DNA of 64,000 bases from a virus. Positions within the stretch are counted from its first letter, which is position 1; the number at the start of each line of letters is the position of its first letter. Positions 1 to 64,000 of the stretch are shown here, one piece after another. The stretch spans positions 1 through 64,000 of the IMG/VR virus record IMGVR_UViG_3300021478_000015. One strand, written 5' to 3'. Below the pieces are notes generated by a model, which did not search any database, was not told the DNA's origin, and worked only from the letters and a program-made list of their open reading frames with translations. The position numbers and the translations under genes were made by a program.

Positions 1-2
1 GT

Positions 3-275
3 GAATGCCACGGGCAGCTACAGCCCACCCCGCAGGGCATGGTGCCCACGGTGGGGGTGATCCTGATCATCCCCTCCGGCCTGTTGGGCCAGGAGATCGT
101 GGGGGCGGCCGTGATGCCGCTGGGCATGGCCCAACAGGATGACGCCATGGTGCAGCACCTGCGGGCCATGTGGGAGAACCTGATCATGCAGCGCTCCCAG
201 ATGCTAGCCAACCCTCAAGCTCCACCCGGCCCAGGGGGCATATACCTGCCGCCCAACGGGAACCATTCGCAGTGA
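3..275 (+). CDS. hypothetical protein, C-terminal fragment (start outside window)
   Basis: An open frame enters from the left edge and stops at 273-275, giving about 90 residues. It has a short hydrophobic run (VGVILIIPSGLLGQ), then a Met/Gln-rich helical stretch and a Pro/Gly-rich tail. I do not recognise a family. The stop overlaps the GTG start of the next gene (GTGA), the coupling used throughout this phage, which supports it as real. Function unknown. Confidence 0.5.
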   Translation, partial: ECHGQLQPTPQGMVPTVGVILIIPSGLLGQEIVGAAVMPLGMAQQDDAMVQHLRAMWENLIMQRSQMLANPQAPPGPGGIYLPPNGNHSQ

Positions 276-628
276 TCGTCAACCTGAGGAAGCGCTACGA
301 GCTTGCCGTGGGCAGAGTCGTCGGGGAGAGCTTCGGCCAGGGAGAAGAAGACGTGGCCTGGTGGGTGACCCTGGATGAGATGGACTTCGGTCCCTGTGAG
401 GCTTGCGGTGATCCGGTCATCAAATCAGCAGCGAAGATCCACCTCGATATCTTCGATCGTAACTCCAGGAGATTGGCTGAGGTTAACGGTTATTTTCCCA
501 CCGTGCTTTCGCCTGCGGATATCCGGGAGGCGACCAGGAACTTGATCGATGGTTACCGGATCTCCAGCCTGGAGGATGACCTCTGCGAGGCCCATCAGGA
601 CCATCAGCACCTCGAATCCGAGGATTGA
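272..628 (+). CDS. small zinc-site hypothetical protein
   Basis: This 118-residue protein starts at a GTG that overlaps the previous stop. It carries one Cys pair (PCEACGD, about residues 41-47) and a Cys/His pair near the C-terminus (LCEAH), which together could bind one zinc. The rest is acidic and helical. An upstream ATG in the same frame (170) would overlap the previous gene by over 100 bases and is less likely. No family is recognised. The stop codon sits inside a good -35 box for the following promoter, so this gene ends its transcription unit. Confidence 0.55.
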   Translation: MIVNLRKRYELAVGRVVGESFGQGEEDVAWWVTLDEMDFGPCEACGDPVIKSAAKIHLDIFDRNSRRLAEVNGYFPTVLSPADIREATRNLIDGYRISSLEDDLCEAHQDHQHLESED

Positions 629-653
629 CAGACCACTTCAAGCGGTTTACCCT
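625..653 (+). promoter_or_regulatory. sigma-70-type promoter before a gene-free region
   Basis: TTGACA (625-630), a 17-base spacer, then TACCCT (648-653). The -35 is a perfect match to consensus and overlaps the stop codon of the preceding gene. Transcription would start near 660 and run into a 300-base region with no convincing gene, ending at the terminator at 946-965. Confidence 0.5.
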
Positions 654-659
654 GACGGC

Positions 660-965
660 TCGCATACTGCACCGGTTGGCAGCCCTGGACGCCGATTGCC
701 ACGCTTCCGGGTCACTCGACCCAGCCCGGCCCGGCCATGTCGGAACGGACTGTCCGACCACTAGGTGCAGGGACGGCACCTCTGTTCCGGATGGGGGGTG
801 ACCGTTCGAGCCCTTCTGGCATGGAGGGCGCTCCGACCAGGAGCCAGCGGTGCGCGCCCCACCTGTGAAAGACAAATCGGACATGGCCCGAGGCCTCGAC
901 CACACCGCTTGTCGATGCGGCCCGAAGGGCCGCCTCTTCCAAGTAGGCTGTTAAACAGTCTTTTT
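660..965 (+). ncRNA. candidate small RNA in a gene-free stretch
   Basis: The stretch 629-1148 has no open frame that looks coding. Its first 340 bases are bounded by a TTGACA-N17-TACCCT promoter and by a hairpin with five T residues. The product would be about 300 nucleotides and GC-rich. I checked for tRNA folds (a GTTCGAG occurs near 804) and found no matching stems. It could instead be a long untranslated leader or a relic. Confidence 0.35.
917..965 (+). terminator. two hairpins, the second with a T-run (intrinsic terminator)
   Basis: The first hairpin is GCGGCCC-GAA-GGGCCGC (917-933). The second is GGCTGT-TAA-ACAGTC (946-960, one G-U pair), followed directly by TTTTT (961-965), a standard intrinsic terminator. 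It separates the gene-free region from the promoter at 1068. Confidence 0.6.
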
Positions 966-1067
966 AAGAAGCGATAAGTTCGCGAGCGTCTGTATAACAG
1001 TATAGATAATGATGCGAATGAGGCCGTATAAGGCGGGATGCGAAGCGCCAGTGCTATCTAAGGCGAC

Positions 1068-1096
1068 TTGCTAATCGAAACGGTATCTGCTAAAGT
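1068..1096 (+). promoter_or_regulatory. phage promoter, TTGCTA-N17-TAAAGT
   Basis: TTGCTA (1068-1073), 17 bases ending in TGC, then TAAAGT (1091-1096). It belongs to the family repeated through the window: GAC before the -35 and extended -10 TGCTAnnnT. The bases TCTAAGGCGACTTGCTAA match the element at 2935-2951 almost exactly. It drives the gene at 1149 through a leader with a good ribosome site. Confidence 0.65.
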
Positions 1097-1148
1097 GATG
1101 GCAGAGGGGATCAGACCCTCTCTACAAATCCACCACACAGGAGATCCC

Positions 1149-1499
1149 TTGCCGATCAACATCCACATCACCGATGGCTTGATAACCATCAAGGCTGAGG
1201 ACGGCACCGTCGTCAGCATCGACCGGGTGACCGGGGCGACCGTGCCCAAGCGGGCCAGCTACACCCCCAAGCCCATCAAGGCCACCCTGCACAACTCCTC
1301 TGTCAAGGTCTCGCCTCGCTGGACCCTCAAGGTGGGCGACACCGTCCTGGCCCAGCACAAGAAGGGCGGCCGCAAGTTCCGCACCACGGTGCGGGCCATC
1401 ACCACCGAGAACGACCAGACCTTCGTCCAGGTGGCCGACCCCCGTAACGGGGGCACCTACCTTCTGGCCCTCGACCGCATCGCCCGGACTCGATCATGA
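1149..1499 (+). CDS. hypothetical protein with SH3-like C-terminal half
   Basis: I place the start at TTG 1149, five bases after AGGAG (1139-1143). The TTG at 1068 would lie inside the promoter. The 116 residues form beta-rich segments; the second half (KVGDTVLAQHKKGG and what follows) reads like a small SH3/KOW barrel, suggesting nucleic-acid or protein contact. It is basic overall. The stop overlaps the next ATG (ATGA), so the two are co-translated. No family name can be given. Confidence 0.55.
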   Translation: MPINIHITDGLITIKAEDGTVVSIDRVTGATVPKRASYTPKPIKATLHNSSVKVSPRWTLKVGDTVLAQHKKGGRKFRTTVRAITTENDQTFVQVADPRNGGTYLLALDRIARTRS

Positions 1500-1957
1500 G
1501 CCCCAAGCAATCCAGCCTCCCGGCCCTGGAGGCCAAGCTGGCCGCTCAGTTGGCCAAGGACGTGACCAAGCCGTCCCTGCGGATCGATGCCACCACCTAC
1601 CATCCCTCGGGCACCGCGGACGGGCTGGTCATCGCCATCGCCAGCCTGACCGGCGAGACCGACGAGGAGATCTTCGCCCGCCTGGCTCCCCCGCTGCCCG
1701 ATCGGCGGGGCTGGTACGGCCTGCCCTGCTTCAACGGGCTCAGCGCCGAGCAGCAGGTCCGGCTCATCTCCTGGGGCAACCTGCCCCTCGGCTACCAGCC
1801 GGAAGGACCCTGCCAGAACGGGGCTAACGTGGCCATCGAATCCGAGGTGGACGCCGCACCGGGACCGAGGTTTTACTGCTGGGATTGCGCCCTTGTCTAC
1901 GTCCAGGATCTGCGGGATGGAACCGATATTTTGCCTGAGTTGAAAAAGGAGGGTTAG
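1496..1957 (+). CDS. hypothetical protein with zinc-type cysteine pair
   Basis: This 153-residue protein has an N-terminal helix (about residues 6-25), a compact middle region and a late CWDC cysteine pair near residue 130, with further cysteines in PCFNG and PCQNG that could complete a zinc site. It is coupled to the gene before it by an ATGA overlap. It ends 180 bases before the von Willebrand protein, the gap being a structured leader. No known family is recognised. Confidence 0.55.
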   Translation: MSPKQSSLPALEAKLAAQLAKDVTKPSLRIDATTYHPSGTADGLVIAIASLTGETDEEIFARLAPPLPDRRGWYGLPCFNGLSAEQQVRLISWGNLPLGYQPEGPCQNGANVAIESEVDAAPGPRFYCWDCALVYVQDLRDGTDILPELKKEG

Positions 1958-1961
1958 CAAC

Positions 1962-1991
1962 TAGCTTTGGATGACCGCGACCAGCTAAAGT
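1962..1991 (+). promoter_or_regulatory. possible promoter for the structured leader
   Basis: TAGCTT (1962-1967), an 18-base spacer, then TAAAGT (1986-1991). The -10 and the preceding AGC match the phage promoter family, and ACTAGCTTT aligns with the usual ACTTGCTAA, but the -35 is degenerate. Confidence 0.35.
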
Positions 1992-1997
1992 GATCTG

Positions 1998-2116
1998 GGA
2001 ATGGCACCGCTGATGGGGTACCGCCCCTCGCCAGCGGACCGCCGGAGGGGGAGGCTGGTCCTCGGGAACCCGCCACCGGAGGATCCCTCCCTCTCCACCC
2101 AACCAGCAGTTTTTTT
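1998..2116 (+). promoter_or_regulatory. structured RNA leader with possible pseudoknot and T-run
   Basis: Hairpin 1 pairs 2007-2012 with 2032-2037 (CCGCTG/CAGCGG), with GGGG/CCCC inside. Hairpin 2 is an 11-bp stem, 2044-2054 with 2086-2096 (one G-U). Bases CTGGT in its loop (2055-2059) can pair with ACCAG (2102-2106), downstream of the stem. That is a pseudoknot or a competing terminator stem, because seven T residues follow (2110-2116). The next gene starts at 2140 after AAAGGG. It could be an attenuator or only a terminator. Confidence 0.45.
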
Positions 2117-2139
2117 GAACTAGCGAAAGGGCACAAACC

Positions 2140-2802
2140 ATGACGGCTTCCGAACCCTCTGTCAACGACCTCTCTCCGCTGACCAAGACCGAGACGGAGC
2201 CCATGCTCCTGCTCGACACCACCGGGTCCATGAGCTTCCCGGCCGCGGATGGCAGCAAGGTGGAGCGCCGTGAGGTGGTGCATGAGGCCATCGGGCGCAT
2301 CATCGAGGTGCTGGAGGCCAAGGACTCCCAGGAGGCCAAGGAGCAGGCGGCCGGGGAGGACAAGGGCGGCGTCATGACCGTCACCTTCGCCGGGGGCAGC
2401 GCCAAGAACCTGGACGACATCTCCACCCGCAATCTGGTGGAGAAGTGGAACTCCATCCAGTGGGGTGGCGGCACCCAGATCATGCCGGGCTGGAACCTGC
2501 TGGTGGACACCTACATGGAGGAGTTCGGGGATCAGCCCAAGACCGATCGGCCCGCCCTCATGGCCCTGGTCATCACCGATGGGGAGGCTGATGACGCGGC
2601 CGAGTTCGCCGCCACCATGGCCCAGGCCAAGGGCGGCACCTACGTGGCCATCGCCATCGTGGGCTACGGAGCGGAGCATGACTCGGCCCTGGCCAGCTTC
2701 CAGAACGTGGCCGCGGGCAACGACCACGTCCGGGTGCTGACCTTCGGGGGCGAGACCGACCCCAACGTCATCGCAGACGGCCTGGTGGCCATGATCGGGT
2801 AG
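2140..2802 (+). CDS. von Willebrand factor A domain protein
   Basis: This 220-residue protein is essentially one vWA domain. The metal-ion site motif is LLLDTTGSMS (about residues 23-32), a DxTxS form of the usual DxSxS. The supporting Thr is in GGGTQIMPG (about 112) and the Asp in VITDGEADD (about 148). These proteins bind a divalent metal and mediate protein contacts. Bacterial relatives often work with MoxR-type ATPases, but none is nearby here. The gene sits alone between two structured intergenic segments and just before the DinG-like helicase. Partner and role unknown. Confidence 0.85.
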   Translation: MTASEPSVNDLSPLTKTETEPMLLLDTTGSMSFPAADGSKVERREVVHEAIGRIIEVLEAKDSQEAKEQAAGEDKGGVMTVTFAGGSAKNLDDISTRNLVEKWNSIQWGGGTQIMPGWNLLVDTYMEEFGDQPKTDRPALMALVITDGEADDAAEFAATMAQAKGGTYVAIAIVGYGAEHDSALASFQNVAAGNDHVRVLTFGGETDPNVIADGLVAMIG

Positions 2803-2944
2803 CTTTCCCTGCAGGGAAGAGCCCCGGTCGCGCATGTAGACACTGGGGCTCGGCTGGAGGGGTCACTTGGCGACGGAAAAGGCCACGTACAGCGGGAGCC
2901 CCTGAGAGTTCGATCCTCCACCTCCAGCACTTCTCTAAGGTGAC
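2803..2944 (+). other. structured intergenic segment with competing stems
   Basis: GGGGCTC (2845-2851) can pair with GAGCCCC upstream (2819-2825) or downstream (2896-2902), so two folds exclude each other. A perfect 8-bp stem GCTGGAGG/CCTCCAGC (2853-2860, 2921-2928) encloses 76 bases including GTTCGATCC, which resembles a tRNA T-loop, but no anticodon arm forms. A short TTCCC/GGGAA hairpin lies just after the vWA stop. It could be a switch, a decayed tRNA or a processing site. Confidence 0.35.
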
Positions 2945-2973
2945 TTGCTAATGTCCTACCCACCTGCTAGGGT
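2945..2973 (+). promoter_or_regulatory. leaderless-type promoter of the DinG-like gene
   Basis: TTGCTA (2945-2950), 17 bases ending TGC, TAGGGT (2968-2973), then exactly 7 bases to ATG 2981. Transcription should begin at or next to the A of the ATG, and no ribosome site is present. It is the plus-strand member of the minus-strand cassette, including ACC-ACC-AC two codons after the start. Confidence 0.7.
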
Positions 2974-2980
2974 TATAACC

Positions 2981-5014
2981 ATGCAGACCACCACTCCCGC
3001 ACCGCACGGCGTGACCAACGCCGATGTGGAGGCCAAGATGGCCGAACTGATCCCTGGCTACGAGCGCCGCCTCCCCCAGGTGGCCCTGGCTGAACTCAAC
3101 TCCCAGGCTCTGGACCAGGGCTTCCACCTCCTGGCCGAGGCGGGCTGCGGCACCGGCAAGTCCTTCGCCAACCTCATCCCCTCCATCCTGTGGACCACCT
3201 CCGGGCGCTCCGCGGATGGCGAGCCCCGCCGGGTGGTCTACGCCACGGCCACCAAGGCCCTCCAGGACCAGATCACCGAGCGGGACCTGCCCAACCTGCA
3301 GAGCTTCTTCGCTGACCAGTTCGGGATCAACTTCCGCTGGGCCATGCTCAAGGGCCGCTCGAACTATCTGTGCGCCAACCGGGCTCGGGCCGTCGATCCC
3401 TCCGAGGTGTCTGGCCTGGGCGACATCATCCGCCTGGCCAACGAGCACCTGGCCGACCAGAGCTTCTCCGGCGAGAAGGGCGACTTCGAGGCCATCCTGG
3501 GCCGGGAGATCCCCTTCGCAGAGTGGGCCAAGGTCCGGGCCGACAGCGACAACTGCTCGGTCCATGGTTGCTCCACCAACAAGGAGTGCTACGCCACCCA
3601 GGCTCGCCTACGGGCCGCCGACGCCCACATCGTGGTGGTCAACCATGCCGTCCTCTTCGCGGATCTGCTGTTCTTCAACAGCCTGATCGGCCGCTACGAC
3701 GTGGTCATCTTCGATGAGGCCCATGAGGCCCGCGAGTACGCCCGCTCGGCGCTCGGCAACGAGTTCACCGAGGGCTCCCTGCGGGGTCTGCTGGCCGAGG
3801 CCCGCAATCTGGTCAACCGGGAGTACGACAACCACGCCCAGGCCCTCCTGGAGGCCCAGCGCGACGCCGTGGGTGCTCAGACGGTCCTCTTCAACTCCCT
3901 GGATGACCTGCCCGCGGTCAAGAGCGGCCAGACCACCGCCCGCCTGGGCCAGGCCGACATCGTGCTCAACCAGGACGCCTGGGCCGACTACATCCTGGCC
4001 ATCCAGGTCTACGCCGGGGTCCTGGCCCGCATCGCCCCCGAGCTTGACACCATGAAGTCCAAGGACATGCTGCCCTACGAGCGCCGCCTGCAGATCCTGA
4101 AGAAGCGCTCCGCCAACCTGGCCGCCAAGGTCCTCGAACTGGTCACGGCCGACTTCGATGAACTGGTGCGCTGGGTCGAGGTGACCGGGCGCGGGACCGA
4201 CCGCAAGCGGGTCATCAACTCCTGCCCCATCGACGTGGCCCCCTGGCTGCGCGAGAACCTCTTCAGCCAGGTCACGGCCATCCTGACCTCGGCCACCCTG
4301 CAGGTCTCGGGCCGCTTCGACTTCGTGGCCCGCCAACTGGGCCTCGACACCTACCGGGAACTGAACGTGGGCACCCCGTTCGACTTCACCACCCAGGCCA
4401 TCACCTTCGTGCCTAGCCTGCCGGATCCCTCCAAGGAGCGGGTGGCCTTCGACAACGCCGTCATCAACGAGATCCGCAGCCTGCTCTCCGCTTCGAACGG
4501 CCGGGCGCTGGTGCTGTTCACCTCGATCAAGGCCATGCGGAACGCCTACGATGCCCTGGCCGACCTGCTGCCCTACACCTGCCTGATGCAGGGTCAGGCC
4601 CCCAACAAGGTCCTGGCCGCCCAGTTCGCCGCCGACACCCACTCGGTGCTCTTCGCCACCCGCAGCTTCATGACCGGGGTGGACTTCCAGGGCGAGACGC
4701 TCAGCCTGGTCATCATCGACAAGCTGCCCTTCCCGGTGCCCACCGAGCCCCTCTTCGAGGCCGAGGCCGAGTGGCTGGAGCGCCGGGGTGGCAACAGCTT
4801 CAACGATCTGTCCATCCCCATGATGAGCCTGGTCATGAGCCAGGCCGCCGGGCGGCTCATCCGCCACCGCTCAGACCGGGGCGTCATCGCCTGCCTCGAC
4901 CCTCGCCTCTGCTCCAAGGGGTACGGCAAGCGCATCCTGAAGACCCTCCCCCCGGCTCCCCTGGTGCGGGACCTGGGGGCGGTCAAGGCCTTCTTCGACG
5001 GGGCTCGGTCATGA
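2981..5014 (+). CDS. dinG-like: DinG/XPD-type superfamily 2 DNA helicase
   Basis: A 677-residue helicase. Walker A is AGCGTGKS (about residues 54-61) and the DEAH box is VVIFDEAHEA (about 243-250). Four cysteines lie between the motifs (LCAN about 131; NCSVHGCSTNKEC about 191-203) in the arrangement that holds a 4Fe-4S cluster in XPD/DinG helicases. Later motifs are ILTSATL, MTGVDFQGE and the arginine finger QAAGRLIRHRSDRG. Family members unwind DNA 5' to 3' and can clear forks or R-loops. The start is ATG 2981, not the upstream TTG at 2945, because that overlaps the promoter; the mRNA is probably leaderless. It heads a long coupled operon. Confidence 0.9.
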   Translation: MQTTTPAPHGVTNADVEAKMAELIPGYERRLPQVALAELNSQALDQGFHLLAEAGCGTGKSFANLIPSILWTTSGRSADGEPRRVVYATATKALQDQITERDLPNLQSFFADQFGINFRWAMLKGRSNYLCANRARAVDPSEVSGLGDIIRLANEHLADQSFSGEKGDFEAILGREIPFAEWAKVRADSDNCSVHGCSTNKECYATQARLRAADAHIVVVNHAVLFADLLFFNSLIGRYDVVIFDEAHEAREYARSALGNEFTEGSLRGLLAEARNLVNREYDNHAQALLEAQRDAVGAQTVLFNSLDDLPAVKSGQTTARLGQADIVLNQDAWADYILAIQVYAGVLARIAPELDTMKSKDMLPYERRLQILKKRSANLAAKVLELVTADFDELVRWVEVTGRGTDRKRVINSCPIDVAPWLRENLFSQVTAILTSATLQVSGRFDFVARQLGLDTYRELNVGTPFDFTTQAITFVPSLPDPSKERVAFDNAVINEIRSLLSASNGRALVLFTSIKAMRNAYDALADLLPYTCLMQGQAPNKVLAAQFAADTHSVLFATRSFMTGVDFQGETLSLVIIDKLPFPVPTEPLFEAEAEWLERRGGNSFNDLSIPMMSLVMSQAAGRLIRHRSDRGVIACLDPRLCSKGYGKRILKTLPPAPLVRDLGAVKAFFDGARS

Positions 5015-5193
5015 GCCCCCAGGAGGTCACCAAAGCCGAGTTGGCGACCCTGGTCGAGGTGGCCAGGGAGGCCCAGGACTGGCTGCGTGGGAGCCCTTAC
5101 AAGAGCAAGCAGGGCGACGGTGACCGAGACATGGCCGACAGGCTCTACGAGGCCCTGCAGCCCTTCAGCCCGGTCAGGAGTGCCCAGTCATGA
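5011..5193 (+). CDS. small hypothetical protein
   Basis: A 60-residue helical protein starting at ATG 5011, overlapping the helicase stop (ATGA). It looks like one long amphipathic helix hairpin with a charged, glycine-containing centre. No family recognised. It is the second gene of the helicase operon and is itself coupled to the next gene. Confidence 0.6.
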   Translation: MSPQEVTKAELATLVEVAREAQDWLRGSPYKSKQGDGDRDMADRLYEALQPFSPVRSAQS

Positions 5194-5489
5194 CCCAGAT
5201 CAACGGTCGCCTGCTGATGCGGGACTACGAGCGGGAGTGCCCCACTTGTCACGGGGTGGGGCACCTCACCCGTGAGGGTCTGGACTACGACGCCTACTGG
5301 AGCCTCGACTACGACGGCAACGAGGCCAGCCCAGCGACCGGCGGCTGGCTGTACGACAAGGTGGCCTGGCCCACTCTGCGCGACGCCCAGCGCAAGCACC
5401 GGGAGGACCAGGAGGCCACCCGAGCCCGGTGGGACAACTCCAAGATGGGCCAGTACCTGGCCCGCCAGCGTGCCAGTAAGAGCGCATGA
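5190..5489 (+). CDS. small zinc-ribbon hypothetical protein
   Basis: A 99-residue protein coupled by ATGA to its neighbours on both sides. An N-terminal ECPTCHGVGHL motif (about residues 16-26) resembles one half of a DnaJ-type zinc ribbon, followed by a Tyr/Asp-rich central part and a basic helical tail. The second Cys pair is missing, so it may bind zinc as a dimer or through His. Function unknown. Confidence 0.6.
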   Translation: MTQINGRLLMRDYERECPTCHGVGHLTREGLDYDAYWSLDYDGNEASPATGGWLYDKVAWPTLRDAQRKHREDQEATRARWDNSKMGQYLARQRASKSA

Positions 5490-5857
5490 GCCCCATGCCC
5501 CTGACCGACGAGCAGATGGCCCGCACGGCGGCCTTCTACGGCATCGACATGACCGAGGCCCGCCGCCGCTACGAGGTGGTCCAGGCCCACCGCGATGACC
5601 CCGAGGACCCCATCTGCGTGGGTTGCGCCCGCCGCCCGGCCGAGATGGACGAGTACGACCCCTACCTGGAGGACTACGAGGGCGAGCACTTCGATGATGA
5701 CGGCAACCTGCGAACCTTCACCCTGGAGGAGAAGCGCCGCCTGGCCTGCATTGAGAACGAGGGCACCCTGAACCCCGAGAACGGGCACTTCCTCTGCAAC
5801 GATGACTACATCCGCAACGGCACTCCTTCCAGTGCTCGGGGCTGGGTCTGCCCATGA
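5486..5857 (+). CDS. acidic hypothetical protein with cysteine pair
   Basis: A 123-residue protein in the same overlapping chain. ICVGCARRP (about residues 37-45), CIENEG (about 90), FLCNDDY and a terminal WVCP supply enough cysteines for a zinc site. The centre is strongly acidic (EYDPYLEDYEGEHFDDDG). No family recognised. Confidence 0.6.
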   Translation: MSPMPLTDEQMARTAAFYGIDMTEARRRYEVVQAHRDDPEDPICVGCARRPAEMDEYDPYLEDYEGEHFDDDGNLRTFTLEEKRRLACIENEGTLNPENGHFLCNDDYIRNGTPSSARGWVCP

Positions 5858-6078
5858 GCCTCCAGGAGGAGCGGCAGCGCCGGGCCGCCCGCATCGGGGC
5901 CTACGGCATGGTCAAGGAGGCCCAGATCCGCTCTGCGCTGCCCCCGGAGGAGCAGCAGGAGCTAGAGGACCTGGAGGCCCTACGGAGGCGCTCAGCGGCC
6001 CAGGAGACCCGTCTGGAGGAACTCTGGGCCAAGGCCTTCCGCGACCACGTCCCGCCCCAGGCGGTGACCTATGACTGA
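5854..6078 (+). CDS. small helical hypothetical protein
   Basis: 74 residues, rich in Glu, Gln and Arg, predicted mostly helix or coiled coil (PPEEQQELEDLEALRRR). Overlaps both neighbours (ATGA at the start, 8 bases at the end). No family recognised. Confidence 0.55.
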   Translation: MSLQEERQRRAARIGAYGMVKEAQIRSALPPEEQQELEDLEALRRRSAAQETRLEELWAKAFRDHVPPQAVTYD

Positions 6079-6334
6079 CGCCACCGAGGCCGTCCTGGAG
6101 GAGGTCGCCATCGAGCGCGGCCGCCAGATCGCCAAGTGGGGTGGCCGCGACGGGGACGGCATCGAGAACCCGACCACCTCCAACTACGTCCGGCTGCGGG
6201 TCCTGGCCGAGGAGTTCGGGGAGGTGGCCGAGGCCATGGGTCGCCCTGAGGACGGCAACGGCAAACGCGACCTTCGCACTGAACTGATCCAGGTGGCGGC
6301 GGTGGCGGTGGCCTGGCTGGAGGGACTGACATGA
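6071..6334 (+). CDS. MazG-like nucleotide pyrophosphohydrolase
   Basis: An 87-residue all-alpha protein with the MazG-type metal-binding pattern: ERGRQIAKWGG near the N-terminus, EEFGEVAEA (about residues 47-55) and ELIQVAAVAVAW near the end. MazG-like enzymes hydrolyse (d)NTPs to monophosphates, and phages use them to alter nucleotide pools or alarmone levels. It sits in the helicase operon ahead of ThyX, in line with a nucleotide role. A second MazG-like domain is encoded at 10211-11125. Confidence 0.75.
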   Translation: MTDATEAVLEEVAIERGRQIAKWGGRDGDGIENPTTSNYVRLRVLAEEFGEVAEAMGRPEDGNGKRDLRTELIQVAAVAVAWLEGLT

Positions 6335-6651
6335 CCGACCCCGAGTACCGCATGATCGAGGCCGTCTTCCACCCGGAGCGCACCACCCAACTGGCCCGGA
6401 CCTATATCGATGGTGTGGTGATCAACACCGCCATGACCGGCGACCTGGGCTACGAGACGGCCGTCCTGGACGCCGAGGCCGCTCATCCGGTGGCCCGCTA
6501 CGCCACCGAGGATCAGGCCCGCGCCGGGCACCAGTGGTGGCGCAAGCACATCGTCGGCGCTCAAACCGTGATCGAACTGGGCTATCCCGGCGCGATCGAG
6601 GACGAGGAGGTGCGCCTGGTGCGGCCCTACCCGCGGGCGCTGGAGCCATGA
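6331..6651 (+). CDS. hypothetical protein
   Basis: A 106-residue protein coupled by ATGA to the MazG-like gene. It has an alternating strand-helix pattern and a histidine-rich helix (GHQWWRKHIVG, about residues 71-81). No cysteines and no known motif. Function unknown; the tight coupling suggests it is made with the MazG-like enzyme. Confidence 0.55.
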   Translation: MTDPEYRMIEAVFHPERTTQLARTYIDGVVINTAMTGDLGYETAVLDAEAAHPVARYATEDQARAGHQWWRKHIVGAQTVIELGYPGAIEDEEVRLVRPYPRALEP

Positions 6652-6833
6652 CCCGACACCATGTTCGCCACGATGACGGCACCTGGGAAGAGGTGGACGA
6701 GCCCCTGGTGACCAAGACCGGCAGGGTGCTGACCGACGAGGACATCGAGGACCTGGCCGACGAGGCCGAGCGTGGCTACGAAGTGCTGCCTGACGCCATG
6801 GAGTGGTCCCCTACCGATCATCCTCAACCGTGA
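6648..6833 (+). CDS. small antitoxin-like or ribbon-helix-helix-like protein
   Basis: 61 residues from ATG 6648, overlapping the previous stop. The segment TKTGRVLTDEDIEDLADEAERGYEV (quoted in part: GRVLTDEDIEDLADEAERG) resembles short actinobacterial CopG/Arc-family DNA-binding antitoxins that share the GRxLTDxDIExLADEAERGY signature. No toxin gene is adjacent. It may be an orphan regulator. Confidence 0.5.
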   Translation: MTRHHVRHDDGTWEEVDEPLVTKTGRVLTDEDIEDLADEAERGYEVLPDAMEWSPTDHPQP

Positions 6834-7102
6834 GCATCGACGTCGAGATGGTGCGCCAGCTAGCCGCCTTCGAGCAGGTCCTCTCCGCCCTGGCTTTCTA
6901 CGCCGACGCTGACACCTACCACGCCATCGGGTTCTTCCCAGACCCACCTTGTGGGGACCTCATGGAGGACTTCTCCGAGCACGGGGACCGTTTATACCCT
7001 GAGGGCGATCAGAGGCCCGGTAAGCGGGCCAGAGAGGCGCTGGCGGCCTGGGTGGCGGCCACTCACCCATCTGACGACGAGCCCAGCCATGAAGCCGTCT
7101 GA
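6830..7102 (+). CDS. hypothetical protein
   Basis: 90 residues from GTG 6830, overlapping the previous stop (GTGA). An N-terminal helix (VEMVRQLAAFEQVLSALAFY) is followed by an acidic, turn-rich region and a C-terminal helix. No recognisable motif. Confidence 0.5.
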   Translation: MSIDVEMVRQLAAFEQVLSALAFYADADTYHAIGFFPDPPCGDLMEDFSEHGDRLYPEGDQRPGKRAREALAAWVAATHPSDDEPSHEAV

Positions 7103-7262
7103 GGCCCTCCAGAAGGGCATCTGCCCATACTGTTGCGGGGCGGGTGAGATCGAGAACGTCATCTACGGCATGGTGGTCTGCCACCTGTGCCACGGCTCCA
7201 AGAAGTGGCCGCCGCCGGAGGAGGGCTGGGAGGCTCAGATGGCTGAGGTTCCCCATGAGTGA
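7089..7262 (+). CDS. small zinc-ribbon protein
   Basis: 57 residues from ATG 7089. Two knuckles, CPYCCGAG and CHLCHGSK, about 20 residues apart form a complete four-cysteine ribbon of the DnaJ/rubredoxin-like type. A Trp/Pro-rich tail follows. Such mini-ribbons are common in actinophage operons; role unknown. Confidence 0.6.
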   Translation: MKPSEALQKGICPYCCGAGEIENVIYGMVVCHLCHGSKKWPPPEEGWEAQMAEVPHE

Positions 7263-7446
7263 CGTGCCCGACGTGCCTGAGAACATGGAGGCGTTCCCTC
7301 CGGTGCCCCGCCTTGGTGGGGCCATCGGGCGCACGGCCACCGTGGCCTGCCAGCAGGACCAGCATGACCTGTGCCAGGGCCAGTGCTGGTGCCGGTGCCA
7401 TGAGCGGTCGCTCAGCGGGGAGGAGCAGGACGAGATCGGCTGGTAG
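7255..7446 (+). CDS. small cysteine-rich protein
   Basis: 63 residues from ATG 7255. The segment CQQDQHDLCQGQCWCRCHE has five cysteines and two histidines within about 20 residues, so it is very likely metal-binding. The N-terminal third is Pro-rich and flexible. It ends the coupled chain; a hairpin follows at 7475-7500. Confidence 0.55.
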   Translation: MSDVPDVPENMEAFPPVPRLGGAIGRTATVACQQDQHDLCQGQCWCRCHERSLSGEEQDEIGW

Positions 7447-7474
7447 CTCCTGCCCGGTCGTAGCCCAGAGCCCT

Positions 7475-7500
7475 GAAGGGGTGAGAGAAAGGACCCCTTC
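7475..7500 (+). promoter_or_regulatory. hairpin that places a ribosome site in its loop
   Basis: GAAGGGGT (7475-7482) pairs with ACCCCTTC (7493-7500), 8 bp. The loop GAGAGAAAGG contains the only Shine-Dalgarno-like sequence for ATG 7504. It may control translation of the Pro-rich protein, or be a weak terminator for the upstream operon. Confidence 0.45.
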
Positions 7501-7503
7501 TCG

Positions 7504-7806
7504 ATGAAACGCCCGAAGTGGTGGCCGTGGGGCAAGTCTGCACCGGCCCCTGACACCGAGTCCGAAGAGTGGATCGCGGAACTGAAGGAGCCCGTCGAGC
7601 CCGCCGCCATGCCCGAGCCGGTACCAGGGACTCCCGCCCCTACGCCTGAGCCCGCTCCTGAGCCCCCTCCGCCCCCGGAGCCATCCGGGTTGCCACCGGC
7701 TGCTACAGCGCCTCCTGAGGGCACTCAGGCCCCTCCGGAGGCTCCCCAGCCCCCTCCTTCGTCCACTCGCTCCTCTAAGTCTCCGCGCCGCCCGCCGCCG
7801 TCCTGA
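7504..7806 (+). CDS. proline-rich low-complexity protein
   Basis: 100 residues. After a basic Trp-rich start (MKRPKWWPWGK) the sequence is almost entirely Pro, Ala, Glu and Ser, ending in a basic tail (SKSPRRPPPS). It is predicted disordered. It could be a linker-like scaffold or a weakly expressed accessory protein; coding use of the frame is less certain because low-complexity GC-rich DNA often stays open. Confidence 0.45.
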   Translation: MKRPKWWPWGKSAPAPDTESEEWIAELKEPVEPAAMPEPVPGTPAPTPEPAPEPPPPPEPSGLPPAATAPPEGTQAPPEAPQPPPSSTRSSKSPRRPPPS

Positions 7807-7830
7807 CTAGAAGGATGCTTGAGAATCGGG

Positions 7831-7836
7831 TATGAT
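7831..7836 (+). promoter_or_regulatory. -10 element 8 bases before a start codon
   Basis: TATGAT lies 8 bases before ATG 7845 with no Shine-Dalgarno between them, so the message may be leaderless. No good -35 is seen 16-18 bases upstream (TAGAAG). Confidence 0.35.
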
Positions 7837-7844
7837 GCGCGTAC

Positions 7845-8567
7845 ATGACTGATCAATCCACCTCTCAAGCTCTCGAAGTCGTTCCGGACGAGGTCGTCGC
7901 GGCCGTCAACTCGGGATCCATCACCTGGAGTGACCTGGCCAAGGCCCTGGTCCGGCGGCGTCCGGCCGAGGCCCCTGTCACCCCACCCAAGCTGCCGCTG
8001 GCGGCCAAGATCTCCGACGAGCAGATCGAGGCCCTGACCAAGCTGCTCAAGATCTTCGGCTCGGTGGTCCCCACCGTGCGCCGGGCGCTGGAGCCCAAAG
8101 AGCGGGCCGCCATCATGGAGGAGCGCCAGACCCTCGACGTGGTGGGCAACATGGTCGAGTCCCGCAAGGACGGGATCCGCACCTCCGTCCTCAATCACAA
8201 CGACGTGACCAAAGAGTCCAATAACGGGGGTAAGCCCCTCGATGCTCCGACCGATAAGGATGGGCATTACTTCGCGGCTGACAAGGACATTATTCCGGTT
8301 CCGGATTCGGACCGGGTCTTCTCCTGGGAGACCTCCAGACGTGAGCCGGATATAAACCTGGACAGGCTCAAGGCTCTGTCCGAAGATCCCAGTGTGCCGG
8401 AGTTCACCCACGCCGATTGGCTGGCCATGACCACCCAGACCCGCGTCTTCGATGAGCACAAGACCATGACCCATCTGAAGGACAATCCGGCTCTGCTGTC
8501 GGTCATCGCCCGCGCCGCCGAGCCTGCGGTGACCAGGGGAGCCCTCTATGTCAGGAAAGCCAAGTGA
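7845..8567 (+). CDS. hypothetical protein
   Basis: A 240-residue protein. The N-terminal 60 residues carry an Ala/Val-rich helix and an SDLAKALVRRRP segment that could be DNA-binding. The middle is helical (LTKLLKIFGSVVPTVRRAL), the rest charged and mixed. No cysteines and no recognisable catalytic motif. It starts a new unit just after a -10 element and overlaps the next gene by GTGA. Function unknown. Confidence 0.55.
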   Translation: MTDQSTSQALEVVPDEVVAAVNSGSITWSDLAKALVRRRPAEAPVTPPKLPLAAKISDEQIEALTKLLKIFGSVVPTVRRALEPKERAAIMEERQTLDVVGNMVESRKDGIRTSVLNHNDVTKESNNGGKPLDAPTDKDGHYFAADKDIIPVPDSDRVFSWETSRREPDINLDRLKALSEDPSVPEFTHADWLAMTTQTRVFDEHKTMTHLKDNPALLSVIARAAEPAVTRGALYVRKAK

Positions 8568-9148
8568 GCACCATGACCGCCGAGTTCGTACCCACCCTCG
8601 ATGCCCTGGAGCGGGACACCGAGCCCCTGGTGACCATCGAGCCCACCGACATCGCCCCGTCCGACCCGCGTCTCGACCCCAGCCTCATCGTCCCCTCGGT
8701 CGAGGTGGAGATGCCCACCGACGAGGTCTCCCCGACCCTGGTCATCCTGGACTACATCATTGATCCGGCTACCCCGCTCTTCGAGGGCATCGACACCTCG
8801 GTTGAGCCCCACTTCACCGTCTCGGAGGCGGCCAAGTTCTTCTTCCGGCGGTCCTCGCACTGGATCCGCCTGCAGGAGAACCTGTGCATCAAATGCCGCC
8901 AGCCGTGGCGGACCAAGGATCCCAACGTCTGCCCCAAGGACGGTGAGGAGCATGACATCGGCTTGATCCGCATCAATGGGGTCCGGGTGCCCCCGCCCCG
9001 CACTGAGGGCAACGCCCGCTACTACACCCTGGCCGATATCGAGAACACGGCCAGGGGCCTGTACGAGCAGAGTGTGATCGATCACAATCAACTGTCTTTT
9101 GCCCTGGCCATCGCCCGACTACAAGGACGATTGTGGGACTATCTCTAG
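8564..9148 (+). CDS. putative HTH protein with zinc knuckle
   Basis: 194 residues from GTG 8564, seven bases after AGGAAA and overlapping the previous stop. The first 85 residues are acidic and extended. HFTVSEAAKFFFRRSSHWIR (about residues 85-104) looks like a MerR/excisionase-type helix-turn-helix, then CIKCRQPW and a late Cys form a zinc knuckle, and ARYYTLADIE resembles the wing that reads the next helix. I infer DNA binding, possibly as a regulator. An internal ATG at 8573 is an alternative start. Confidence 0.55.
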   Translation: MSTMTAEFVPTLDALERDTEPLVTIEPTDIAPSDPRLDPSLIVPSVEVEMPTDEVSPTLVILDYIIDPATPLFEGIDTSVEPHFTVSEAAKFFFRRSSHWIRLQENLCIKCRQPWRTKDPNVCPKDGEEHDIGLIRINGVRVPPPRTEGNARYYTLADIENTARGLYEQSVIDHNQLSFALAIARLQGRLWDYL

Positions 9149-9149
9149 G

Positions 9150-9407
9150 ATGGTCAGTGTCGAGCCGTGCGAGAAGCATGAGATCATCAACTGCTCGGTC
9201 TGTCATAAGCCGCCGCCTCCACCCAGGATAAGGACCAGTGGAGATGGCGGTAAGTTTTCGTCTGGTCATGTGGCGGGTGGCAACGTCACTGTCACGGCTA
9301 AGTATCCGGGGCATTGTTATGAGTGCCGTGAGCCGTTTGAAGCTGGCGATCCCATTACCCGCTCGTTTGATGACGATGGCTGGATTTGTGGAGACTGTGC
9401 CGGATGA
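9150..9407 (+). CDS. zinc-ribbon protein
   Basis: 85 residues. Cysteine pairs CSVC (about 16-19), CYEC (about 56-59) and CGDC (about 81-84) plus C7 and H10 give two possible zinc sites. The second half (YPGHCYECREPFEAGDPI to WICGDC) resembles a small PARP/LIM-like or treble-clef ribbon. The stop overlaps the ThyX start. Confidence 0.55.
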   Translation: MVSVEPCEKHEIINCSVCHKPPPPPRIRTSGDGGKFSSGHVAGGNVTVTAKYPGHCYECREPFEAGDPITRSFDDDGWICGDCAG

Positions 9408-10201
9408 GACTCCTCGACAAGCCGGAAGTTTTCCTCGTTGCCTACCCGACCGTCGATTGGACCGAGATCCGCCGGTACTTACGCGCCGTCGATACCGACG
9501 CCCTGGAATGGGCTGACCGGGTTCAGGAATCTGGGCTCTCCGATGGTGAGAGCCTGGTGGAGTTCGGTGGCCGCCTGTGCTACCGGTCCTGGGTCGAGGG
9601 CCTCAACCCCAACGTCCGCCGGGTCCGCAAGGACTCCACCGACTACCTGGGCAACATCCTCGAATCCCACCACGGCTCGGTCATCGAACATGCCAACTAC
9701 AGCTTCGTGATGCACAACGTCTCCCGAGTGTTCACCCACGAACTGGTCCGCCACCGGGCCGGAGCGGCCTACTCCCAGGAGAGCATGCGCTTCGTCCGCT
9801 TGGACGACCTGCCATTTTGGATGCCCGAGTGGGCGCGTGACGACCCGGACCTGATGGGCCGCAGCATCGACCTGCTGCACCAGATGGAGCGCCATCAGCG
9901 CTGGATGGCCGAGCACTTCGGCCTGGACGACCCCGGCGTCCCTTTCAGTGAGAAGAAGGCCAAGACCTCCTTCATGCGCCGCTTTGCCCCCGATGGGGTG
10001 GCTACCGGGGTGCTCTGCACCATGAATATCCGCACCCTCCGGCATGTGATCTACATGCGGACCGCCCTCGGGGCCGAGGAGGAGATTCGCCTGGTCTTCG
10101 ATGAGGTGGCCTATATCTGCGCCGAGAAGTTTCCCGACCTGATGCAGGACTATTCCCCCGATGAGGATCGTGCTTGGATTCCGGAGTGGATCAAGGTCTA
10201 G
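9404..10201 (+). CDS. thyX: flavin-dependent thymidylate synthase
   Basis: A 265-residue ThyX, the FAD enzyme that methylates dUMP to dTMP with methylene-tetrahydrofolate. The signature RHRAGAAYSQESMR is at about residues 116-129, matching RHRx7S. The His-rich FAD region (ESHHGSVIEHANY, about 88-100) and the later MNIRTLRHVIYMRT helix (about 206-219) are present. The start is ATG 9404, overlapping the previous stop. With the class II RNR, Dcd and MazG-like genes it forms a phage dNTP supply set. Confidence 0.93.
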   Translation: MRLLDKPEVFLVAYPTVDWTEIRRYLRAVDTDALEWADRVQESGLSDGESLVEFGGRLCYRSWVEGLNPNVRRVRKDSTDYLGNILESHHGSVIEHANYSFVMHNVSRVFTHELVRHRAGAAYSQESMRFVRLDDLPFWMPEWARDDPDLMGRSIDLLHQMERHQRWMAEHFGLDDPGVPFSEKKAKTSFMRRFAPDGVATGVLCTMNIRTLRHVIYMRTALGAEEEIRLVFDEVAYICAEKFPDLMQDYSPDEDRAWIPEWIKV

Positions 10202-10210
10202 GAGGCCTCT

Positions 10211-11125
10211 ATGACGGCTTGCGGCAAGCTGGTGACCGGCTACAACTCCCCCGACCGGGACAACCCTCAATCTGAGCACTGGGTGGAGCTACGCACTGGC
10301 TATCCCTGCTCGGTGGAGCTTGAGACCTCTGGAGCCCACCCCGGCCCCTGTGCGGCCGTAGAGCAGCCTCAGACCGTCACCTCCCGTCAGCGGTGGCTGG
10401 AGACCAACCGGAGGCGCACAGAGGACCTCAGGCACCAATCCTCGGGCCTGGGGGAGACCCAGGGTCGGCCTCTGACCTTCGCGGAGAATGCTGGGGCTGA
10501 TCCGGCCATCATCCACCCGGCCCAGGAGGTCCCCTGCCCGCTGTGCTCGGACTACGTCCTGGCCAAGGACCTTCCTGACCATCTTCGTCAGGTGCATGCC
10601 TCCACGGCCGCCACCGCCGTCCGGACCGTCCCTCCCAAGGCCGAGCGCGGTCCTGCCCCTCCGGGGTACTACTACGCCGGGGATGGTTCCGCGGAGGACA
10701 CCGGAGAGATGCACTCTTCGCCCTCCGGTCCTCGGGGTCAGATGCCCACCAGGGCCGACCGGCCCCACGATCAAGCTCTACCTGAGCCCAACACCCGCCC
10801 GGTCATGCATGAGGTGCTCATCGATCTGGTCTCCAAGCGCTTGGCCATCGGGGTCGAGCGCTACGGCACCGGCCTGCAGCCCATGAACGGTCGAGACGCC
10901 TTTCGCGATCTGGTCGAGGAACTGGTGGATGCCACCGTCTACACCCTGCAGATCCAGCATGAAAAAGCCGAGATGCTTGAATATGCTAAGGCTATCCATT
11001 ATTTGATCCTTCATCGTGTTACGCCTGAAGAACCTGCGGTGTTAGATGTGTTGATAAACCACATTGAAACATTATTGAGATGGCTGGGAGATCCGGTTGA
11101 GCACTCTGCTAATCGACGGGCATAA
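10211..11125 (+). CDS. zinc finger plus MazG-like pyrophosphohydrolase
   Basis: 304 residues from ATG 10211 after GGAGG. The N-terminal third is polar with scattered Cys. A C2H2 finger, CPLCSDYVLAKDLPDHLRQVH, lies near residues 109-129 (20 of its residues are decisive: C-x2-C then H-x4-H). The C-terminal third has RLAIGVERYGTGLQPMNGRD and DLVEELVDATVYTL (about 205-245), an actinophage MazG-like signature with the EExxD metal site. I infer a nucleotide pyrophosphatase tethered to DNA or RNA. The last 29 bases overlap the flap endonuclease gene; base composition drops in the last 100 bases. Confidence 0.7.
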   Translation: MTACGKLVTGYNSPDRDNPQSEHWVELRTGYPCSVELETSGAHPGPCAAVEQPQTVTSRQRWLETNRRRTEDLRHQSSGLGETQGRPLTFAENAGADPAIIHPAQEVPCPLCSDYVLAKDLPDHLRQVHASTAATAVRTVPPKAERGPAPPGYYYAGDGSAEDTGEMHSSPSGPRGQMPTRADRPHDQALPEPNTRPVMHEVLIDLVSKRLAIGVERYGTGLQPMNGRDAFRDLVEELVDATVYTLQIQHEKAEMLEYAKAIHYLILHRVTPEEPAVLDVLINHIETLLRWLGDPVEHSANRRA

Positions 11126-12023
11126 CATCGCCCTTCGCTCCTTGTTCGCCATGAGCAAGGCCAAGCCCCTCAGCACCGAGGACGGCATCCCCACCGGAGC
11201 CCTCCACACCTGCATCATCACCATGGCCAGCTACATCAAGAGGATCCAGCCGGACCGGGTCATGGTGTGCTGGGACTCCGGCGGCTCCTCCTGGCGCAGC
11301 GAGGTCTTTCCTGAGTACAAGGCCGAGCGTTCCCACTCCAGCGACCCGAGCGACTACATCACCAAGCTGATCCTGTTCCTGGACCTGGCCGGGGTCCCCC
11401 AGATCGCCATGGCCCACCTGGAGGCCGATGATCTGATCGCGTCCTATTGGAATCATGAAAACTCAGATTCGATGTTACACATTCTAAGTGGGGACAAGGA
11501 TTTCTACCAGCTACTCGATCAGTGGACCATCATCCATCATCCCGGTGATAAAGAACCATGGACAGATGTCCGGTTCGAGAATGAGTTTGGATTTAAACCG
11601 GATAACATGCGGCTTGTCATGGCCTTGATGGGAGATAAGATTGATGGGATCCCAGGAGTGCCCGGAGTGGGCATGAAGACAGCGGTGAAGATCCTTGATA
11701 GCGTCTATGCTAATGAGCAGCAGTTGATCCATCTAGAGTCCTTCGGAAAGATCAAGATTCCACCAGGGGTGGTCAAGAGGAATCTTTCCCTGGTGGATCT
11801 GACCAAGATCTTCCTGACGGGTCTGCCCACACTCAACCAGTTTTCACCTACCGTCCCAGGTGGACAGGGCTGGGATGAACTTGTAGCATTCCTCGACCGG
11901 CTGGAACTTCACGTTGTTAAGGGTCGCCTTATGGCTCATCGTTTGTGGACGGAAGCCGGTTGGAGTCCGAAAAAACCGCAGGTGGAAGGCCATGAGAAAG
12001 GAGATCGCCTCTGGGCATATTGA
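11097..12023 (+). CDS. 5'-3' exonuclease / flap endonuclease
   Basis: 308 residues related to T5 D15 and the Pol I 5' nuclease. Metal-binding acidic residues are in STLLIDGHN (N-terminus), MVCWDSGG (about 55-62), LEADDLIA (about 108-115) and LSGDKDFYQLL (about 129-139). The helix-hairpin-helix DNA clamp is GDKIDGIPGVPGVGMKTA (about 177-194). It removes RNA primers and 5' flaps. The start is TTG 11097, six bases after GGGAG. GC content falls in the second half compared with neighbours. Confidence 0.9.
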   Translation: MSTLLIDGHNIALRSLFAMSKAKPLSTEDGIPTGALHTCIITMASYIKRIQPDRVMVCWDSGGSSWRSEVFPEYKAERSHSSDPSDYITKLILFLDLAGVPQIAMAHLEADDLIASYWNHENSDSMLHILSGDKDFYQLLDQWTIIHHPGDKEPWTDVRFENEFGFKPDNMRLVMALMGDKIDGIPGVPGVGMKTAVKILDSVYANEQQLIHLESFGKIKIPPGVVKRNLSLVDLTKIFLTGLPTLNQFSPTVPGGQGWDELVAFLDRLELHVVKGRLMAHRLWTEAGWSPKKPQVEGHEKGDRLWAY

Positions 12024-12086
12024 TCAGGGTTCGTAGTCGCTGAAGACTTCGTTCCCTCGCAAGTCCCCAACTCACGAAGGAGACCC

Positions 12087-12761
12087 ATGAGGAAACTTCT
12101 ACTCATCCTCGCCGCCGCTATAGGCGGCACGTTTGCTTTAGCAGCACCGGCCCATGCTCAACCGGCCAGCCCGGTAGACGCCCCCTACCACCCGAGCCCC
12201 GTGGTCGCCGCCAGTGGTTCGCCCCCGGTGGTCCTCACCTCGGTGCGAACCCCGACGCTCCCGAGGTATCGAGTCGTTAGCGGCGACTCGCTCTGGAGCA
12301 TCGGGATCCGCCTCAACCGGCCGTGGACTGCGCTCGCTGCCTACAACCGGAGTCTGGTTCCCAACCCGAACCTCATCTACGTGGGTCAGGTCTTGACCAT
12401 TCCACCAGTTGGGTACTCGGGCTCGGTTGCACTACCCGTCCCGGCCCCTCGGTATTCATCTCCTGTTACCCATTCGGTAACCCACCACTACTCGGCTCCT
12501 GTGGTCACATATACACCCAGGCCAGCCCCAGTGGTGAGCAGCTATGCCGCGCCGGGCAGCTTCAAGGCGTGCGTCGAGATGCGAGAGTCCACCGATGGTC
12601 GAGGCTCCTCGAACCTGTACGGGATCTTGAACTCGACCTGGGCCAGCCTGGGCCGGTCAGGATCTGCCTACTCGGCCTCTCCGGCCGAGCAGTCTGCAGC
12701 TTTTGATCAGCTTTACGCCAAGGACGGCGCGCAGCCCTGGAGACCCTACGATGGGTGCTAG
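12087..12761 (+). CDS. secreted LysM protein with Rpf/transglycosylase-like domain
   Basis: 224 residues after a strong GAAGGAGA site. A signal peptide runs from MRKLLLILAAAIGG to APAHAQ (cleavage near residue 25). A LysM domain follows (YRVVSGDSLWSIGIRLNRPW to VGQVLTIPP, about 59-108), then a Pro/Ser linker, then a short C-terminal domain with CVEMRESTDGRGSSNLYGIL and STWASLG, matching the catalytic Glu region and fold of Rpf-like transglycosylases (E in MRES). It would bind and cut peptidoglycan outside the membrane. It could aid lysis, superinfection exclusion or host resuscitation. A strong terminator follows. Confidence 0.8.
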   Translation: MRKLLLILAAAIGGTFALAAPAHAQPASPVDAPYHPSPVVAASGSPPVVLTSVRTPTLPRYRVVSGDSLWSIGIRLNRPWTALAAYNRSLVPNPNLIYVGQVLTIPPVGYSGSVALPVPAPRYSSPVTHSVTHHYSAPVVTYTPRPAPVVSSYAAPGSFKACVEMRESTDGRGSSNLYGILNSTWASLGRSGSAYSASPAEQSAAFDQLYAKDGAQPWRPYDGC

Positions 12762-12787
12762 CACGTAGTCGCAACAACTTCGTGCTG

Positions 12788-12822
12788 GAGACCCCCTCCC
12801 GCCCGCCCTGGGAGGGGGTCTC
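12788..12822 (+). terminator. strong terminator hairpin
   Basis: A perfect 13-bp stem, GAGACCCCCTCCC (12788-12800) with GGGAGGGGGTCTC (12810-12822), nine-base loop, 27 bases after the LysM stop. The T-tract is weak (TCTGCG), as is usual in GC-rich actinophages. Confidence 0.65.
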
Positions 12823-12834
12823 TGCGCGCCAGGG

Positions 12835-12864
12835 TTGTGGGCCGACCGTTCAAGGTGGTAGCGT
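12835..12864 (+). promoter_or_regulatory. promoter of the replication block
   Basis: TTGTGG (12835-12840), 18-base spacer, TAGCGT (12859-12864), fitting the phage TTGnnn/TAnnGT pattern. It would give a leader of about 105 bases before GTG 12977. Confidence 0.5.
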
Positions 12865-12910
12865 CCCCGCCGAGATCAGTCGGGCTGGATCCCCCTTGAT
12901 GCTCGCATTA

Positions 12911-12947
12911 GGTCGCCCCCTCACTGCTGGCCGGTGATGGGGCGGCC
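12911..12947 (+). promoter_or_regulatory. stem-loop in the leader of the Sm-like gene
   Basis: GGTCGCCCC (12911-12919) pairs with GGGGCGGCC (12939-12947, one G-U), extended by TCAC/GTGA inside after one mismatch. It is followed by CTCTTT. It lies 30 bases before GTG 12977 and may attenuate or protect the message. Confidence 0.4.
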
Positions 12948-12976
12948 GACTCTTTCCCGAAAGGCGAGGGTACTGG

Positions 12977-13321
12977 GTGGTCAAGAAGGGTGGGGAGCCT
13001 ACCGGCTCTGCGGTGTCAACCAAACAACTGGCATACACCGTCAGAGACGGAAGGATAGTAGCTTTCCATCTTGAGGGGCAGGTAATCGCAGGGTATTTGG
13101 CTGGAATGGATGGATACCACTGGCTGGTGATAACGCCATCATTAGAGATTCATCTGGTACATAAGAGTTGCGCTCGCGTTGATCTCGGTAAGTTAGATCA
13201 GAAAGCTTCTCTCCCTAACGAGGCTAATAAAGATGAGATCGAGCGGTTGGTGCTCCCTTTTCGTCAGTGGCTTCGAGAGAGAGAAATAATCCCTCCGGGG
13301 CCGAGCCGAAAGGGCGACTAG
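12977..13321 (+). CDS. Sm/Hfq-like RNA-binding protein (putative)
   Basis: 114 residues from GTG 12977. The segment AFHLEGQVIAGYLAGMDGYH, then WLVITPSLEIHLVHKSCARV (about residues 29-68), reads like an Sm fold. The G-x4-G-x-L-x-G-x-D pattern matches Sm1 and LVHKSCARV matches the YKHAIST-type Sm2 of Hfq. The C-terminal tail is charged. If correct it would bind RNA as a ring. The gene opens the replication block and is followed directly by a replication-associated hypothetical. Function by similarity only; the score is moderate because the match is short. Confidence 0.5.
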   Translation: MVKKGGEPTGSAVSTKQLAYTVRDGRIVAFHLEGQVIAGYLAGMDGYHWLVITPSLEIHLVHKSCARVDLGKLDQKASLPNEANKDEIERLVLPFRQWLREREIIPPGPSRKGD

Positions 13322-13777
13322 ATGCTAAGAGCTTACGAGACCGAGTTAGACGAACTCGGTGTTACCAGTGTGGTAGTCAGGCGGGCGCAGGCGGTAGAGG
13401 TCACATCCAAGACCACCGCCATTGATATTCGAGCAGTACATATCATCAAACAGCTTGCCGTGGATGCGGACTGGAACTGGCAAGCAATCCGGGATTACGT
13501 GCATGATCAGATCTGTCAGATCCACGGGGACTTCCCACCTATGCCCGCGGTGCAGGAATCGGGGATCTTCAAGGCCTTCTTGAAGCGCTGGCCCAACGAC
13601 GACTTCCCGGTCGTCACCGGCCCCCAGATCGCCCGCTACGCCTTCGAGGTGGAGGGTGGGTGGTGGTACGGAGCCCCTATCGGCTACGGCCGCTTCACCA
13701 AGGCCTCGGACGGCTATTTCGCCGTGCCCATCGCCACCAAGCTGGCCGCCGCGGCTCCTTTCCTCTCGGCCCTGTAG
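13322..13777 (+). CDS. hypothetical protein of the replication block
   Basis: A 151-residue protein that starts at the base after the previous stop. The N-terminal half is mixed helix/strand (DIRAVHIIKQLAVDADWNW); the C-terminal half (EVEGGWWYGAPIGYGRF) is aromatic and beta-rich. No catalytic motif is seen. Position immediately before the helicase loader suggests a replication-initiation or loader-associated role, but that is only context. Confidence 0.6.
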   Translation: MLRAYETELDELGVTSVVVRRAQAVEVTSKTTAIDIRAVHIIKQLAVDADWNWQAIRDYVHDQICQIHGDFPPMPAVQESGIFKAFLKRWPNDDFPVVTGPQIARYAFEVEGGWWYGAPIGYGRFTKASDGYFAVPIATKLAAAAPFLSAL

Positions 13778-14650
13778 GTGCTGGAGCTTCCTCCGCTCCC
13801 CTCGGCGGTACACACGCTCAGCAACGAAGACTCTGATCGACTCAAGCGTGAGTTCGGTCCGGCGCTGGCGATCTCCCCCACCGATTGTAAGACCTGTGAT
13901 GGCACCGGCACCTTCCGGTGGTATGCCAGGGCCTCACTCGACTGGCAGGGCGCGCCTGATGTCATCGATGAGTTCAAATGCCCCTGCGATGATCAGTGGA
14001 TCCTCAGTCGATTTCTGCTGCACTGTGGCATCGAGTACAAGTATCAACGGTTTGATTGGTCCGATATCGCAGTAACCATGCCTGCGGAGATCAACGATTA
14101 CCTGAGTAATGCTCGCCAGATCATCGGGGCGGGACTAGGGCTGGTGCTCTATGGATCAGAGGGAACCGGTAAGACCCTCCTGGCCATCCTGTTGCTCAAG
14201 ACCCTCATCGCCAGGGGTCACCATGGATATTTCACCACCTACTCCAACATGATCCAACGCTTCAATGAAGGTCGTTTCGATAAGGAAGAACGACAGTGGT
14301 TCTTGCGCCGGGTCACCCATACCTCGGTTCTGGTCATCGATGACATCGGTCGCGAGCAGAAGCGTAAGACCTTGGAGAAGGATAAGGGAACAGTGGATTC
14401 CCTGCAGGCCACCGCCGAGTTCCTCTTCGAGGATGTGGTGCGTCACCGGGTGGGCATGGCGACACCAACCTTCATCACCTCGAACCTGGCCCTCGGTGAC
14501 ATCGCCAGCAAATACGGCAGCAATGTCATGAGCCTCTTGGCCGAGCAGGCCATCCCGGTGGAACTGACCGGCATGGACTGGCGCAACACCAGTTCGGCTC
14601 GGGGCATGGAGGAACTGCGTCAAGGGTTACGTCGCCCCGTGGTCCTGTAG
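13778..14650 (+). CDS. dnaC-like: DnaC-type helicase loader (AAA+ ATPase)
   Basis: 290 residues from GTG 13778, abutting the previous stop. A zinc knuckle (CKTCDGTG, about 38-45, with CPCDDQW about 68) precedes the ATPase. Walker A is LYGSEGTGKT (about 124-133), Walker B is VLVIDDIGRE (about 184-193), and FITSN serves as sensor 1. Loaders of this family place the replicative helicase on DNA. The adjacent gene is the DnaB-type helicase, as expected for a loader-helicase pair. The N-terminal zinc module differs from E. coli DnaC and resembles the DnaI arrangement. Confidence 0.88.
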   Translation: MLELPPLPSAVHTLSNEDSDRLKREFGPALAISPTDCKTCDGTGTFRWYARASLDWQGAPDVIDEFKCPCDDQWILSRFLLHCGIEYKYQRFDWSDIAVTMPAEINDYLSNARQIIGAGLGLVLYGSEGTGKTLLAILLLKTLIARGHHGYFTTYSNMIQRFNEGRFDKEERQWFLRRVTHTSVLVIDDIGREQKRKTLEKDKGTVDSLQATAEFLFEDVVRHRVGMATPTFITSNLALGDIASKYGSNVMSLLAEQAIPVELTGMDWRNTSSARGMEELRQGLRRPVVL

Positions 14651-15979
14651 ATGTCCAACTATCCCGAGCAGCAACTGATCTGCCATCTCACTGACAGCGA
14701 CTCGCTGGCCTTCCTGGTCCAGGAGGGTCTCAACCTGGATGTCATACCCACTGCATCCCTGCGGGAAGTGGTGACCTTCGCGCTGGAGTACTTCATGAAC
14801 TCCGGGAGTCAGCTAGCTCCCACCATCGAAGTGCTCGACACCCACGAAGTATCGGCTGGGCGCACCTTCGGCAACATGCTGGATGACATGGAGATCCCCT
14901 GGCGCGAAGGCTACGAGGCCAGCCTGGAGTGGATCATGGTGGACCTGCGCGCTCGCTACCTCACGGTCAAATCCCAGACCCTGATGCGGGACATCTCCGC
15001 CAAGATGGCTGACACCGATGCCGCTGATCGCCTCGAAGTATTCAGTGGTTTCGTCACTGAATGCACCGAGATAATCATGGGCCTGCAGGAGCGGCGGACC
15101 AAGGTGGAGATGACCGCCGACATCGGCACCCGCCTTTTGGCCTATGAGGACCGAGTGGAGAACAAGGACCTTCGCACCGGGCTCACCATGGGCCTGGACG
15201 AGGTCGATGCCGTTACCTCTATGATCCATCCCGGTGAACTGGCCATGCTGGCCGCCTACGCCAAGCTGGGCAAGAGCTTTGCCCTGGACCTGATCGCCCT
15301 CAAGGCCTGGAAGGCCGGGCTGCGGGTGGTGCTGTACACGCTGGAGAACGCCATCGACATGACCCTTGACCGCATGGCCTGCTTGGTGGCCGGGATCGAT
15401 CCGGCCAAGTGGCAGCGCGGCGAGTGCATCGACATCGAGGTGCAGCGGGTCCGGGACCAGATCTCCGACATGGAGAAGTCCGACAACCCCTTACACATCC
15501 TGGCCCCCGACCCTGGCCAGCGCACCCCGCAGGCCATGGTCCGCATGGCCCAGATCCTCGACGGCGAAGCCATCGTGATCGATCAACTCAGCCACATCGA
15601 GCATCCCTCCGGGGACCCCGGCCGCAAACGGGCCGACATCATCGAGACCGAGAAGTTGCGATCGTTGCGATTGCTGGTGTCCACCGGCCGCCACCGCATG
15701 TCCTGCTTGGTGGCTCACCAGATCAACCGGGAGGGTAAGAAGGCCGCCGACAAACGGGGCTGGCATGAGATGTACGACCTGGCGGAAACGTCAGGAGCAG
15801 AGCGCGAGACCGATCTGGTTTGCAGCATGTACCAGTCCAATGACATGATGCAGATCAAACAGGTATTGTTCCAGATCCTGGCTTCGAGAAGAACCCCCAT
15901 CAAATGGTGGGAGATCAAGTGGATGATGGAGCAAGGGGCTGTGTGGGTGCAGAACGAGAAGACTCCCTATGCCAGTTAG
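14651..15979 (+). CDS. dnaB-like: DnaB-type replicative helicase
   Basis: 442 residues. The N-terminal 150 residues form the helical partner-binding domain. The RecA-like ATPase begins near residue 170: GLTMGLDEVDAVTSMIHPGE, then a divergent Walker A, AAYAKLGKSF (about 200-209), Walker B AIVIDQLSH (about 308-316), and VAHQINREG with a terminal SGAERETD as expected for DnaB motifs H3/H4. It unwinds DNA at the fork. The usual ARPGMGKT P-loop is AYAKLGKS here. It overlaps the primase gene by 11 bases. Confidence 0.88.
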   Translation: MSNYPEQQLICHLTDSDSLAFLVQEGLNLDVIPTASLREVVTFALEYFMNSGSQLAPTIEVLDTHEVSAGRTFGNMLDDMEIPWREGYEASLEWIMVDLRARYLTVKSQTLMRDISAKMADTDAADRLEVFSGFVTECTEIIMGLQERRTKVEMTADIGTRLLAYEDRVENKDLRTGLTMGLDEVDAVTSMIHPGELAMLAAYAKLGKSFALDLIALKAWKAGLRVVLYTLENAIDMTLDRMACLVAGIDPAKWQRGECIDIEVQRVRDQISDMEKSDNPLHILAPDPGQRTPQAMVRMAQILDGEAIVIDQLSHIEHPSGDPGRKRADIIETEKLRSLRLLVSTGRHRMSCLVAHQINREGKKAADKRGWHEMYDLAETSGAERETDLVCSMYQSNDMMQIKQVLFQILASRRTPIKWWEIKWMMEQGAVWVQNEKTPYAS

Positions 15980-17075
15980 GACCAAGTTCACATCCGGGGC
16001 CTCAGCGGCCAAGGAGAAGGCTGGGGAGCGGGGTGGCGACTTCCTGGCCTTCTCCTTGCTACCTGACCAGGAGAAGGAGCAACTGGCCCGTACCCTCCTG
16101 GCCGAGTTTGGCGTGACCCACATCGCCAACGTCACCGACCGGGGCGAGATGATCCACTCCTGCTGCCTGCCCCTCGGGGGCCACCGCAACGGGGACGCCA
16201 ACCCCTCGGCCTCGCTCAACTTCCACAAGCTCACCTACAACTGCTACGGCTGCGGCAACAGCGGCGGCCTGCTGTGGTTCATCGCCACCTGCCGCGGCAC
16301 CTCCTCCGAGGACGCCCGCACCTGGCTGGGTACCCAGACCGGCGTGGGCGAGGAGCAGGACCTGGCCGCCCTGCTGGCCTACTTCGACGCTGTGTGGTCC
16401 CCTAAGCGGGTCGAGCGCCCGCCCATACCCAAGCTCGATCCTCGCATCCTGGAGCCCTGGCGGGCCATCCACCCGTGGCTCACCGACTTCCGTCACATCC
16501 CGGTCGAGACCATCATCGACTTCGACGTGGGTTACGACCCCGAGTGCAAGATCCCCATTCATGCACCCGGCGAGCCGGTCCGCTTCATCACCTCGGAGCG
16601 CATCATCATCCCGCACTGGTGGAGAGGCAATCTGGTGGGCTGGCAATCTCGCCGTTTGAACAAGGATGGCACCGCCAAGTACCTCAACTCCGGGGACTTC
16701 CCACGGGAGTTCTCCATCTATCACTACGACCCCAAGTACTCGCCGGTTGTGGTCGAGTCACCTATGAGCGTACTCTCCAAGCATCATATCTGCCCGTTCA
16801 TGGAGGCCACCTTCGGGGCCAAGGTCACCGATTATCAGATCAATCTCCTGGCTAGTCACTTCCGCGTCACTCTGTTCTACGACAACGATGAAGCAGGGTG
16901 GGGAGCCACTGAGAAGGTCGGAGAAGCCTTGCTGGCCTATACCGACGTGTTCGTGGTGGACAATCCCTTCAACGCTGACGCCGCTGATCTCTCCGATGAA
17001 GTCTTCATGGATCTGATCACTCATCCTATCCCCTTTAGCATGTGGCGTCCACCGAAGAAGCTACTGGAGATCTGA
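15969..17075 (+). CDS. dnaG-like: DnaG-type DNA primase
   Basis: 368 residues. A CHC2-type zinc finger is formed by HSCCLPLGGH (about 63-72) and NCYGCGNSGG (about 91-100). The TOPRIM core follows, with PVVVESPMSVLSKH (about 258-271) giving the catalytic Glu and LFYDNDEAGWGAT (about 299-311) the DxD. It synthesises RNA primers with the neighbouring helicase. It lacks the long C-terminal helicase-binding domain of bacterial DnaG, as many phage primases do. The stop overlaps the next ATG. Confidence 0.88.
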   Translation: MPVRTKFTSGASAAKEKAGERGGDFLAFSLLPDQEKEQLARTLLAEFGVTHIANVTDRGEMIHSCCLPLGGHRNGDANPSASLNFHKLTYNCYGCGNSGGLLWFIATCRGTSSEDARTWLGTQTGVGEEQDLAALLAYFDAVWSPKRVERPPIPKLDPRILEPWRAIHPWLTDFRHIPVETIIDFDVGYDPECKIPIHAPGEPVRFITSERIIIPHWWRGNLVGWQSRRLNKDGTAKYLNSGDFPREFSIYHYDPKYSPVVVESPMSVLSKHHICPFMEATFGAKVTDYQINLLASHFRVTLFYDNDEAGWGATEKVGEALLAYTDVFVVDNPFNADAADLSDEVFMDLITHPIPFSMWRPPKKLLEI

Positions 17076-17404
17076 TGCAGATCGAGTTCCATGCCGTCAT
17101 CTTCGATGAGGACCAGGCCCGCCGCAATCATAAGTGGGGTGAGGTAGGGTTCTCCTTCTCCGGCATGAGTGAGGCGCAACGCACGTTGCTGATGTCTATC
17201 CTTCGTCGCACCGCCGATCGGCTGGAAGAGCATAGAGAGGAGACCGCCATGTCACTACGAAAGACCGGCTCAGGCCAAATCCTGGGCGAGGACAAGCCCA
17301 CCGAGAAGACGGCCACCAGGGGGAACTGGGGCATCGAGGACTCCGATGAACTGGCCGCCGAGATGACCGAAGAGGAGCGTCGAGCCGCGGAGCATGCCCA
17401 ATAA
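17075..17404 (+). CDS. hypothetical protein of the replication block
   Basis: 109 residues from ATG 17075, sharing one base with the primase stop. The first half is a beta-helix unit ending in a helix that could pair with a partner (EAQRTLLMSILRRTADRLEE). The tail is acidic and probably disordered. It overlaps the J-domain-like gene by 11 bases. No family recognised; a primase or helicase accessory role is a guess from context. Confidence 0.55.
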   Translation: MQIEFHAVIFDEDQARRNHKWGEVGFSFSGMSEAQRTLLMSILRRTADRLEEHREETAMSLRKTGSGQILGEDKPTEKTATRGNWGIEDSDELAAEMTEEERRAAEHAQ

Positions 17405-18302
17405 CCCACCTACCCGGCCGCCCTGGGAGCGAGCCCGGCCGGACATCAAGCCACCCACGCTGAGACGGAGCGCCGGTCCTGGTGACGGAGCCTTCGCGGA
17501 CGACATCTGGGTTGGGGACCCCGAGGAGTGGGTGGCCGAGCGCAGCCCGGCCTACGTGGCCCAGGAGCGGCCAAGACCCTATGCCGTGGAGACCGGACCC
17601 ATGGAGTTCACCTCCTGCGTGGGCCTGCAGCGCTGGCCCCTGATCGTCTGGGATGTCAACGCCTACTACGCCGAGCTTGGCATCCCCTGGATGGCCACCC
17701 GCTCCGAGATTAGAGAGGCCTACCAGCGCCGTCACGGTGACACCTCCGATCGGCTGACTTACATCGTCAAGCAACTGCTCGATCCCGAAGTTAGAGACCA
17801 GTACGACGCCTGCCAGCCGGGTGCAGTGTTCTTCGACCGCTACATCGCCGCTTACGTCAAGAATCAGATGTTGCGCGACCATGTGATCGAGCATGGGCGT
17901 ATCCTGAACTTCGAGGAGGTCGAAGACCTCAACACCATTGATCTAAGCAAATATATGAATCGGCCGTTTGACACGATCACACCCGAGGGGCAGAATGTGC
18001 CCAGCCGTTGGCGTTGGGGGTTCTACCTGTGGGCCTCGGATGACTACGACACCGCCAAGCTTCGACAGTGGCAGGGACTGCTGATCGAAGCACTCGCACG
18101 AAAGGGGGCCGTTCTCAATCTCAGCGTCGGTCTGGTCGGAGGTTCTCTGGAGCCAATGAAGGTCGAGGCGGTTGGCTACCGGGTGGTCGCATTCCTGAGT
18201 GACACTGAACAGCCGATTCCACAGTTGGCAGAGGCCGCTGCGGACCGTGTGATTAGTACCGCGTCAAGTATGCAATCCGAAAGGATCCATCGTCATGTCT
18301 AA
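17394..18302 (+). CDS. J-domain-like protein with altered HPD motif
   Basis: 302 residues. After a Pro/Arg-rich disordered start, residues about 88-138 match a J domain: VNAYYAELGIPWMATRSEIR, then EAYQRRHGD, then LLDPEVRDQYD. The tripeptide that stimulates DnaK ATPase, HPD, is HGD here (about 114-116). The remaining 160 residues are a unique mixed domain. DnaJ-type proteins help phage lambda replisome assembly; by analogy this may work at the phage origin, but the changed motif may mean it no longer calls DnaK. It overlaps the ssDNA-binding gene by 8 bases. Confidence 0.65.
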   Translation: MPNNPPTRPPWERARPDIKPPTLRRSAGPGDGAFADDIWVGDPEEWVAERSPAYVAQERPRPYAVETGPMEFTSCVGLQRWPLIVWDVNAYYAELGIPWMATRSEIREAYQRRHGDTSDRLTYIVKQLLDPEVRDQYDACQPGAVFFDRYIAAYVKNQMLRDHVIEHGRILNFEEVEDLNTIDLSKYMNRPFDTITPEGQNVPSRWRWGFYLWASDDYDTAKLRQWQGLLIEALARKGAVLNLSVGLVGGSLEPMKVEAVGYRVVAFLSDTEQPIPQLAEAAADRVISTASSMQSERIHRHV

Positions 18303-19494
18303 GTTTCGAAGTGGAGCAGAAGAGGCTGCCAAGTCTCAAATGGCCTCCTTTAACCGCGTGGACTTCTTTTCTGTCGAGCCGGATAAGTCTGTTGTCGTGA
18401 GGTTTCTCATGGACTACGACGAGTGGCCGTCCGTCGAGGTTCACACCATGGTTCCCGTCCAGAAGGAGAAGCCAGCCGAACGCCGGTCCTGGCCCAAGAC
18501 GGTTCCGGCTATCTGCCGTCGAACCAAGCTGCCGGACAGCACTCCTCTCGATGTCCAGGCCACCATGCCGTTCTTCCCGTATCTGTACCCCGACTGCTAC
18601 GTCTGCGATCACATTCGCAAGGCCGATGGCAAGCCCATCTCCCGCACCTCCCGCTCCTTCACGCTCCTGGTCATCCGGGAGGAAGTACGCGGTGACGGAT
18701 CTGCCGAACTGGGCGGTGAGGCCAACAAGGGCAAGCTCCTCGGTTACAAGGACAAGATGAAGGAAGTAGCCGTGGTGGACTCGGCCGGAAAGCCCACCGG
18801 GGACGTGGAGAAGGTCCGGGACATCCGCATCGTCCAGCAGGCCTACTCCAACTTCTTCATCCACCTGGAGGGCATGGCCGGGGTCCACGGCACCCTGCTC
18901 GACCGGGACTACTTCATCAAGCGCAAGGGCGAGTCCACCGACACCGAGTATCAGGTGGTCCACCTCGATCAGCAGCATGTGAACGGAGCCAACGGGCCGG
19001 TCATCTTCGACCTGAGGAACCCCGAGTTCGCCAAGCGCTACGGCATCGAGGTCACCGCCCAGGGCCGGGTCTACCCCAAGGAGCTTGACCTGGACGAGCA
19101 CATCGAGCGCCAGATGGCCGACCGTTACTACGGGCTCTACCTCGACCCCCGTATTCCACAGCCTGTGGAGGGAGGTGGGGATAACGCCGCGACCCCGGCG
19201 GCCGCTCCGGTGGCCAAGCCTGACACCGAGGCCACCAGTGACCAGATGGCGGCCCTGAGAGACCGGGTGGTGGGCTACTCCAAGACCAACGCCCTAGAGG
19301 GCAACGGAGCCACCACAGAGGCCCCTCAGAGCGTCCCTGAGCCCGTGGCGGCCCAGGCTCCGGTGCAGGTCCCCACAGCGCCTCCTGCGGCTCCTGCGGC
19401 CCCATCTGTGCCTCAGCCGGTCATGGTTCCGGCTGGCGCTGAGGACTTGCCGGTGTCTCCTGGCCAGCCGGTGGTGACACCCGACTTCGGCTAG
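18295..19494 (+). CDS. probable single-stranded DNA-binding protein
   Basis: 399 residues, starting MSKFRSGAEEAAK and overlapping the previous gene. Residues 15-270 are a beta-rich core with a zinc-like Cys pair (CYVCDH, about 102-107) inserted, recalling T4 gp32/T7 gp2.5-type OB proteins rather than bacterial SSB. From about 290 on the protein is disordered and Pro/Ala/Gln-rich, ending in VVTPDFG, an acidic-aromatic tip like those that recruit replication partners. Placement between primase and polymerase fits. The assignment rests on architecture and context, not on a strong motif. Confidence 0.6.
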   Translation: MSKFRSGAEEAAKSQMASFNRVDFFSVEPDKSVVVRFLMDYDEWPSVEVHTMVPVQKEKPAERRSWPKTVPAICRRTKLPDSTPLDVQATMPFFPYLYPDCYVCDHIRKADGKPISRTSRSFTLLVIREEVRGDGSAELGGEANKGKLLGYKDKMKEVAVVDSAGKPTGDVEKVRDIRIVQQAYSNFFIHLEGMAGVHGTLLDRDYFIKRKGESTDTEYQVVHLDQQHVNGANGPVIFDLRNPEFAKRYGIEVTAQGRVYPKELDLDEHIERQMADRYYGLYLDPRIPQPVEGGGDNAATPAAAPVAKPDTEATSDQMAALRDRVVGYSKTNALEGNGATTEAPQSVPEPVAAQAPVQVPTAPPAAPAAPSVPQPVMVPAGAEDLPVSPGQPVVTPDFG

Positions 19495-19503
19495 AACAAA
19501 GAC

Positions 19504-19551
19504 GACCTGTGGGTGGTCGGCCTTGGGGAAGTGACCGACCACCCACGGCCC
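19504..19551 (+). terminator. terminator hairpin after the ssDNA-binding gene
   Basis: A perfect 12-bp stem, GTGGGTGGTCGG (19509-19520) with CCGACCACCCAC (19535-19546), flanked by ACC/GGT. No long T-run, but this is the strongest hairpin in the region and it separates two transcription units. Confidence 0.55.
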
Positions 19552-19579
19552 AGGTTGGAACAAGGCTGGAGGTGAGACG

Positions 19580-19930
19580 ATGACTGCTTGGCCGACTCCC
19601 GGCGGGACGGTGGTACGCGCCGTGCATCCCGAGCTAGGATGCCCCATGCGAGCATCATGCCAGGGGCACTTGTACGTCACGATGAACAGTGCTGTGCCGG
19701 TCGATCACAACCGATCAGAATGTCGGTATGTACAGTCGGCTGAATGCCTGGTGTGCGGATACGTCACACCGCAACTAGACGCCGACTTCTTCACCGAGGC
19801 CACCCCTCAGGATATCGAGGAGTGCCTGGCCATGATCCACCGGCTGATGGAGGATCTTAGGGCTCGTTATCAGTACATCTCCCAGCTTAAGTTTCATGGG
19901 GAGAAGTTCCTGCTCCCGGCTGACCTATGA
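19580..19930 (+). CDS. small zinc-site hypothetical protein
   Basis: 116 residues after a good GGAGGTGAG site. CQGH and CRYVQSAECLVCGYV (about residues 36-70) give four cysteines and a histidine for zinc; a helical C-terminal half follows (EECLAMIHRLMEDLRARYQY). No family recognised. It opens the short coupled run that leads into the DNA polymerase gene. Confidence 0.55.
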   Translation: MTAWPTPGGTVVRAVHPELGCPMRASCQGHLYVTMNSAVPVDHNRSECRYVQSAECLVCGYVTPQLDADFFTEATPQDIEECLAMIHRLMEDLRARYQYISQLKFHGEKFLLPADL

Positions 19931-20097
19931 CCTATGACCGCAGGGTGCTGGTGGAAGTCCTCGTCTACCACTGGCCGACGAATACCGCTGGCTGTACCTG
20001 TGGCCAGGTGACGTTAGGGCGGTCCTACCCAGAACACGTAGCAGACGTGTACGAGGCGTCCATAGCGGAACTGCCAGTCGGGGCAGAGGATCAGTGA
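19927..20097 (+). CDS. small hypothetical protein
   Basis: 56 residues, MTYDRRVLVEVLVYHW and onward, coupled by ATGA to the gene before and by GTGA to the gene after. It has a single TAGCTCGQV cysteine pair. Too short for family assignment, but the double overlap and good codon use support it. Confidence 0.5.
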   Translation: MTYDRRVLVEVLVYHWPTNTAGCTCGQVTLGRSYPEHVADVYEASIAELPVGAEDQ

Positions 20098-20273
20098 GCG
20101 TCGAATCAGGGCCTCATTACTTCCGTCATCAGGGTTGGCGTTGGTGGATATGCCGTCATTGCTTCCGGCCCCGCTCTATGCACCCCGTCGATGAATGGGT
20201 TCGATCTCGACCAATCGGTGATCACATTCGTATGACCGCGACCCAGGTGCGCCAAAGTCTGGAGGGGATCTGA
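20094..20273 (+). CDS. small hypothetical protein
   Basis: 59 residues from GTG 20094, four bases after AGAGGA. HYFRHQGWRWWICRHCFRP (about residues 8-26) is aromatic and basic with a Cys pair and His, a likely mini zinc site. The stop shares a base with the polymerase ATG, so it is translationally coupled to the polymerase. Confidence 0.5.
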   Translation: MSVESGPHYFRHQGWRWWICRHCFRPRSMHPVDEWVRSRPIGDHIRMTATQVRQSLEGI

Positions 20274-23200
20274 TGAGCCTCTTCAACTTCGTCCAGGCCC
20301 TCCCTGGCAACGACCGGGCCGTGGTCACAGTGGAGGATATGAGGGTCGAGACCCCCTGTGTGGTGTCCGATCTGGACGGTTTCAGCTACCTGCTGGTGGC
20401 CACTCCTTACGTCTACTACGACACCTTCGCTCAGGCCCACTCTATGGGCATCTCCGTATTGGCCTGTTGGGATGGCCAGTACTGGGCTCATCAGTTTTGG
20501 GATTACTTCATGGACTACCGGGACCCCGAGATCGTCCCGTATCGGATGGGGATCAAGACCATCGACCGGAGGGTGCTGACGCCCTTCGTAGACCTGATGG
20601 ACGCCGACGATGCCGACAACGCCGAGAACGCTCGGCCCACCTTCGTTAACGTCCATACCCACACCGAGTTCTCCGCTCTGGACGGACTGTCCAAGGTGGA
20701 GGAGATTGTCCGACTGGCCGCTGACATGGGCCAACCGGCCTTGGCCGTCACCGACCATGGCATGTGCGCGGCCCATCCCCACCTCCAGCTAAAGGCCACC
20801 GAGGCCGGGATCAAACCCATCTTCGGGCTGGAGGCCTACTTCGTCAACGACCGGCTGTGGCGGCCCACCCCTGGTGACAAGGAGGAGCAGGAGCGGGGCA
20901 AGAACGACTATCACCACCTGATCCTGTGGGCCATGACCGACGAGGGCCTGCACAACCTGTGGGCCATGTCCACCGCGGCGCACCGGGAGGGCTTCTACTA
21001 CCGGCCCCGGCTGGACTGGGAGATCCTGGAGCGCCTCAACGCCGGGGTCATGGCCTCCACCGCCTGCCTGCGCGGCCCCCTGTCGGTCCCCCTCCTGGCC
21101 GACGACGAAGAGCTAGCCGTCCGCAACCTGTCCCGGCTGCAGGCCATCTTCGGGGACCGGCTCTACATCGAGTTCCACTGCAACCAACTCCTCGAACAGC
21201 GCCAGGTCAACCAGGGCCTCATCGACCTGTCCCAACGCTTCAGCGTCCCGCTCGTTGCTGCCGTCGATTCGCATTACCCCTGCCGTGATGACCGGGTCAC
21301 CCATCAGACCTGGCTGGCCCTGCAGACCAAGGACGACCTGCAGGACGAGAACACCCTCTTCGCCGGGGGCCAGGACTACCACCTGATGGACCGGGCCGAG
21401 GTATGCAACGCCCTGGAGGCCCACTACCCCCGAGCCATCGTCTCCGCTGCCCTGGACGAGACGGTGGTCCTGGCGGAGCGCTGCAACGCCCAGGTGGCCT
21501 CCTCCTCCCGGCCGCCCATCTTCTCCAAGCCCACCCCCGAGATGACTCGGACCCTGACCCCCGAGGAGATCACCCAGACCCTCCTGCAGGCCGATGTCAC
21601 CCGGCTCATGGACATCTGCCTGGCCAACTGGGATCGAAAGGTCAAAGGAAAGAGCCATTCCGAGGCGGTGTATATCGAGCGTTTCGAGAAGGAAATGCGG
21701 ATGTATATCGACAAATCCTTCTGCGGGTATTTCGACATCGTCTCTGACTACACCCGGTGGTCCAAGGAGCAGGGCTGGATCATGGGGCCGTCGCGGGGCT
21801 CGGGTGGGGCCTGCCTGGTGGCCTACCTGGCCGACATCATCGAGATCGACCCGGTGGAGGCTGACCTGCCCCTGGCCCGGTTTATGACCCAAGGCCGCCC
21901 GGATCCTCCCGACTTCGACCTGGACTGGCCCTCCTCGGTGCGGACCCCCATCCAGACCTACGTGGCCGAGCGCTGGGGCGAGGAGCATGTGGTCCGGGTC
22001 GGCACCCACACCCGGCTCAAGAACAAGGGCGTCTTCCGCAACCTGGCGCGGGTCCACAAGACCTCCGACAGCCGTCAGGTGGAGTTCCTGGACCTGGAGG
22101 CCATCTGCAAGATCATCGAGGATGAGGAGGCCGACTCAGCCGGTCTGGGCAAGTCCTGGGAGGTGGTCTACCTGGCTAACGAGGAGGTCTTCGCCCCCTA
22201 CGTGGCCAAGTACCCCTGGCTGTTCGATCTGGCCACCAAGCTGGTTGGTCGGCTCAAGAGCTACAGCCGCCACGCCGCCGGGATGGTCATCTCCACCGAG
22301 AACACCCTGACCGACTGGCTGCCCATGCGGATGGGCGATGACGGTCACATGATCTCCGACTTCGACATGGAGGCTCTGGAGAAGCTCCACCTGCTCAAGT
22401 TCGACTTCCTGACCCTCCGCACCCTCGACACCCTGCAGGAGTGCATCGACCTGATCCACAAGCGCCGCCACGGGATCCGGGTGGATCTCTATAGCTGGAC
22501 CAAGGAGATGTACGCCGATCCCCTGGTCTGGGAGGGCATCAAGGACGGCTACACCATGGGCCTGTTCCAACTGGAGACCACCGCTGTCACCGGGCTCATC
22601 CGTCGCGTCAAGCCTTCCAACCTGGACGAGCTAGCCGACGTGATCACCCTGGTCCGGCCGGGACCCACCAACTCCGGACTGACTAGCACCTACATCAAGC
22701 GCAAGGACGGCCTGGAGGAGGTGTCGGTCCCCGACCCCCGGCTGGCCGACGTGCTGTCGCGCACCTACGGCTGCATCGTCTACCAGGAGGACATCATCAA
22801 CGTCTGCCGGGTGCTGGCCGGGTATGACGAGGAGGAGGCCGACGCGGTTCGCAAGGTGCTCGGCAAGAAGAAGGTCGAGCAGGTCGATGCCATGGGCAGG
22901 AAGTTCATCCCAGCCTGCGTGGATAGGGGTATGGATCGCGAGGCCGCCGAGGTTCTGTGGCATCAAATGGCGGAGTTTTCTAAGTACAGCTTCAACCGTG
23001 CTCACGCCTATGCTTACGCCGTATTAGCCTATTGGACGGCCTGGTTTAAGTTCCACTTCACCCCGGAGTTTCTGACCTCGGTGCTCTCCACTGTGGACAA
23101 GGCCCGCATCCCCGACTTCGTCAACGAGGCCCGGCGCATGCACTTTGCCGTGCTCCCGCCCGACATCAACGAGTCCGGCAAGGGGTTCACCGCCTACGAC

Positions 23201-24010
23201 ACCTCGGTGCGCTACGCCCTGGACGGCATCAAGGGCATCGGGGAGGCGGTGGTGGACGCCCTCATCGTCGGCCAGCCTTACGCCAGCTTCGAGGATTTCC
23301 TGGAGCGGCGCGGGAAAGCCTGCAACGAACTGCATATAAAGCTGCTGGCGGCGGTGGGGGTTTTCGACTCGATCTACCCCAACCGCCATGAGCTAGAGAT
23401 CAAGCTCGACTACCAATCCAGCCCGGAGTCCACCGAGTGCGTCTACATCGACCCCACCAAGACCAGCCTGGTTGGACCCAATCAACTGCCCTGCCGCTTT
23501 GACTGGGGCTCCGAGCCGATTGAGCTATCCAAGACCGGCAAGCCCAAGAAGGCCAAGCCGCTCCCCACCAAGTGCTTCAAGGGCTGCCGCCATTACACCG
23601 CCCCGCCCCCGTGGAGCCCCGACGTGGAGCCCTATACTCCCACCGACATCCAGGATCGGGAGATGTTGCACCTGGGGGTCTGGCTGTCCTCTACTCCCTT
23701 CGATCGCATCGCTGAACAGGACATGGCGATGTGTCACACCGCCGATGAGATCACCCGTGGTCCTCTCGGTGAGTACTTCGTGGCCGCCATCATCAGCAAG
23801 GTGAACCGACGCAAGGATCGTTACGATAACGAGTATGCCTGGGTGAAGCTCTTTGCTCAGACCGGGATATTCGATGGAGTGTGCTGGAGTAAGACCTTCG
23901 CTGGACTCAAGAATATGCTTCGAGAAGGCGTATTGGTCATAGCAGTGATAAACAAGAAGATGGCTCGGGATCGAGAGACCTATGAGATCACGGCTATAAT
24001 GCCGGTGTGA
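20273..24010 (+). CDS. dnaE-like: DNA polymerase III alpha subunit (DnaE-type)
   Basis: 1245 residues, close to bacterial DnaE in length. A unique N-terminal stretch of about 120 residues precedes the PHP domain (FVNVHTHTEFSALDG about 123-137; TDHGMCA about 160), whose HxH and DH metal ligands are kept. The polymerase core has GPSRGSGGACLVAYL (about 504-518), PDFDLDW (about 544-550) with both catalytic Asp, and HLLKFDFLTLRTLD (about 706-719) with the third Asp. The HhH region (GIKGIGEAVVDAL) and a C-terminal OB-like part follow. It copies the phage genome with its own PHP-type proofreading potential. Preceded by GGAGGGG. Confidence 0.93.
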   Translation: MSLFNFVQALPGNDRAVVTVEDMRVETPCVVSDLDGFSYLLVATPYVYYDTFAQAHSMGISVLACWDGQYWAHQFWDYFMDYRDPEIVPYRMGIKTIDRRVLTPFVDLMDADDADNAENARPTFVNVHTHTEFSALDGLSKVEEIVRLAADMGQPALAVTDHGMCAAHPHLQLKATEAGIKPIFGLEAYFVNDRLWRPTPGDKEEQERGKNDYHHLILWAMTDEGLHNLWAMSTAAHREGFYYRPRLDWEILERLNAGVMASTACLRGPLSVPLLADDEELAVRNLSRLQAIFGDRLYIEFHCNQLLEQRQVNQGLIDLSQRFSVPLVAAVDSHYPCRDDRVTHQTWLALQTKDDLQDENTLFAGGQDYHLMDRAEVCNALEAHYPRAIVSAALDETVVLAERCNAQVASSSRPPIFSKPTPEMTRTLTPEEITQTLLQADVTRLMDICLANWDRKVKGKSHSEAVYIERFEKEMRMYIDKSFCGYFDIVSDYTRWSKEQGWIMGPSRGSGGACLVAYLADIIEIDPVEADLPLARFMTQGRPDPPDFDLDWPSSVRTPIQTYVAERWGEEHVVRVGTHTRLKNKGVFRNLARVHKTSDSRQVEFLDLEAICKIIEDEEADSAGLGKSWEVVYLANEEVFAPYVAKYPWLFDLATKLVGRLKSYSRHAAGMVISTENTLTDWLPMRMGDDGHMISDFDMEALEKLHLLKFDFLTLRTLDTLQECIDLIHKRRHGIRVDLYSWTKEMYADPLVWEGIKDGYTMGLFQLETTAVTGLIRRVKPSNLDELADVITLVRPGPTNSGLTSTYIKRKDGLEEVSVPDPRLADVLSRTYGCIVYQEDIINVCRVLAGYDEEEADAVRKVLGKKKVEQVDAMGRKFIPACVDRGMDREAAEVLWHQMAEFSKYSFNRAHAYAYAVLAYWTAWFKFHFTPEFLTSVLSTVDKARIPDFVNEARRMHFAVLPPDINESGKGFTAYDTSVRYALDGIKGIGEAVVDALIVGQPYASFEDFLERRGKACNELHIKLLAAVGVFDSIYPNRHELEIKLDYQSSPESTECVYIDPTKTSLVGPNQLPCRFDWGSEPIELSKTGKPKKAKPLPTKCFKGCRHYTAPPPWSPDVEPYTPTDIQDREMLHLGVWLSSTPFDRIAEQDMAMCHTADEITRGPLGEYFVAAIISKVNRRKDRYDNEYAWVKLFAQTGIFDGVCWSKTFAGLKNMLREGVLVIAVINKKMARDRETYEITAIMPV

Positions 24011-24020
24011 AAGGAAGCTG

Positions 24021-25193
24021 ATGGCTGGAAAGTCAGCATTGAAAGGGATCGAGGCCTTCAAGGAGCGCTTCGACAAGAGCTACGGGGAGGGCAGCCTGCG
24101 GACCGGGGCGGAGTCCCAGGCCCCCTACGGGGTGATCTCCACCGGCTCCCTGCTGCTCGACTATGCCCTCGGGACCGGCGGCCTGGTCGAGGGCCGCCTG
24201 ACCGAGTGGTACGGCTGGGATGACGTAGGTAAGACCACCATGGCCCTCATCGCGGTGGCCGAGGCCCAGCGCAAGTACCCCGACCGCATGGTGGCCTACA
24301 TCGACATGGAGAACAAGCTCGACCTCGACTGGGCCACCGCCCACGGGGTGGACCTGAACCGGTTCTGGCCCTACTGGCCGCGCACCGCCGAGGACGTGGC
24401 CGACGCCACCACCGACTTCCTGCGCGAGCACTTCGTGTCCATGCTGGTGGTCGATTCCATCGGCTCCATGATCAGCCGGGTGGAGATGGAGAAGCAGGCC
24501 GACGAGGCCACCGTGGCGGTGGTGGCCCGCATCGTCACCCGCATGGTCAAGGCCGCCACCTCCCAGTCCCGTCAGCACAAGCCGGTGGTCATCCTCATCA
24601 ACCAGCTACGGTCCGAGATTCGCGCCGCCGGACGGGGCGGCAACGGCACCACCCGGCCGGGCGGCAACGCCCTGCGCTTCCAGACCACCACCCGGCTCAA
24701 GCTCAGCTACACCGCTGAGCCCGCCATGACCGCCCAGAGCCACGGCGACACCATCGAGGTGGCCCGCGAGATCGGGGTCCAGGTGGAGCGCAACAAGTGC
24801 GGGGTCAAGGGCCGGATTGCTAAGGTGAAGCTGGTCTCGGTCCCCACCGAGGTCCACGGCCCCCTGGGTATTGATGTCTATGACGAGACGGCACGTCTGG
24901 GCGACACCCTCGGACTCATCACCAAGGCAGGAAGCTGGTACACCCTCCCTGGTCATGAGAAGCCCCTGCAGGGGCTCAAGGCGGTCGCTACCTACCTCCA
25001 GGCCCACCAGGACGAGACCGACGCCCTGCGGGCTCAGATCCTCTCTACCAGGGCGTCAGAGGTCACTGACGACCTGGGGGTCCCTCTCGCCTTCGAGGGG
25101 GAACTGGAGGCCGTAGAGGGGCCGTCAGAGACGCCTGGTGAGATTGACGGAGACGCTCTCTTCCGTTCGAAGTTCCATCGCCAGGCGCTATGA
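24021..25193 (+). CDS. recA-like: RecA-like recombinase
   Basis: 390 residues after AAAGGAAG. The RecA core is clear: YGVISTGSLLLDYALGTGG, Walker A GWDDVGKT (about 65-72), Walker B SMLVVDSIG (about 140-148), and the L2-like region INQLRSEIR (about 193-201). The usual GPESSGKT P-loop is GWDDVGKT, a marked change in the residues that contact nucleotide. The C-terminal 60 residues are acidic. It would drive strand exchange for recombination-dependent replication, next to nuclease and resolvase genes. Confidence 0.88.
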   Translation: MAGKSALKGIEAFKERFDKSYGEGSLRTGAESQAPYGVISTGSLLLDYALGTGGLVEGRLTEWYGWDDVGKTTMALIAVAEAQRKYPDRMVAYIDMENKLDLDWATAHGVDLNRFWPYWPRTAEDVADATTDFLREHFVSMLVVDSIGSMISRVEMEKQADEATVAVVARIVTRMVKAATSQSRQHKPVVILINQLRSEIRAAGRGGNGTTRPGGNALRFQTTTRLKLSYTAEPAMTAQSHGDTIEVAREIGVQVERNKCGVKGRIAKVKLVSVPTEVHGPLGIDVYDETARLGDTLGLITKAGSWYTLPGHEKPLQGLKAVATYLQAHQDETDALRAQILSTRASEVTDDLGVPLAFEGELEAVEGPSETPGEIDGDALFRSKFHRQAL

Positions 25194-25203
25194 AAGCTGG
25201 GTG

Positions 25204-25656
25204 ATGGGGGATCTCAACCATCGCATGGGGGACCTGCATGAGGCCTGGTTCGCCCGGCTGTTCTCCGGGGTGCGCTCACCGGGCTCGGGCAACCACCTGA
25301 CCAACCAGGGCGATGGACGGCGCAGCGCCAACCGCTTCGGGCTGGGCTGGGTCTGGGACTGCAAGTCCACCTTGGCCAAGTCGATCGGGGTCTCCCTGGC
25401 CATGTGGGACAAGATCACCGAGCAGGCCGGGACCGACCGACCCCTCATGCCCATCCGGTTCTACCTGAATCACCGTCTCACCGAGTGTGTAGACCTTGTG
25501 GTCATGCAACCCGAGGACCTGATCGAGACCCTGGAGCTACTGGAGGAGGCCGAGCGCCGCCTGGAGCGGATCCGGGATGGGATGACCAACTGCTTGCCCC
25601 GTTACAAGGATCATCCCATGGTGATCAAAGCGCTGCAGTGGGCGAATGGAGAGTGA
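25204..25656 (+). CDS. PD-(D/E)XK nuclease / Holliday-junction-type nuclease
   Basis: 150 residues from ATG 25204 (GTG 25201 is also possible). The pattern SPGSGNHLTNQGDGR (about 24-38), then GWVWDCKST (about 46-54) and MWDKITEQAG fits small phage nucleases in which a Gly-Ser-Gly loop, an Asp, and an (E/D)xK triad form the metal site. The usual ECK is DCK here. It lies directly after RecA, so junction or recombination-intermediate cleavage is likely. It overlaps the next start region by a few bases. Confidence 0.65.
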   Translation: MGDLNHRMGDLHEAWFARLFSGVRSPGSGNHLTNQGDGRRSANRFGLGWVWDCKSTLAKSIGVSLAMWDKITEQAGTDRPLMPIRFYLNHRLTECVDLVVMQPEDLIETLELLEEAERRLERIRDGMTNCLPRYKDHPMVIKALQWANGE

Positions 25657-25657
25657 T

Positions 25658-26080
25658 ATGACCGCTGATTACGAGGTCACCAAGAAGCTGCATTCCACCA
25701 TGGACGCCCAGGTGTGGGCGCAGGAGTGGTGCCGGATCGCCCGAGAGATCGTAGCCAGCAATGACGAGCGAGAACTCATTGACGAGGGCTGGATGATCGG
25801 GTGGTTCGCCAATGCAATCATGATGGGTTGGGACGAGCACGCCCGTCGTTATCCACCGGGTATCTGCCCGAACTGTGGGGAGCCCATCATCGATCATGAC
25901 TCGCAGGAGCGTAAGCGTTGCCATGATGCTGTGAGCGGTTATCGCAGGGAATCCCCACCCGCCGATTATGAGCCATTGCCGAGACGAGGTGATCCTCGGC
26001 TGTGCAGCCTGTATGGACACTCGGAGCCAGGACGCTGCCCCAACTGCGGTGCCCATAACGAACAGATCAGGGATGCCTGA
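25658..26080 (+). CDS. zinc-ribbon hypothetical protein
   Basis: 140 residues from ATG 25658, after GGAG; an earlier ATG at 25646 overlaps the nuclease gene. The N-terminal half is helical (TKKLHSTMDAQVWAQEWCR). Two Cys pairs, CPNCGEPI (about 71-78) and CPNCGAHN near the C-terminus, would form a zinc ribbon. The stop shares a base with the next ATG. Function unknown. Confidence 0.55.
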   Translation: MTADYEVTKKLHSTMDAQVWAQEWCRIAREIVASNDERELIDEGWMIGWFANAIMMGWDEHARRYPPGICPNCGEPIIDHDSQERKRCHDAVSGYRRESPPADYEPLPRRGDPRLCSLYGHSEPGRCPNCGAHNEQIRDA

Positions 26081-26904
26081 TGTCAAAGTTCGGCACTGTC
26101 CTCAAAGGCGTCCTGCAGCAAGAGGTCATCATCCCCCGACTGAACACCTACCTCTACGATCCCAAGTTCCCGGCGTTTACGGTGCCGATGGCCGGGTATG
26201 AGAGGCGAATCCCGGACGGGTGGTTCCATCCGAGTACTCATCCGTTGTGGCCAGAGCGGCTGCTGTACTGGTACGCCAGCCGTCCGGGATCGATGATCAA
26301 CGAGCCTATGGATCCCATCGGCACTCAGGCCGTGACCCAGGGCAACTTCTGGCATGCCTTCATCCAGACCATTGGCATCAACGATGGCTGGCTCAAGGTC
26401 ATGAGCCCCAAGGCTAAGACGCCTCATGACATGGCCGAGTACTGGGTCGAGGACGCTCAGCTTGGGACCGGCGGCTCCCTGGACGGGGTCCTCGAACCCG
26501 ACGACCTGCCCATCGAGGCCGAGGAGGGGTTCGAGGTCAAGACCATGGTCAACGCCAAGCTCCGCAAGTGTCCCAAGGCCCCGCCCATGTCCGATGAGAA
26601 GATCCTGTGGTTCCAGACTACCTCCCCGGAGTACTATGCCCAGGCCATGGAGTATCTCAGGATGTCCGGTTACAAGCGTCAAAGGATCTTGATCACCTCG
26701 GTGGAGTACCCCTATCCCAAGGTGGAGATCTGCGTGCCTTACGATCGTGGTTACTCCAGTCAGATCGTGGAGAAGTATCGCCGGGTCCGCCAAGCGGTAG
26801 CCGAGGGTCATCTGCCTGATCCCTGCTGTGGCTACTTCGATACTAAGATCCAGCAGATGTGCCCGGCTCGCACCGTGTGCCCGATCGCATTGAGGATCGC
26901 ATGA
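26080..26904 (+). CDS. Cas4/RecB-like PD-(D/E)XK nuclease
   Basis: 274 residues. The nuclease core has GNFWHAFIQ (about 89-97), GGSLDGVLE (about 132-140) with the first Asp, and EEGFEVKTM (about 148-156) with the ExK. The C-terminus carries CCGYF (about 247), then CPARTVCP (about 261-268), a spacing typical of the iron-sulfur cysteines of Cas4/AddB-like nucleases. It probably resects DNA ends for recombination. There is no CRISPR array or other cas gene in the window, so it is not part of a CRISPR system here. Confidence 0.7.
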   Translation: MSKFGTVLKGVLQQEVIIPRLNTYLYDPKFPAFTVPMAGYERRIPDGWFHPSTHPLWPERLLYWYASRPGSMINEPMDPIGTQAVTQGNFWHAFIQTIGINDGWLKVMSPKAKTPHDMAEYWVEDAQLGTGGSLDGVLEPDDLPIEAEEGFEVKTMVNAKLRKCPKAPPMSDEKILWFQTTSPEYYAQAMEYLRMSGYKRQRILITSVEYPYPKVEICVPYDRGYSSQIVEKYRRVRQAVAEGHLPDPCCGYFDTKIQQMCPARTVCPIALRIA

Positions 26905-27095
26905 CTCAGTACAATATCAGGGTGGAGCTTGACTGGGAGAACATGCAGACCTCTCCGCACTCAAGTGGTGAGCATGAGTATGAGCATCCCGCCATCAAGG
27001 TGTACACCGATGGGATTCACACTCTTCCCGGTGAAGTTCGCAAGAGGATTGAAGCATGTCTGATTGCGGCATTGGAGCTAGAGAATCGTGGCTGA
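26901..27095 (+). CDS. small hypothetical protein
   Basis: 64 residues from ATG 26901, overlapping the nuclease stop by ATGA. A short beta-rich unit followed by a helix (EVRKRIEACLIAALELENRG). Lower GC than its neighbours. No family recognised. Confidence 0.5.
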   Translation: MTQYNIRVELDWENMQTSPHSSGEHEYEHPAIKVYTDGIHTLPGEVRKRIEACLIAALELENRG

Positions 27096-27276
27096 CTCAG
27101 CGGAGGTTAAACGACAGGTCATACGATATCGGCCGGTGGTGGAGCGTCAGGTCAGGGAGTTGGCCGAAGCCATAGCCCAGGACTTGCTGTATTACGGGAC
27201 TGCTTGGTTGAAGCTGGAGGGTGAGGCCGTAGTCCGCAAAGGCAATCCAGGGGATTTGATCGTGAAGAGCCGATGA
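27088..27276 (+). CDS. small helical hypothetical protein
   Basis: 62 residues from GTG 27088, overlapping both neighbours. Mostly helical and charged (VVERQVRELAEAIAQDLLYY). Lower GC than the surrounding genes. No family recognised. Confidence 0.5.
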   Translation: MADSAEVKRQVIRYRPVVERQVRELAEAIAQDLLYYGTAWLKLEGEAVVRKGNPGDLIVKSR

Positions 27277-27887
27277 CCGACCTTTCGAAGTTCCGCATCG
27301 GAGAGCCGGACGGCTCACCCATGGAGCCCCTGCCGGTGCTTGACATCCGGCGCAAGGGGGTGCTATTGGCCTTCGATCAGAGCCTGTCCAACACCGGCTA
27401 CGTGGTCCTCGACAGCCAGAGCGTCGGCTTCCTGACGCCCCAGGTCGTCTTCCGGGCCACCGGCATGCTCAAGGCCCGCGACGATGTCAAGGGCCATGAG
27501 AAGGTCCTCGACCGGGCCATGGACCTGTTCTGGGAGGTTCAGGATGTCTGCCGGGCACATCGGCCGACCTGGGTAACCTTCGAGACGCCGCCGGTCGGCG
27601 GGCGCATGTCGCGCCCGGAGTCCTCTCTGCTGGGCGCGCACAGCATCCGACTGGCGGCCCTCATCGAGAACCCTTTCGTGAAGGCGGTCATGGTCAGCCG
27701 TCAGAAGGCGGCCAAGCGCTGGACCGGCAACGGCAACGCCGACAAGAAGGTGGTAAGAGCAGCCCTCGAAGCCCTGCTGACTTACCATCAGATCGAGAAA
27801 CCCCAGGGTCCCTGGAATGAGCATGTGGTAGATGCGCTCAGCCTGGGCCTGCTGTTCATGGAGGGAAGCGATGGCCCAGCAGGGTAA
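27273..27887 (+). CDS. ruvC-like: RuvC-like Holliday junction resolvase
   Basis: 204 residues. The RNase H-like fold is marked by LLAFDQSLSNTGYVVLD (about 30-46) with the first catalytic Asp, WVTFETPP (about 103-110) with Glu, and HVVDALSLGL (about 188-197) with the final Asp. The arrangement D-E-(D/H)xxD matches RuvC/CcrC-type resolvases. It would cut four-way junctions before packaging. It follows the two PD-(D/E)XK nucleases, so the phage seems to encode several junction or end-processing enzymes. Confidence 0.82.
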   Translation: MTDLSKFRIGEPDGSPMEPLPVLDIRRKGVLLAFDQSLSNTGYVVLDSQSVGFLTPQVVFRATGMLKARDDVKGHEKVLDRAMDLFWEVQDVCRAHRPTWVTFETPPVGGRMSRPESSLLGAHSIRLAALIENPFVKAVMVSRQKAAKRWTGNGNADKKVVRAALEALLTYHQIEKPQGPWNEHVVDALSLGLLFMEGSDGPAG

Positions 27888-28551
27888 GCAGCGCCAGAGC
27901 GGGCTCACCGCGGCCCAGGAGAGCGCTCTGGCGGCAGGCAAGGGGGCCGACAGTCCCCTGGACTCCGATATCGAGCACACCACCAAGTTCCGCTCGCCGG
28001 GCTTCTCCCGGATGCGGACGGAGTGGAAGCCCGAGGATGCCATCATCCTGACCAAGGCCAAGCTGGCGGCCGAGGATCGCCTGGTCCTGGAGTTCGCAGA
28101 CGCCTACCGGGTCCTGGCCCACATCTACGACATCGTTCGCACCCCGCTCATCGTGGAGGATGAGGTCCAGAAGGACCGCCACGGCTGGACCGTGTGGGCC
28201 AAGGACGAGTACGGCAGCTTCATCGAGGACTGGTCGAAGTTGACCCATGACAAGCGCGACACCATCCTGTTCACCCTGGCCACCCGGCTCTACGACTGGG
28301 AGCAGAAGGCGGCCGACGCCTGGGGTGAGGCCATGTTCGCCAAGGGCCAGTGGGAGGAGACCTACTCGATCGGCTTCGACGCCCCTATGACTGGCACCGT
28401 CAATGACCGCGAGGCCACCGGGCGTATTCACTCTGCGGATGAGCGTTACTTCGCCATCCAGATGACCTTCTACTCCCGCAAGGCCGACGCCTTGGTCAGG
28501 GCCATGACACGTATCGCGGATAGGTTACGGGATACGCTCATCCACCGGTAA
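27871..28551 (+). CDS. hypothetical protein
   Basis: 226 residues from ATG 27871 after GGAGGGAAG, overlapping RuvC by 17 bases. The N-terminal 45 residues are polar and probably disordered; then a long all-helical region (EDRLVLEFADAYRVLAHIYD) and a C-terminal part that begins GFDAPMTGTVNDRE. No catalytic motif seen. It closes the recombination block; a hairpin starts four bases after the stop. Confidence 0.55.
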   Translation: MAQQGKQRQSGLTAAQESALAAGKGADSPLDSDIEHTTKFRSPGFSRMRTEWKPEDAIILTKAKLAAEDRLVLEFADAYRVLAHIYDIVRTPLIVEDEVQKDRHGWTVWAKDEYGSFIEDWSKLTHDKRDTILFTLATRLYDWEQKAADAWGEAMFAKGQWEETYSIGFDAPMTGTVNDREATGRIHSADERYFAIQMTFYSRKADALVRAMTRIADRLRDTLIHR

Positions 28552-28732
28552 GTCCAGCCTGGGCCGCACAGAGGAGGTGGCGACCCAGGCTGTGACTCCA
28601 GGGACGGGCCGGGTGGGGAAGGGGGGATTCCTGCCCGGCTCGTCGTAACCCCTTCGGAGCCCTCAACTTTAGCAGCCTTCAAATGGCGTTCAGGTGAACC
28701 CTGTCTGACTGGCACTGAGACAGGATGTGTAC
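28552..28732 (+). other. gene-free structured region with three hairpins
   Basis: The 300 bases between 28552 and 28852 have no convincing gene. Hairpin 1: CAGCCTGGG/CCCAGGCTG (28555-28563, 28584-28592). Hairpin 2: 11 bp with one G-U, 28603-28613 with 28634-28644. Hairpin 3: CCTGTCT/AGACAGG (28700-28706, 28718-28724). An inverted repeat GTTCA-GG-TGAAC lies near 28688-28699. A promoter follows at 28733. It may terminate the replication block and carry a regulatory site, or hold a small RNA. Confidence 0.4.
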
Positions 28733-28760
28733 TTGCGGTCATCGCTTGGAGCGGTATTGT
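28733..28760 (+). promoter_or_regulatory. possible promoter of the packaging genes
   Basis: TTGCGG (28733-28738), 16-base spacer, TATTGT (28755-28760). It fits the phage -10 pattern TAnnGT loosely and gives a leader of about 85 bases before the sigma-like gene. Confidence 0.4.
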
Positions 28761-28852
28761 TGGGTCCGACAGTGCTCTAAGGGGCGCTGTGTCTTCGTTA
28801 CAGAAGGCCCCCGATGGTCAGGCCAGAGAGAGGCAGCGCTCAGTGATCTAGG

Positions 28853-29230
28853 TTGGGGTCTCATGATGGCGAGGAGCTAGACGGCTGGTCTGTCAGTGTG
28901 TTGCGTGAGCTTTTCCGCAACCTGCAGGCCTTTAGGGCTCACGTAGAGTCCGGTGGCTCCGAGGACCTCATCTGGCGGGGGCATGAGTACAGCTATTGGG
29001 ACTTAGAGCGTATTTACGTCTATTCTCAGGTAACATTACCCAGACGACAACACCAGGCCATCTTCCTGTGTCTATATCAGAACGTCCTGGAGAAGAGAGC
29101 CGCCGAGATCATGGGCGTCTCACCTACGAATCCGGTTGCGATGTATGCAACAAAGGGGCTTGAGAAGTTGATATCCGATCTTCGGGCGGGGAGGATACCA
29201 AGCGTTCGTATCGATCTGAGGGCTGGATAA
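28853..29230 (+). CDS. sigma-region-4-like HTH protein
   Basis: 125 residues from TTG 28853; the frame is open but the start is uncertain (GTG about 16 codons in is possible). The C-terminal half, LPRRQHQAIFLCLYQNVLEK then RAAEIMGVSPTNPVAMYATK, matches sigma-70 region 4: a Pro-Arg-Gln start, a long helix, and a helix-turn-helix EIMGVSPTNPV before a final helix ending LEKLI. There is no region 2, so it may act as a small sigma-like adaptor or as a DNA-binding terminase accessory. It directly precedes the packaging genes and follows a promoter. Confidence 0.6.
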   Translation: MGSHDGEELDGWSVSVLRELFRNLQAFRAHVESGGSEDLIWRGHEYSYWDLERIYVYSQVTLPRRQHQAIFLCLYQNVLEKRAAEIMGVSPTNPVAMYATKGLEKLISDLRAGRIPSVRIDLRAG

Positions 29231-29231
29231 T

Positions 29232-29552
29232 ATGACGATGCATTATGGCACTCATCGGATATTAGAAGACGAAGCAAACCGCATACTCAAGGAGTCACTC
29301 CGCGGTGTGACTCGCTATCAGGACAAGGCTGACATCCTCACTCCCTGGAAGGAGAAGATGCGGTCGCAACGGGAGATCCTGACCTCGTCGGGATTCCCGG
29401 AGCCGTCCTTACGCCAGGGCATGTTCAACCGGAGGCACAATCCGGCCCGACCGGATCTGAACTCCAGGGATGGCATAGCCCAGACCCGTGGAAGAGGACT
29501 AGAAAGGCTGCAGACCTTCGTTCAGGAATACGGAGCGGTGATAGACGAATGA
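29232..29552 (+). CDS. hypothetical protein
   Basis: 106 residues, starting two bases after the previous stop. Basic and helical, with a Pro/Arg/Asn-rich centre (RQGMFNRRHNPARPDLNSRD). No family recognised. It is coupled by ATGA to the next gene, the probable small terminase, so it may belong to packaging. Confidence 0.5.
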   Translation: MTMHYGTHRILEDEANRILKESLRGVTRYQDKADILTPWKEKMRSQREILTSSGFPEPSLRQGMFNRRHNPARPDLNSRDGIAQTRGRGLERLQTFVQEYGAVIDE

Positions 29553-30277
29553 CCGATCGGCAGCCTCCTCAGCACACCTCGGTGGTGTACCGCGTCGGCG
29601 GTACCGACTATCCCATGCGGGTGGTGGGGCGCTGCCAGACCTGTCGGTCCATCCACCGGCCGGAGATCGAGAACCTCATCCTGATGGGCTACTCCTGGTC
29701 CACCATCTCCGAGCACCTGCCGGGTACATCCCGGTTGTCCTCGGACAGCATCAGGTGGCACTACGACCAGGGCCACATGCCTTTGCCGGAGTCCTTGCGT
29801 CGGGCCGTGATCGAGCGCCGGGCCAGGATGCAGCGGCTGTCCTCGGCCGATAACGCCGCGCCCCTCATCGACCCCTGGCTGGTCACCCATGACATCATGC
29901 AGCGGGGCTACGAGCGCATGGTCACCGGCCAGATCGCCCCGGACATGAAGGACACCCTGGCGGCAGCCAAGGCCCTGGTCGAGATCGAGGACCGGACCAA
30001 GGAGACCCAGGCCATCAACGAGGATGCCGTCCTTGCTATCATCGAGGGTGCCCGCTCCTACATGACTCCGGAAGGCTGGATGAAGTTCATGTGGGAGCTA
30101 CGGGAGAATCCAGCTATGAACATGCTGGCCAGAGATGAACCAGCAGAATCCATGGTTCAGACCAGCACACAGACAGCCTTGCCTCCAGTTGGTGATAAGG
30201 CCGATCAGAATAGTAATCGTCAGGCATCTTCTAGGGATGCATTGCCCCCGATCTATGATCATGTCGAGAGGAAATAG
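29549..30277 (+). CDS. probable terminase small subunit or DNA-binding protein
   Basis: 242 residues. A zinc-like CQTCRSIHRPEIENLILMGY (about 27-46) runs into an HTH-like segment (SWSTISEHLPGTSRLSSDSI, about 47-66) with a basic helix after it (RRAVIERRARMQR). A long central helix region follows, and the last 50 residues are disordered. Small terminase subunits recognise the packaging site and combine an N-terminal HTH with a helical oligomer core. Position two genes before TerL supports this, but there is no family-specific motif. Confidence 0.5.
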   Translation: MTDRQPPQHTSVVYRVGGTDYPMRVVGRCQTCRSIHRPEIENLILMGYSWSTISEHLPGTSRLSSDSIRWHYDQGHMPLPESLRRAVIERRARMQRLSSADNAAPLIDPWLVTHDIMQRGYERMVTGQIAPDMKDTLAAAKALVEIEDRTKETQAINEDAVLAIIEGARSYMTPEGWMKFMWELRENPAMNMLARDEPAESMVQTSTQTALPPVGDKADQNSNRQASSRDALPPIYDHVERK

Positions 30278-30279
30278 CT

Positions 30280-31293
30280 ATGTTTGGTGCCCGTACCTTG
30301 CCAGAGATAACTCTGGAGGAGATCGCTAGTCGCGTCACTCCACCGGAGACCAAACTGCGTTGTACCACTGATGACATACGGGTGCAGTTCGCAGGAACGG
30401 ATCCATCAGTGCGGGTGCGGGTAGGACCGGAGGATCATGTGACGCTTCCTACGGTGGGAGCCCGTGAGGCCTTCGCTCAGTTTCTGACCATCCCTTACGC
30501 CTTCCTCGATCGGGTCAGCGGTGAGATGGCCACCTATATCGTCAATGGATTGCTCGGGGAGATCCATAGTGAAGTGAAGGTTCGTCATGGCGAGCGGGGC
30601 ATTCATGACATCCTGGAGGCCCGGTTGGATCCCATCGAGCCGATCTCGGTGGTGGAGATTGCCGAGTCCATCGTGGGAGCAGAGGCCAATGTCCTGGAAT
30701 GGTGGTGCTCCAACACCGACTTTCGTCTGGACGTAGTGTCCCCCGAAGGTGGTCCGGTTGTCAGGGGCGATCTCACGATCGGTGACATCAGCCATGGCGG
30801 CCTGCGTTACACCCAGGATCTGAAGAAGCACACCATGCCCCAGGTGCAGAAGCTGATCTACCGCCTGGTCTGCACCAACGGCATGGAGATAGCCGACGCC
30901 ACCGCCAAGATGGACGGGCGCGGCTCCAACCATGAAGAGTTCCTCACCTCGTTCGAGATCACCTCCCGGCGGCTCTACAGCGAGGTGGAGGCCGACATCG
31001 ACCACTTCTACCAGCTACGGGGCAAGGACCTTGGAGACGCCTCTCAGGCCGTCCTGCGGGTGGCGGAGGAGCAAGGCCTGCCCGAGCGGGTTACCACCCA
31101 TCTGGTCCGTCTGGTGCCCGACATGATCCCGGCGGAGGGGGCCACCCAGTTCGATCTGGTCAACCTGTTCACCAACGCCGCCCTGGAGCCCGGTGTCCCG
31201 GCTGGCACCCGGCGGCGACTGGAAGCCATCGGGGGCCAGGTGGTGGCGGAGCAGTCCATGCGCTGTCAGACCTGCGCCGCCAAAGTGGGGTAA
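30280..31293 (+). CDS. hypothetical protein, possibly DUF932-like
   Basis: 337 residues. It begins with a beta-rich region, has a middle segment SHGGLRYTQDLKKHTMPQVQ (about 168-187) and LVCTNGMEIADATAKMDGRG (about 195-214) that recall the CxNG segment of DUF932 phage/plasmid proteins, and ends in a CQTCAAKVG cysteine pair. DUF932 proteins are of unknown function. It lies between the probable small terminase and TerL, which is odd for a DUF932 protein. The match is tentative. Confidence 0.45.
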   Translation: MFGARTLPEITLEEIASRVTPPETKLRCTTDDIRVQFAGTDPSVRVRVGPEDHVTLPTVGAREAFAQFLTIPYAFLDRVSGEMATYIVNGLLGEIHSEVKVRHGERGIHDILEARLDPIEPISVVEIAESIVGAEANVLEWWCSNTDFRLDVVSPEGGPVVRGDLTIGDISHGGLRYTQDLKKHTMPQVQKLIYRLVCTNGMEIADATAKMDGRGSNHEEFLTSFEITSRRLYSEVEADIDHFYQLRGKDLGDASQAVLRVAEEQGLPERVTTHLVRLVPDMIPAEGATQFDLVNLFTNAALEPGVPAGTRRRLEAIGGQVVAEQSMRCQTCAAKVG

Positions 31294-31298
31294 CGGAG

Positions 31299-31655
31299 AT
31301 GTCAACGGTCACCCCGGCCATTGACTTGTACGACAGCGAGGTCCTCCTTATCGAGGGCGTCCTGGCCAAGCTCAATGAGAAGATGGGTCGTCACGTCCAG
31401 ATGGAGGATTTCCGCAGGGAGATCATCGGGCGTTTCGAGGAAATAGGTCTGATCGTCGGCGTCATGGTCTATAGCACCGCGGATGCCGGAGGACTCCCTC
31501 TCGATGACGTGTATGCCTTCGACATCACTATCTCCGATCGTTGTGAGCGCAAGCCGTTTGATTACGATCGGCAGCGTTACGAGGTCATAAACGATGTGGC
31601 TGGTATCGAACCGGAGATGAAAGGCGTGACCATCCCGGTTCCGCAGCAGCCTTAA
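31299..31655 (+). CDS. hypothetical protein upstream of TerL
   Basis: 118 residues; alternating helix and strand with a compact alpha/beta look (HVQMEDFRREIIGRFEEIGL then VGVMVYSTADAGG). No motif. The stop is directly before the TerL ATG, so it is part of the packaging operon. Confidence 0.55.
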   Translation: MSTVTPAIDLYDSEVLLIEGVLAKLNEKMGRHVQMEDFRREIIGRFEEIGLIVGVMVYSTADAGGLPLDDVYAFDITISDRCERKPFDYDRQRYEVINDVAGIEPEMKGVTIPVPQQP

Positions 31656-33707
31656 ATGACCAATGTCCTGACCCCCAGGATCCAGCAGCTAACCGAAGAT
31701 GAGTCGGGTCTGTGGATCCCCGACATCATCGAGTTCACCCTCTCGGACGGCTTCCTCAACCGCAACCTCTACCCCCGCCAGGCCACCGCGCTGAAGGTGG
31801 CCTTCCTGCAGGACGAGCTATTCACCCAGTACGACCATGATGTCATCGGGGAGTGGACCACCTCGTTTGCCGAGACCGAGGACAACGGGATCCAGCCCGA
31901 CATCTACGAGCGCATCCGCATCTGCAAGGAGGAGGGCCGTCCCTGGTTTCGAGAGTGGCTGAACGTCATCGGGCGGCGGGGCTCCAAGGGCTACCTGGGC
32001 GGCATCGGGTCCGCCTATGTGCTGTGGCATTACATCTGTAAAGGCGATCCTCAGGCCTTTTACGGCATCGACCGGGACAAGCGCCTGGCCATGATGGTCT
32101 TCGCCGGGAAGAAGGAGCAGGCCACCGCCAACCAGTGGAAGGATGTCACCGACATCATCAAAGGCGGCCGGTGCTTCGCCCCGTACTTCTCGAAGTCCCT
32201 GGGCGAGAGCCTCACCCTGCGCGCCCCCCATGACAACAAACGGATCAATGCCCGTGAGGACCTCGGCATCTACGAGGACGGCGACATGGCCACGTTTATC
32301 ATCCTGCCCAAGGAGTCCACGCCCATGGCCTCCCGAGGCCCGGCCGTGTTCGCGCTGCTCTTCGATGAGATGGCCCATGTGGTCCGCCAGGTGGCCAAGT
32401 CCGACGCCGCTGAGGTGTACCAATCGGCCTCCCCGGCGCTCGACACCTTCGGGGTGGACGCCTGGATGTACGAGGCCTCCTCTCCCTGGGCCAAGACCGG
32501 TCAGTTCTACGAGAACTGCGTGCAGGCCCTGGCCGTCTCGGATGGCACCGATGGGCTGGAGCCGGGCGAGATCGTCCGGCCCGAGATGCTCATGATCCAG
32601 TTGACCTCATGGGATCCCTACGTGGACTGGGAGCGGGCCGAGCACCTGCCCACCATGAGCCGCACCGAATACGACCACCCTCGCCGTCGCCCGGTGGCGG
32701 ACCGCCCCCACCCTCGCCCATTCAGCTTCTGTTTACCGGCCCAGCGCCGGGCTCAGCAGGTCTACGACCGTCAGCTACAGCGCATCGAGGCCGCCAATCC
32801 TGAGACCTTCGCTGTCGAGCGCCGCTCCAAGTGGGCCGCAGTCCTCGATGCATACCTCAACGAGGATCGTGTCAAAGCTATTTGGCTGCCCTGGCCAGAA
32901 GAGAACCCCCTCAACCTGTACATGCGCGAAGAGGGCAAGCTGGCCGTGCTCTACAAGGCGCACGGGGATCCCTCGAAGTCGGGGGCGAACTTCGGGTTCG
33001 CAGTGGCGCACGTCGTCCGTTACGGGGACGACGAGTTCCCTCACGTTGTCTTTGACTACATCACCCATTGGGAGCCAGCCAGCTTCCCGGAGAATGGTTA
33101 CCAGATTGATTACGATCTCATTGAGAAACGCATCCGCGATTTCATCAATGTCTTCATCCCGACCGAGGTCACCTTCGACCAGGGGTACTCGAACTGGATG
33201 ATATCACGTTTGATCAAGTGGGTCGCCACCCGCAACTTCCCCAAGCGGGTGGCAGTCTTTGAGCGCACCGCCACCGCTCCAGTGAACTGGACCATAGCCG
33301 AGACATTCAAAACGGCCATCGGATTGGGCCTGGTCCATGCTCCGTTTTACGAGCAGGCTCAGGACGAACTCCTTTTCCTGCAAAAGGTGGCCGAGAACAA
33401 GGTCGATCATCCGACATCAGGGCCGGTGCAGACCAAGGACGTTGCTGACTGCATGATGATCCTGGTGCATGCCCTGATCGGAAATGAGATATCCGCCTTC
33501 ATCGGAGAGGCGTTTTCATCGCTGTCACCACGCTTCGCACAACAGGGTGGTTTCCCGACACAAGCCGAACAAGCGGCGGAGGAGACCATGGGCGACCCGG
33601 TGAGTGCGCTGCGGAACTGGGGTGGTCAGCACCGTAGCTTCAGCAGTGGCTATTCCCCTGCCCGAGGACGCTTCAGCGGTAGCTCGATGAGACGGCGGCG
33701 GCGATAA
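31656..33707 (+). CDS. terL: terminase large subunit
   Basis: 683 residues. The ATPase half has a divergent Walker A, GRRGSKG (about 106-112), an FAGKKEQA adenine-side motif (about 149-156) and Walker B FALLFDEMAH (about 227-236). The nuclease half includes VVFDYITHWEPASF (about 463-476), PTEVTFDQGY (about 503-512) and DVADCMMILVHAL near 590, with acidic residues placed as in RNase H-like terminase nucleases. It pumps DNA into the capsid and cuts concatemers. The C-terminal tail is Gly/Arg-rich. The portal gene is 30 kb further right. Confidence 0.88.
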   Translation: MTNVLTPRIQQLTEDESGLWIPDIIEFTLSDGFLNRNLYPRQATALKVAFLQDELFTQYDHDVIGEWTTSFAETEDNGIQPDIYERIRICKEEGRPWFREWLNVIGRRGSKGYLGGIGSAYVLWHYICKGDPQAFYGIDRDKRLAMMVFAGKKEQATANQWKDVTDIIKGGRCFAPYFSKSLGESLTLRAPHDNKRINAREDLGIYEDGDMATFIILPKESTPMASRGPAVFALLFDEMAHVVRQVAKSDAAEVYQSASPALDTFGVDAWMYEASSPWAKTGQFYENCVQALAVSDGTDGLEPGEIVRPEMLMIQLTSWDPYVDWERAEHLPTMSRTEYDHPRRRPVADRPHPRPFSFCLPAQRRAQQVYDRQLQRIEAANPETFAVERRSKWAAVLDAYLNEDRVKAIWLPWPEENPLNLYMREEGKLAVLYKAHGDPSKSGANFGFAVAHVVRYGDDEFPHVVFDYITHWEPASFPENGYQIDYDLIEKRIRDFINVFIPTEVTFDQGYSNWMISRLIKWVATRNFPKRVAVFERTATAPVNWTIAETFKTAIGLGLVHAPFYEQAQDELLFLQKVAENKVDHPTSGPVQTKDVADCMMILVHALIGNEISAFIGEAFSSLSPRFAQQGGFPTQAEQAAEETMGDPVSALRNWGGQHRSFSSGYSPARGRFSGSSMRRRRR

Positions 33708-33934
33708 GCGACCACATCAAGCGAGTGGTACGGATCCTGTGCAGGGGGTATTATAGGAGGCATCCTGGTCACCGCCTCTGCGTTTCAGCCTCAGATCTCG
33801 GCCTGACCCGTAGGGTTACAGGATGCGGACAGGGGTCATTCCGATCCCGACAATCCTCCGTCGATCCAGCCCGATGGAGGATTGGACCGCGCCCTTCGAT
33901 CAGGGGGCGAGGCCCTTTATCAAGAAAGCTTATG
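33708..33934 (+). other. intergenic segment with inverted repeats
   Basis: No gene is seen between TerL and ATG 33947. CAATCCTCC/GGAGGATTG form a 9-bp stem (33851-33859, 33876-33884), and CATCCTG/CAGGATG a 7-bp stem (33761-33767, 33819-33825). It probably terminates the packaging unit; the second stem may be regulatory. Confidence 0.35.
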
Positions 33935-33940
33935 TATGCT
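33935..33940 (+). promoter_or_regulatory. -10 element 6 bases before a start codon
   Basis: TATGCT lies exactly six bases before ATG 33947 with no ribosome site, the same spacing as at the other leaderless starts. No clear -35 is seen. Confidence 0.35.
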
Positions 33941-33946
33941 GGTAGC

Positions 33947-34456
33947 ATGACCGCCGTGGTAGAGGCCTCGCCTAACTCCAGTCGAGATTACCTAGTTCAA
34001 AAGAACTGCACCTCCTGCAACCATCCCTACAGCTTCCACGGCAACGGTCGGTCCGGCTGCAAGGCCATGGGCTGCAAGTGTGGGGTCTGGGAGGACGCTG
34101 ATCCCTGGGTCTCCAGGGAGCACTACGCGGCGGTGGTGAGCATGCTGCGGGCCATGGAGGTCTCCTCTCGGCTGGTGACCCAGGGGGAGCGATCCCTGCT
34201 CTATGTGGGTGGCTACACCGAGACTCTGCCTGAGGACCTCCCGGAGGCCCCTGAGGGCTACGTGGCCGTGCCCGGCGAGTGGAAGCCGCCCTTCGCGGTG
34301 TGGGCCAACCACGGCGGATCCTGGGGCTACTCGGTGATCGATGACAACGGCGAGATGACCGACACCGGCTCCGATGTCATGCCCCATGACACCGATCCGG
34401 AGGAGGTGGCCCGGATCGTGGCAACCTGGACCTACCCCTCAGAGGAGACGCCATGA
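33947..34456 (+). CDS. zinc-binding hypothetical protein
   Basis: 169 residues from ATG 33947, probably leaderless. CTSCNHPYSFHG and CKAMGCKCG (about 23-49) supply five cysteines and two histidines for zinc near the N-terminus. A helical middle (REHYAAVVSMLRAMEVSS) and a Gly/Trp-rich C-terminal part follow. No known family. The in-frame extension upstream (from 33725) is probably not translated, because it crosses the inverted repeats. Confidence 0.55.
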   Translation: MTAVVEASPNSSRDYLVQKNCTSCNHPYSFHGNGRSGCKAMGCKCGVWEDADPWVSREHYAAVVSMLRAMEVSSRLVTQGERSLLYVGGYTETLPEDLPEAPEGYVAVPGEWKPPFAVWANHGGSWGYSVIDDNGEMTDTGSDVMPHDTDPEEVARIVATWTYPSEETP

Positions 34457-34746
34457 CCGCTACCGATCCTGCCTACGCCCCCATCCCCGAGTTGGCCTGC
34501 GTGATCCCAGGCTGCACCAACGTCGCCACCACCCACCTGACCATCATCAGCGCCCCGGACGAGCATGAGCTTCCCCTGTGCGCCACCCACCACCTGGAGT
34601 ACTCTCAGCCCGGTCACCTGAAGCTACTCAAGGAGTTGGCAGGCCTGAGCTTGAGCGGAGTGGTCCAGGTCCATCAGGCTGGGGAGCATATCCCCCAAGC
34701 GGACGAGCCCGGACCCGAGGTGGTCAAGGCCAAGGCTGCCAAGTAG
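34453..34746 (+). CDS. small hypothetical protein with cysteine sites
   Basis: 97 residues coupled by ATGA. LACVIPGCTNVATTHL and PLCATHHLEY (about 14-50) hold three cysteines and several histidines, a likely zinc site of HNH-like spacing but without the catalytic HNH pattern. The C-terminal part is helical and charged. No family recognised. Confidence 0.5.
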   Translation: MTATDPAYAPIPELACVIPGCTNVATTHLTIISAPDEHELPLCATHHLEYSQPGHLKLLKELAGLSLSGVVQVHQAGEHIPQADEPGPEVVKAKAAK

Positions 34747-34758
34747 CTATAGGGTTAC

Positions 34759-34787
34759 TTGACAACCAGAAGGGGCTTCGCTAGGGT
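34759..34787 (+). promoter_or_regulatory. consensus promoter, leaderless start at GTG
   Basis: TTGACA (34759-34764), 17 bases ending CGC, TAGGGT (34782-34787), then six bases to GTG 34794. It is the best -35 in the window and gives a leaderless message. Confidence 0.7.
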
Positions 34788-34793
34788 CGTCGC

Positions 34794-35030
34794 GTGCTCG
34801 CGATGCTGCCTCTAGCAAACTCTGACTGGCTGCTTGCCATCCTCGGAATACTGGTGGTAATGCTCCTGGTAGTCATGTTCGTAGTCCTCTACATGCAGAG
34901 CGTGGCTGAACGAGCATATGATGACGGTGATGAAGAGTATGTGCAGTACACCAACGTGAGAGTGCTGGACAAACATCCCTACGACTACAACCAGCTTCCC
35001 CGCCCTTATGACTATGAGGTCGATGGGTGA
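34794..35030 (+). CDS. small membrane protein
   Basis: 78 residues from GTG 34794. A single strongly hydrophobic segment (WLLAILGILVVMLLVVMFVV, about residues 12-31) is followed by an acidic, Tyr-rich tail (DDGDEEYVQYTNV). With N-out/C-in or the reverse it would be a one-pass inner-membrane protein. It has its own consensus promoter, suggesting a distinct expression time. The stop overlaps the dCTP deaminase GTG. Possible roles include superinfection exclusion or lysis control; unproven. Confidence 0.6.
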   Translation: MLAMLPLANSDWLLAILGILVVMLLVVMFVVLYMQSVAERAYDDGDEEYVQYTNVRVLDKHPYDYNQLPRPYDYEVDG

Positions 35031-35596
35031 TCCTGGTAGACACTGACATCCGCAAGGCGCTGGCGGCCAGGGTCATCGAGATCGACCCCTACGACGACGC
35101 CTGTCTGCAACCGGCCTCCTACGACATCCACCTGAGCCCGGCCATCCGCCGCCTGGATCCCCGCATCGAGGTCCTCGACCCCAGCCTGGAGCAGCCCTAC
35201 ACCTTCGGGGAGGTCCTCCAGCACTCCTTCGCCCTGCACCCCGGCGAGTTCATCCTGGCCTCCTCGATCGAGCGCATCCGCCTGGATGACTTCATCGTGG
35301 CCCAGCTATCGGGCAAGTCCTCTCTGGCCCGACTCGGCCTGCAGATCGAGGCGGCCGGGTACTTCGACCCCGGTTGGAACGGCCAGGCCACCATGGAACT
35401 GCTCAACATGACCCAGCGGCCCATCCGGCTCTTCCCCGGCATGAAGGTGGCCCAGATGGTCTTCATCCGGGGCTCGAACCGGGCTGAGCGCCCTTACGGC
35501 CATCCCTCCCTGGGCTCCAAGTACCTGGGCCAGCAAGGCCCCACCCCATCTGAGATGTGGCGCGAGGATCCGCCCGAGGTCTTCCCTACAACGTGA
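35027..35596 (+). CDS. dcd: dCTP deaminase (possibly bifunctional with dUTPase)
   Basis: 189 residues from GTG 35027. The trimeric dUTPase/Dcd fold shows in LQPASYDIHLSP (about 25-36), LSGKSSLARLGLQIEAAGYF (about 93-112) with the nucleotide-binding SxLxRxGL, and PGWNGQATMEL (about 114-124) with the catalytic Glu of Dcd. The enzyme makes dUMP from dCTP, feeding ThyX encoded in the same genome. It is part of the dNTP set with RNR and MazG-like enzymes. Confidence 0.85.
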   Translation: MILVDTDIRKALAARVIEIDPYDDACLQPASYDIHLSPAIRRLDPRIEVLDPSLEQPYTFGEVLQHSFALHPGEFILASSIERIRLDDFIVAQLSGKSSLARLGLQIEAAGYFDPGWNGQATMELLNMTQRPIRLFPGMKVAQMVFIRGSNRAERPYGHPSLGSKYLGQQGPTPSEMWREDPPEVFPTT

Positions 35597-35757
35597 CCGT
35601 CACCTATCAATCCGTGGGCTTCATCCATCAAGACGAACCGGACGGTGTGCGTGCTCATACCGAGGTGCTGGAGTGCAACCGGTGCGGAGCCCTGGTATCG
35701 GCCAACTCGCTGGCCAACCACGACCGTTGGCATGCCGAGACCGTCACACCCTCCTGA
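35593..35757 (+). CDS. small C2H2-type zinc finger protein
   Basis: 54 residues from GTG 35593, overlapping the Dcd stop. One finger, CNRCGALVSANSLANHDRWH (about 28-47), matches C-x2-C-x11-H-x3-H. Single fingers of this type occur in actinophages and Ros/MucR-like proteins. DNA or RNA binding is likely. Confidence 0.6.
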   Translation: MTVTYQSVGFIHQDEPDGVRAHTEVLECNRCGALVSANSLANHDRWHAETVTPS

Positions 35758-35769
35758 CACGATCCGGCC

Positions 35770-36138
35770 ATGGCTCTGTACCTCGTTCATTTCGAGCGCC
35801 CCTACCGGCACGCCTCCCACTACCTGGGCTTCGTGGACACCTCCCGACACCCCCTGGAGGTAGCTCTGGAGTCCCGGCTGGCCTTCCACCGCAAGGGACG
35901 GGGATCGAGGCTCCTGGCTGCCGTCAGCGCCGCTGGGATCGACTGGGAGGTGGTCAGGGTGTGGGAGGAGGGCACCCGCTCCGACGAGCGCCGCCTGAAG
36001 GGCAAGGCCAGCACCCGACTGTGCCCCAACTGCAACCCTCACTGGCAGCGCTGGGGGCAACTGAGTAAAGTGATCGTGCTCGCTCAGGCTGGAGCGGGAG
36101 AAGGGCTGGGATTGTTGTCTCATGACCTGGAGAACTGA
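35770..36138 (+). CDS. GIY-YIG-like protein
   Basis: 122 residues. The start ALYLVHFERP, then SHYLGFVDTS (about 16-25), LAFHRKGRGSRLLAAVSAAG (about 37-56), a conserved Glu/Arg stretch (VRVWEEGTRSDERRLKGK) and RLCPNCNP (about 84-91) match a family of short GIY-YIG-like proteins of actinobacteria and their phages in which the YIG is replaced by YLGF. They are presumed nucleases. The last 20 residues fall beyond the domain. Moderate confidence in the fold, low in activity. Confidence 0.6.
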   Translation: MALYLVHFERPYRHASHYLGFVDTSRHPLEVALESRLAFHRKGRGSRLLAAVSAAGIDWEVVRVWEEGTRSDERRLKGKASTRLCPNCNPHWQRWGQLSKVIVLAQAGAGEGLGLLSHDLEN

Positions 36139-36376
36139 TGCTGATCAGGCGATTCGTCGGTTGGCTGCCACTGGAGAGCCATTTACCTCTGATGACCTAT
36201 TAGAGATTGTTGGACATCCGGATCAAGGGCATGCTCCTAACAGGCGCAACAATGCTATTGGAACGGTGTTCAGGGATGCATCGCGGTTGAAGTTGATCCA
36301 GATGGTAGGTGTGAAGAACTCTAATCAACCTCATCGTAAGGGCGGGATTATCCGGATCTGGCGAGGCTGTTTTTAA
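36122..36376 (+). CDS. winged-helix-like hypothetical protein (paralog of 54899)
   Basis: 84 residues, overlapping the previous gene by 17 bases. ATGEPFTSDDLLEIVG (about 15-30), a NNAIGTVFRDASR helix and the terminal strand pair match the C-terminal half of the protein at 54899-55471 in order and spacing, so both are winged-helix-like. It is AT-richer than its neighbours. Likely DNA-binding. Confidence 0.5.
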   Translation: MTWRTDADQAIRRLAATGEPFTSDDLLEIVGHPDQGHAPNRRNNAIGTVFRDASRLKLIQMVGVKNSNQPHRKGGIIRIWRGCF

Positions 36377-36384
36377 GCATTCCG

Positions 36385-36414
36385 TTTTCGGTGTGTGCTG
36401 GACACACTTATAGA
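36385..36414 (+). promoter_or_regulatory. RNR promoter with palindrome filling the spacer
   Basis: TTTTCG (36385-36390) and TATAGA (36409-36414) lie 18 apart, and the spacer is almost entirely the inverted repeat GTGTGTGCTGGACACAC (36391-36407). A protein bound there would block the promoter. No NrdR-box or cobalamin riboswitch is seen, although the downstream enzyme is B12-dependent. Confidence 0.5.
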
Positions 36415-36427
36415 GATCAGAGGACGA

Positions 36428-38950
36428 ATGGAACTATCAGATAATGCGCGCCGGATCATGGATCTTCGCTACTCGCGCAAAGACGAGCACGGCAATCCCA
36501 CCGAGACTCCCGAGCAGGTGGTGGCCAGAGTGGCGGCCAACGTGGCCGATGTCACCAACAGGTTCACGGCCATCGGGGATCGCACCACCCGCCAGGAGGT
36601 CTACGAGCGCTATCGGGACCTGCTCGACCAGCGGCTCATGTTCCCCAACAGCCCCACCTGGACCGGGGCCGGGACTCCGCTGGGGCAGTTATCGGCGTGT
36701 TTCGTGCTGCCCATCGAGGATGATCTGGGCCGGGCGCGGGCCGGGATCTACTCCACCCTCAAGGACGCGGTTCTGATCCAGCAGACTGGCGGTGGCAACG
36801 GCTTTGACTTCTCCAGCCTGCGTCCGGCCAACGCCATCGTCTCCAGGTCCATGGGCCGAGCTTCCGGACCGGTGGGCTTCCTGGGCAGCTACGACGCCGT
36901 GTTTGGCACCATCGCTCAGGGTGGATCGCGCCGGGGGGCCAACATGGCCGTCTTGCGTTGTGACCACCCCGACGTGCGCCGGTTCATCAGAGCCAAGATC
37001 GAAGAGGGCAAGATCTCCAACTTCAATATCTCGGTGGCCGTGACCGAGGACTTCATGATCGCCGTCAGCGAAGGCACCGAGTTTGATCTCGTCCATAACG
37101 GCACGGTTTACGAGACCATCAAGGCCGAGGATCTCTTCAGTGAGATCGCTGAGGATGCCTGGAAGTTCGGGGATCCCGGATTGCTGTTCATCGACCGGGC
37201 CAACAAAGACAATCCCTGTCCTATCCGCTACAAGTACGAGGCCACCAACCCCTGCGGAGAGCAATGGCTGCCACCGTATGGGTCATGCAATCTCGGATCA
37301 ATCGCCCTGCAAAGATTCGTCCACTACGGCCAGAACAGCGCTGCTCCGTTCATCCATTGGGATCACCTGGCAGAGGTGATCCATACCTCGGTGGAGTTCC
37401 TGGATGACATCATCGATGCCAACCACTACGTCGAATCGGTACCCGAACTGGCCGACATGGCCAAGAACGAACGCCGTATCGGGCTTGGCTACATGGGGGT
37501 GGCCGACGCCATGGCCATGATGGGCATCCGCTACGGCTCGGCGGACGGCATGGACTTCGTCAGCCAGGTCACCGAGTTCCTGCGCTACCACGCCATGCTG
37601 GCCTCCATCGACCGGGCCAAGGAGCGCGGCCCCTTCCCCTGGATCGAGGGGTCCATCTACGACCCCGGCCTGCTGACCAAGGGCTTCGGGGTCGAGGTCT
37701 CCTCCGACATCGTCACCTGGAAGGCTCCCAGCCCCCTCTCCGGGCACGTCGAGCACGTCAGGGGCTGGGGACGGCCGGTGCTCGACTGGGACGCCCTCAG
37801 CGAGCGCCTGGCCCTGTACGGCATCCGCAACGCCTGCCTGCTGACCTACGCCCCCACCGGCACCATCTCCAACGTGGCCGACTGCGAGGGCTCCGGCATC
37901 GAGTGCTTCTTCGCCCTGGTGTTCGAGCGAAAGGTCATGCAGGAAGGTCAGAACATCAGCTTGCACTACGCCTCCAAACTGTTTGAGCAGGCCCTGATCG
38001 GGGCGGGCTACGTCGATCAGTCGCGTCGCCAGGCCATCATCGAGCAGGTGGCGGCCGAGGGAGGGTCCTGCCAGCGGGTGGGGGATCTGTCCCATGCCAT
38101 CAAGGACGCCTTCGTGGTGGCCGGAGATCTTACCTACGCCGAGCACATCGGCATGCAGGCGGCCGCCCAGGTCTGGGTGGACAACTCCATCTCCAAGACC
38201 ATCAACCTGCCGCACAGCGCCACCCCCGCCGATGTCGGCTTCGCCTACGAACTGGCCCATTCCCTGGGCTGCAAGGGCATCACCGTCTACCGCCAAGGCA
38301 GCCGGTCCCTTGAAGTGTTGTCCGCTTCTCCGGAGGGGAGCGCGGAGGGGTCGAAGAGCCAGGTCGCGCCTGGTCTACTACCCGACGAGGAACGGTCGGG
38401 ACCCTCCGCGTCATCCTCGGGGTGGCCGGTCATCACTCCGCAGCCCATCCCGGTCTCGGCCGCCATCGATGGGTTACCTACCCGGACCTTCCCGGTCACA
38501 ACCGGCTTCGGCACCCTCCAGGTCTACGTCACCGAGCACCCTGACCACCCCGGCCGTCCTTTCGACTGCCGCATCTCAGTCGGCAAGCACGGCTCGGACA
38601 AGAACGCCGATGTGGAGGCCCTGGCCCGCATGATCTCCATCGCCCTGCGCTCCGGGGTGTCGGTGGCGGCCATCTGCGATCAACTCAAGGGCATCGGTGG
38701 CCGGACCGTCAACGGCTTCGGCCCCGGCAAGGTCCTCAGTGTCGCTGACGGGGTCGGCAAGCTCCTGGAGCGTCTCTATCAGCCCAGCCTGCTAGAGGAG
38801 GTCCTGGAGGCTCCTGGAGCCCTCTCCGAGGCCCCTGACCGCGGCCAGACCTGCCCCCGGTGCGGCAACGCCTCCCTGGTCTTCGAGGCCGGGTGCCTGC
38901 ACTGCGATGTACGGTTCGGTGGTTGTGGCGACTTCACTCGGTGCGATTGA
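36428..38950 (+). CDS. nrdJ: class II (adenosylcobalamin-dependent) ribonucleotide reductase
   Basis: 840 residues from ATG 36428, just after AGAGGA; the GTG at 36395 lies inside the operator palindrome. It has the class II core: [20 protein letters not shown] (about 72-91) with the first redox Cys, [15 protein letters not shown] (about 119-133), [31 protein letters not shown] (about 275-293) with the active-site Cys/Glu pair, and [20 protein letters not shown]. From about 670 a TSCPD-type domain ([17 protein letters not shown]) follows and the protein ends in a zinc ribbon (CPRCGN, CLHCDV). It makes all four dNDPs or dNTPs without oxygen. It depends on host B12. Confidence 0.93.
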
Positions 38951-39683
38951 GACCTGGGCTTCTCGGCCCCACCCGGCCACATGGTCGGTGCCGGTCCTGG
39001 CTGAGATCTCCGCCCGGCTGCCGGTGGGAGTCATCGTCCTCGACCCCTTCGCCGGGACCGGTGGCCTGGCTGACATCGCCCACATCCGCCCGGTGTGCGT
39101 GGAGATCGAGCCCGAGTGGGCCACCCAGGTGGTCGGCAACACCTTGACCCTCCCCTTCCGCTCCGGCACCTTCCTGTACGTGGCCACCTCCCCTTGCTTC
39201 GGCAACCGCATGGCCGACCACCATGACGCCAGGGACCGGTGCAAGAAGTGCGGGGGCACCGGGACGGACCCGCCCACTGCCCTCTGCGACGACCAGATGT
39301 ACCCGGCGGCCGACTGCAAGGTCTGCGGCGGCACCGGGCTGTCCAAGCGGCACACCTACAAGCACTACCTGGGCCGCGACCCCCACCCGGAGTCCTCGGC
39401 CATCCTGCAGTGGGGTCCGGAGTACCGGGCCTTCCATGAACAGGCCTGGGTCGAGATCACCCGCGTCTGCGGCCGGTGGGCGCACCTGCTCCTGGACATG
39501 AGCGACCACATCCGCCGGGGCGAGGTCCAGCCGGTCACACAATGGCACCAGGAGGCCCTGGAGGCCGCTGGGTGGTTCTGCCTGGCCCGCACCCCTATCG
39601 ACGTGCGTCGTCAGCGCCACGGGCAGAATGGGGACCTTAGAGTGGACCAGGAATGGCTCCTGGAGTTTGTGAGGATCGGATGA
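38907..39683 (+). CDS. DNA methyltransferase with zinc-ribbon insertion
   Basis: 258 residues, overlapping the RNR 3' end by 44 bases. SAM-binding motif I is VLDPFAGTGGLAD (about 45-57) and the acidic motif CVEIEPEW (about 64-71). Motif IV, normally DPPY/SPPF, reads TSPCFGNRMADHH (about 92-104). Between it and the C-terminal part two CxxC pairs (CKKCGGTG, CKVCGGTG) form a DnaJ-like zinc ribbon. It is likely an amino-methyltransferase (N6-A or N4-C) used for anti-restriction. The altered catalytic loop SPCF makes the exact base uncertain. Confidence 0.7.
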   Translation: MYGSVVVATSLGAIETWASRPHPATWSVPVLAEISARLPVGVIVLDPFAGTGGLADIAHIRPVCVEIEPEWATQVVGNTLTLPFRSGTFLYVATSPCFGNRMADHHDARDRCKKCGGTGTDPPTALCDDQMYPAADCKVCGGTGLSKRHTYKHYLGRDPHPESSAILQWGPEYRAFHEQAWVEITRVCGRWAHLLLDMSDHIRRGEVQPVTQWHQEALEAAGWFCLARTPIDVRRQRHGQNGDLRVDQEWLLEFVRIG

Positions 39684-39874
39684 CCCCTGCCCGTTGCCCT
39701 AACTGCGCTCAGCCCTTGCCGGACGAGCGCCACCCTCAGGACAAGCTCGTCGCCATGGGTGGCCTGGAGATCCCGGTGATCGTGTGCCCGTCCTACACCG
39801 AGGACACCTTGATGCTGGCTCCCAGTGGCTCTAGCCTTGTGGGCCTCGCCGGGGAAGCTAGTCTCGAAGCATGA
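39680..39874 (+). CDS. small hypothetical protein with cysteine pair
   Basis: 64 residues coupled by ATGA at both ends. RCPNCAQPLPDERH (about 5-18) is a half zinc ribbon; VIVCPS gives one more Cys. The rest is hydrophobic and short. No family recognised. The promoter for the next gene overlaps its 3' end. Confidence 0.45.
   Translation: MTPARCPNCAQPLPDERHPQDKLVAMGGLEIPVIVCPSYTEDTLMLAPSGSSLVGLAGEASLEA
39837..39864 (+). promoter_or_regulatory. leaderless-type promoter inside the previous gene's end
   Basis: TTGTGG (39837-39842), 16 bases, TAGTCT (39859-39864), then six bases to ATG 39871. The spacing to the start codon is as at the other leaderless starts. No ribosome site. Confidence 0.5.
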
Positions 39875-40128
39875 CTGATACCGCGCCCCCGCCCGAGCCC
39901 GAAGACTCCTCCGCCGCCCTATCTGACCTGAAGGCCAGCGTGACCGCTGTGGTCACCGAACTTCAGGGCCTGGTAGACGAGGTGCAGTCCCGAGGCGAGG
40001 AGATCCGCACCGCTGCTCAGACCGCCGCCGAGGACGTAAAGACGGCCGTAGGCGTGGCGGTGGACAAGCTGACTCAGGCGGTGCAGACCAAGGTGTCCGA
40101 GATCCAGGACAAGCTGGCCGCGGCGTGA
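39871..40128 (+). CDS. helical phasin-like protein (first of two paralogs)
   Basis: 85 residues: a short acidic start and then one long amphipathic helix rich in Ala, Val, Gln and Glu (LQGLVDEVQSRGEEIRTAAQ and on) ending KVSEIQDKLAAA. The next gene ends in a helix of the same design (EVQQAFDEIRVTVQTKIEEA), so the two are paralogs. Such proteins coat surfaces or form coiled-coil bundles. It has its own promoter. Confidence 0.6.
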   Translation: MTDTAPPPEPEDSSAALSDLKASVTAVVTELQGLVDEVQSRGEEIRTAAQTAAEDVKTAVGVAVDKLTQAVQTKVSEIQDKLAAA

Positions 40129-40394
40129 CCGACGCCCCCTCGGCCGCGACCACTGGGGCCAAGAGCAACAAGCCCGCCCAGCCTCCCGGCCAGGCCAAGA
40201 AGGACGAGGTCGAGCCTGAAGCTGCGCCCGAAGCTGAGCCGGAGGCGTCCACCACCCCGGTGGCCGACGCCGCGGCCGAGGTGATCAACGACCTCAAGGC
40301 CCTGGTGGTCGAGGTGCAGCAAGCCTTCGATGAGATCCGGGTCACGGTCCAGACCAAGATCGAGGAGGCCCTGGCTAAGTTGGCCGAGGCTTAG
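40125..40394 (+). CDS. helical phasin-like protein (second paralog)
   Basis: 89 residues from GTG 40125, coupled to its paralog. The first half is low-complexity (Pro, Ala, Glu, Lys); the second half is the shared amphipathic helix, about residues 48-88. Possibly forms heteromers with the protein at 39871. Function unknown. Confidence 0.6.
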   Translation: MTDAPSAATTGAKSNKPAQPPGQAKKDEVEPEAAPEAEPEASTTPVADAAAEVINDLKALVVEVQQAFDEIRVTVQTKIEEALAKLAEA

Positions 40395-40432
40395 TCCTGG
40401 TTCAGCTTCTGGGGGATGGGTAGAGCCCCTGT

Positions 40433-40594
40433 ATGGGTCTAGCCGGATTACTCATCGTCCTGGGGGTCGTCATCTGGCTCCTGCTCAACCCCTTACTGGG
40501 CATCATCCTGTTGGTGGCGGGCCTGGTCATGCTGGTCTGGGCCGGGGGCTCCTACCGGAGCGGCTATAGCGGGCGCAGCCGGACCTACTACTGA
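40433..40594 (+). CDS. small membrane protein
   Basis: 53 residues, MGLAGLLIVLGVVIWLLLNP and onward: two closely spaced hydrophobic segments (about residues 3-17 and 20-37) and a Gly/Ser/Tyr-rich tail ending RSRTYY. It is too short for most gene callers. TAGAGC lies six bases upstream of the ATG, recalling the leaderless pattern, but its -35 is poor. It ends one base before the stop of the convergent minus-strand gene. Confidence 0.55.
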   Translation: MGLAGLLIVLGVVIWLLLNPLLGIILLVAGLVMLVWAGGSYRSGYSGRSRTYY

Positions 40595-41632
40595 TCAGGC
40601 GGCGTCTCCGCTCAGCAGGTTCACCACGTCGTCCCAGCGATCCGAGACGCCCTGCAGCAACTCTGAGGCGGTCTCCTCGGCGGCGATGGCCTCGTCCCAG
40701 GCCTCCTCGTTGCGCTCGCCCTCGACATGCTCGCGGATCAGGGCGGACAGGGTGGCCGGGTCCAGGGCGTCAAGCTCCCAGGACTCGTCGCCGTAGAGGC
40801 CGACGTAGCCCTCGGCGCGGGCGTCGGTCATCTTGGCCGGGTTGGGCGGCGGCTGGTACTCGTTCACCTGATCCATGGTCAGAGCGATGCGGCGGATCTC
40901 CAGGTGGCCGCAGGTGTCCTCGTACTCGTCCAGCCGGGTGCGGGCCACCGTCTTGTAGTCGTCGGCGTCGGGGTCGATCTCGCCGTCGCGGATCCACTTG
41001 CGGAGCATGGTGGTCATGCGGCGGATCATGTCCTTGCGGGTGAACAGGCGCAGCCGGTCCTCGATGTCGCGGCTCATGTCGATGCCGGAGGGGTCATGGT
41101 CGCCCAGGTGCAGGATGAGGACGTTTTGGCCCTTCCACAGGTACTCGTTGAGGCGCTGGGCCGCCCCCCAGATCTCGGACTGGCTGGTGTAGCCCCGGCA
41201 GGAGAAGTACGGCACGTCCAGGTCCGGGCAGACCACGTCCAGCACGCCGACCAGGGCATCCTTCTCGATCCAGACCTCGATGCGGGTGGGCTGACTGGCC
41301 CACTTGTCGGTGCGGAACTGCCGGGCGGCGGCCTTGATCAGGTCGGTGGGCTCGTCCCAGTGGGCCAGGGAGCGCAGGTTGCGGGTCCGGTCCACGATGT
41401 AGTCCCAGTCCAGCATCCCGGCCAGGCGGGCGTCGTTGATGATCGAGCCCAGGCGCTTGTACTCGGTCTGCTTGTTGGCGATCAGGCCCCGGCTGACGAA
41501 CTGGTAGTAAAGCTGCCGCAGGGTCAGGTCGTAGCCCTGGGCGGCGTAGTTGGCGCAGATGGCCTCGGCCTGGCCGATGATCTTCAGCGAGCCGGGCGAG
41601 AACTTCTTGGGGGTGTACTCGATCTTGGCCAT
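40595..41632 (-). CDS. Spo11/TopoVI-A-like TOPRIM protein
   Basis: 345 residues from ATG 41632. The N-terminal part has a winged-helix-like segment (LTLRQLYYQFVSRGLIANKQ, about 36-55; SIINDARLAGMLDWDYIVDR) like the CAP domain of TopoVI-A/Spo11. A TOPRIM-like domain follows: RIEVWIEKDALVGVL (about 117-131) with Glu, and VLILHLGDHDPSGIDM (about 174-189) with DxD. The DHDPSG motif is typical of this superfamily. The catalytic Tyr would be one of the Tyr pair in QLYYQF. It may cut or nick DNA for replication or takeover. Its promoter and an 8-codon upstream frame are described separately. Confidence 0.72.
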   Translation of the reverse strand: MAKIEYTPKKFSPGSLKIIGQAEAICANYAAQGYDLTLRQLYYQFVSRGLIANKQTEYKRLGSIINDARLAGMLDWDYIVDRTRNLRSLAHWDEPTDLIKAAARQFRTDKWASQPTRIEVWIEKDALVGVLDVVCPDLDVPYFSCRGYTSQSEIWGAAQRLNEYLWKGQNVLILHLGDHDPSGIDMSRDIEDRLRLFTRKDMIRRMTTMLRKWIRDGEIDPDADDYKTVARTRLDEYEDTCGHLEIRRIALTMDQVNEYQPPPNPAKMTDARAEGYVGLYGDESWELDALDPATLSALIREHVEGERNEEAWDEAIAAEETASELLQGVSDRWDDVVNLLSGDAA

Positions 41633-41665
41633 CAAATGGCCTCGGTGGTGGTGGTTATGGCGGGC

Positions 41666-41694
41666 ACGTTAGCAAACTTTCCTAGAGAGTGCAA
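41666..41694 (-). promoter_or_regulatory. cassette promoter with mutated leaderless start
   Basis: Minus strand: TTGCAC, 17 bases ending TGC, TAACGT. Seven bases on, where ATG lies in sister cassettes, is ATA followed by ACC ACC ACC ACC GAG GCC ATT TGA. Its TGA overlaps ATG 41632 (TGATG). A GAGG ahead of that ATG could serve as ribosome site. So this copy has an 8-codon remnant or leader frame instead of a leaderless gene. Confidence 0.7.
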
Positions 41695-41774
41695 GTCGGG
41701 GTAGGTCCCCTACCCTTGTTGTCAGGTACAGGCCCCTCAAGTGCATAGATCCTTCGAAGCTCCTGAAAGTTAAG

Positions 41775-41800
41775 GGAGCCCCCTCCGAAGAAGGGGCTCC
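41775..41800 (-). terminator. terminator of the ArdC unit
   Basis: Minus strand: GGAGCCCC, ten-base loop, GGGGCTCC (41793-41800 with 41775-41782), then CTTAACTTTC. It lies between the ArdC-type gene and the next cassette promoter. Confidence 0.65.
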
Positions 41801-41830
41801 AGGTCGTCGGTGGGGATCAGCACGGTGGTC

Positions 41831-42889
41831 TCAAGCAGCCACCTCCACGGGGCGCTCCTTGGCCCCCTCGCCGTCTGACTCGCCGTCCTTGGTCCAGCGG
41901 ATGCCCTGGACCCAGTCGGCGGCGTACTGGGCCTGGGAGGCGGCCTGCATGAGCCACTTGGGCTCGCTCTGCAGCTTGGACAGCCAGCCCTGTAGGTAGG
42001 CGGCCGAGTTGTCGATGGTGGAGTTCTCGATCCCGGCGATCCCGCACAGCATGGCGGCGGTCATCTCCGCGGTTAGCTCCTCCTTGGAGTAGCTGGTGTC
42101 CCCGAAGGAGTGCGACTCCATCAGGTCCTTGCGGGCCAGGCGGCTGGCGTGGCCCGTCGAGTGGCCCATCTCATGGAACAGGGTCGAGTAGTAGGCCTCG
42201 GGGGTGGTGAAGGCGGTGGGCTCGGGCATGCCGATGAAGTCCCGGCTGGGCGAGTAGTAGGCCCGGTTGCCGCCGTGGTGGACCTCGACCTCGGTGTAGC
42301 CGTCCGCCAGGGCCTGAGCCGCCTCGATGGCGTCGAACTCGGGGGCATCCTCGGCGGCCTCGGAGGGCTGGAACTTCTTCGGGAGCGTGCCCTGGTGGAC
42401 CTGATCCTGGTTCCAGACGTTGAACTCCTTGGGGAAGCGGATCCGGACCTTGCGGACCTTGCCGGTGGCCTCGTCCTTCTCCTCCTTGACGAAGCTCCCC
42501 CACCAGATGACCTTGGTGCATTTCTCGCCCTTGCGGACCCCGAAGTCGAGCCCCTCGGGATGGACCCAGGAGTTGCCCTCCTTGACCGCCCCGGCCTGGC
42601 GCGCCCACTCGTCGTAGGTGGCCCAGAAGGTGGACTTGTAGCCCTTCTCCAGGGCCTCGCCCAGGAGCAGCCAGAGGTTGATGCCCCGGTAGAGCTTGCC
42701 GGTGGAGACCGAGCGGGGGAACATGGAGCCGCCGTCCGCGGCCTTCCATTCCTGCAGCCAGATCAGCTTCTTGGTCTGCAGCGACAGGGCGCAGATGCGG
42801 TCAACGACCGACTGGTAGAGGTCCTTGCGGGGCTTGGCGGGGGTGACCCGGCCGGACTTGGTGGACTTGGACTTGGTGGTGGTGGCCAT
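41831..42889 (-). CDS. ardC-like: ArdC-type antirestriction protein with zincin-like protease domain
   Basis: 352 residues from ATG 42889, exactly seven bases after the -10 and without ribosome site (leaderless). The N-terminal ssDNA-binding domain shows YQSVVDRICALSLQTKK, LYRGINLWLLLGEAL and a FGVRKGEKCTKVIWW segment, the DUF1738 pattern of ArdC. The C-terminal half has the HEMGH metallopeptidase motif (FHEMGHSTGHASR, about 237-249) and a downstream Glu-rich helix (KEELTAEMTAAML). ArdC proteins protect incoming DNA from restriction. The upstream start (43045) reads through promoter and terminator and is rejected. It starts MATTTK, as the cassette predicts. Confidence 0.85.
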   Translation of the reverse strand: MATTTKSKSTKSGRVTPAKPRKDLYQSVVDRICALSLQTKKLIWLQEWKAADGGSMFPRSVSTGKLYRGINLWLLLGEALEKGYKSTFWATYDEWARQAGAVKEGNSWVHPEGLDFGVRKGEKCTKVIWWGSFVKEEKDEATGKVRKVRIRFPKEFNVWNQDQVHQGTLPKKFQPSEAAEDAPEFDAIEAAQALADGYTEVEVHHGGNRAYYSPSRDFIGMPEPTAFTTPEAYYSTLFHEMGHSTGHASRLARKDLMESHSFGDTSYSKEELTAEMTAAMLCGIAGIENSTIDNSAAYLQGWLSKLQSEPKWLMQAASQAQYAADWVQGIRWTKDGESDGEGAKERPVEVAA

Positions 42890-42896
42890 GGGAAGT

Positions 42897-42925
42897 ACGT
42901 TAGCAGACTTTCTTAGAGGGCGCAA
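42897..42925 (-). promoter_or_regulatory. leaderless cassette promoter (ArdC)
   Basis: Minus strand: TTGCGC, spacer CCTCTAAGAAAGTCTGC, TAACGT, ACTTCCC, ATG. The -10 to ATG distance is 7. The start is followed by GCC ACC ACC ACC. Confidence 0.75.
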
Positions 42926-42944
42926 GTCACCTTTGGCAAGAATG

Positions 42945-42986
42945 GCAAGAAAAGCGAGAGCCCCCGGTTGTAAGTCGGGGGCTCTC
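42945..42986 (-). terminator. intrinsic terminator
   Basis: Minus strand: GAGAGCCCCCG, nine-base loop, CGGGGGCTCTC, then GCTTTTCTT. It ends the 43.0-43.4 kb transcript just upstream of the ArdC promoter. Confidence 0.7.
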
Positions 42987-43362
42987 ATTCCAGGTTGTGC
43001 TCGGTCCTGCGGTCCTGCCTGACGTGACCCGGAGCTTGGTTGCATCGCAGCTTGGTGGGCCAGGAGGCCCTCCCACTCTCTCCGGCAGGGTTAGCGTCCC
43101 TGCGTACTCTGTGGTTTTGATTGTCAGCGGTCAGTTCCCTGGGCTCAAGCCGTTCGCCCGAGGGCTCCCCGGATTCGACTACGCACGCCCTGGTGACCCG
43201 ACACTTAGCCCCGAGGGGCACTTCAGTGCCGGTGCCACTTCGAGTCGCGGTACCGGGGATGTAAGAGGGATGGGACGGGTGCGGAGGCTGGCCACTGGGC
43301 GGGCCTCCCTTCTGACTGCGGTGCGGGTTACGCCATAGCTTCCTTTCTCGATCGGTGAGTAC
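42945..43362 (-). ncRNA. candidate small RNA or orphan transcript ending in a terminator
   Basis: A cassette promoter (43370-43398) fires into 370 bases with no good gene and stops at a perfect 11-bp stem (42956-42966 with 42976-42986) followed by GCTTTTCTTG on this strand. Near the 5' end a good site AAAGGAAG precedes ATG GCG TAA, a two-codon frame. The open frame of about 120 codons crossing the region has no start at the expected place and no coding look. Small hairpins occur (GGCAC-TGAA-GTGCC, GGGCC-TCCT-GGCCC). It could be a regulatory RNA or a decayed leaderless gene. Confidence 0.35.
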
Positions 43363-43369
43363 AGGAAGC

Positions 43370-43398
43370 ACGTTAGCAAGGATTCCTAGAGAAGTCAA
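43370..43398 (-). promoter_or_regulatory. cassette promoter without a gene
   Basis: Minus strand: TTGACT, spacer TCTCTAGGAATCCTTGC, TAACGT. Seven bases on it reads GTACTCACC, so the start codon and the ACCACC element are missing. It is otherwise as good as the sister promoters. Confidence 0.65.
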
Positions 43399-43399
43399 G

Positions 43400-43579
43400 T
43401 CACCTGCGGCGGGACTTGGAGTTCTCCCGGCGGGGATTACCGATGTGCCAGCAGGAGCACCAGGCGCACCGGTAGCTCCGGGTGGCCCAGCCTCGCGCCC
43501 GTGCTGCCTTGGCCACGTCGTTGGCTACCTCCCGCGTGGCGTACTGGTGCTTGCCGGTGACGCAGTCGCTGCCCTTCAT
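43400..43579 (-). CDS. small zinc-binding protein
   Basis: 59 residues from the minus-strand ATG at 43579. Pattern: a Cys near the start (SDCVTGKHQYATREVANDVA), a basic helix, and YRCAWCSCWHIGN (about 39-51), the C-x2-C...WHxG signature of a common small actinophage zinc protein. The tail is very basic (RRENSKSRRR). The longer frame from 43663 overlaps the next gene and is rejected. Last gene of the 44945-43400 operon. Confidence 0.6.
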   Translation of the reverse strand: MKGSDCVTGKHQYATREVANDVAKAARARGWATRSYRCAWCSCWHIGNPRRENSKSRRR

Positions 43580-43583
43580 GGGC

Positions 43584-43919
43584 TCACGCCTGGTGCAGGA
43601 GGGCCTGCTCCTTGGTGGTGAGCAGCTTCTCGATGTCATGCTCCCAGATGGACTCGCAGACACTGGCCAGGGTGCCGTCCTTTAACCGCCAGCGGACGGT
43701 GTAGGAATACTCCCCGGCCTCCTGGTGGATGTGGACGGTGACGATCTCGGCGTGGCGGGGAGCCCGGCCATGGCGGCCTGGGAGCTTCCTGAAGGCCCGC
43801 ACGGTGTCGCCTTCGTGGTACTTCGAGCCCGCCACCTGAGCGGCGTACAGCGCCTCCTGGGCGGCCTCCAGAGCCTCCTGGCACCGGGTCACCTCAGCGG
43901 CTAGCTCCTTGATGGTCAT
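43584..43919 (-). CDS. hypothetical protein
   Basis: 111 residues. A helical start (VTRCQEALEAAQEALYAAQ) runs into a beta-rich domain with FRKLPGRHGRAPRHAEIVTV and a later YTVRWRLKDGT, like an SH3-type barrel. Overlaps the upstream gene by one base. No family recognised. Confidence 0.5.
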   Translation of the reverse strand: MTIKELAAEVTRCQEALEAAQEALYAAQVAGSKYHEGDTVRAFRKLPGRHGRAPRHAEIVTVHIHQEAGEYSYTVRWRLKDGTLASVCESIWEHDIEKLLTTKEQALLHQA

Positions 43920-44503
43920 CAGAAGTACAGGCCTTTCGGGTTCACGTCGGTGACCATGCCCAGCACGTCGATGGGGATCATGGCCCTCAGCTTGGGGGTG
44001 GCGTCCATGGCGGTGAAGATCTCCCTAGCAGGCCAACCGCCGACCGGGGCGTGGGCCAAGACTCTCCAGCCCTCCTGATCGAGCCCTGTGGGGCTCGCCA
44101 AGCGGAGAAAACGGCTCGCCTCACGTCCTGGGTCTACGGCAAGCTCTATGACCTCTGAGACGGGCTCAGGGGGCCGTCCCCACGCCCAGATGGATCCGGA
44201 GCCGTGAGGGACGTGGGGACGGTCGGACGCCCTGGCCATCAGGATGGTAGGGGCGCTGGTGTCGTAGCTCCACAGCGTGGCGTCCACTACCGTCACCTCG
44301 GGGTCGTAGGGGTCGCCCAGGACGGCCCAGGAGTGTTGCGAGCCCACGCCGCGGCAGCCTCCGCGGGCCACTCGGGCTCCCTCGGGCAGCAGACCGGAGC
44401 GGACGATGGCCAGGCTGACCGAGTGGCACTGGTGTGCCCAGTGGTCCTTGGGGATGTCGATGGCAGCCTCGACCGCCTCGACGGTGGGTGCGGTGAAGGT
44501 CAC
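43919..44503 (-). CDS. cysteine-protease/transglutaminase-like protein
   Basis: 194 residues. A possible Cys-His-Asp triad is spaced as in papain/transglutaminase folds: HWAHQCHSVSLAIV (Cys about 26), VGSQHSWAVLGD (His about 57) and VTVVDATLWSY (Asp about 73). The HSW...VVDAT order is typical of transglutaminase-like and related peptidases. The rest has no motif. It might modify host proteins early in infection. No experimental analog is claimed. Coupled by overlap to neighbours in the 44945-43400 operon. Confidence 0.5.
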   Translation of the reverse strand: MTFTAPTVEAVEAAIDIPKDHWAHQCHSVSLAIVRSGLLPEGARVARGGCRGVGSQHSWAVLGDPYDPEVTVVDATLWSYDTSAPTILMARASDRPHVPHGSGSIWAWGRPPEPVSEVIELAVDPGREASRFLRLASPTGLDQEGWRVLAHAPVGGWPAREIFTAMDATPKLRAMIPIDVLGMVTDVNPKGLYF

Positions 44504-44709
44504 TTGTACATCTCCTTATGGCGGGGGCAGTAGTCGAAGCCGTCCACCTTCCAGCCTGCGGCCTTGGCCGCTTTGCGGATGGCGGGCCGGGACTGGATGC
44601 CGTCGTAGGCGAAGGCGGCGGTGCAGGACTTCATGTCCCGCAGGGGATCGCCGCCTGCAGGCAGGTCGGCCCCGTCGCAGGTCACGGTCATTTGCTGGCG
44701 GACGCTCAT
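44500..44709 (-). CDS. small zinc-site protein
   Basis: 69 residues with VTCDG near the start, an RPAIRKAAKAAGWKVDG helix-turn and DYCPRHK at the end. Cys...C-x2-H is a split zinc site shared by small actinophage proteins. Overlaps both neighbours by 4 bases. Confidence 0.5.
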   Translation of the reverse strand: MSVRQQMTVTCDGADLPAGGDPLRDMKSCTAAFAYDGIQSRPAIRKAAKAAGWKVDGFDYCPRHKEMYK

Positions 44710-44945
44710 GGCTTGGCCACCGCATCCCGGCCCGTGTACCAGCCGATGGGACGCTGGTCAGCCCCAGGGTTGGGGCCAGCGTGGAAGTGGTTGGGGGTGT
44801 AGCGATGGTGCTGGTTGGCGTGCCAGCGGCTCATCTCGGTGAAGGTCCAGCTATGGCGCTTGACCGAGGACCGGGCCGCCTGGGTGCCGTGCATCTCTTG
44901 GATGTGATCGAACAGCACCTGCTTGGGGGTGGTGGTCTGTGGCAT
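44706..44945 (-). CDS. small histidine-rich protein, leaderless
   Basis: 79 residues from ATG 44945, seven bases after the -10 of a cassette promoter, starting MPQTTTPKQ. It has QVLFDHIQEMHGTQ, a central WTFTEMSRWHANQHHRYTPN and HFHAG, so nine or so histidines that could bind metal. First gene of its operon. No family recognised. Confidence 0.6.
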   Translation of the reverse strand: MPQTTTPKQVLFDHIQEMHGTQAARSSVKRHSWTFTEMSRWHANQHHRYTPNHFHAGPNPGADQRPIGWYTGRDAVAKP

Positions 44946-44952
44946 GGCAAGC

Positions 44953-44981
44953 ACCTTAGCAGGAATCCTTAGAGGGCGCAA
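44953..44981 (-). promoter_or_regulatory. leaderless cassette promoter
   Basis: Minus strand: TTGCGC, spacer CCTCTAAGGATTCCTGC, TAAGGT, GCTTGCC, ATG. Start followed by CCA CAG ACC ACC ACC. Confidence 0.75.
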
Positions 44982-44992
44982 GTCGCCCAGGA

Positions 44993-46279
44993 CTACCAGC
45001 CCCAGGGGGCGATGGGCTCCCAGCCCAGCTTGGCCGTCACCTTGTTGATGGCGTCCTGGATGGCGTGCTGGGTCGCGTCTTCGCGGGCCTCGGGATGGCC
45101 CTGGTCGGCCACCCAGTCAGAGCCCTCACAGACACGGCCTTCGAGGTCAGCCCGCTGGAGCTTCCCGGTGCTGATCTCGCTGAGTATCAGCGTGACCATG
45201 CGGTGGACGGTAACGCCGCCCATGTGAGAGGGCATCTGATAAGGGGGAATCTCGCTCTTGGCCGGGCACTTTGATTTCGGTTGTGTCTTAGTAGTGGTCA
45301 TGGTGGACATCTTATCAAACTTCCTTATAGTAGCGGCGGTAGTTGTGGGGATTTGTGTCTTTGTTGTGAGGAAGGGGTCCAGGAGATCGCGGAAGTCTTC
45401 GTTCGTAGTGAGATCCCATATCGGAAACTTAATATCCTCGTTGTACTTCCGGTATAACCGGGCTGCTTCTAAATAATCAGGATCGCACCACTCACCCTCA
45501 TGCACCAGTCCGGTGATGCGGAAGTCACTATTCTCAAGGTCTGGGTAGTCCATCCAGCCCTTGGCCGGGGTAACGAGATGTCTGGGTGTCCTATGCCGCT
45601 CTTCCGGGCTGGCGGCGTCGTACCAGGCCTGCCATTCAGGTGTCCTTCTAAACCTGGAGTCCCTACTACTAGTATCCTTCCAGATCTTTCGTTGCTGTGC
45701 GTATCGTTGCACCCATCTCTTTATCTCAGTATCAGGCCAATCCTTGATTGCAGCCTGGGTTAACGCAGGTGGTACGTTGATCACATACATCAGCTTTGGT
45801 ATCTTGTGACCGGCTGCATAGTCTCTTGCTATTGCTTCGCTGAACTGAGTATGGGGGACTACTAGTGTCTGATCTGTTATCAGGCTGGATCCGACTCTTA
45901 TATTGGTGGATCCGAGTTCTCCATATCCACCGTAGCAAGGATGAATCAGTATCTTGGCCTTAGGGGGTCCTCCACTCACGTTTCTCACGTATTCAGGCGG
46001 TAGTAGCCTGTGGTGTAAGCGCTTGCTCTTGCCCTCGTCGTAGTTTCTGATCGTGGCTGGCCCATATACTTCAGCTATGCAATGCTCTCCTGTCTGTTGA
46101 GTCATGTCCGTCAACAGAGGATCGACAATGGATGTCACGATTTCCCACCAGGGCCAGCAGTTCGTGTTGGGTATGTACGATCCTGAGCCCTGACTGCCGT
46201 TCAGTAGCTGGCGGGAATCGATCACTGATCCATCGGTCAGGGTCATGGGGCCGCCGATGAGGATTATGGTGATGCTCAT
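44993..46279 (-). CDS. fusion: unknown paralog joined in frame to a second small gene
   Basis: 428 residues from ATG 46279. The first 310 or so match the upstream neighbour (46276-47067) segment by segment: TIILIGG, LTDGSVIDSRQL, NCWPWWEIVTSIVDPLL, EAARLYRKYNEDIKFPIWDL and NEDFRDLLDPFL. The neighbour stops three residues after DPFL, while this copy runs on through a linker into MSTMTTTKTQPKSKCPAKSE and a separate 100-residue domain. That second part begins at ATG 45301 behind a decayed cassette promoter, so it was once, or still is, its own gene. The first part's function is unknown. A 130-residue extra segment in the middle (about 190-240) is missing from the neighbour. Confidence 0.6.
   Translation of the reverse strand: MSITIILIGGPMTLTDGSVIDSRQLLNGSQGSGSYIPNTNCWPWWEIVTSIVDPLLTDMTQQTGEHCIAEVYGPATIRNYDEGKSKRLHHRLLPPEYVRNVSGGPPKAKILIHPCYGGYGELGSTNIRVGSSLITDQTLVVPHTQFSEAIARDYAAGHKIPKLMYVINVPPALTQAAIKDWPDTEIKRWVQRYAQQRKIWKDTSSRDSRFRRTPEWQAWYDAASPEERHRTPRHLVTPAKGWMDYPDLENSDFRITGLVHEGEWCDPDYLEAARLYRKYNEDIKFPIWDLTTNEDFRDLLDPFLTTKTQIPTTTAATIRKFDKMSTMTTTKTQPKSKCPAKSEIPPYQMPSHMGGVTVHRMVTLILSEISTGKLQRADLEGRVCEGSDWVADQGHPEAREDATQHAIQDAINKVTAKLGWEPIAPWGW
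45309..45337 (-). promoter_or_regulatory. decayed cassette promoter inside the fused gene
   Basis: Minus strand: GCCGCT in place of the -35, spacer ACTATAAGGAAGTTTGA, TAAGAT, then seven bases to ATG 45301 and ACC ACT ACT. The spacer and -10 are conserved, the -35 is lost, and the region is now read through in frame. Confidence 0.5.
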
Positions 46280-47067
46280 GTCGCCACCAGGAAGGGATCC
46301 AGGAGATCGCGGAAGTCTTCGTTCGTAGCGAGATCCCATATCGGGAACTTGATGTCCTCGTTGTGCTCCAGGTACCGCCGGGCTGCCTCCAGGTAGCAAG
46401 GGTCACACCACTTGCCACCCTTGACAAGACCTGTGATGCTGAAGTCACCATCCTCAGTGAATAGATCGCTGTTAGGAGATGCTTTAGTTTGAGGATGTTG
46501 ATTCTGGCGGTTCCAGCGATGTTCGCTGAACTGGTTGTGCGGAAGGATTATTATTTGCGCTGAATCAAAGCCTCTGATGTCTTGATTGTAATATGAGCGA
46601 ATCTGTATTCTCACATCACGCTTATACTTGGGTGAGCGTTGAGGATAGTACTCTATATCTGGGTTGGATGAGAGTAGGAGTTGGTTCAATCTAGAGTACT
46701 TGGCTAAGGCTATCCTATAAGGTCCTTCAATGATAGGCCTAATAGTGGGGATGCTTGATCTTAGGAGGGTTTCTAGATTTCTTCTTCTTGGCTTACCATT
46801 GCTAAACTCCATAGTCCACAGCGGGCAATCCTTGATCTCAGCTAGGGAGTGATCTCCGATCTGAGTTTCGAAGTCCTTTTGTCCGAAGCCTTGAAGTAAT
46901 GGATTGACTATTGAAATCACTGTTTCCCACCATGACCAACAGTTCGTATGTACTCTCATACTCGGGTATGTATACGGTAGTTGTCTAGAGTCAATGGTAG
47001 ATCCATCGGATAGGGTTATGAGACCACCGATGAGAATGATGGTGGTAGGCTCCTTAGCTAGCGACAT
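46276..47067 (-). CDS. unknown protein, tandem paralog of the next gene
   Basis: 263 residues from the minus-strand ATG at 47067 (in-frame start MSLAKEPTTIILIGG). It shares with the following gene TIILIGG, LSDGSTIDSRQL, NCWSWWETVISIVNPLL, the PHNQFSEH segment, a KWCDPCYLEAARRYLEHNED stretch and NEDFRDLLDPFL. No catalytic motif is seen. Its base composition is far more AT-rich than the rest of the phage, so it may be recently acquired or under relaxed codon selection. Stop and next start overlap (ATGA). It overlaps the helicase stop by 14 bases. Confidence 0.6.
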   Translation of the reverse strand: MSLAKEPTTIILIGGLITLSDGSTIDSRQLPYTYPSMRVHTNCWSWWETVISIVNPLLQGFGQKDFETQIGDHSLAEIKDCPLWTMEFSNGKPRRRNLETLLRSSIPTIRPIIEGPYRIALAKYSRLNQLLLSSNPDIEYYPQRSPKYKRDVRIQIRSYYNQDIRGFDSAQIIILPHNQFSEHRWNRQNQHPQTKASPNSDLFTEDGDFSITGLVKGGKWCDPCYLEAARRYLEHNEDIKFPIWDLATNEDFRDLLDPFLVAT

Positions 47068-48949
47068 GGTATTGATCCTGGTAGGCAAGGAGTCTTTCTC
47101 TAAGTCTTTTGTTGCGTGAAGCTGCCAGAGCAAGAGTCGTAGCATCGACGGTTACTAGCTTGCCACGTTGTCTTTGATCTTCGATGTACAACTCGGCGCA
47201 CTCGATGAGCTTGACGGTGCCATATCCCCCTTGGGTGTCATAGGCGTCTCCTAGCTCAGCCACGGTGCCCAGGGGCTCGAATCGGACTCTCGGCTTAGGA
47301 GCACCCCGGACCTTGACTACCGGGGGATTAGCAGGCTCACCCTCGATCACGGTGAGGGGTGGTAACAGAGGGACCTCTCGTCTTATCCGTTCGGCCATGG
47401 AGATCAGGTCGGGATCGGCGGGCATGTAGATCCGGCCGATGTTGGTCGGGTCGTTGGGATCGATTCGCATCACCCGGCCCACGATCTGGCGGAAAGCCAG
47501 CTTGGTCTTGGTATTGGTCAGGTAGACCACGGCTCGCAGACGGCGGATGTCGATGCCCTCCGAGATCATGTTGACGGCCACCAGCCAGCGCTTGCTGGCA
47601 TGGTGGGCCTTGAACTGGCGGATGACATCGGCGGCATTTTGATCGTCAGGGTTGGTGTCCTTGGACCAGGCCTTCATCGGTTTGATACCGGTGATCTTCT
47701 CTAGGCGCTTGGCGATGCGTTCGGCGTGATCACAGTCGTAACACACCACTAATCCGGCAGCATCAGGATCACCATTGTCGCGGATATCGATCAGCCAATC
47801 ATTGGCTTTGTGTATTAGCTGATCGGTGATGGTCCCATCCCCGATGCAATCCAGGGCGGTAAGCAGACGGCGTTTCTTTCCGAGTGTGCTTACATCCGGG
47901 TCGTTAAAGTCGAGGGTGTGCTCGGTGCCGTCCTCGTTGCGGAAGGTGGTCGATCCCTGGGTAGTGAGGAACTGCACCCGGCGGCAGGCCGGAGGTTTGT
48001 CCCGAAGAGCATGGCCATAGGTGTAGCGATAGAGCGGTTTGGCAGCACCTCCGGTATGGGGCACGAAGGCAATCTTCTTGGCGTCGGTACGGAACGGGGT
48101 CCCTGACATCGACAGGATGCACCGGGCTCCCTGGGCGAAGGCGGTCTGGGCGGCCAGGCCCCAGGTCTTGTCGGTGGCGACGTGGTGGACCTCATCGAAG
48201 ATGACCAGGGTGTTGTGGTGAACGTTGGTGGTCGTCCGGCCCTTTTTCTCGATACTGATGTCAGTGGCGTGGGCCAGGAAGGTGTCAGTCATTCTGGCCA
48301 GGGATTGGTAGCTGAGGACCGCTCCCACAGCGTTGTCTGGGATGGCCCTGGTGGGCCTCCAGATCGCCCCTCTGGTGCTAACCAGGGGCAGGGTGGGGTT
48401 GTCGGGCTCTCGCTTGCTGGCGGCTAGCAGCCAGCCGTCTGCGATGCCGATGGTGTGAACCACCACCAACACCCGCGAGATCTCCCCAGCCTTGATCAGA
48501 TGGTGGGCTACCTCCAGGGCCAGGCGGGTCTTGCCTGCACCGGGGCAGGCCTCGATCAGTACCGGGTCGTTCAGGATACGGGGTAGGATCTTGTCCAGAG
48601 CCTGCTCCTGCCAGTGCCGGAGCCTGTCGTCCCCGGCTGCCAGCAGGTCCAGGTTGAACTGCTTGGCCAGGGTCTCGTAGGTCTGGTTGCCCTTGCGGGC
48701 GTTGCAATGACGGCACAGGGCCATGAGGTTGGAGTAGACGGTGCGGCCACCCTTGCTCCAGGGGAAGACGTGGTCGCCGTCGAAGAGGTCACGGGGAAGC
48801 TCGCGCTGGCAGGGCGGGCACTTCCTGCCTTGGGCCTCCCACTTGCGGATCACCTCGGCGCGGCTGAACCTCCGGTGAGGATCCCGTTGATCCAGGGGTA
48901 CGTCAGGGATCTTGGGCTCGCCCAGCAGGACGGCTCCGGTGAGGTTCAT
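47054..48949 (-). CDS. HNH nuclease fused to superfamily 2 helicase
   Basis: 631 residues. Residues about 44-88 are an HNH nuclease: KCPPCQRELPRDLFDGDHVF, then NLMALCRHCNARKGN, with two Cys pairs and the DH/N/H catalytic set. A helicase follows: Walker A CPGAGKT (about 135-141), DEVH (about 252-255), SGTPFRTD (about 282-289), and SEGIDIRRLRAVVYL with QIVGRVMRID as motifs V and VI. A C-terminal 100-residue region has no motif. Fusions of a nuclease to an SF2 translocase are typical of restriction-like or defence systems. It may destroy host or rival DNA. Coupled to a basic small protein upstream. Confidence 0.85.
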   Translation of the reverse strand: MNLTGAVLLGEPKIPDVPLDQRDPHRRFSRAEVIRKWEAQGRKCPPCQRELPRDLFDGDHVFPWSKGGRTVYSNLMALCRHCNARKGNQTYETLAKQFNLDLLAAGDDRLRHWQEQALDKILPRILNDPVLIEACPGAGKTRLALEVAHHLIKAGEISRVLVVVHTIGIADGWLLAASKREPDNPTLPLVSTRGAIWRPTRAIPDNAVGAVLSYQSLARMTDTFLAHATDISIEKKGRTTTNVHHNTLVIFDEVHHVATDKTWGLAAQTAFAQGARCILSMSGTPFRTDAKKIAFVPHTGGAAKPLYRYTYGHALRDKPPACRRVQFLTTQGSTTFRNEDGTEHTLDFNDPDVSTLGKKRRLLTALDCIGDGTITDQLIHKANDWLIDIRDNGDPDAAGLVVCYDCDHAERIAKRLEKITGIKPMKAWSKDTNPDDQNAADVIRQFKAHHASKRWLVAVNMISEGIDIRRLRAVVYLTNTKTKLAFRQIVGRVMRIDPNDPTNIGRIYMPADPDLISMAERIRREVPLLPPLTVIEGEPANPPVVKVRGAPKPRVRFEPLGTVAELGDAYDTQGGYGTVKLIECAELYIEDQRQRGKLVTVDATTLALAASRNKRLRERLLAYQDQYHVAS

Positions 48950-49089
48950 GACTCCACCTGGACCCGGCCCCGGCAGGCGCGCTTAGCGGCCACCTTCTTC
49001 TTGGACTGGACGGTCTTGGCCCGCAGGGGGACGTGGGGGTTCATGACCCGCGCCCCAGGGCGGGCGGAGGTGCGTCTGGGCTTGGCCAT
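48946..49089 (-). CDS. small basic protein
   Basis: 47 residues, MAKPRRTSARPGARVMNPHV and onward, with a KKKVAAKRACRGR core. Start at minus-strand ATG 49089; ATGA overlaps on both sides. It could bind nucleic acid and partner the HNH-helicase. It is below the length usually called as a gene, so is easily missed. Confidence 0.5.
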   Translation of the reverse strand: MAKPRRTSARPGARVMNPHVPLRAKTVQSKKKVAAKRACRGRVQVES

Positions 49090-49340
49090 CAGACCTCCAC
49101 CTCCACGGTGACCTTGCCACCCTCGATGGCGACCAGCTTGGCCCCCAACCGGCGCACACGGGCCAACACGGCCCCGGAGGAGGAGTGGGCGTAGCCCACG
49201 ATCTCAGCCCCGGTGAAGGTCTTCTCGAAGCCCACGCCCCGGCCGTTCCGGACGATCATCTCGCCCTTGGCGTAGTGGGCCTTGACCAAAGCGAACTTGG
49301 CCCCGGAGCGGGTCTTGATGGTGACGGTGGTGGTGGTCAT
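49089..49340 (-). CDS. small hypothetical protein, leaderless
   Basis: 83 residues from ATG 49340, seven bases after a cassette -10, starting MTTTTVTIKTRSG. It is a compact beta-rich domain (KFALVKAHYAKGEMIVRNGR, then GFEKTFTGAEIVGYAHSSSG) with a Gly/Ser turn. No cysteines. It heads the HNH-helicase operon. No family recognised. Confidence 0.6.
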   Translation of the reverse strand: MTTTTVTIKTRSGAKFALVKAHYAKGEMIVRNGRGVGFEKTFTGAEIVGYAHSSSGAVLARVRRLGAKLVAIEGGKVTVEVEV

Positions 49341-49347
49341 GGGAAGT

Positions 49348-49376
49348 ACCTTAGCAAACTTTCTTAGAGGGTGCAA
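49348..49376 (-). promoter_or_regulatory. leaderless cassette promoter (HNH-helicase operon)
   Basis: Minus strand: TTGCAC, spacer CCTCTAAGAAAGTTTGC, TAAGGT, ACTTCCC, ATG. Start followed by ACC ACC ACC ACC. Confidence 0.75.
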
Positions 49377-49390
49377 GTCACCCCGGACGC

Positions 49391-49418
49391 GAAGAAGGAG
49401 GTCCCTTAGAGGACCTCC
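49391..49418 (-). terminator. terminator hairpin
   Basis: Minus strand: GGAGGTCC, six-base loop, GGACCTCC, then TTCTTC (49418-49391). It closes the 50584-49449 operon just before the next cassette promoter. Confidence 0.65.
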
Positions 49419-49448
49419 CTCTTGCTTCCTGCCGCCCCTGCAGGAGAC

Positions 49449-49694
49449 TTAGATCTTGACGGGCTGCTTCACCTCCCGGACGAACCGGCGCACCGGCCCG
49501 GCCTGGGGGTAGGTGTGGTAGATCCCCACCGAGGTCACCTCGGGGTGCTCGGCCAGGAAGGTCTCGGCAAAGCCCAGGGCGGACTGCTCGGCGGCGGCCT
49601 GGCGCTTACCGGCTGAGGCCTGGATCATCAGGCTGCGCCGGTCGCCCTGGCGGGGCTCGATCTCGTATTCGTGCTTGTCACTGGGGGTACGCAT
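49449..49694 (-). CDS. small hypothetical protein
   Basis: 81 residues, with AAGGAAA before the ATG. It is mainly helical (AAEQSALGFAETFLAEHP) with a beta-like end (SVGIYHTYPQAGPVRRFVRE). No family recognised. Last gene of its operon, followed by a terminator. Confidence 0.55.
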   Translation of the reverse strand: MRTPSDKHEYEIEPRQGDRRSLMIQASAGKRQAAAEQSALGFAETFLAEHPEVTSVGIYHTYPQAGPVRRFVREVKQPVKI

Positions 49695-49719
49695 GGCGTT
49701 TTCCTTACTTACTAGTAGG

Positions 49720-50094
49720 TCAGATGATGGTGTCTTTGTTCACGGTCCCGCAGCGGCTGCAGGTCCGGTATTCGTAGGTCCCACCGGCCACCACGTAGTC
49801 ATGAGGAAGATGGGCCGGGGTCCGGCCGCAGACCGGGTCGTACTCGATGGTGCGAGCCTCGCCCAGGTGCTCCCAGCCGATGATGTCCAGGATGTGCCGG
49901 TCGGTCTGGGTGTAGAAGTCATGGACGACCATGCCCTGGCCATCACAGGGCTCTGTCTGCTCCCAGGGCTCACTCTGCTCCGCCCGGACGCTCAGGAAGC
50001 CTCCACAGGCCTCACAGCGGGGCTGGACGGCCTCCTGGCCCTCGTAGTCAGGCTCCCTGGTCGCCCAGGCGTCGTAGCCGCGCAGGCCTACCAT
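49720..50094 (-). CDS. zinc-ribbon hypothetical protein
   Basis: 124 residues from the minus-strand ATG at 50094; a longer in-frame reading overlaps two other genes and is rejected. Cys pairs RCEACGGFL (about 26-34) and CSRCGTVN near the C-terminus form a zinc ribbon; CDGQG and CGRTP add two more. A long polar middle contains GMVVHDFYTQTDRHILDIIG. Function unknown. Confidence 0.55.
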   Translation of the reverse strand: MVGLRGYDAWATREPDYEGQEAVQPRCEACGGFLSVRAEQSEPWEQTEPCDGQGMVVHDFYTQTDRHILDIIGWEHLGEARTIEYDPVCGRTPAHLPHDYVVAGGTYEYRTCSRCGTVNKDTII

Positions 50095-50276
50095 CCCCGG
50101 TTCTCCTTGCGAAGCTCGGCCCGCCGCTCGGCGGCATCTTCCTCCTGGTCGGCCATCCAGGCATTGAACTGGTCCTGGGCCTCGATCGAGTCGGTGTCCA
50201 GGTCGGCTGGGGTGATCTCCTCGGCCCAGCGGGTGAAGGCCTCCTCGTAGGCCTCGTCGTAGGGGGATGCCCTCAT
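50088..50276 (-). CDS. small acidic helical protein
   Basis: 62 residues, strongly acidic and helical (DEAYEEAFTRWAEEITPADL then DQFNAWMADQEEDAAERRAE). Overlaps both neighbours. Acidic mini-proteins can mimic DNA and block host enzymes, but nothing specific proves that here. Confidence 0.5.
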   Translation of the reverse strand: MRASPYDEAYEEAFTRWAEEITPADLDTDSIEAQDQFNAWMADQEEDAAERRAELRKENRGW

Positions 50277-50584
50277 GACTGCACCTCCAGGTACGCCTCG
50301 ATGCTGGACAGGGACACCTTGTGGCCACGGGCGATCTGCTGACCGGCCTGGCGGCCTGAGTGGGCTAGGCCCCGGTAGGATTCACTGGCCGAGACGCGGC
50401 CCTGGGCATCGATGCTGAACTCCCAGAAGTTTGAGCCCTGAGGCATGTGGTTGGCGATGGTGACGTGGCGGTAGCTGCCGTAGAAGCGCTCCTCGACCAC
50501 AAAGTGGCGGCGGTAGGCGGCGGCGATGATGGCTTCGACCCGGCGCACTGACCGGGAGCGAACTGGTGTGGTGGTCTCAGGCAT
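50273..50584 (-). CDS. hypothetical protein, leaderless
   Basis: 103 residues from ATG 50584, seven bases after a cassette -10, starting MPETTTPVRSRSVRR. The middle is a beta-helix mix (VEERFYGSYRHVTIANHMPQ) and ends in a helical part (SSIEAYLEVQS). No family recognised. First gene of its operon. Confidence 0.6.
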   Translation of the reverse strand: MPETTTPVRSRSVRRVEAIIAAAYRRHFVVEERFYGSYRHVTIANHMPQGSNFWEFSIDAQGRVSASESYRGLAHSGRQAGQQIARGHKVSLSSIEAYLEVQS

Positions 50585-50591
50585 GACTGGT

Positions 50592-50620
50592 ACATTAGCA
50601 GATTCGCTTAGAGAGGGCAA
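50592..50620 (-). promoter_or_regulatory. leaderless cassette promoter
   Basis: Minus strand: TTGCCC, spacer TCTCTAAGCGAATCTGC, TAATGT, ACCAGTC, ATG. Start followed by CCT GAG ACC ACC ACA. Confidence 0.75.
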
Positions 50621-50621
50621 G

Positions 50622-50783
50622 TCAGTCCACCACCAGGAGCCAGAGCAGGTAGCCGACCGTGGCCCAGAACGTCAGGCACAGGACCAGCAGGAGTAGCAGG
50701 AATCCGAGGTCGAGCAGGTACTGCCGCCGCCGGACGCGGCTGACGATGCGTTGTGCCTCCCGGACCGGAGTGCGCCGCCTCAC
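50622..50783 (-). CDS. small membrane protein
   Basis: 53 residues from GTG 50783. A very basic start (MRRRTPVREAQRIVSRVRRR) is followed by a hydrophobic stretch, LGFLLLLLVLCLTFWATVG, and a second short one (YLLWLLVVD). The charge pattern predicts the N-terminus stays in the cytoplasm. It is short enough to be missed by usual gene calls; another frame over the same bases has no such features. Role could be envelope stress, exclusion or lysis support. Confidence 0.6.
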   Translation of the reverse strand: MRRRTPVREAQRIVSRVRRRQYLLDLGFLLLLLVLCLTFWATVGYLLWLLVVD

Positions 50784-50802
50784 CTGATCGAGCCTGGCAC
50801 AT

Positions 50803-51141
50803 TCAGGCGACCTTGACCTTTGCCTTTGTGCGCCTTCTCACTAGCAGGCTGCGATTGATCATCTCGGCTCGCATCTTCGGTCTCATCGGCTCACCGAAGC
50901 TGGAGATGGTGGTGTATTGCTCGGGATAGCGATAGTAGCGCTGGAATACCTTCATGTCGTTGCCGATGTAATCGAAGCGCTCGGTGGTGCAACGGGTGCA
51001 ACGAAGAGCCAGGCAAGCTTGGGCGGCTCGGAAGAGATCGCTGTTCACCTCGGCGGTGGGGTTGTCATCCCAGGAGTGTCCGATGGTTCGGCAGATGACA
51101 TAAGTATCCTGTAGATCCGAGATCTCCATACGGATTGCCAT
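50803..51141 (-). CDS. hypothetical protein with cysteine site
   Basis: 112 residues. YVICRTIGHSWDDN (about 14-27) and LALRCTRCTTERFDYIG (about 44-60) give three cysteines and a His for one zinc. The C-terminal third is basic (RSLLVRRRTKAKVKVA). Overlaps the upstream gene by one base. Resembles small actinophage zinc proteins of unknown role. Confidence 0.55.
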   Translation of the reverse strand: MAIRMEISDLQDTYVICRTIGHSWDDNPTAEVNSDLFRAAQACLALRCTRCTTERFDYIGNDMKVFQRYYRYPEQYTTISSFGEPMRPKMRAEMINRSLLVRRRTKAKVKVA

Positions 51142-51416
51142 CAGCGTTCCATCCTTTCAGCTAGCCACATATGACCATCCTGATCCTCCAACACAATAAA
51201 GGGCAACACCTTGAACTTTGGCGCGGTCGGTTTCGGAGGGTTGAACACCTCCACCGCCTGGCTGTTGTTAGTCGGCCGTGGAGGCATGCCTTTCTTACGC
51301 AACCGGCCGGTCTTACCTCCCCAGATGCCGTGCGCTTTTCGCATGTGATCGCCCCAGAGATAGACAGAGGCATAGCTTTTGCCGCAGTGTGGGCACTTCT
51401 CTTTGACTCCGGCCAT
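51141..51416 (-). CDS. single C2H2 zinc finger protein
   Basis: 91 residues from the minus-strand ATG at 51416. One finger, CPHCGKSYASVYLWGDHMRK (start about residue 7; C-x2-C, then H-x4-H), is followed by a basic region (GKTGRLRKKGMPPRP) and a beta-rich end (FKVLPFIVLEDQDGHMWLAE). Probably binds nucleic acid. Translationally coupled (TGATG). Confidence 0.6.
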   Translation of the reverse strand: MAGVKEKCPHCGKSYASVYLWGDHMRKAHGIWGGKTGRLRKKGMPPRPTNNSQAVEVFNPPKPTAPKFKVLPFIVLEDQDGHMWLAERMER

Positions 51417-52228
51417 CACACCGGGCTTTCATCCACGATGGACAGGTCGCTGCGAACCTCGTCGCGCCACTCATCGATCTGATCGGAGGTGGGCTCATCG
51501 GGCTCGACCCGGCCACTGCCGTCGCAGGTGTCGCAGGCGATCTCCGCCTCGGAGTTCTCGGCCTCCTCGTCGTAGTCGGGGTTCTCGATCACGCCGGTCC
51601 CGCCGCACTCGGAGCACTCGTCTTCCTCGGGCTCGGGGAAGTCCGGGATGGTGGCGTTCTCGATCTCGTCCGCCCAGGAGTCCAGTTGCTCGGAGATGTC
51701 CCGAAGCTCCTGGGACTGCTCCGTCTCATGCTGGAAGCCGGACTCGATGTTGTCGGCCGACTCGCCCTTCTCCTGGGCGATCTCGCGCACTGCCTCGGCC
51801 GCCTCGTTGAGGGCTGTCTGGGCATCATCCTCGGATTCGGCCGAGTCGATGGCCTCGGAGAAGTTGTGGCTGACCTCGGCCAGGCGGGCGCTCAGGCTGG
51901 AGGAGTACTCCCAGACCTGCCAGGAGGGGCAGTTGGCGCAGCGGTACATGGTCCGGCCGCCGTAGGGGCCGGAGCGGGGGCTGATGTGCTTGTAGGGGCT
52001 GCCCACCGTGATCTCGACGCCGCAGGCATCGCACTTGCGATTGGGCAGAGGCTTGGTCTTGTCAGCTACCGTGACCGACAGGAACACCGGCCGACCGGTC
52101 TTGGTCTGCTTCTGCTGGCCGTTCTTACCCATGACCGGAGTCTGCTTCTGCTGACCCGTCTCAGGGTCGATGACAGGGACTTGCTCATACCGCTGTTGAG
52201 CGGCCTTGACGTGGGTGATGCGAGCCAT
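51416..52228 (-). CDS. zinc-finger and coiled-coil protein
   Basis: 270 residues. After a basic N-terminal region come CDACGVEI and CANCPSW (about 65-100), a zinc ribbon, then a long helical coiled-coil segment (about 105-190), and a DnaJ-like pair CSECGGTG / CDTCDGSG (about 201-237) with an acidic tail. Widely seen layout in actinophages, role unknown. AAGGAG lies before the ATG; the promoter is the divergent cassette at 52259-52288. First gene of the 52228-50622 operon. Confidence 0.65.
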   Translation of the reverse strand: MARITHVKAAQQRYEQVPVIDPETGQQKQTPVMGKNGQQKQTKTGRPVFLSVTVADKTKPLPNRKCDACGVEITVGSPYKHISPRSGPYGGRTMYRCANCPSWQVWEYSSSLSARLAEVSHNFSEAIDSAESEDDAQTALNEAAEAVREIAQEKGESADNIESGFQHETEQSQELRDISEQLDSWADEIENATIPDFPEPEEDECSECGGTGVIENPDYDEEAENSEAEIACDTCDGSGRVEPDEPTSDQIDEWRDEVRSDLSIVDESPV

Positions 52229-52258
52229 GAAAAACTCCTTGTTGTGGTGGTTGTTCCC

Positions 52259-52288
52259 ACCCTACACGAAAAGGTGGTGTGTTGGCAA
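52259..52288 (-). promoter_or_regulatory. cassette-related promoter with a leader
   Basis: Minus strand: TTGCCA, 18-base spacer, TAGGGT. The expected transcript begins GGGAACAACCACCACAAC and reaches an AAGGAG ribosome site before ATG 52228. So the ACCACCAC element is kept near the 5' end even though this gene has a leader. Confidence 0.65.
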
Positions 52289-52330
52289 GTCGGCTTAGAG
52301 AGACTCCGGGTCGAGAGGGTCCCTGTCCAG

Positions 52331-52354
52331 AGGGGATGCAGGACCCCGAAGGGG
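52331..52354 (+). promoter_or_regulatory. competing GGGG/CCCC pairings over the WhiB ribosome site
   Basis: CCCC (52344-52347) can pair with GGGG upstream (52332-52335) or with GGGG downstream (52351-52354), which is the ribosome site of ATG 52357. The two pairings exclude each other, so the upstream one would open the site. Confidence 0.4.
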
Positions 52355-52356
52355 TG

Positions 52357-52629
52357 ATGAGGGATCGGCGCTACCGAGGAGGTGATCAGTCCTGGAAGAG
52401 AAAGGGTGCTTGCGCGGGTGACCCTCTAGCCACTGATTTGCTCTTCGCCACCGAACTCAAGGACCAGGCCGCCGCAGCCAAGCGGTGGTGCAGCGAGTGC
52501 CCGGTCCGGCGGGAATGCCTGGACTACGCCATCTCCCACCATGAGGTATTCGGGGTCTGGGGTGGAGTCATCGAGAGCAGACGGCGTAATCGGCGCTGGC
52601 AGACCAGCATGCGGAGCTTGGCCTCATGA
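52357..52629 (+). CDS. whiB-like: WhiB-like iron-sulfur transcription regulator
   Basis: 90 residues from ATG 52357. The four 4Fe-4S cysteines are C19 (GACAGD), C45 and C48 (WCSECP) and C54 (RECLDY), followed by the GVWGG turn (66-70) and a basic tail (ESRRRNRRW). Wbl proteins bind the host sigma factor region 4 and redirect or block transcription; phage versions have been shown to act in mycobacteriophage TM4. It heads the rightward operon with the Arr-like gene. The region upstream shows possible pairing switches but no strong promoter. Confidence 0.9.
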   Translation: MRDRRYRGGDQSWKRKGACAGDPLATDLLFATELKDQAAAAKRWCSECPVRRECLDYAISHHEVFGVWGGVIESRRRNRRWQTSMRSLAS

Positions 52630-53036
52630 CCCACCTCCGCCAGGCCTGGGCCAAGCTGGTGATGGCGGCCGAGGAGGTTTACTACCACGGCACGGCCAAG
52701 GTGCCGTCCTGGCATCCCACCGAGATCACCCCGCAGACCGGGCGCTACGGCAGGCCCACCTTCCCCCATGACACCGATCCGGACTACGCCTACGCCACCA
52801 AGGACCCCGAGGTGGCCTGGAACTACGCCGAGAAGGCCTGGCACAACACCACCGTGGGGCACCCCAGGGTGTTCAGGGTGAAGCCCCGAGGTCCCGTGGA
52901 GGATGATCCCCACCGGGATGAGCGCGGCGAGCTACGGGGCAACTGGGAGGGTGACATCCGCTCCCGGCACGGCTTCGACGTGGTGGGTGAGGAGCCCATG
53001 CCCGAGCACATGGGTGAACCGGAGGACTGGAAATGA
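52626..53036 (+). CDS. arr-like: Arr-like ADP-ribosyltransferase
   Basis: 136 residues, overlapping WhiB by ATGA. It matches the rifampin ADP-ribosyltransferase (Arr) fold: VYYHGT (H21), YAYATKDPEVAW (Tyr about 56), then RVFRVKPRGPVEDDPHRDER with the acidic EDDP (about 92-95) and GFDVVGEE near the end. The family transfers ADP-ribose from NAD+ to rifampin; other members modify proteins. For a phage, host RNA polymerase or another host protein is a plausible target, but none is known. The first nine residues, MTHLRQAWA, are shared with the next gene. Confidence 0.75.
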   Translation: MTHLRQAWAKLVMAAEEVYYHGTAKVPSWHPTEITPQTGRYGRPTFPHDTDPDYAYATKDPEVAWNYAEKAWHNTTVGHPRVFRVKPRGPVEDDPHRDERGELRGNWEGDIRSRHGFDVVGEEPMPEHMGEPEDWK

Positions 53037-54289
53037 ACCACCTCCGCCAGGCCTGGGGACGGCAGGTCGAGGCCTGGCGCGTCCCCGAGACCATCCGGGG
53101 ATATCCCCTGCCCGTTGGCGGCCAGTTCGCTCATACCCAGGACACCCTGGACCCCGACCTGTTCGACCACAACGAGAGGATGCATCCCTGGATCCGGGAC
53201 TCCCTCATTGACATCCTGGAGGCCTTCTGGCGGCCCCGCTACGGCGACTGGCACTCCTGGACCCGGATCTACCTGGCGGGCTCCCTGGCCAGCTACTGGT
53301 GGTCCACCTTGGACTTCGACACCCTGGTCGGCGTGGACACCCATCGCTTCGTCAGGGACCACCCTGAGTTCGGGGGCATGTCCGATCCCGAGATCTGCCA
53401 GGCCCTCACCCATGAGTTCATCCTGGAGCTTGACCCTCTGTTGAAGGATTGGAGCTTCCCGCCTGAGCCCAACCTGCACCGGCTCATGGACACCCTTAAT
53501 GGCCCGGATCCAACAGATGTGTATAAGTCGGTGCCTTACACATTGGTGACCGGTATTGGGCCGATGGAAATGACTTGGTACGTGAATCCTTCGGCCTATG
53601 ACATCCGGGTCATTAAGCCCTATGCCGCCTACGATGTCACCCAGGATCGCTGGGCTGTGCATCCTGACAAGATGTCTAAGACCTGGGGAGCCCATGCTCT
53701 GGGCAACGTCTTCTGGGAGCACTTGGCCGACGTGGCTGATCACATCAAGGCGGCCCTGGCCCTGCCGGAGCCCGAGCGCACCGCCCATTGTTTGTCCATC
53801 TACGACGCCATCCACGCTGCCCGTGGCAAGGCTTTCTCCCCGGCCGGGAAGGGCGTGACCGATCCCCGCTCTCTACAGTGGATCGTCCTCAATAGATGGG
53901 GTCTCCTTGGTCCCCTGGAGGTGGCTGCTCATCCTGGCCGGGAGATGGCTCACCTACCGCCCGCCCGAGCTTCCTCCTGGCGGGCTCTGGATCCCGGCTT
54001 TGAGGAGGGTGGTCACGGCTCCTGGCGTGAGCATCCGGCAGTGATCATTCCCGAGGGCGGTGCAGCCGGGCGTAAGCGGTATACCGTCCATGTCCATGGC
54101 AACCCGGTGGCCAGCCGGTCCACCCTGCGAGAGGCCAAGGAAGTGCTCGAAGCCGAGCACGGGCCGCTGCCCTGGAAGCGGGTCCGACCCAAGAAGCAAG
54201 AGGCCGAGCATTACTACTTCGGCCCCACCACCGAGTTCTCCGATCCGGGCGAGTATCACTACGTGGAGCATCTGCCGGAGAAAGAATGA
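53033..54289 (+). CDS. nucleotidyltransferase-like protein
   Basis: 418 residues, starting MNHLRQAWG and overlapping the Arr-like gene. RIYLAGSLASYWWSTLDFDT (about 78-97) then LVGVD matches the pol-beta-type signature GS-x-A...D-x-D, with the usual SD replaced by LD. The rest of the first 270 residues looks globular and conserved (PSAYDIRVIKPYAAYDV). The last 120 residues are a charged tail (EAEHYYFGPTTEFSDPG). A nucleotidyltransferase beside an ADP-ribosyltransferase suggests a pair of protein or RNA modifying enzymes. The target is unknown. Confidence 0.55.
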   Translation: MNHLRQAWGRQVEAWRVPETIRGYPLPVGGQFAHTQDTLDPDLFDHNERMHPWIRDSLIDILEAFWRPRYGDWHSWTRIYLAGSLASYWWSTLDFDTLVGVDTHRFVRDHPEFGGMSDPEICQALTHEFILELDPLLKDWSFPPEPNLHRLMDTLNGPDPTDVYKSVPYTLVTGIGPMEMTWYVNPSAYDIRVIKPYAAYDVTQDRWAVHPDKMSKTWGAHALGNVFWEHLADVADHIKAALALPEPERTAHCLSIYDAIHAARGKAFSPAGKGVTDPRSLQWIVLNRWGLLGPLEVAAHPGREMAHLPPARASSWRALDPGFEEGGHGSWREHPAVIIPEGGAAGRKRYTVHVHGNPVASRSTLREAKEVLEAEHGPLPWKRVRPKKQEAEHYYFGPTTEFSDPGEYHYVEHLPEKE

Positions 54290-54576
54290 CCGCTGAAGAT
54301 CCACCTCGACCGGAGCTTCGAGAGGTGAAGTGGATCTTCCCCAAGGATCTCGAAGATGGTCAAGCCATCTTTATTCATGTACAAGGGTTTGCTATATGTC
54401 CGTACTTCGACTATCACGGTGATGGACTCGGAAGCTTCGGTAGTCACTTCTATCAAGGAAGAGTCCAGCGAATCGTAGATGAGAATGGTGATCTCATCGC
54501 AGTACAGATAGGGATGTATGTAGTCCCTGATTTCCTACTCGATCATCCCAGAGTGACGGCGCTGATCGAGCAATGA
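54286..54576 (+). CDS. hypothetical protein
   Basis: 96 residues coupled by ATGA. Mostly beta-rich (VKWIFPKDLEDGQAIFIHVQ, then YQGRVQRIVDENGDLIAVQI). Base composition is more AT-rich than its neighbours. No family recognised. Confidence 0.5.
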   Translation: MTAEDPPRPELREVKWIFPKDLEDGQAIFIHVQGFAICPYFDYHGDGLGSFGSHFYQGRVQRIVDENGDLIAVQIGMYVVPDFLLDHPRVTALIEQ

Positions 54577-54601
54577 ACCTTCAAGGCTGGAAGGGAAAGC
54601 T

Positions 54602-54889
54602 ATGCCCAGAGGAGTATGCTTCGTAACAGAACGTCATAAGGCCGGGATGCTATGGGTGACCGGAGACCCACCAAAGCCTGACGACGCGGTGCTGTACGCC
54701 GAGACTGAGAAGGCCTTCGAGTACGTGGACTGGCAGGTCCTGGTCATCTTCGAGAGCATCCACGGCGGGGACGTGGCCCACGCCGCCGAGCGCCTGGTCA
54801 AGCGTTACGGAGGCAAGACCGTGTCCTACTCGGTTGTCTTAGATCCGGAGGAGGCCGAGAGCCTGGTTGAGCAAGCACTCTTACATTAG
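54602..54889 (+). CDS. hypothetical protein
   Basis: 95 residues after AGGGAAAG. Alpha/beta pattern (FEYVDWQVLVIFESIHGGDV, then HAAERLVKRYGGKTVSYSVV) with an acidic C-terminal helix. Its TAG stop is part of the next gene's -10 element. No family recognised. Confidence 0.5.
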   Translation: MPRGVCFVTERHKAGMLWVTGDPPKPDDAVLYAETEKAFEYVDWQVLVIFESIHGGDVAHAAERLVKRYGGKTVSYSVVLDPEEAESLVEQALLH

Positions 54890-54892
54890 ACT
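54887..54892 (+). promoter_or_regulatory. -10 element 6 bases before a start codon
   Basis: TAGACT (54887-54892) includes the previous stop codon and lies six bases before ATG 54899, with no ribosome site. The -35 is poor. Confidence 0.4.
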
Positions 54893-54898
54893 CGGCTC

Positions 54899-55471
54899 AT
54901 GACCACCTGTGGGGCCGAGCATCCCACCAAGCCCGGCGTCTACTGCGATCGGCCCTTCGAGCCCGAGCACGATCCTCACCAGCGAGGTGAAGGAGGTCTG
55001 GCTGAGCGCTGGCCCAACCGGGCCTACGGGGCGTCCTTCACCGGGGTCCCTCCCACTCGGCAGGGCAAAGATGAGGCCATGCTGGGGCTGGTTCGCCGCG
55101 CCAGAACGGCTGATCATGCTCCTGATCCTGAGCGACCTTCTCTCTTTGATCCTGCGGCTGCCGCGGCGGCGCGAAGTGATGGGATCAATGCTGCTGATGA
55201 TCATGCTAATGAGATCTGGAAACAGGATGCGTATGAAGCCATACGAATCGTCTCTGGCAGGTTGGATGATTTCACCAGTGATGAGGTTTGGGAAGAGCTT
55301 CAAGGGACTTCGACTTGGACTCATGAACCGGCAGCATTGGGACCAGTGATGCTCAAAGCCTGCCGGGACGGCATCATCATTAAGACCGATGAACTTCGGA
55401 AAACCAAAATCCCGCGTCGGCACCGGGAACTCGTCGTCTGGAGATCTGCGCTAAGAATCCCTCAGGTCTGA
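54899..55471 (+). CDS. zinc-site and winged-helix-like protein (paralog of 36122)
   Basis: 190 residues, probably leaderless. The N-terminal part has C5 and C18 with a His-rich stretch. The C-terminal 110 residues (IWKQDAYEAIRIVSGRLDDF, then TSDEVWEELQGTSTWTHEPA and LGPVMLKACRDGIIIKTDEL) follow the same helix-turn-helix-wing layout as the 84-residue protein at 36122. I infer DNA binding. Possibly a regulator of the right-hand structural operon. Confidence 0.5.
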   Translation: MTTCGAEHPTKPGVYCDRPFEPEHDPHQRGEGGLAERWPNRAYGASFTGVPPTRQGKDEAMLGLVRRARTADHAPDPERPSLFDPAAAAAARSDGINAADDHANEIWKQDAYEAIRIVSGRLDDFTSDEVWEELQGTSTWTHEPAALGPVMLKACRDGIIIKTDELRKTKIPRRHRELVVWRSALRIPQV

Positions 55472-55500
55472 GCCTGTCCCCCTCATCCTCTGGCCCACGA

Positions 55501-55521
55501 AGGAGTGAAGTTACCCCTTCG
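55501..55521 (+). promoter_or_regulatory. hairpin before the giant-protein operon
   Basis: CACGAAGG (near 55497-55504) pairs with CCTTCGTG (near 55516-55523), leaving GAGGAG as ribosome site seven bases before ATG 55536. It may be a weak terminator for the previous gene or an mRNA-stabilising 5' hairpin. Confidence 0.35.
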
Positions 55522-55535
55522 TGAGGAGTGGCCGG

Positions 55536-58500
55536 ATGACGTTGCAAGGCTTCGAGGTGCAGGCGGCCAAGCCGAAAGGCGAGCGCGCCAGCGAGGATGA
55601 ACCGGCTCAGCAGCCCATCCGGCCGGGGGAGAAATCCCCTGCTGACCGGCGCAATCTGACCAACGACGAGCGCACCGTCAAGCGCCGCCGTCGCCGCGTC
55701 CACGCTGCCTACAGCGCGCCGGGCTACTACTTGGTGGACAAGGACGCCACCCCGCAGTCGGAGCGCTTCGAGACGGTGAGCGAGGCCGAGGCTCAGCTAG
55801 AGCCCGACTCCGGGCAACTGATCCAGTACCTGGACCAGGCCCCTAACTCCTCCCACGTCGCTGAGCCCTTCCCGCCCAACCTCAACCAAGTCAATGGGAG
55901 CCTCCGGATGTCCGCACACACTGACGACGAGTTCCTGTTCGTGGCCGCCGACGCCGATGGCGACAGCGACGAGGACATGGACACCCAGGACGAGGGGATG
56001 GACGACAAGACCGCGGCTCTCTCCGACGATCGCATCAACGACGCTTACGAGCGCCACCTGCAGTGGTCCAAGGCCAACGGCCACAACGACCCCGACACCG
56101 TGTCGGCCCTGCGCGCCCATGAGCGCTCCGGGGGCATCACTCGGGCCGAGGCCAATGGCGTGGCAGACCTGCAGGGCATCGGCGGAGGCGACAGTGACTG
56201 GCGCAGCCAGGGGCATCGAGACGAGCCCTGGCCGGTCAAGGAAGGTCAGCTACTGGCGGCCATGGCCAAGGCCACCGGGCCGGAGCAGCAGCGCCTCATG
56301 GGCGAACTGGAGGGCCTCCGGCGCGAAGCCCGGCAGAAGGTCCTGGCTGACCGGGAGATCGACCTGGCCGACGCCTACATCCATGACACCTTGACCCCGG
56401 TCCGGGTCCATGAGCACCACACCGCCGCCACCGACTGGATCGAGGATGTAGCCGAGCCCGACCTCTCCGCCCAGGCCGTCCACCAGGCCATGGTGGTCGA
56501 GGCCCAGGAGTGGCGGAGGAGCGTCTCTGCCGCGGTCAGGCAGGATCGGGAGGAGTACCTGGAGCAGGCTCGCGGCCGAGCCCGGATCACCGCCTCGGCC
56601 ATGGGACCGCACCGGGAGATGGCCTTCCAGACCTTCATGCGGACCGCTGTCGAGGAGGACCAGGACCAGCAAGGCCCGGCCTCCATGATCCAGCCCTGGG
56701 CTATGCCACCCATGCCGCTGCCTCCGACCGGTGGCGGTGATGCCCCCTTCGGCATCCCCTCCGGCAATGCTCCGCTCAACGGCCAGAACTTCAACCCCAT
56801 GGCCACCGAGGTCTACCCCGGATCGCAGATACTGCCCCTCGACAACGGGGCCAGTGCCTGGCCACCGGCTGACAACCTCGAAGGCGAAGAGCCCCTGCCG
56901 CCGGTCGCCCCTGACAACTACAACGCGGTGGGGGCCGAGACCCATATGTCGTCCCGGCGTGAGGCCGCCAGTGACTATTCACCCAGGTCTGGCATGGGTG
57001 GTCGAGGAGGAGACAAGCCGTTCAAGGCCACCCACACCTATTCCCCCATCGGTTGGGACGCCTTCGACGCCCGGCCCCATCCCGGCTCCAAGTCCATTAC
57101 CCCCGGCGTGCCGGTCCAGAATCACGGCTACATGAGCCCCCGAGGCCCCGGTGGCATGCGCCTGGTCCACGTCTCGGATGAGTCCGGCAATCACCAGACC
57201 ATCGACAGCCGTAGCCTGGGCAAGCTCAGCCGTGGAGACGACGCCTTCGATCGTGAACAGGACCAGGACATCCTGGAGCGCAACGAGGAGCGCCGTCAGC
57301 CCTACGACTGGGATCCCCAGCGTCGGGAATCCGGGGGATCAATCTTCGAGAGTAACCGTCGTCAGGCCGGGTACAGCGATGAGTTCCCCCATCGGCGGCA
57401 CATGGAAACCCAGCATCCGGGTTATTCAGGTGATGATGGTGGGGATCCCGAGGCCGCCCATCGTCAACTCCACGGTGGGGACTGGTCCACCCCGGCCACT
57501 GATGGCGACAGCATCATGTCTGCCCATCCGGACCTGGCCGAGCATGAGAAGTACCCCGGCCTCTACGACCTCTCGACCGACCTGGGACGGCGGTTCCTGT
57601 CATCACAGAACTTCAACGGCCCCAAGCAGACCTACCAGGAGTACGTGTCCCGGCTCTCCGAGGGCTCCACCCCCATGGATCAGGAGCATTGGGCTGGGTC
57701 CATGGCCGCCGTGACCCCGGCCCCGTCGAACACCTCGATCCCGGTCACCTCCATGATGCGCTGGGGTGAGCGTGGCACGAACCCTGACCCCACCGGGGCC
57801 GACCTGGCCGGTAACCCCATGGCCGGGTATCCCGAGGGTGGTAACTGGGACAAGGACGAGGCCCACGCCCAGTCCGGCGAGGCCCAGTCCAACTTGCCGC
57901 TGGCTCCCGAGGGTCCCATGGTGGCCGAGCACTTGGACTACATCACCGACTTCCCCGATACCGGCCCGGCAGAAGTGCCATCGGATCGGGCCTGGAACAT
58001 CGATGCCAACCAAAGTGCAGCAGGCCACGATTCCGGCGTGACTCACGGTGCCGCGGCGTCCACCTACGACACTTACCACGACACTCCTTACGACGATGAC
58101 ACGCTCGGTGAGAGCCAGTACATGAGCGAGGTCCCTCATGACTTCGAGTCCGGCGGGGGATCCCAGTACTGCAGGCACTGCGGTGAGGCCCGTCGCCACC
58201 CTATGCACGTTTACGCGGCCCGGATGGCGGCCGGGAAGCCACCGCTGGAGCCCGACCGCTCGAACTACGCCACCACCCCCGGCGGGGAAGCTCAGTCCAC
58301 CGAGCAGTACGAGCAGGCCTACTCCTCGGGTCGCAACATCGACTACTCCGAAACTGGCATCGGCCAGCTAGGCACCGTGCCGGTCCAGGGCTACGGGGTG
58401 ACTCCCAACGGCGAGATGTTCCCCTGGCAGGTACCCCCTGGACCTGGCCCGGTGGGAGCCGCCGACGTGGCTGACGTACCGCCCCCAGGGGCCGGACAGG

Positions 58501-58613
58501 TCGGAGCGGCTCAGCCCACTGATCTCAACAACCCGGAGGCTCCTGAGGGCAAGCAGGCCGCTCTCAGGGCCATGCAGAGACGCATCCGTCACAACATGGG
58601 AGCACGGCGATGA
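55536..58613 (+). CDS. giant disordered protein 1
   Basis: 1025 residues from ATG 55536, after GAGGAG. Basic start (TVKRRRRRVHAAYSAPGYYL), an acidic stretch (DADGDSDEDMDTQDEG, about 150), short helical segments at about 200-300, then hundreds of residues rich in Gly, Pro, Asp, Asn, Gln and Met with no clear fold. A CRHCGEARRHPMH zinc knuckle is near 875. It precedes another giant protein and the portal gene, so it may be an internal virion or scaffold protein. Codon use matches other genes and supports translation. Function unknown. Confidence 0.6.
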   Translation: MTLQGFEVQAAKPKGERASEDEPAQQPIRPGEKSPADRRNLTNDERTVKRRRRRVHAAYSAPGYYLVDKDATPQSERFETVSEAEAQLEPDSGQLIQYLDQAPNSSHVAEPFPPNLNQVNGSLRMSAHTDDEFLFVAADADGDSDEDMDTQDEGMDDKTAALSDDRINDAYERHLQWSKANGHNDPDTVSALRAHERSGGITRAEANGVADLQGIGGGDSDWRSQGHRDEPWPVKEGQLLAAMAKATGPEQQRLMGELEGLRREARQKVLADREIDLADAYIHDTLTPVRVHEHHTAATDWIEDVAEPDLSAQAVHQAMVVEAQEWRRSVSAAVRQDREEYLEQARGRARITASAMGPHREMAFQTFMRTAVEEDQDQQGPASMIQPWAMPPMPLPPTGGGDAPFGIPSGNAPLNGQNFNPMATEVYPGSQILPLDNGASAWPPADNLEGEEPLPPVAPDNYNAVGAETHMSSRREAASDYSPRSGMGGRGGDKPFKATHTYSPIGWDAFDARPHPGSKSITPGVPVQNHGYMSPRGPGGMRLVHVSDESGNHQTIDSRSLGKLSRGDDAFDREQDQDILERNEERRQPYDWDPQRRESGGSIFESNRRQAGYSDEFPHRRHMETQHPGYSGDDGGDPEAAHRQLHGGDWSTPATDGDSIMSAHPDLAEHEKYPGLYDLSTDLGRRFLSSQNFNGPKQTYQEYVSRLSEGSTPMDQEHWAGSMAAVTPAPSNTSIPVTSMMRWGERGTNPDPTGADLAGNPMAGYPEGGNWDKDEAHAQSGEAQSNLPLAPEGPMVAEHLDYITDFPDTGPAEVPSDRAWNIDANQSAAGHDSGVTHGAAASTYDTYHDTPYDDDTLGESQYMSEVPHDFESGGGSQYCRHCGEARRHPMHVYAARMAAGKPPLEPDRSNYATTPGGEAQSTEQYEQAYSSGRNIDYSETGIGQLGTVPVQGYGVTPNGEMFPWQVPPGPGPVGAADVADVPPPGAGQVGAAQPTDLNNPEAPEGKQAALRAMQRRIRHNMGARR

Positions 58614-61600
58614 CTGACCTTTGGACCATGGCCGGAGAAGAGGCGGAGCGTGACGCCGCCGCTCACAAGCTGGCCCTGGCTCGGGTGGCCTGCGCCAACT
58701 ACTGGCCTGTCCTGGCATCAGCCGGGACCAAGGACGAGTATGAGCACGCCAAGGCCCTGATCTCCGATGGGGTCACCACCTCGGTGGCCTCAGTGGCCGT
58801 CTCTCCGGCCGACCAGGCCATCCTGGCCTCACGGGTCCTCGACAGCTTTGATGAGGACTGGGATGCCCACCAGGCCGCTCGCACCGCCGTGGTCGAGGAC
58901 GCTCCCGGTTATGGCCAGCAGATGGGCTTTGGCTTCCCGGCCGAGCCGCTGCCCAACGAGGCTCCCGAGCTAGAGAACGAGATCGCGGGTTGGGAGGGCT
59001 CCGACCGCGAGCAACGGGTGAACATGGGCAACGGCATCGGGGTGGCCGACGACTCCTCTGGCCCCAACGTGGAAGGCCCCGGCCAGAACCAGGGTGAGGA
59101 TCCCTTGCTGCACGCCAGCGCCCTGGACATCGAGGCCGGGCTGGAGCCGGGCGACTATCGCCTGGACGCCTTCGGAGCCCTTATCCCGGTAGAGGCAGCC
59201 GCTAACTACGATTCCCAGTGCCCTCTCTGTGATGAGAGAATCCATTCAAAGGACTATGCCTTTGATGAGGATAGTAATGGTGCGAGTGTCACCCATCCTG
59301 GAGTGATCCATAGTCGTCCTTCAGGTCATCCTGACCTTGAGAAGGCCAAGACTCCGATCATGAAGAGGAGGAAGACCTCGGTCTTTCACACTGCCCCCGG
59401 CGGAGGAGAGCACGCCCCGTACTACGTCCGGCGCGAGGGTGACAAGTACAAGGTGGTCAACCGCAATGGTGACGTGAAGGGCACCTTTAACACCAAGGAG
59501 GAGGCCCGTTCCCAGCAAAAGGCTCTCTACGCCAATGTGCCAGGGGCCAGTGAGGAGGCTGAGAAGCGCCACGGCGAAACCCCAAAAGCAGTGGAGGAGG
59601 AAGGTAAGAAAGCCTCCCTCCAACTGACTGCTCTGCAGCGCCAGGCCATTCAGGTGGCCCGCAACATGGTCGATCAGATGCCCGCCGGGGTAGAGCACCA
59701 CGCCGTGGCCAAAGCCATGTACATGCGGGCCAAGGGATTTGACCTGGATGAGGCCGAGACCGATCTGGTGATCAATGCTGCTCTAGAGAGGATCAATGAG
59801 CGCCTGGATTTTACCAAAGAGGGGGCCTATGACAACCTAGCTGGTGACCTCCATCGCATGAACCATGGAGACCGGTCGCGTTATGAGAGCGAAGGCCATG
59901 CCTTCGAGGTCTCCTACCACGAACGTCCGGCGTATGGCGATATGGGTCAGCCGGTACCCAAGAGTGACAAGTACTCGGGTACGACTGGTGAGTACACCCT
60001 GTACCACCCCCACGGTCAGGCCCAGGAGTTTCATGTAGGACCGTCTGTGCATGCCAAGGGTTACCAGGCCGAGAAGGTTCGGGACACCATGATGGACACT
60101 TGGTCTCGCAAGAAGATGGATCGGCTTATGAGCCAGGGCAATCTTCACACCGCCGATGGCGTCTCCGAGGAGAAGCGGGATCGAGCCGAGTCATCCGGTG
60201 ACACCCTGCCTGGCACCGACAAGTTCCCGATCACCAACAAGACCGATCTGGAGAATGCCAAGCACGATATCGGCCGCACCAATGAGCCCCATGACAAGGT
60301 GGTCAACTACATCAACCGCAAGGCTGATGAGCTAGGGGCTCCCAAGGTTGGTGAGGAGAAGACCTCCCGGATGCGCCGATTGTGGGCCAAGGTGACCGGG
60401 CGTCGTATCACTGCGGTGAACATCCACCACTTTGATAGCTCTGGTGGCAGCTACGACCGTACCCAGACCGATGACAGCATCAAGGACGGGGATGTGTTCC
60501 ACATTCCCAGCGAGAAGATCACCGGCTATATGCACGCGGCGTGGCCGGTGGCGGTCACCGAGAGCAAGGGTCAGTTTCACGGGTTGACCGATCCTCATCG
60601 GCCGCCTGCAGGAGAGGAGGACAGGACCTGTCCCTCCTGTGGGGGCTCAGGGCAAGCCGAGTCCACCGCCAATGCCCCTTACCGCAAGCCGGGTGACACC
60701 ACCTGCTGGGGCTGTGGAGGCAAGGGCTACTACCCCGGTGATCCGCCGGAGCGGGTGGCCCAATGGCACGAAGGCTGGAGTCAAGCTCGGGACCTGGCCC
60801 AGCAGAAGGGCTATCCCCTCGACAGTGGCACCCATGAGGCGTCGCGCCGGACCGCCCAGGGCGACATGAGCAATCCCATGGATCCCTCCTCGACGGGCAA
60901 TCCATTTTCCCCGGCTCAGGATGTCAACTCGGCCATGACCGACCAGAACCCCACCATGGGGGCGGGGGCCGGAGCGGGCGGGGCCATGAGCCCCAACACC
61001 GCTCCGCCCGACGAGATCCCTGGCCAGACCCAGCCTGGCTCAGCCACCGGCACGGCGGCCTCCTCGAAGCCCCGGACCAAGCCGTCCGAGAACCCCAACG
61101 CTCCGAACAAGCCAAGGCCGATGCAGCCACAGGGTATGCCCATGACCATGCCCGGCCAGATGATGACCGGCATGCCCATGATGGGTGTCAGGGTGCCGAC
61201 ACCGCCGGATCACAAGCGTCATATTCAGTGGCTCATGCATCAGTACGCCTTGAACCCTGATGAAGCCGAAGAAGAGGCGCAACGGCGATACCAAAGCTAT
61301 CCCGATACCCAGAAGCAGTGGGGGGCTAAGCCTGAGGATATCAGTACGGGTCCCAATCGTGATTTCACCAATCCGATCTCTGATCAGAATGAGAAGTATG
61401 GACCGAAGGTTTCCAGTAAGGCTCAGGTGATCATTGCAGAGTCGATCCTGGAGAACAACCCCGATCTCAGTGATGAGGAAGCTCTGCATCTGGCGATCAA
61501 GACCATCGAGCGTTATCCCCATGTGGTCAAGGAGGCCTACGGAGGGTCCGACTACCCTTTTGACTCAGCGACCGGGGGTTACAGCGTCTGCAGCCAATGC

Positions 61601-61747
61601 GGAGTTGAGGCCTTTGACAGCCGCACCGGTCACTGCCACAACTGCGGCTATGTCGCCGGGGCCGGGAGGGTCGGCTTCGACCCTCTGGTAGGCCCCACCA
61701 CCATCCGGCCGGGGCGGGCTGACCTTCGTAACCCTGGACTCAGGTAA
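58610..61747 (+). CDS. giant multi-motif protein 2
   Basis: 1045 residues, overlapping giant protein 1 by ATGA. Segments: an N-terminal helical part (AAHKLALARVACANYWPVLA); a Cys site (CPLCDERIH, about 203); a small PYYVRREGDKYKVVNRNGDV then KGTFNTKEEARSQQKALYAN repeat-like domain (about 266-310) found in many phage head-associated proteins; a DnaJ-like zinc ribbon CPSCGGSG/CWGCGGKG (about 674-705); a disordered Met/Pro-rich region (about 760-870); and a terminal ribbon CSQCGVEAFD/CHNCGYVA. Probably a virion-linked scaffold or maturation protein, given its place before the portal. Confidence 0.6.
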   Translation: MTDLWTMAGEEAERDAAAHKLALARVACANYWPVLASAGTKDEYEHAKALISDGVTTSVASVAVSPADQAILASRVLDSFDEDWDAHQAARTAVVEDAPGYGQQMGFGFPAEPLPNEAPELENEIAGWEGSDREQRVNMGNGIGVADDSSGPNVEGPGQNQGEDPLLHASALDIEAGLEPGDYRLDAFGALIPVEAAANYDSQCPLCDERIHSKDYAFDEDSNGASVTHPGVIHSRPSGHPDLEKAKTPIMKRRKTSVFHTAPGGGEHAPYYVRREGDKYKVVNRNGDVKGTFNTKEEARSQQKALYANVPGASEEAEKRHGETPKAVEEEGKKASLQLTALQRQAIQVARNMVDQMPAGVEHHAVAKAMYMRAKGFDLDEAETDLVINAALERINERLDFTKEGAYDNLAGDLHRMNHGDRSRYESEGHAFEVSYHERPAYGDMGQPVPKSDKYSGTTGEYTLYHPHGQAQEFHVGPSVHAKGYQAEKVRDTMMDTWSRKKMDRLMSQGNLHTADGVSEEKRDRAESSGDTLPGTDKFPITNKTDLENAKHDIGRTNEPHDKVVNYINRKADELGAPKVGEEKTSRMRRLWAKVTGRRITAVNIHHFDSSGGSYDRTQTDDSIKDGDVFHIPSEKITGYMHAAWPVAVTESKGQFHGLTDPHRPPAGEEDRTCPSCGGSGQAESTANAPYRKPGDTTCWGCGGKGYYPGDPPERVAQWHEGWSQARDLAQQKGYPLDSGTHEASRRTAQGDMSNPMDPSSTGNPFSPAQDVNSAMTDQNPTMGAGAGAGGAMSPNTAPPDEIPGQTQPGSATGTAASSKPRTKPSENPNAPNKPRPMQPQGMPMTMPGQMMTGMPMMGVRVPTPPDHKRHIQWLMHQYALNPDEAEEEAQRRYQSYPDTQKQWGAKPEDISTGPNRDFTNPISDQNEKYGPKVSSKAQVIIAESILENNPDLSDEEALHLAIKTIERYPHVVKEAYGGSDYPFDSATGGYSVCSQCGVEAFDSRTGHCHNCGYVAGAGRVGFDPLVGPTTIRPGRADLRNPGLR

Positions 61748-62241
61748 TGCAACAGATATCCGTCCCCGAGGGCGCGAAGGTCGCCTATGCCGGTGTGGCT
61801 AACCGCGAGCACATCGACATTGGTGACGAGGGCAAGGTGCTGCGGACCAGCGGTGGGGTCTGCCATGTGATCATGCGGACCGGGGCCAGGGTGGGTGAGG
61901 TCATCATCATCCCCGGCGAGGACCTCACCATGCTGGGCTCCCGGCGGCCCTCGGTGGACGACTCTCTTTCGGACGGTTCCCTGGACGATCCGGTCCTGAT
62001 CCACACCGCAGTACGGACCGTCTACGACCGCCACGGCGAGCAAGGGCTCATCACCGCCCTGGCCAACCACGATGAGCTACCGGACTTCTACGGGGTGGCC
62101 GAGGAGGCGGTACAGCGCGTCATCGCCACTGTTCGCAACCATCCGGTGATGCTGAGGGTACTGGCAGAGCTAGATGATGAGGAGGGGGAGAACTTCATCC
62201 AATCGTTGGCCATGTCCGCCATCGATGAGGTGGTGGGATGA
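61747..62241 (+). CDS. hypothetical protein
   Basis: 164 residues beginning two bases after the giant protein's last codon region. The N-terminal half is beta-rich (VAYAGVANREHIDIGDEGKV and onward), like a small SH3 or head-decoration fold; the C-terminal half is helical and acidic. No family recognised. Coupled by ATGA to the next gene. Confidence 0.5.
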   Translation: MQQISVPEGAKVAYAGVANREHIDIGDEGKVLRTSGGVCHVIMRTGARVGEVIIIPGEDLTMLGSRRPSVDDSLSDGSLDDPVLIHTAVRTVYDRHGEQGLITALANHDELPDFYGVAEEAVQRVIATVRNHPVMLRVLAELDDEEGENFIQSLAMSAIDEVVG

Positions 62242-63008
62242 GTGATACCGAGACCCCTACCAATCGGAGTTCAACATCGGATACTCCTATGTTCTGCACC
62301 AAGTGTCATCAGATTGTGCAGAAGCCAGGACCCTGCCCCAAAGGCGGAAACCATCATCTTGTCTCCATCTCTGACAAAGGGGTGCAGGGTCAGGGGGAGA
62401 ATGCCGGGACTGAGAGCACCAAGACCGATAAGCCTGATGATCCCAAGAAGTCTCCCAAGGATCAGGATATGAAGAATAAGCCCAATGGTCGGCAGGCCTC
62501 AGTAGCTAACCAGAATGATCGTATTCGGGCTTATGCCATGCAGTATTTGGCTCATGACTCCGGTGATGGCCAGACGGTGTATCACTGCCCGTTCTGCGGT
62601 GGTGGCAACGTCATCGGCCGATCGGACGGCACCATCGCCTGTGGCTTCTGCAATACCCACTTCACCGTGCAGGTCCAGCCCGAGTTCGCGGGCATGCCCC
62701 AGACCATCGACGGCCAGCCCTACGACATCCCCGGCATGCCTGGTGGGGTCGATCCCAACACCGGCATGCCGCCCCAGATGGACGGCATGGCAGACGGGGA
62801 AGAGGGCGAGGACGGAGGCTTTCCACCCGAGGAACCGCCGGATGGAGCGGACATGGGCAGCCCTGAGGATGAAGAGGCCCAGGGCAAGAACGGCACCTCG
62901 GTGCCCTGGGAGCATCAGTCGAGACGGCTCTACCGCACGGCGGCCGGAACCATGACCGAGGAGCAGTACCTGGCCCATCTCGCGCTCATACACAGTGTGT
63001 CCGAGTGA
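62238..63008 (+). CDS. zinc-ribbon and disordered protein
   Basis: 256 residues. CTKCHQIVQKPGPCPKGGNH (about 20-39) and CPFCGGGN / CGFCNTHF (about 118-140) are two zinc sites. Between them lies a Lys/Asp/Asn-rich stretch, and after them a Pro/Gly/Met/Asp-rich disordered region. A helical end (EEQYLAHLALIHSV) closes it. Style matches the giant proteins upstream. Function unknown. Confidence 0.55.
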   Translation: MSDTETPTNRSSTSDTPMFCTKCHQIVQKPGPCPKGGNHHLVSISDKGVQGQGENAGTESTKTDKPDDPKKSPKDQDMKNKPNGRQASVANQNDRIRAYAMQYLAHDSGDGQTVYHCPFCGGGNVIGRSDGTIACGFCNTHFTVQVQPEFAGMPQTIDGQPYDIPGMPGGVDPNTGMPPQMDGMADGEEGEDGGFPPEEPPDGADMGSPEDEEAQGKNGTSVPWEHQSRRLYRTAAGTMTEEQYLAHLALIHSVSE

Positions 63009-63011
63009 TGC

Positions 63012-63353
63012 ATGACCGTGCCGGTTTTGATTCAGCAGTATACGGCCAATATCTACCCGAACGCGGGCTCAGCTTATTCGTCTGAGCATGAATGTGAAGG
63101 ATCGAAGTTTCATTCCCCTAATCCGCTACTGGTCCATGAGGTAGATCTTGTTCCCTGGGATGGTCATCCGACATCACATACCGCTTGGCTGTGCGGAACC
63201 TGCCGCGGAAATCTGTGGGTCTACCAGAAGATCCTCTATGAGCGTAAAGGCGACATCCCCTGGGATGTGCAGCGCTCCTTCGGCAATGGGATCCGAGCCT
63301 TGGCCAAGCGAGGTTGGGCCTTCTATACCAGCTACCTGGCAGGTTTGAGATGA
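63012..63353 (+). CDS. hypothetical protein with Cys/His site
   Basis: 113 residues. HECEGSKFHSPN (about 27-38) and WLCGTCRGN (about 59-67) form a possible zinc site; a helical end (FGNGIRALAKRGWAFYTSYL) follows. The stop overlaps the portal ATG, so it is co-translated with the portal protein. Confidence 0.5.
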   Translation: MTVPVLIQQYTANIYPNAGSAYSSEHECEGSKFHSPNPLLVHEVDLVPWDGHPTSHTAWLCGTCRGNLWVYQKILYERKGDIPWDVQRSFGNGIRALAKRGWAFYTSYLAGLR

Positions 63354-64000
63354 GTTCGTTCTGGACACCGACCGGTGAGCACCCCATACCTAACGAGCGT
63401 GACACCGATGTCCTGGGCAGGTTGGCCGCGGCCTCCCTGCGCCGGGGCGTGGCCGATGGTCCAGGGGAGGAGTCCCCTGAGGTCCAGGAGATGCGGAAGA
63501 ACCGCCGGGTCAACCGCCGTCTGAACGGGATCAGTCGGACGGCCGATCTCATGTCGGGCTCGGGGGCCTCGTCCCTGTCGTTTGCCACCGGGCGTCCACA
63601 GGACCCCATGTTCTATTGGAAGCAGGCCAACCTTCCCTATGACATCTGGAAGGAAGAGGAGCTTGTAGTCATCCGGCATTACTGTCGGTTGCTCTACCTC
63701 ACGCATCCACTGCTGGCCTCAGCCATTGATATCTTCAGCAAATACCCCATGCAAGGCATGGAGCTAGCCTGCAAGGACAACGAGCTTGTTGACTTCTATA
63801 GCACACACTTCTTGGAGGATCTGAACTACCCAGAGTATCTGACCGATGTCTTGCATGAGCGTTGGCTGGTAGGAGAAGCGTGGCCATTAGGGCAATGGAA
63901 TGACACCCTGGGTATCTGGGAGGACGACGAGCTAATCAACCCCGATGACGTGGATGTCATCAAGAGCCCGTTCATCAAAGAGCCCCGCTTCGAGATGCGC
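63350..64000 (+). CDS. portal protein, N-terminal part (cut by window end)
   Basis: The first 217 residues of a longer protein. After a polar start come IRHYCRLLYLTHPLLASAID (about 107-126), FSKYPMQGM and a LHERWLVGEAWPLGQWNDTL segment (about 164-183), the order of helices and GEAW-type strand seen at the start of phage portal proteins. The portal ring is the gate for DNA entry. The start shares bases with the previous stop. The stop lies beyond 64000. Confidence 0.7.
   Translation, partial: MSSFWTPTGEHPIPNERDTDVLGRLAAASLRRGVADGPGEESPEVQEMRKNRRVNRRLNGISRTADLMSGSGASSLSFATGRPQDPMFYWKQANLPYDIWKEEELVVIRHYCRLLYLTHPLLASAIDIFSKYPMQGMELACKDNELVDFYSTHFLEDLNYPEYLTDVLHERWLVGEAWPLGQWNDTLGIWEDDELINPDDVDVIKSPFIKEPRFEMR

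Follow-up and report, generated by a model that had tools for sequence, protein, structure and literature searches.

CA-repeat and ACA enhancers are reported to raise the translation of both leadered and leaderless mRNAs in E. coli (Martin-Farmer and Janssen 1999, cited in PMC9031893; PMC3879156). In mycobacteria, no downstream sequence enrichment is found in natural or selected leaderless mRNAs, and selection from a randomised library in M. smegmatis identified RTG at +1 as sufficient, with no downstream motif (PMC4633059). Cluster O mycobacteriophages possess leaderless SigA promoters in a few copies (PL1, PR2, and PL2); neither a shared spacer element nor a downstream motif is reported in the accessible part of that paper (PMC4351075). 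Cluster K mycobacteriophages carry SAS/ESAS, short repeats at a subset of translation starts which are conserved between phages and have a proposed role in initiation; the SAS (GGGATAGGAGCCC) precedes the start codon and can pair in part with 16S rRNA (PMC3203893). Leaderless small ORFs that precede a gene and regulate it are also known from bacteria (Beck et al. and Canestrari et al., cited in PMC9031893).

The cassette described here, found in a 64-kb window (positions 1 to 64,000 of the phage record), resembles each of these systems in part. It shares with the CA-repeat enhancers a C/A-rich sequence at or directly behind the start codon; those enhancers are designed repeats or belong to single host genes, whereas the phage ACC-ACC, a putative enhancer, is natural and recurs in a multi-copy cassette. 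As in mycobacterial leaderless transcripts, a -10 element is followed by an RTG at the predicted +1, with no Shine-Dalgarno (SD) sequence. As in mycobacterial coupled small ORFs, short leaderless ORFs have a stop that overlaps the following start, and orthologs conserve this placement while the peptide differs; unlike mycobacteria, these phages combine a strong ACC-ACC link with one repeated promoter (PMC4633059). In contrast to the SAS, the present element consists of a promoter, a leaderless start, and A/C-rich codons downstream, and the 13-bp SAS upstream of the start occurs in none of the cassettes listed here. The phage mini-ORFs lack the Cys-rich attenuator peptide of the bacterial upstream ORFs, as far as the latter are summarised, and look like loading ramps with overlapping stop and start. 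An earlier note on this DNA knew of no described phage system with this combination. Within the literature searchable this holds for the combination, while each ingredient has a precedent (CA-repeat enhancers, coupled leaderless small ORFs, and leaderless phage promoters). Both the repeated combination and the link between a downstream motif and leaderless starts, which is reported absent in mycobacteria, look new, the parts being known singly.

Architecture and distribution of the cassette

The repeated leaderless cassette is confirmed, and its repeats extend beyond the window (Table 1). Four minus-strand starts (42889, 44945, 49340, and 50584) display exactly the layout first noticed: GACTTGC, CTCTAAG, TGCTAANGT, 7 nt, ATG, and ACCACCAC. 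With up to three mismatches allowed, the window matches the pattern TGCTAANGT-N6-CATG-N6-ACCACCAC 6 times, against 0.00 expected from shuffles. TGNTANNNT is located 5–9 nt upstream of the RTG in every class-I copy possessing an RTG, and no SD sequence accompanies it, as in leaderless starts; from this distance (7 nt, range 5–9) the RTG is predicted to be the first base of the transcript. The remaining copies listed in the earlier note fared differently. The plus-strand start at 2981 has the leaderless layout with ATGCAGACCACCAC and lacks the spacer element. The copy at 41632, listed as non-leaderless, has the same promoter followed by ATA at the start position and ACCACCACCACC, and is a decayed mini-ORF. 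The start at 45301, taken for a decayed copy, is rejected as a ACCACCAC element because GACTTGC is missing and its codons read ACC-ACT-ACT. The earlier note overlooked the sixth class-I promoter of the window (43391, minus strand), which precedes a conserved RNA-like element. As for the proposed ACC-ACC-AC element, the ACC-ACC core stands and is usually followed by A, while the third codon is variable.

Table 1 Positions of promoters, predicted starts, and associated features
Feature	Position	Strand	Details
Diverged class-II-like promoter, weak member	1057..1149	+	SD leader, TCCACCACA before SD; TTG start 1149
Class-II promoter and predicted leaderless start of DinG-like helicase gene	2934..2998	+	ATG 2981; MQTTTP
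Class-I promoter and decayed mini-ORF	41632..41697	-	Upstream of topoisomerase gene, ATG 41632
Class-I cassette	42875..42928	-	Predicted leaderless ATG 42889; MATTTK; head of ArdC-like anti-restriction gene 41831-42889
Conserved structured element	42945..43195	-	Intrinsic terminator at end
Class-I promoter (43391)	43363..43401	-	No RTG, no ACC at +1
Class-I cassette	44928..44984	-	Predicted leaderless ATG 44945; MPQTTTP; 79 aa
Weak/decayed leaderless-like start	45290..45325	-	ATG 45301; ACC-ACT-ACT; without GACTTGC
Class-I cassette	49326..49379	-	GACTTGC / CTCTAAG / TGCTAAGGT; predicted leaderless ATG 49340, then ACCACCACCACC; MTTTTV..., 83 aa
Class-I cassette	50568..50623	-	Predicted leaderless ATG 50584; MPETTTP; 103 aa
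Class-II promoter	52228..52300	-	CTCTAAG-N2-GACTTGC ... TAGGGT; non-coding SD leader, ACCACCAC at expected 5' end
Six further class-I copies outside the window, same record	75512, 76832, 79393, 80363, 84109, 87089	+	Matrix scan
Mini-ORF stop/start overlaps	75552; 76875; G006 66458; 41658		ATGA; TAATG; TGATG; same layout, ATA start

A promoter matrix built from five window copies, with ACC-ACC left out, retrieved 12 strong copies from the 157-kb phage record; the next score was 14.5, and shuffles reached at most 9.9. Together with related phages (~75% DNA identity), 31 class-I copies were identified in three lineages (A, B, and C) and at least 18 gene families. The scan of relatives suggested in the earlier note was thus positive, with ACC-ACC retained. 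One gene body is operon-internal in lineage A and cassette-fused in lineage B, and orthologs without the cassette are also without the MTTT head. In lineages B and C, the ArdC-like gene retains its cassette with differing N-terminal linkers, and orthologs of the DinG-like gene carry class-I cassettes with MTTT heads. The correct spacing from CTCTAAG to TGCTAANGT is N6; a collection scan with N7 used the wrong spacer, matched only unrelated, mostly AT-rich contigs, and was discarded.

The phage is a large tailed one, probably of an actinobacterium, since its sheath is ~35% identical to homologs from Mycobacterium, Gordonia, and Rhodococcus phages. A near-identity search among named phages returned no match, and a host search via ribonucleotide reductase returned only remote homologs in Thermoanaerobacter, Clostridia, and Deltaproteobacteria, which pointed to no host.

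ACC-ACC codons behind predicted leaderless starts

Thirty class-I copies have a start codon at +1; 25 of them carry ACC-ACC in frame, and two more contain ACCACCAC out of frame. The element is not obligatory, because it is wholly absent from the remaining three copies, which represent two gene families (G006 79337; G006 41337 and its G007 ortholog 14997). Within this phage, ACC-ACC occurs at 8/8 predicted leaderless starts and at 8/179 other starts, with starts having a strong upstream SD left out (p=4e-10); copies within and between phages are related, and the p-values given here are therefore optimistic. Its position shifts between about +4 and +12, yet the frame with the start is kept. Such in-frame placement, seen in nearly all copies, is also compatible with codon or peptide selection.

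The ACC element proved not to be bound to the class-I promoter, as leaderless starts behind other promoters (2981, 83177, and G002 4971) carry it too. It recurs in a very distant family of phages whose own repeated promoter is unrelated; in G010 from that family it marks 5/11 leaderless and 4/156 other starts (p=5e-5). Across the collection (contigs with GC>0.5, ORFs of at least 45 codons, this phage group excluded), leaderless ATGACCACCAC was found at 10 distinct starts with a 7-nt spacer versus 2 with a 14-nt spacer. In Rhodococcus phage Finch, a named phage related through its tail sheath, such leaderless starts are essentially absent; two doubtful ones lack ACC-ACC. Alternatively, one ancestral promoter-plus-start block might have been spread by recombination, with ACC-ACC kept by descent and functionless. 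The -35/-10 block is clearly a single family, and the copies at 42930 and 49381 are 93% identical over 57 bp, ACC codons included. We nevertheless regard mere descent as decidedly improbable, given that ACC-ACC stays while the flanking 7-nt spacer and the later codons diverge, that the other-promoter starts and the unrelated promoter family of the distant phages exhibit the same association, and that ACCACCAC is invariant in one SD leader (see below).

Leaderless starts of this phage are rich in A+C (0.88 vs 0.59 elsewhere), and A+C in codons 2–6 reaches 0.79–0.90 in larger leaderless sets against about 0.6 elsewhere. The first 20 nt have a higher predicted unpaired probability than at other starts, both here (0.69 vs 0.52, p=3e-7) and in the distant family (0.70 vs 0.52, p=2.5e-6). 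The cassettes are therefore A/C-rich and low in predicted structure, like downstream enhancers of the CA-repeat type. It is possible, though we think it unlikely, that any unstructured A/C-rich stretch suffices and that ACC-ACC is no specific signal, being simply the G-free codon pair used most often when genomic GC is high. Leaderless starts without ACC-ACC are still A/C-rich, and E. coli CA-rich enhancers need no strict motif or position (PMC3879156, PMC9031893). Against this, ACC is almost invariably preferred to the G-free ACT or ACA for the first two Thr codons, the third being freer (57/58 vs 15/20, p=0.004), and exactly ACC-ACC is chosen repeatedly in distant families.

Codon choice also helps to tell a nucleotide signal from a peptide one. 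Behind leaderless starts, 64/69 Thr codons are ACC, whereas other starts have 237/328 (p=8e-5); the corresponding values for the distant family are 41/49 and 90/148 (p=0.002), and the bias is clearest against its long ORFs, where ACC makes up 47% of Thr codons (p=1.6e-7). The sequence ACCACCAC lies out of frame in orthologs of 80405, where it is read as Asp-His-His. From the ACC bias and the invariant non-coding ACCACCAC it follows that the signal resides at least partly in nucleotides. Selection of an MTTT(K) head as an N-terminal tag (for N-end processing, solubility, or localisation) would fit the in-frame ACC-ACC of almost every copy and the Thr share of codons 2–7, which is 43% at leaderless starts vs 12% elsewhere. 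We consider it very improbable in view of the ACC bias beyond genome usage, the non-coding and out-of-frame copies, the missing head in orthologs without the cassette, and mini-ORFs that stop ahead of the gene. The earlier suggestion that the triplet is an RNA signal is, to this extent, favoured over protein sequence alone, also by mini-ORFs with unrelated peptides. A literal MTTT protein motif, chance, and a promoter-specific element were likewise weighed and lowered on the same evidence.

SD leaders, mini-ORFs, and an RNA-like element

The class-II promoter at 52228 has no leaderless start, and ACCACCAC is still kept near the expected 5' end, as claimed earlier, with the SD leader coming after it. 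In its orthologs of lineages A, B, and C, ACCACCAC is invariant within the non-coding leader, 7–9 nt behind the -10 and at the expected +1. This placement despite SD-led translation, together with the extra DNA-binding specificity suggested by CTCTAAG in the spacer, would agree with a role in transcription, in which ACC-ACC, separately from leaderless translation, would favour escape from the promoter, assist start-site choice, or help a phage regulator or antitermination factor to bind. Such a role appears improbable to us, as the position of ACC-ACC shifts while its frame with the start is constant and the association tracks leaderless starts across unrelated promoters. Moreover, the 43391 promoter, seemingly for a non-coding RNA, is without ACC-ACC. 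It probably drives the conserved RNA-like element at 42945..43195, itself probably non-coding, and its transcript seems to be the sole class-I transcript in this phage that does not start a leaderless ORF. The element had no Rfam or phage match; the 64-kb window as a whole yielded no Rfam match at the gathering score, no tRNA, and no tmRNA.

Some cassettes encode predicted leaderless mini-ORFs of 8–14 codons that end in a stop overlapping the start of the real gene, the layout of coupled leaderless small ORFs (PMC4633059). Their peptides (MTTKLSNPS, MTTTHNQAC, and MTTMLVLLIEIRIL) all end before the gene, and in one orthologous pair the overlap is kept while the peptides are unrelated (MTTKLSNPS vs MTTMLVLLIEIRIL). 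The mini-ORF at 41632 reads ATA-ACC-ACC-ACC-ACC-GAG-GCC-ATT-TGA, with its stop overlapping the topoisomerase ATG, before which GAGG can potentially act as an SD sequence. All four short leaderless ORFs (4/4) end overlapping the next start (roughly p=0.004, 0.25 to the fourth power), which is no more than suggestive because about 21–28% of all stop codons in the genome overlap an ATG. Among short upstream ORFs in general, 13/33 show the overlap, and some of these are probably tails of unpredicted genes.

A proposed portable module for leaderless expression

With moderate confidence, we read the element as a portable leaderless-expression cassette, in which an A/C-rich, G-poor, unstructured 5' end aids ribosome entry in the manner of CA-repeat enhancers. 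A sigma-70-type promoter (TTGC, a 17-bp spacer with CTCTAAG, and the extended -10 TGCTAANGT) would put the 5' end no more than 1–2 bases from the AUG or GUG. The next 6–20 bases are rich in A and C, contain almost no G, and are predicted to be unstructured; their usual form is ACC-ACC-A. Ribosomes could thus load at the bare 5' end with no need for an SD sequence; this stretch may act like the E. coli CA-repeat enhancers. The cassette could be used in two ways: as an in-frame fusion that provides a gene with its MTTT head, or as a leaderless mini-ORF of 8–14 codons from which terminating ribosomes would re-initiate on the overlapping real gene. More tentatively, and short of an even chance in our judgement, ACC-ACC behind a 5'-terminal AUG or GUG may be a genuine, convergently evolved initiation signal for leaderless mRNAs in phages of high-GC, probably actinobacterial, hosts, carried in a mobile cassette that can be fused to any gene or can act via a throw-away leaderless mini-ORF passing ribosomes on to the gene through the stop/start overlap.

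These observations address which features beyond a 5'-end RTG make a leaderless mRNA efficient. Two very distant phage groups repeatedly carry ACC-ACC behind leaderless starts of unrelated genes, so that nature provides the replicates and synonymous codon changes offer a simple test. A working element would be usable in high-GC hosts as a compact promoter-plus-start part and would improve gene-finder calls of leaderless starts in phage genomes, and it would mean that phages spread translation-ready cassettes, mini-ORF adaptors included, through their accessory genes. The reuse of one module on many unrelated genes, together with an independent ACC habit in other phages, hints at a sequence rule by which translation can begin in the absence of the usual ribosome-binding site.

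Class-I cassettes in G000 and its relatives

Virus record G000 (GC 62%) is 156,983 bp long, and the window covers its first 64 kb. An actinobacterial host is likely, because the tail sheath shares ~35% identity with its counterparts in Mycobacterium, Gordonia and Rhodococcus myoviruses. No tRNA was found in the 64-kb window, and DNA-level comparison of the region with named phages gave no match.

A promoter-only matrix was built from five window copies of the class-I cassette (GACTTGC, a 17-bp spacer holding CTCTAAG, an extended -10), covering 41 bp ending right before the start and leaving ACC out. Scanning the whole record identified twelve sites scoring 32-62; the next-best site scores 14.5, and shuffled sequences reach at most 9.9. 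Eleven of the twelve carry ACC-ACC behind them, though the matrix ignores ACC; the only one without it, 43391, lacks a start codon at +1. The positions given in the earlier note are all confirmed except the weak leaderless-like start at 45301, which is not a true copy. This decayed start adjoins a poorly coding stretch with a 170-bp direct repeat (45369-45536 and 46289-46456, 81% identical).

Contigs from other samples form lineage B (G002 and G006) and lineage C (G003 and G007), ~85% identical to each other in DNA and ~75% identical to G000 (lineage A) over most of their length. The class-I family lies upstream of many genes in both, giving 31 copies and at least 18 gene families across the three lineages. 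A start codon (or ATA) stands at +1 in 30/31; among these 30, ACC-ACC is in frame in 25, ACCACCAC lies in another frame in the two 80405 orthologs, and ACC-ACC is missing in three. Orthologs keep the promoter and ACC-ACC, not the codons further downstream. DinG-like helicase orthologs, for example, start with MQTTTPAPHGVTNADVEA (A), MTTTQSHSVTYADVEA (B) and MTTTPHSVTYADVEA (C). In lineage A, genes 44503 and 49089 are operon-internal and lack a cassette; in lineage B they are fused to one (heads MTTSRRSR and MATTRK), so the MTTT head is an addition of the cassette, not part of the protein family.

In the class-II arrangement, CTCTAAG lies just upstream of GACTTG, not within the spacer; candidate roles for CTCTAAG are an operator or a second sigma/activator contact. 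Separately, a long leader precedes a TTG-started gene (window 1057-1149; G002 about 73700-73855; G003 about 22060-22220), with an A/C-rich TCCACCACA box directly before the Shine-Dalgarno (SD) sequence in all three lineages and a large G+C-rich inverted repeat in B and C.

Features of the cassette system and their positions
Feature	Position	Strand	Detail
Class-I promoter sites, window	41697, 42928, 43401, 44984, 49379, 50623	minus	matrix scan
Six further class-I promoter sites	75-87 kb of G000	plus	matrix scan
Class-II promoter arrangement	window 2934, 52300; G006 42949; G007 13376; G002 4924		
Mini-ORF	75552		MTTKLSNPS; stop/start overlap ATGA
Mini-ORF	76875		MTTTHNQAC; stop/start overlap TAATG
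Mini-ORF, lineage B	66458		MTTMLVLLIEIRIL; stop/start overlap TGATG
~230-nt conserved element	window 42945-43195; G006 38728-38972; G007 16437-16672	-; -; +	
Very distant high-GC phage family	G009 22957-33648; G010 21997-32431	-; +	loci L255-L262

RNA signal or protein sequence

The proposal that the ACC triplet is an RNA signal draws support from four lines of sequence evidence, which differ in kind. In orthologs of the SD-led class-II gene 52228, ACCACCAC lies in a non-coding leader and is invariant across three lineages; the -10 is 7-9 nt upstream of it, and the SD follows. In the 80405 orthologs (G000 80405, G002 2487), where the start is offset by 1 base, it reads Asp-His-His; the cassette head may have undergone a frameshift long ago. 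ACC makes up 64/69 Thr codons behind leaderless starts versus 237/328 at other starts, a bias whose p-values overstate the surprise since the copies are related. Finally, the mini-ORFs have ACC-ACC in common and no shared peptide beyond it.

These very short ORFs lie behind four class-I cassettes. Three (75552, 76875, B 66458) end exactly on the next gene's start codon, and a convincing SD was found at none of the three downstream genes; those behind 75552 and B 66458 are orthologous (62% identity). The fourth, 41658, keeps the layout with an ATA start, and its topoisomerase start is now preceded by GAGG. The 4/4 stop/start overlaps are suggestive of coupling, not conclusive, because 21-28% of G000 stop codons overlap an ATG by chance. 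Mycobacterial coupled small ORFs (PMC4633059) are alike in that placement is kept and the peptide is not.

Behind 43391 lies a ~230-nt element kept in three lineages, in one of which the reading frame is not open. Its predicted multi-stem fold has 10 pairs with two-sided changes and ends in a terminator hairpin with compensatory changes. Neither Rfam nor named phages gave a match; the element resembles a structured phage RNA of a kind not yet described.

Predicted leaderless starts under other promoters

ACC-ACC is not tied to the class-I promoter. With an extended -10 at leaderless distance as sole criterion and ACC-ACC sought in codons 2-8, it occurs at 8/8 predicted leaderless starts in G000 versus 8/179 others (p=4e-10, ignoring kinship of copies). 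Contigs G009 and G010, which have only few remote homologs in common with G000, carry their own repeated leaderless promoter, GTTGAAYGAC..TGCTAnCATCAC (GTTGAAYGAC-TGCTAnCATCACY, then RTG ACC ACC), upstream of many small genes. G009 was retrieved via two ACC matches, but the five ACC-ACC starts that enter the G010 count include no seed; G010 alone gives 5/11 leaderless starts versus 4/156 others (p=5e-5). In this family ACC accounts for only 47% of the Thr codons of long ORFs but for 41/49 behind leaderless starts (p=1.6e-7), an excess also found against other gene starts (p=0.002). Among high-GC gene starts of the whole viral collection, present phages excluded, ATGACCACCAC occurs 10 times at the 7-nt spacer and twice at the 14-nt control. 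Two leaderless ATGACCACCACA starts in G011 (L217; 2307 and 5227) have the -10 inside an inverted repeat (TGACACTNNTGCTAAAGTGTCA in one) that looks operator-like.

A proposed open 5' end

Leaderless starts that lack ACC-ACC mostly remain A/C-rich. In both phage groups, the first 20 nt at leaderless starts are predicted to be less paired than those at other starts. The simplest account is that the 5' end would be held open and A/C-rich, enabling ribosome loading, which resembles the action of CA repeats in E. coli (PMC9031893, PMC3879156). ACC-ACC may reflect a preference for this particular sequence, or it may be the most frequent way for a high-GC phage to avoid G; the data lean to some specificity, because the first two Thr codons at leaderless starts are ACC in 57/58 (the third in 15/20 only). 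Such a motif contrasts with mycobacterial leaderless mRNAs, for which no downstream preference is reported (PMC4633059).

The earlier statement that no such phage system is described holds for the combination: in the open-licence literature, we found no description of a single repeated cassette joining leaderless promoter, start repeat, CA enhancer and coupled small ORF. It does not hold for the ingredients singly, as leaderless phage promoters (PMC4351075), start-associated repeats (PMC3203893), CA enhancers (PMC9031893, PMC3879156) and coupled leaderless small ORFs (PMC4633059) were already known.

The class-I promoter at 43391, seemingly making a non-coding RNA and devoid of ACC, fits a translation role for ACC, and SD-led 52228, keeping ACCACCAC, fits a more general role of the RNA 5' end. 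Both are compatible with an open 5' end favouring ribosome entry.

Follow-up and report, generated by a model that had tools for sequence, protein, structure and literature searches.

The minus-strand operon between positions 44993 and 49340 of the window, a 64-kb stretch of DNA that constitutes the start of a 156,983-bp IMG/VR phage record, holds a real two-gene module composed of an HNH-SF2 helicase and a partner protein, which has been acquired by or is shared with the phage and which looks undescribed. On balance, we consider it probable that this pair constitutes a rare and mobile conflict module, whose partner was duplicated in the phage and which would be used against competing or host DNA.

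Organization of the phage operon

The record has a GC content of 62.4%, contains no tRNA genes and derives from a large phage, which is probably actinobacterial. In a twin contig (IMGVR_UViG_3300050821_007836), 11.6 kb of the region recur with five differences, all of them outside the operon genes. The operon consists of five genes, encoding proteins of 83 and 47 residues, the HNH-helicase (631 residues) and the two paralogs P1 (263 residues) and P2 (428 residues, Table 1). The presence of a 47-residue basic protein, an HNH-SF2 helicase and two paralogs in a single operon, as described in the original prediction, was confirmed, for the helicase by Pfam and for the paralogs by BLASTP, and so was the proposed overlap of genes, which is found as ATGA at 48946-48949 (47-residue protein and helicase) and 46276-46279 (P1 and P2), and as a 14 bp overlap of the start of P1 with the end of the helicase gene. 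An alternative start of P1 at an in-frame ATG at 47145 would extend the latter overlap to 92 bp. The interval of 46276-48949 to which the system had been assigned encompasses the helicase and P1 alone, with P2 and the small genes located outside, and the 83-residue gene had been missed. In family profile searches, the 83-residue protein showed no family above cut-off and the 47-residue protein no match. Since no counterpart of either gene was noticed in bacterial loci, we regard both as operon mates outside the conserved module.

Table 1. Features of the operon and related elements of the phage genome. Positions refer to the window unless indicated otherwise.
Feature	Position	Strand	Remarks
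83-residue orphan	49089..49340	-	nearest to promoter; phage-like coding score as open reading frame
47-residue basic orphan	48946..49089	-	ATGA overlap with helicase gene
HNH-SF2 (ResIII-type) helicase, 631 residues	47054..48949	-	Pfam HNH/ResIII/Helicase_C
HNH nuclease domain, residues 44-99	48653..48820	-	CxxC...DGDH...N...CxxC
P1, short partner-family protein, 263 residues	46276..47067	-	N-terminal core only
P1 C-terminal core block	46289..46456	-	DFSITGLV...DIKFPIWDL...LLDPF; 81% nucleotide identity with P2
P2, second partner-family protein, 428 residues	44993..46279	-	core and GC-rich tail
P2 C-terminal core block	45369..45536	-	counterpart of P1 block
Promoter-like repeat TTGCAC-N17-TAAGGT	49348..49377	-	-10 hexamer 7 nt before ATG at 49340
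Promoter repeat copies in window	41666-41695, 42897-42926, 44953-44982, 49348-49377	-	
Promoter repeat copy in phage genome	80367-80396 (genome)	+	
ArdC-like anti-restriction protein	41831..42889	-	ArdcN 8.1e-23, MPTase-PolyVal 6.1e-37; same promoter repeat

The operon is preceded by a promoter-like repeat with the consensus TTGCRC-N17-TAASGT, which is found a few bases 5' of start codons and which occurs in five copies in the 157-kb genome, compared to none for a reversed control pattern. Its distance to the ATG at 49340 makes the leaderless organization that had been predicted plausible, and a leaderless start at this codon is likely. Other copies head operons with ArdC-like (42889), topoisomerase-like (41632) and small (44945) genes, and the repeat apparently marks an early regulon, which would include the ArdC-like and the topoisomerase-like gene.

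In the helicase, a complete HNH domain (Pfam E-value 8.6e-12; PF01844 with 45.5 bits and PF14279 with 48.8 bits at cut-offs of 21.4 and 27.5) is combined with an SF2 core (ResIII E-value 1.5e-18; PF04851 with 67.7 bits and PF00271 with 34.2 bits at cut-offs of 22.5 and 23.5). The ligands of the HNH domain and its GDH motif align across all homologs, and the helicase motifs, including the Walker A sequence ACPGAGKT, DEVH, SGT and QIVGR (QxxGR), are intact and conserved. We have rejected the possibility that this protein acts as replicative helicase of the phage, a role made unlikely by the presence of DnaB, a DnaC-like loader, primase and SSB, which are encoded elsewhere in its genome alongside UvsX, DNA polymerase and exonucleases.

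The duplicated partners of the phage

P1 and P2 are related in two blocks detected by BLASTP, one at the N-terminus (E-value 6e-19, 48% identity over 90 residues) and one at the C-terminal end of the core (6e-28, 79% identity over 56 residues), which are separated by a divergent middle part. The C-terminal block shows a dN of 0.12 and a dS of 0.97, resulting in a dN/dS of about 0.12, and the N-terminal block a dN of 0.14 at saturated dS. Both ends are thus under strong purifying selection, and a dS of about 1 in combination with conserved ends indicates an old duplication that has been maintained. These values led us to reject both a recent duplication of the two genes and their interpretation as pseudogene debris. 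In line with the AT-richness noted in the original prediction, the GC content is 47.1% for P1 and 54.5% for P2, compared to 62.4% for the genome, whose 600-bp bin of lowest GC is located at 46401-47000. The recent gain that had been read from this composition is unsupported, as AT content does not by itself date an acquisition and as the dS between the paralogs is about 1.

The tail of P2 (about residues 305-428, of which the window region 44993-45307 covers about 325-428) is GC-rich and phage-like, with a GC3 of 0.76 for residues 305-428. It looks like a short phage gene appended to P2 by fusion, and a search with the tail gave no match. Tandem paralogs with unusually low GC for the phage are also found elsewhere in its genome, with six copies of about 190 residues at 119634-123074 and three of about 331 residues at 70310-73302, which are possibly structural or tail proteins.

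When searched directly against Pfam, PHROGs, PADLOC, NCBIfam, PDB sequences, phages, plasmids, viral contigs and genome contigs, P1 and P2 retrieved their near-identical twin contig only. A match of the paralogs to a structural or metabolic protein without link to the helicase, which the original prediction had named as the finding that would speak against it, was thus not obtained.

Helicase and partner are adjacent in bacteria

A search of genome contigs with the helicase identified ten loci at 46-50% identity, in addition to many with identities of at most 37%. The close homologs are found in Pseudonocardia, Streptomyces, Streptacidiphilus, metagenome-assembled genomes (MAGs) of actinomycetes, an Acidimicrobiaceae MAG and a Myxococcota MAG. 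In all nine loci with downstream sequence (L034-L042), the next gene encodes a single P1/P2 homolog of 440-680 residues, while the sequence of the tenth (L043) stops within the helicase. Because L039 nearly duplicates L040 and the helicase sequence is incomplete in L039-L041, about eight independent loci back the pair, and since all loci were reached via helicase searches, those containing a partner only are poorly sampled. The junctions between the bacterial genes are overlapping or abutting, mostly as ATGA. The homology of the partners is reciprocal, with E-values of 1.9e-18 for P1 against L042 in tblastn and 5.9e-17 for the L042 partner against the window, and P1 matches a partner profile at 3.8e-77 in hmmsearch, although this profile was built with P1 and P2 included.

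In a maximum likelihood tree calculated from 47 helicase domains, the nine members of the module that were included form one clade with a support of 100/100. The module label has a single origin on this tree, and an equally low number was obtained in none of 500 shuffles. The phage helicase is located within the module clade, where it branches near the Myxococcota member, and has a partner directly downstream; the phage differs by containing two shortened partners. A partner-profile search of all loci detected no partner at any other helicase locus that was fetched, the only additional hit being a weak distant relative in locus L125. The conserved adjacency in bacteria strongly supports a functional link between the helicase and P1/P2.

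Sequence and fold of the partner family

The N-terminus of the partners begins with the sequence 'TIILIGGPMT..DGS.LDSRQ', and residues kept in nearly all of ten sequences comprise GG, T, G, D.RQ, WW and K...WDL. A core of about 330 residues is common to the bacterial proteins and is represented by P1 and by residues 1-304 of P2; the C-terminal parts vary among the bacterial members. P1 and P2 lack a portion of the middle as well as most or all of the C-terminal region found in bacteria and may for this reason work differently from their bacterial counterparts.

Among the bacterial partners, no Pfam or PADLOC domain was detected except for a C-terminal HIRAN domain in the Pseudonocardia member (L034:7761-9764, Pfam E-value 3.6e-11). 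A second partner (L038:7797-9839) carries a Cys/His-rich end, which by eye resembles phage minor-head (MuF-like) proteins and has no Pfam match. The distant relative at L125:428-1830, which is apparently frameshifted and reads RFVLIGGPM ... WDLVKDPLLRAQL, is found without a helicase, adjoins a gene that by eye encodes a pyruvate-dehydrogenase E1 and suggests a wider partner superfamily.

An AlphaFold2 (AF2) prediction of a bacterial partner with 10 sequences yielded a fair model (pLDDT 76, pTM 0.62), for which Foldseek retrieved no significant structural match from PDB or BFVD, and the best VIA-align hit, to the RecA lobes of SF2 proteins, had a Z-score of 6.8, below the noise level of about 8. 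For P1 with P2 as sole companion sequence, no usable model was obtained (pLDDT 33). PADLOC (2023) contains no model of the partner, and our search of the literature accessible without subscription found no published description of the pair. The family appears undescribed.

Genomic neighbourhoods and distribution

Most bacterial copies adjoin genes of recombinases, AbiE, ABC-3C/Cap4, NB-ARC-TPR or caspase proteins. In L038 and L132, these neighbours are a serine recombinase, AbiEi/AbiEii and a TraG/TrwB-like protein, in L035 (Streptomyces geranii) an ABC-3C DUF3732 protein with a CTD7/Cap4 nuclease domain and a caspase, in L034 an NB-ARC-TPR protein and recombinase remnants (the latter identified by eye from translations) and in L037 (Streptacidiphilus) a GIY-YIG protein. 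L036 adjoins housekeeping genes, as judged by eye from translations. Taken together, the neighbourhoods place the pair beside antiviral genes in a small number of soil bacteria and point to conflict biology. Next to the Streptomyces module (L129:2195-9974), we also observed two ABC-3C-like sets of genes, which differ from each other and are oppositely oriented, one recognized as DUF3732/CTD7 by Pfam and the other by eye.

The distribution of the module is sporadic, comprising about 0.3-1% of sampled genomes. Including the seed genomes in all counts, it was found in 2/394 genomes of the Streptomyces family, 1/396 of a phylum sample, 1/249 of the family of G001 and 1/195 of the phylum of G003, and the order of G006 contained three full-length copies and one weak relic in 298 genomes.

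Proposed function and alternative explanations

We assume that invading DNA is the most likely target of the module in bacteria. The partner, with its alpha/beta N-terminal core and variable C-terminal part, would recognise a DNA state or an infection signal and then license or load the helicase, whose SF2 motor would translocate on DNA and whose fused HNH domain would nick or cut it. The phage copy, residing in an early-type, anti-restriction-associated cluster with two tandem copies of a partner that has been trimmed to its core, would most likely be directed against competing or host DNA. The defence or takeover system of the original prediction holds with respect to the link between helicase and paralogs, which is backed by conserved adjacency; the anti-phage role, for which neighbourhoods and sporadic distribution speak, and the mechanism are what we infer from sequence. 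Somewhat more tentatively, and with slightly less than even confidence, we propose that the pair represents an undescribed class of nuclease-helicase anti-phage systems with a new partner family, located in mobile and defence regions of actinobacteria and myxococcota, and that the phage employs its duplicated core-only partner as part of an inter-phage weapon. About eight independent bacterial loci, one of them (L036) located beside housekeeping genes, are few for guilt by association.

Alternatively, the phage HNH-helicase might degrade host DNA or resolve replication or recombination intermediates. P1 and P2 would then serve as regulatory subunits, and the phage would not use the enzyme against other mobile elements. 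Such host takeover would be in line with partner-less HNH-SF2 fusions in other phages, as in Saccharomonospora phage PIS 136, with the location of the gene in a separate early-type cluster and with host-DNA nucleases being common in phages. We consider it rather unlikely, as the other phage helicases are just 31-34% identical and located outside the module clade, as DnaB, primase, UvsX and exonucleases are already present in the phage, and as the defence-type neighbours of the bacterial copies give no hint of a housekeeping function. The duplication of P1 and P2, with retained core and lost bacterial C-terminal part, and the early-type promoter that their operon has in common with the ArdC anti-restriction gene would also suit a role as decoys or as dominant-negative subunits, by which the bacterial module would be poisoned. 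We regard this counter-defence role as quite improbable, because a decoy does not require a complete, motif-intact HNH-helicase in the same operon and because the rarity of the module in bacteria would provide little selection for a dedicated inhibitor. Finally, the ResIII-type SF2 core resembles RadD (YejH), and weak matches to RadD (NF053632) and to the phrog_16 helicase family could be taken to indicate an ordinary phage repair helicase of the RadD/ResIII type, with unrelated AT-rich neighbours that are adjacent by chance. This explanation is barely credible, since the RadD score of 30.8 bits is far below the cut-off of 720, placing the protein outside this family, and since every close homolog, from either of two phyla, has kept the adjacent partner, which contradicts chance.

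If our favoured assignment as conflict module is correct, the anti-phage repertoire would gain a DNA-targeting system of two genes with a new partner family, which due to its rarity was overlooked by PADLOC and Pfam, and the phage would provide an example of a virus bearing its own version with remodelled partner. The core-only phage proteins hint at the indispensable part of the partner, and the small size of the pair makes it amenable to tests in standard laboratory strains of Streptomyces.

Relationship to known systems

With Gabija (GajAB), Zorya II (ZorD/ZorE) and PbeABCD, the module shares the combination of helicase and nuclease and a generic SF2/HNH similarity. PbeA is the best PADLOC match of the helicase (4.4e-16), which is confined to the helicase lobes, and PADLOC found no GajA, ZorE or PbeB-D for the partner. 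PbeABCD, which depends on phosphorothioation, requires PbeB, PbeC, PbeD and Dnd genes, whereas the operon mates and partners show no Pbe match, and Gabija combines an OLD/TOPRIM nuclease (GajA) with a UvrD-type helicase (GajB), to which our ResIII-type protein has weak P-loop similarity. The helicase of phage PIS 136 (AFM10482.1) likewise combines an SF2 core with an HNH-like domain at the N-terminus, but it is 34% identical, located outside the module clade and not accompanied by a partner gene.

In Druantia III (DruH-DruE), a sensor and a helicase-nuclease effector have been proposed to act on DNA intermediates (PMC13192584). Among the matches listed for our proteins, none is of Druantia, DUF1998 or YprA type, and the partner matches no Druantia model. 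Hachiman, which consists of the nuclease HamA (DUF1837) and the Ski2-like sensor helicase HamB, is similar in being a two-gene system with an SF2 helicase, an otherwise unannotated partner and DNA nuclease activity (PMC12278908). In our module, however, the nuclease is an HNH domain that forms part of the ResIII-type helicase protein, and no PADLOC or Pfam model matches the partner. HamA was not matched by P1, P2 or six bacterial partners in Pfam and PADLOC, sequence tests that are blind to remote structural kinship, and no HamB model is found among the 25 PADLOC hits listed, out of 45 families matched in total. By analogy to Hachiman and Druantia III (PMC12278908; PMC13192584), we favour partner-licensed translocation combined with HNH cleavage as the putative mode of action of the module.

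Follow-up and report, generated by a model that had tools for sequence, protein, structure and literature searches.

A Common N-Terminal Tag on Unrelated Phage Enzymes, Probably a Capsid-Targeting Sequence

Two adjoining phage genes whose products otherwise differ begin with almost the same peptide, which raises the question of what a shared start could mean for two dissimilar enzymes. The genes lie on the forward strand of a 64,000-nt stretch of viral DNA (hereafter, the window; positions 1 to 64,000 of IMG/VR record IMGVR_UViG_3300021478_000015). The first, at positions 52626-53036, encodes a 136-aa protein that opens MTHLRQAW (52626-52649), and the second, at 53033-54289, encodes a 418-aa protein that opens MNHLRQAW (53033-53056).

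The Tagged Gene Pair

The initial codons of the two genes are ATG ACC CAC CTC CGC CAG GCC TGG GCC and ATG AAC CAC CTC CGC CAG GCC TGG GGA, respectively. Following the ATG, 21 of 24 nt are identical, as compared to 6.5 expected. When ORF starts were compared across the whole 156,983-bp phage genome, this pair was the closest among 17,391, the runner-up matched at 17 of 24 nt, and the chance expectation for pairs this similar was ~2e-5 in the entire genome. The comparison used 187 selected ORFs, which were the longest non-overlapping ORFs rather than the output of a trained gene caller. A search of the whole 157-kb genome for an HLRQAW-type motif at further ORF starts detected none. The observation that two neighboring genes open with a common short peptide is real, and the earlier note that first described it had placed both genes correctly.

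The product of 52626-53036 is predicted to be an Arr-type ADP-ribosyltransferase (ART), in agreement with its original description as Arr-like. In a Pfam profile search, the protein scored 25.6 bits against Arr-ms (PF12120; E 1.4e-5), above the curated cut-off of 25. The sole solved relative found was the Arr protein of M. smegmatis (PDB 2hw2; E 0.006), with an EDDP motif lying within the alignment. The profile score and the aligned motif make the window ART similar to Arr, but it differs in being the product of a phage gene and in having an N-terminal tag, and there was no evidence for rifampin as a substrate. Relatives of the ART were found neither in a scan of viral contigs nor by tblastn against a phage collection.

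The product of 53033-54289 is probably a nucleotidyltransferase of the Pol-beta type, as judged from a GS..DxD..E pattern (G83-S84, D94-x-D96, and E179) that is invariant in six homologs with identities as low as 27%. Three of the six are from Streptomyces phages (27-30% identity), and a further homolog, in contig G003, shows the comparable pattern GS..DFD..D. Searches of Pfam, PHROG, and PDB returned no profile match, and the AlphaFold model (mean pLDDT, 49) was of insufficient quality for a fold search. The invariant residues favor the nucleotidyltransferase assignment originally proposed, but neither a profile nor a fold confirms it.

A WhiB-like gene (52279-52629, forward strand; Pfam WhiB, E 4.6e-18) is located directly upstream of the ART gene, and the WhiB, ART, and nucleotidyltransferase-like genes and the next gene (from 54286) are chained by 4-bp ATGA overlaps. 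The earlier note had suggested that the two enzymes, standing behind WhiB, might form a host takeover set acting on RNA polymerase or translation. Although the association holds in the window, WhiB is not a constant neighbor. In L004 and L005, two related contigs, neither a WhiB nor an ART ORF was evident adjoining the nucleotidyltransferase gene on its strand, and WhiB was therefore dropped as a defining member of the set. A WhiB-like gene (gp75; L061, 22272-22532) is also annotated among the head genes of Rhodococcus phage E3, near the prohead protease, reminiscent of the WhiB gene beside the tagged pair.

Reuse of the Tag in Related Phages

In L005, a close relative, the nucleotidyltransferase gene is split in two. 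The N-terminal piece occupies ORF 9995-10951, and the C-terminal piece, corresponding to the last ~104 aa of the 418-aa protein, forms a separate tagged gene (ORF 11682-12050) that opens VNHLRRAWARRIEAD and then runs on, in frame, into the remaining protein. Comparison of the two pieces with L004 gave dN/dS values of 0.077/0.318 and 0.068/0.482, respectively, indicating that both are under purifying selection, though the signal may stem from the time before the split. Situated between the pieces is a GNAT-like ORF that opens MLSSHLRQTWASRIALG. Its product shares 59% identity with the final module of a 3116-aa polyprotein encoded by the window phage, and the match begins at residue 16, directly behind the tag.

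A DNA-pattern scan for HLR[QR][AT]WA hit ten contigs and found the tag at gene starts in L005 only; the hits in the other contigs seemed to fall in chance frames, within ORFs, or at ORF ends and were rejected. Scanning 2.9 million viral contigs for the pattern yielded one further real gene start, MNHLRQAWAAKTAAH in G003, for which the chance of occurrence is ~5e-5 per genome. G003 is a true relative of the window phage, with a protease that is 66% identical. In G003 the tag heads an unrelated protein, and the gene following it encodes a nucleotidyltransferase homolog behind a ParB-like sequence. The consensus of the tag is M-x-H-L-R-[QR]-[AT]-W.

The earlier note had named relatives lacking the shared tag as evidence that would tell against a common function. 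This is partly the case: the direct orthologs of the nucleotidyltransferase have only degenerate tags (MSHLQAQW in L004 and MASSVHQQW in L005), and the homologs of Streptomyces phages and of G003 have none. Inspection by eye of the genes neighboring the Streptomyces-phage homologs likewise revealed no shared tag of their own. The tag nevertheless recurs on other proteins. Degenerate or absent tags on homologs show that the tag does not belong to the enzyme itself; they do not make it meaningless. It is a movable module, placed on otherwise unrelated proteins within one phage lineage.

The shared start could instead have arisen when one gene recently acquired a copy of the other's first codons by recombination, in which case it would be functionless and the peptide would merely have survived. 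At the DNA level the window tags hardly differ and their genes adjoin, as a duplication would have it, and the alignment pairs a tryptophan of the tag with one that every nucleotidyltransferase homolog has at its start. We nonetheless consider this origin unlikely, given that the peptide recurs with synonymous changes on other proteins in L005 and G003 and, in L005, also stands in front of the detached C-terminal part of the nucleotidyltransferase. Even less probable, and in our estimation very much so, is that the conserved stretch acts as a DNA or RNA element, e.g., a recombination site or a start context that helps translation, and not as a peptide signal. The near-identical bases of the window pair, the ATGA start-stop overlaps, and the use by this genome of another repeated, start-associated DNA element would fit such a role. 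Against it, the L, R, Q, and A codons vary synonymously among the five good tags while the peptide is kept, and the tags of L005 lie in other start contexts.

A Protease-Led Polyprotein and the Capsid-Targeting Reading

The 3116-aa polyprotein is encoded in the same phage outside of the window (G000, 98031-107381; L007 from 15031 and on into L008). Over the first 250 residues it matches a PHROG head maturation protease family (E 3.7e-24) and also the corresponding protein of cluster C mycobacteriophages (46% identity). The modules fused behind this prohead protease include Nudix, Arr-type ART, and GNAT domains, along with a weak ParB match. Many of the modules are preceded by a repeated linker (e.g., KTAGLEAFLAA or QAGLEGFIAA); these AGLxxF[VIL]AA linkers look like borders at which the protease might process the polyprotein. 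The major head protein is encoded at ~110.8 kb. Between structural genes of the same genome lie three tandem paralogous genes of ~331 aa that open MATxISARNY (G000, 70310-73302; L006), and three also occur in G001; their products are possibly head or decoration proteins.

We propose that the tag is a capsid-targeting sequence (CTS) that loads unrelated enzymes into the prohead, to be cleaved and injected into the next host, and assign this reading a probability of roughly 0.7. It is preferred because the similarity of the tags is far above chance, because the tag precedes unrelated proteins in L005 and G003 and the peptide is kept while its codons change synonymously, and because the L005 GNAT matches a module of the protease-led polyprotein from just after the tag. 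It is also preferred because cluster C and Gordonia phages show a parallel tag design (see below) and because precedents exist in the CTS and Alt of T4 (PMC9026906, PMC5694885) and in DarB of P1 (PMC9024508). Counting against it are the degenerate tags of the L004 and L005 nucleotidyltransferases, the tagless distant orthologs, the lack of evident likeness to the T4 tag, and the lack of a known cleavage site. The earlier note had suggested a common address for the two enzymes, such as the virion interior; reuse on the GNAT, on the separated nucleotidyltransferase part, and on the G003 protein, together with the analogous tag in actinobacteriophages, supports such an address, most likely the prohead interior.

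We infer that, late in infection, the tag would bind a component of the prohead core, and the bound enzymes (Arr-type ART, nucleotidyltransferase, GNAT, and others) would be enclosed in the prohead. There the prohead protease of the phage would probably cut them close to the tag, and once injected with the DNA they may modify targets of the host or the phage at an early stage of the next infection. A common partner, the other option raised at the outset, would make the tag a binding peptide that, inside the infected cell, joins the enzymes to each other or to the same protein of host or phage and takes no part in packaging. With its leucine and tryptophan spaced four residues apart, so short a peptide could fit a groove, and the genes are co-transcribed, as judged by their overlap. 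However, enzymes homologous to the tagged ones occur in the protease-led polyprotein and among the late head genes of related phages, which points to the virion and renders a purely intracellular role improbable.

The kind of signal proposed by the capsid-targeting reading is already known from T4 and P1, and it is the label sequence that is new here. For T4 IPIII, ten N-terminal residues suffice for incorporation into the head, with residues 4 and 7 mattering most for targeting; the CTS is removed by the prohead protease, and the cargo includes Alt, an ART (PMC9026906, PMC5694885). As with the CTS of IPI, IPII, IPIII, and Alt, the window tag is a short N-terminal peptide common to different proteins, an ART is among the cargo, and a prohead protease is encoded, although no sequence similarity between the two tags is evident. 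Packaging and cleavage are proven in T4, whereas for the window phage we infer both. The 30 N-terminal residues of P1 DarB send a reporter to the capsid (PMC9024508). DarB likewise has an N-terminal signal (~30 residues) and is a head-packaged, injected effector, but it is one large protein, unlike the window pair. In length, position, and company, the window tag fits the capsid signals of T4 and P1.

The polyvalent proteins of Iyer et al. (2017; PMC5512222) are chains of several domains for which packaging and injection are predicted, and their domains include ART, GNAT, Pol-beta nucleotidyltransferase, and ParB-like types. The window pair has the same kinds of effector domains, but as free-standing, single-domain chains with a common tag, whereas the 3116-aa protein of the same phage, with several disparate effector domains in one polypeptide, is polyvalent in the sense of these authors. 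Tentatively, and at somewhat less than even odds, actinobacterial myoviruses may bring one set of enzyme modules into the head in two modes, either as segments of a giant polyprotein with the prohead protease at its front and repeated AGLxxF[VIL]AA linkers, or as free-standing chains with a lineage-specific N-terminal address. Modules would move from one mode to the other by exchanging linker for tag, and the pieces of a split gene would gain tags.

A Parallel Tag in Cluster C and Gordonia Phages

A different tag of ~20 residues, TAREQ[FY]EMLxPW, was found in cluster C mycobacteriophages (Ceeclamvirinae) and Gordonia phages. In phage Alice, gp98, gp99, and gp115 open with RI[IV][TR]AREQ[FY][DE]ML.PW and differ in their bodies, and the only stretch over which the PHROG profile of either gp99 or gp115 matches the other protein is the tag. 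A 23-residue query of the tag hit 397 places in 194 records, at a permissive E-value limit. Weak Pfam matches identify the tagged body of Alice gp115 as a GNAT, and in ScoobyDoobyDoo gp94 the match to an Arr-like ART (E 0.0018, below the cut-off) begins right behind the tag. One tagged body domain is common to Phabba gp123, Pupper gp109, and Skog gp173, and was read as an ART because of a KIYRALP-type motif, in the absence of a profile match; homologs of Phabba gp123 in untagged phages align from residue 17-23 onward. At one cluster C locus a constant tag precedes different cargo, a GNAT in Alice versus a GNAT remnant plus an ART-like domain in Colt and Cane17. In Rhodococcus phage E3, gp99-like and gp98-like parts are fused in a single chain, gp205, which is recorded as a structural protein. 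The starts of E3 gp205 and gp206 are basic and vaguely similar, and we do not claim a tag for them.

Both lineages, including the Gordonia phages Pupper and Skog, thus have a lineage-specific N-terminal tag on ART-like, GNAT, and other late-region proteins and encode a related protease. The tag sequences differ, however, and are analogous rather than demonstrably homologous. In the open-license papers searched, we found neither virion proteomics covering the window phage or the tagged proteins of cluster C nor a description of the HLRQAW or TAREQ tag. Should the tag be a capsid address, an N-terminal stretch of 20 residues would by itself predict virion-borne proteins in ~200 sequenced mycobacterial and Gordonia phages, where the virion membership of such uncharacterized proteins is now settled by proteomics alone. 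The tag would also serve as a short handle by which proteins of choice could be loaded into actinobacterial phages; no such handle is described in the papers searched. The split gene of L005 and the GNAT-to-ART-like change of cargo behind a kept cluster C tag would then amount to natural experiments on the address.

Further features of the window were also recorded. Positions 55521-61747 encode late-region proteins of 1030 and 1045 aa without a family match, and the viral-contig scan found no relatives of the 1030-aa protein. Within the 1045-aa protein (58610-61747), the weakly tag-like sequence RMRRLWAK (60368-60391, forward strand) marks a module border, and its relatives have RMGRLWDR or SHWPRWAAR at module borders; this is possibly a tag-like border, but only a hint of one. 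The order of the modules is rearranged in two relatives (L019 from 8211; L022, 3955-6768). Finally, a ~57-nt repeat occurs at gene starts at 41644-41700, 42875-42931, 43348-43404, 44931-44987, 49326-49382, and 50570-50626, and also at G000 79407 and 84123. It reads CCCTCTAAGxxxxxTGCTAAxGTxxxxxCATG towards the gene, ends at or in the start codon, and looks like a start-associated promoter or leader.
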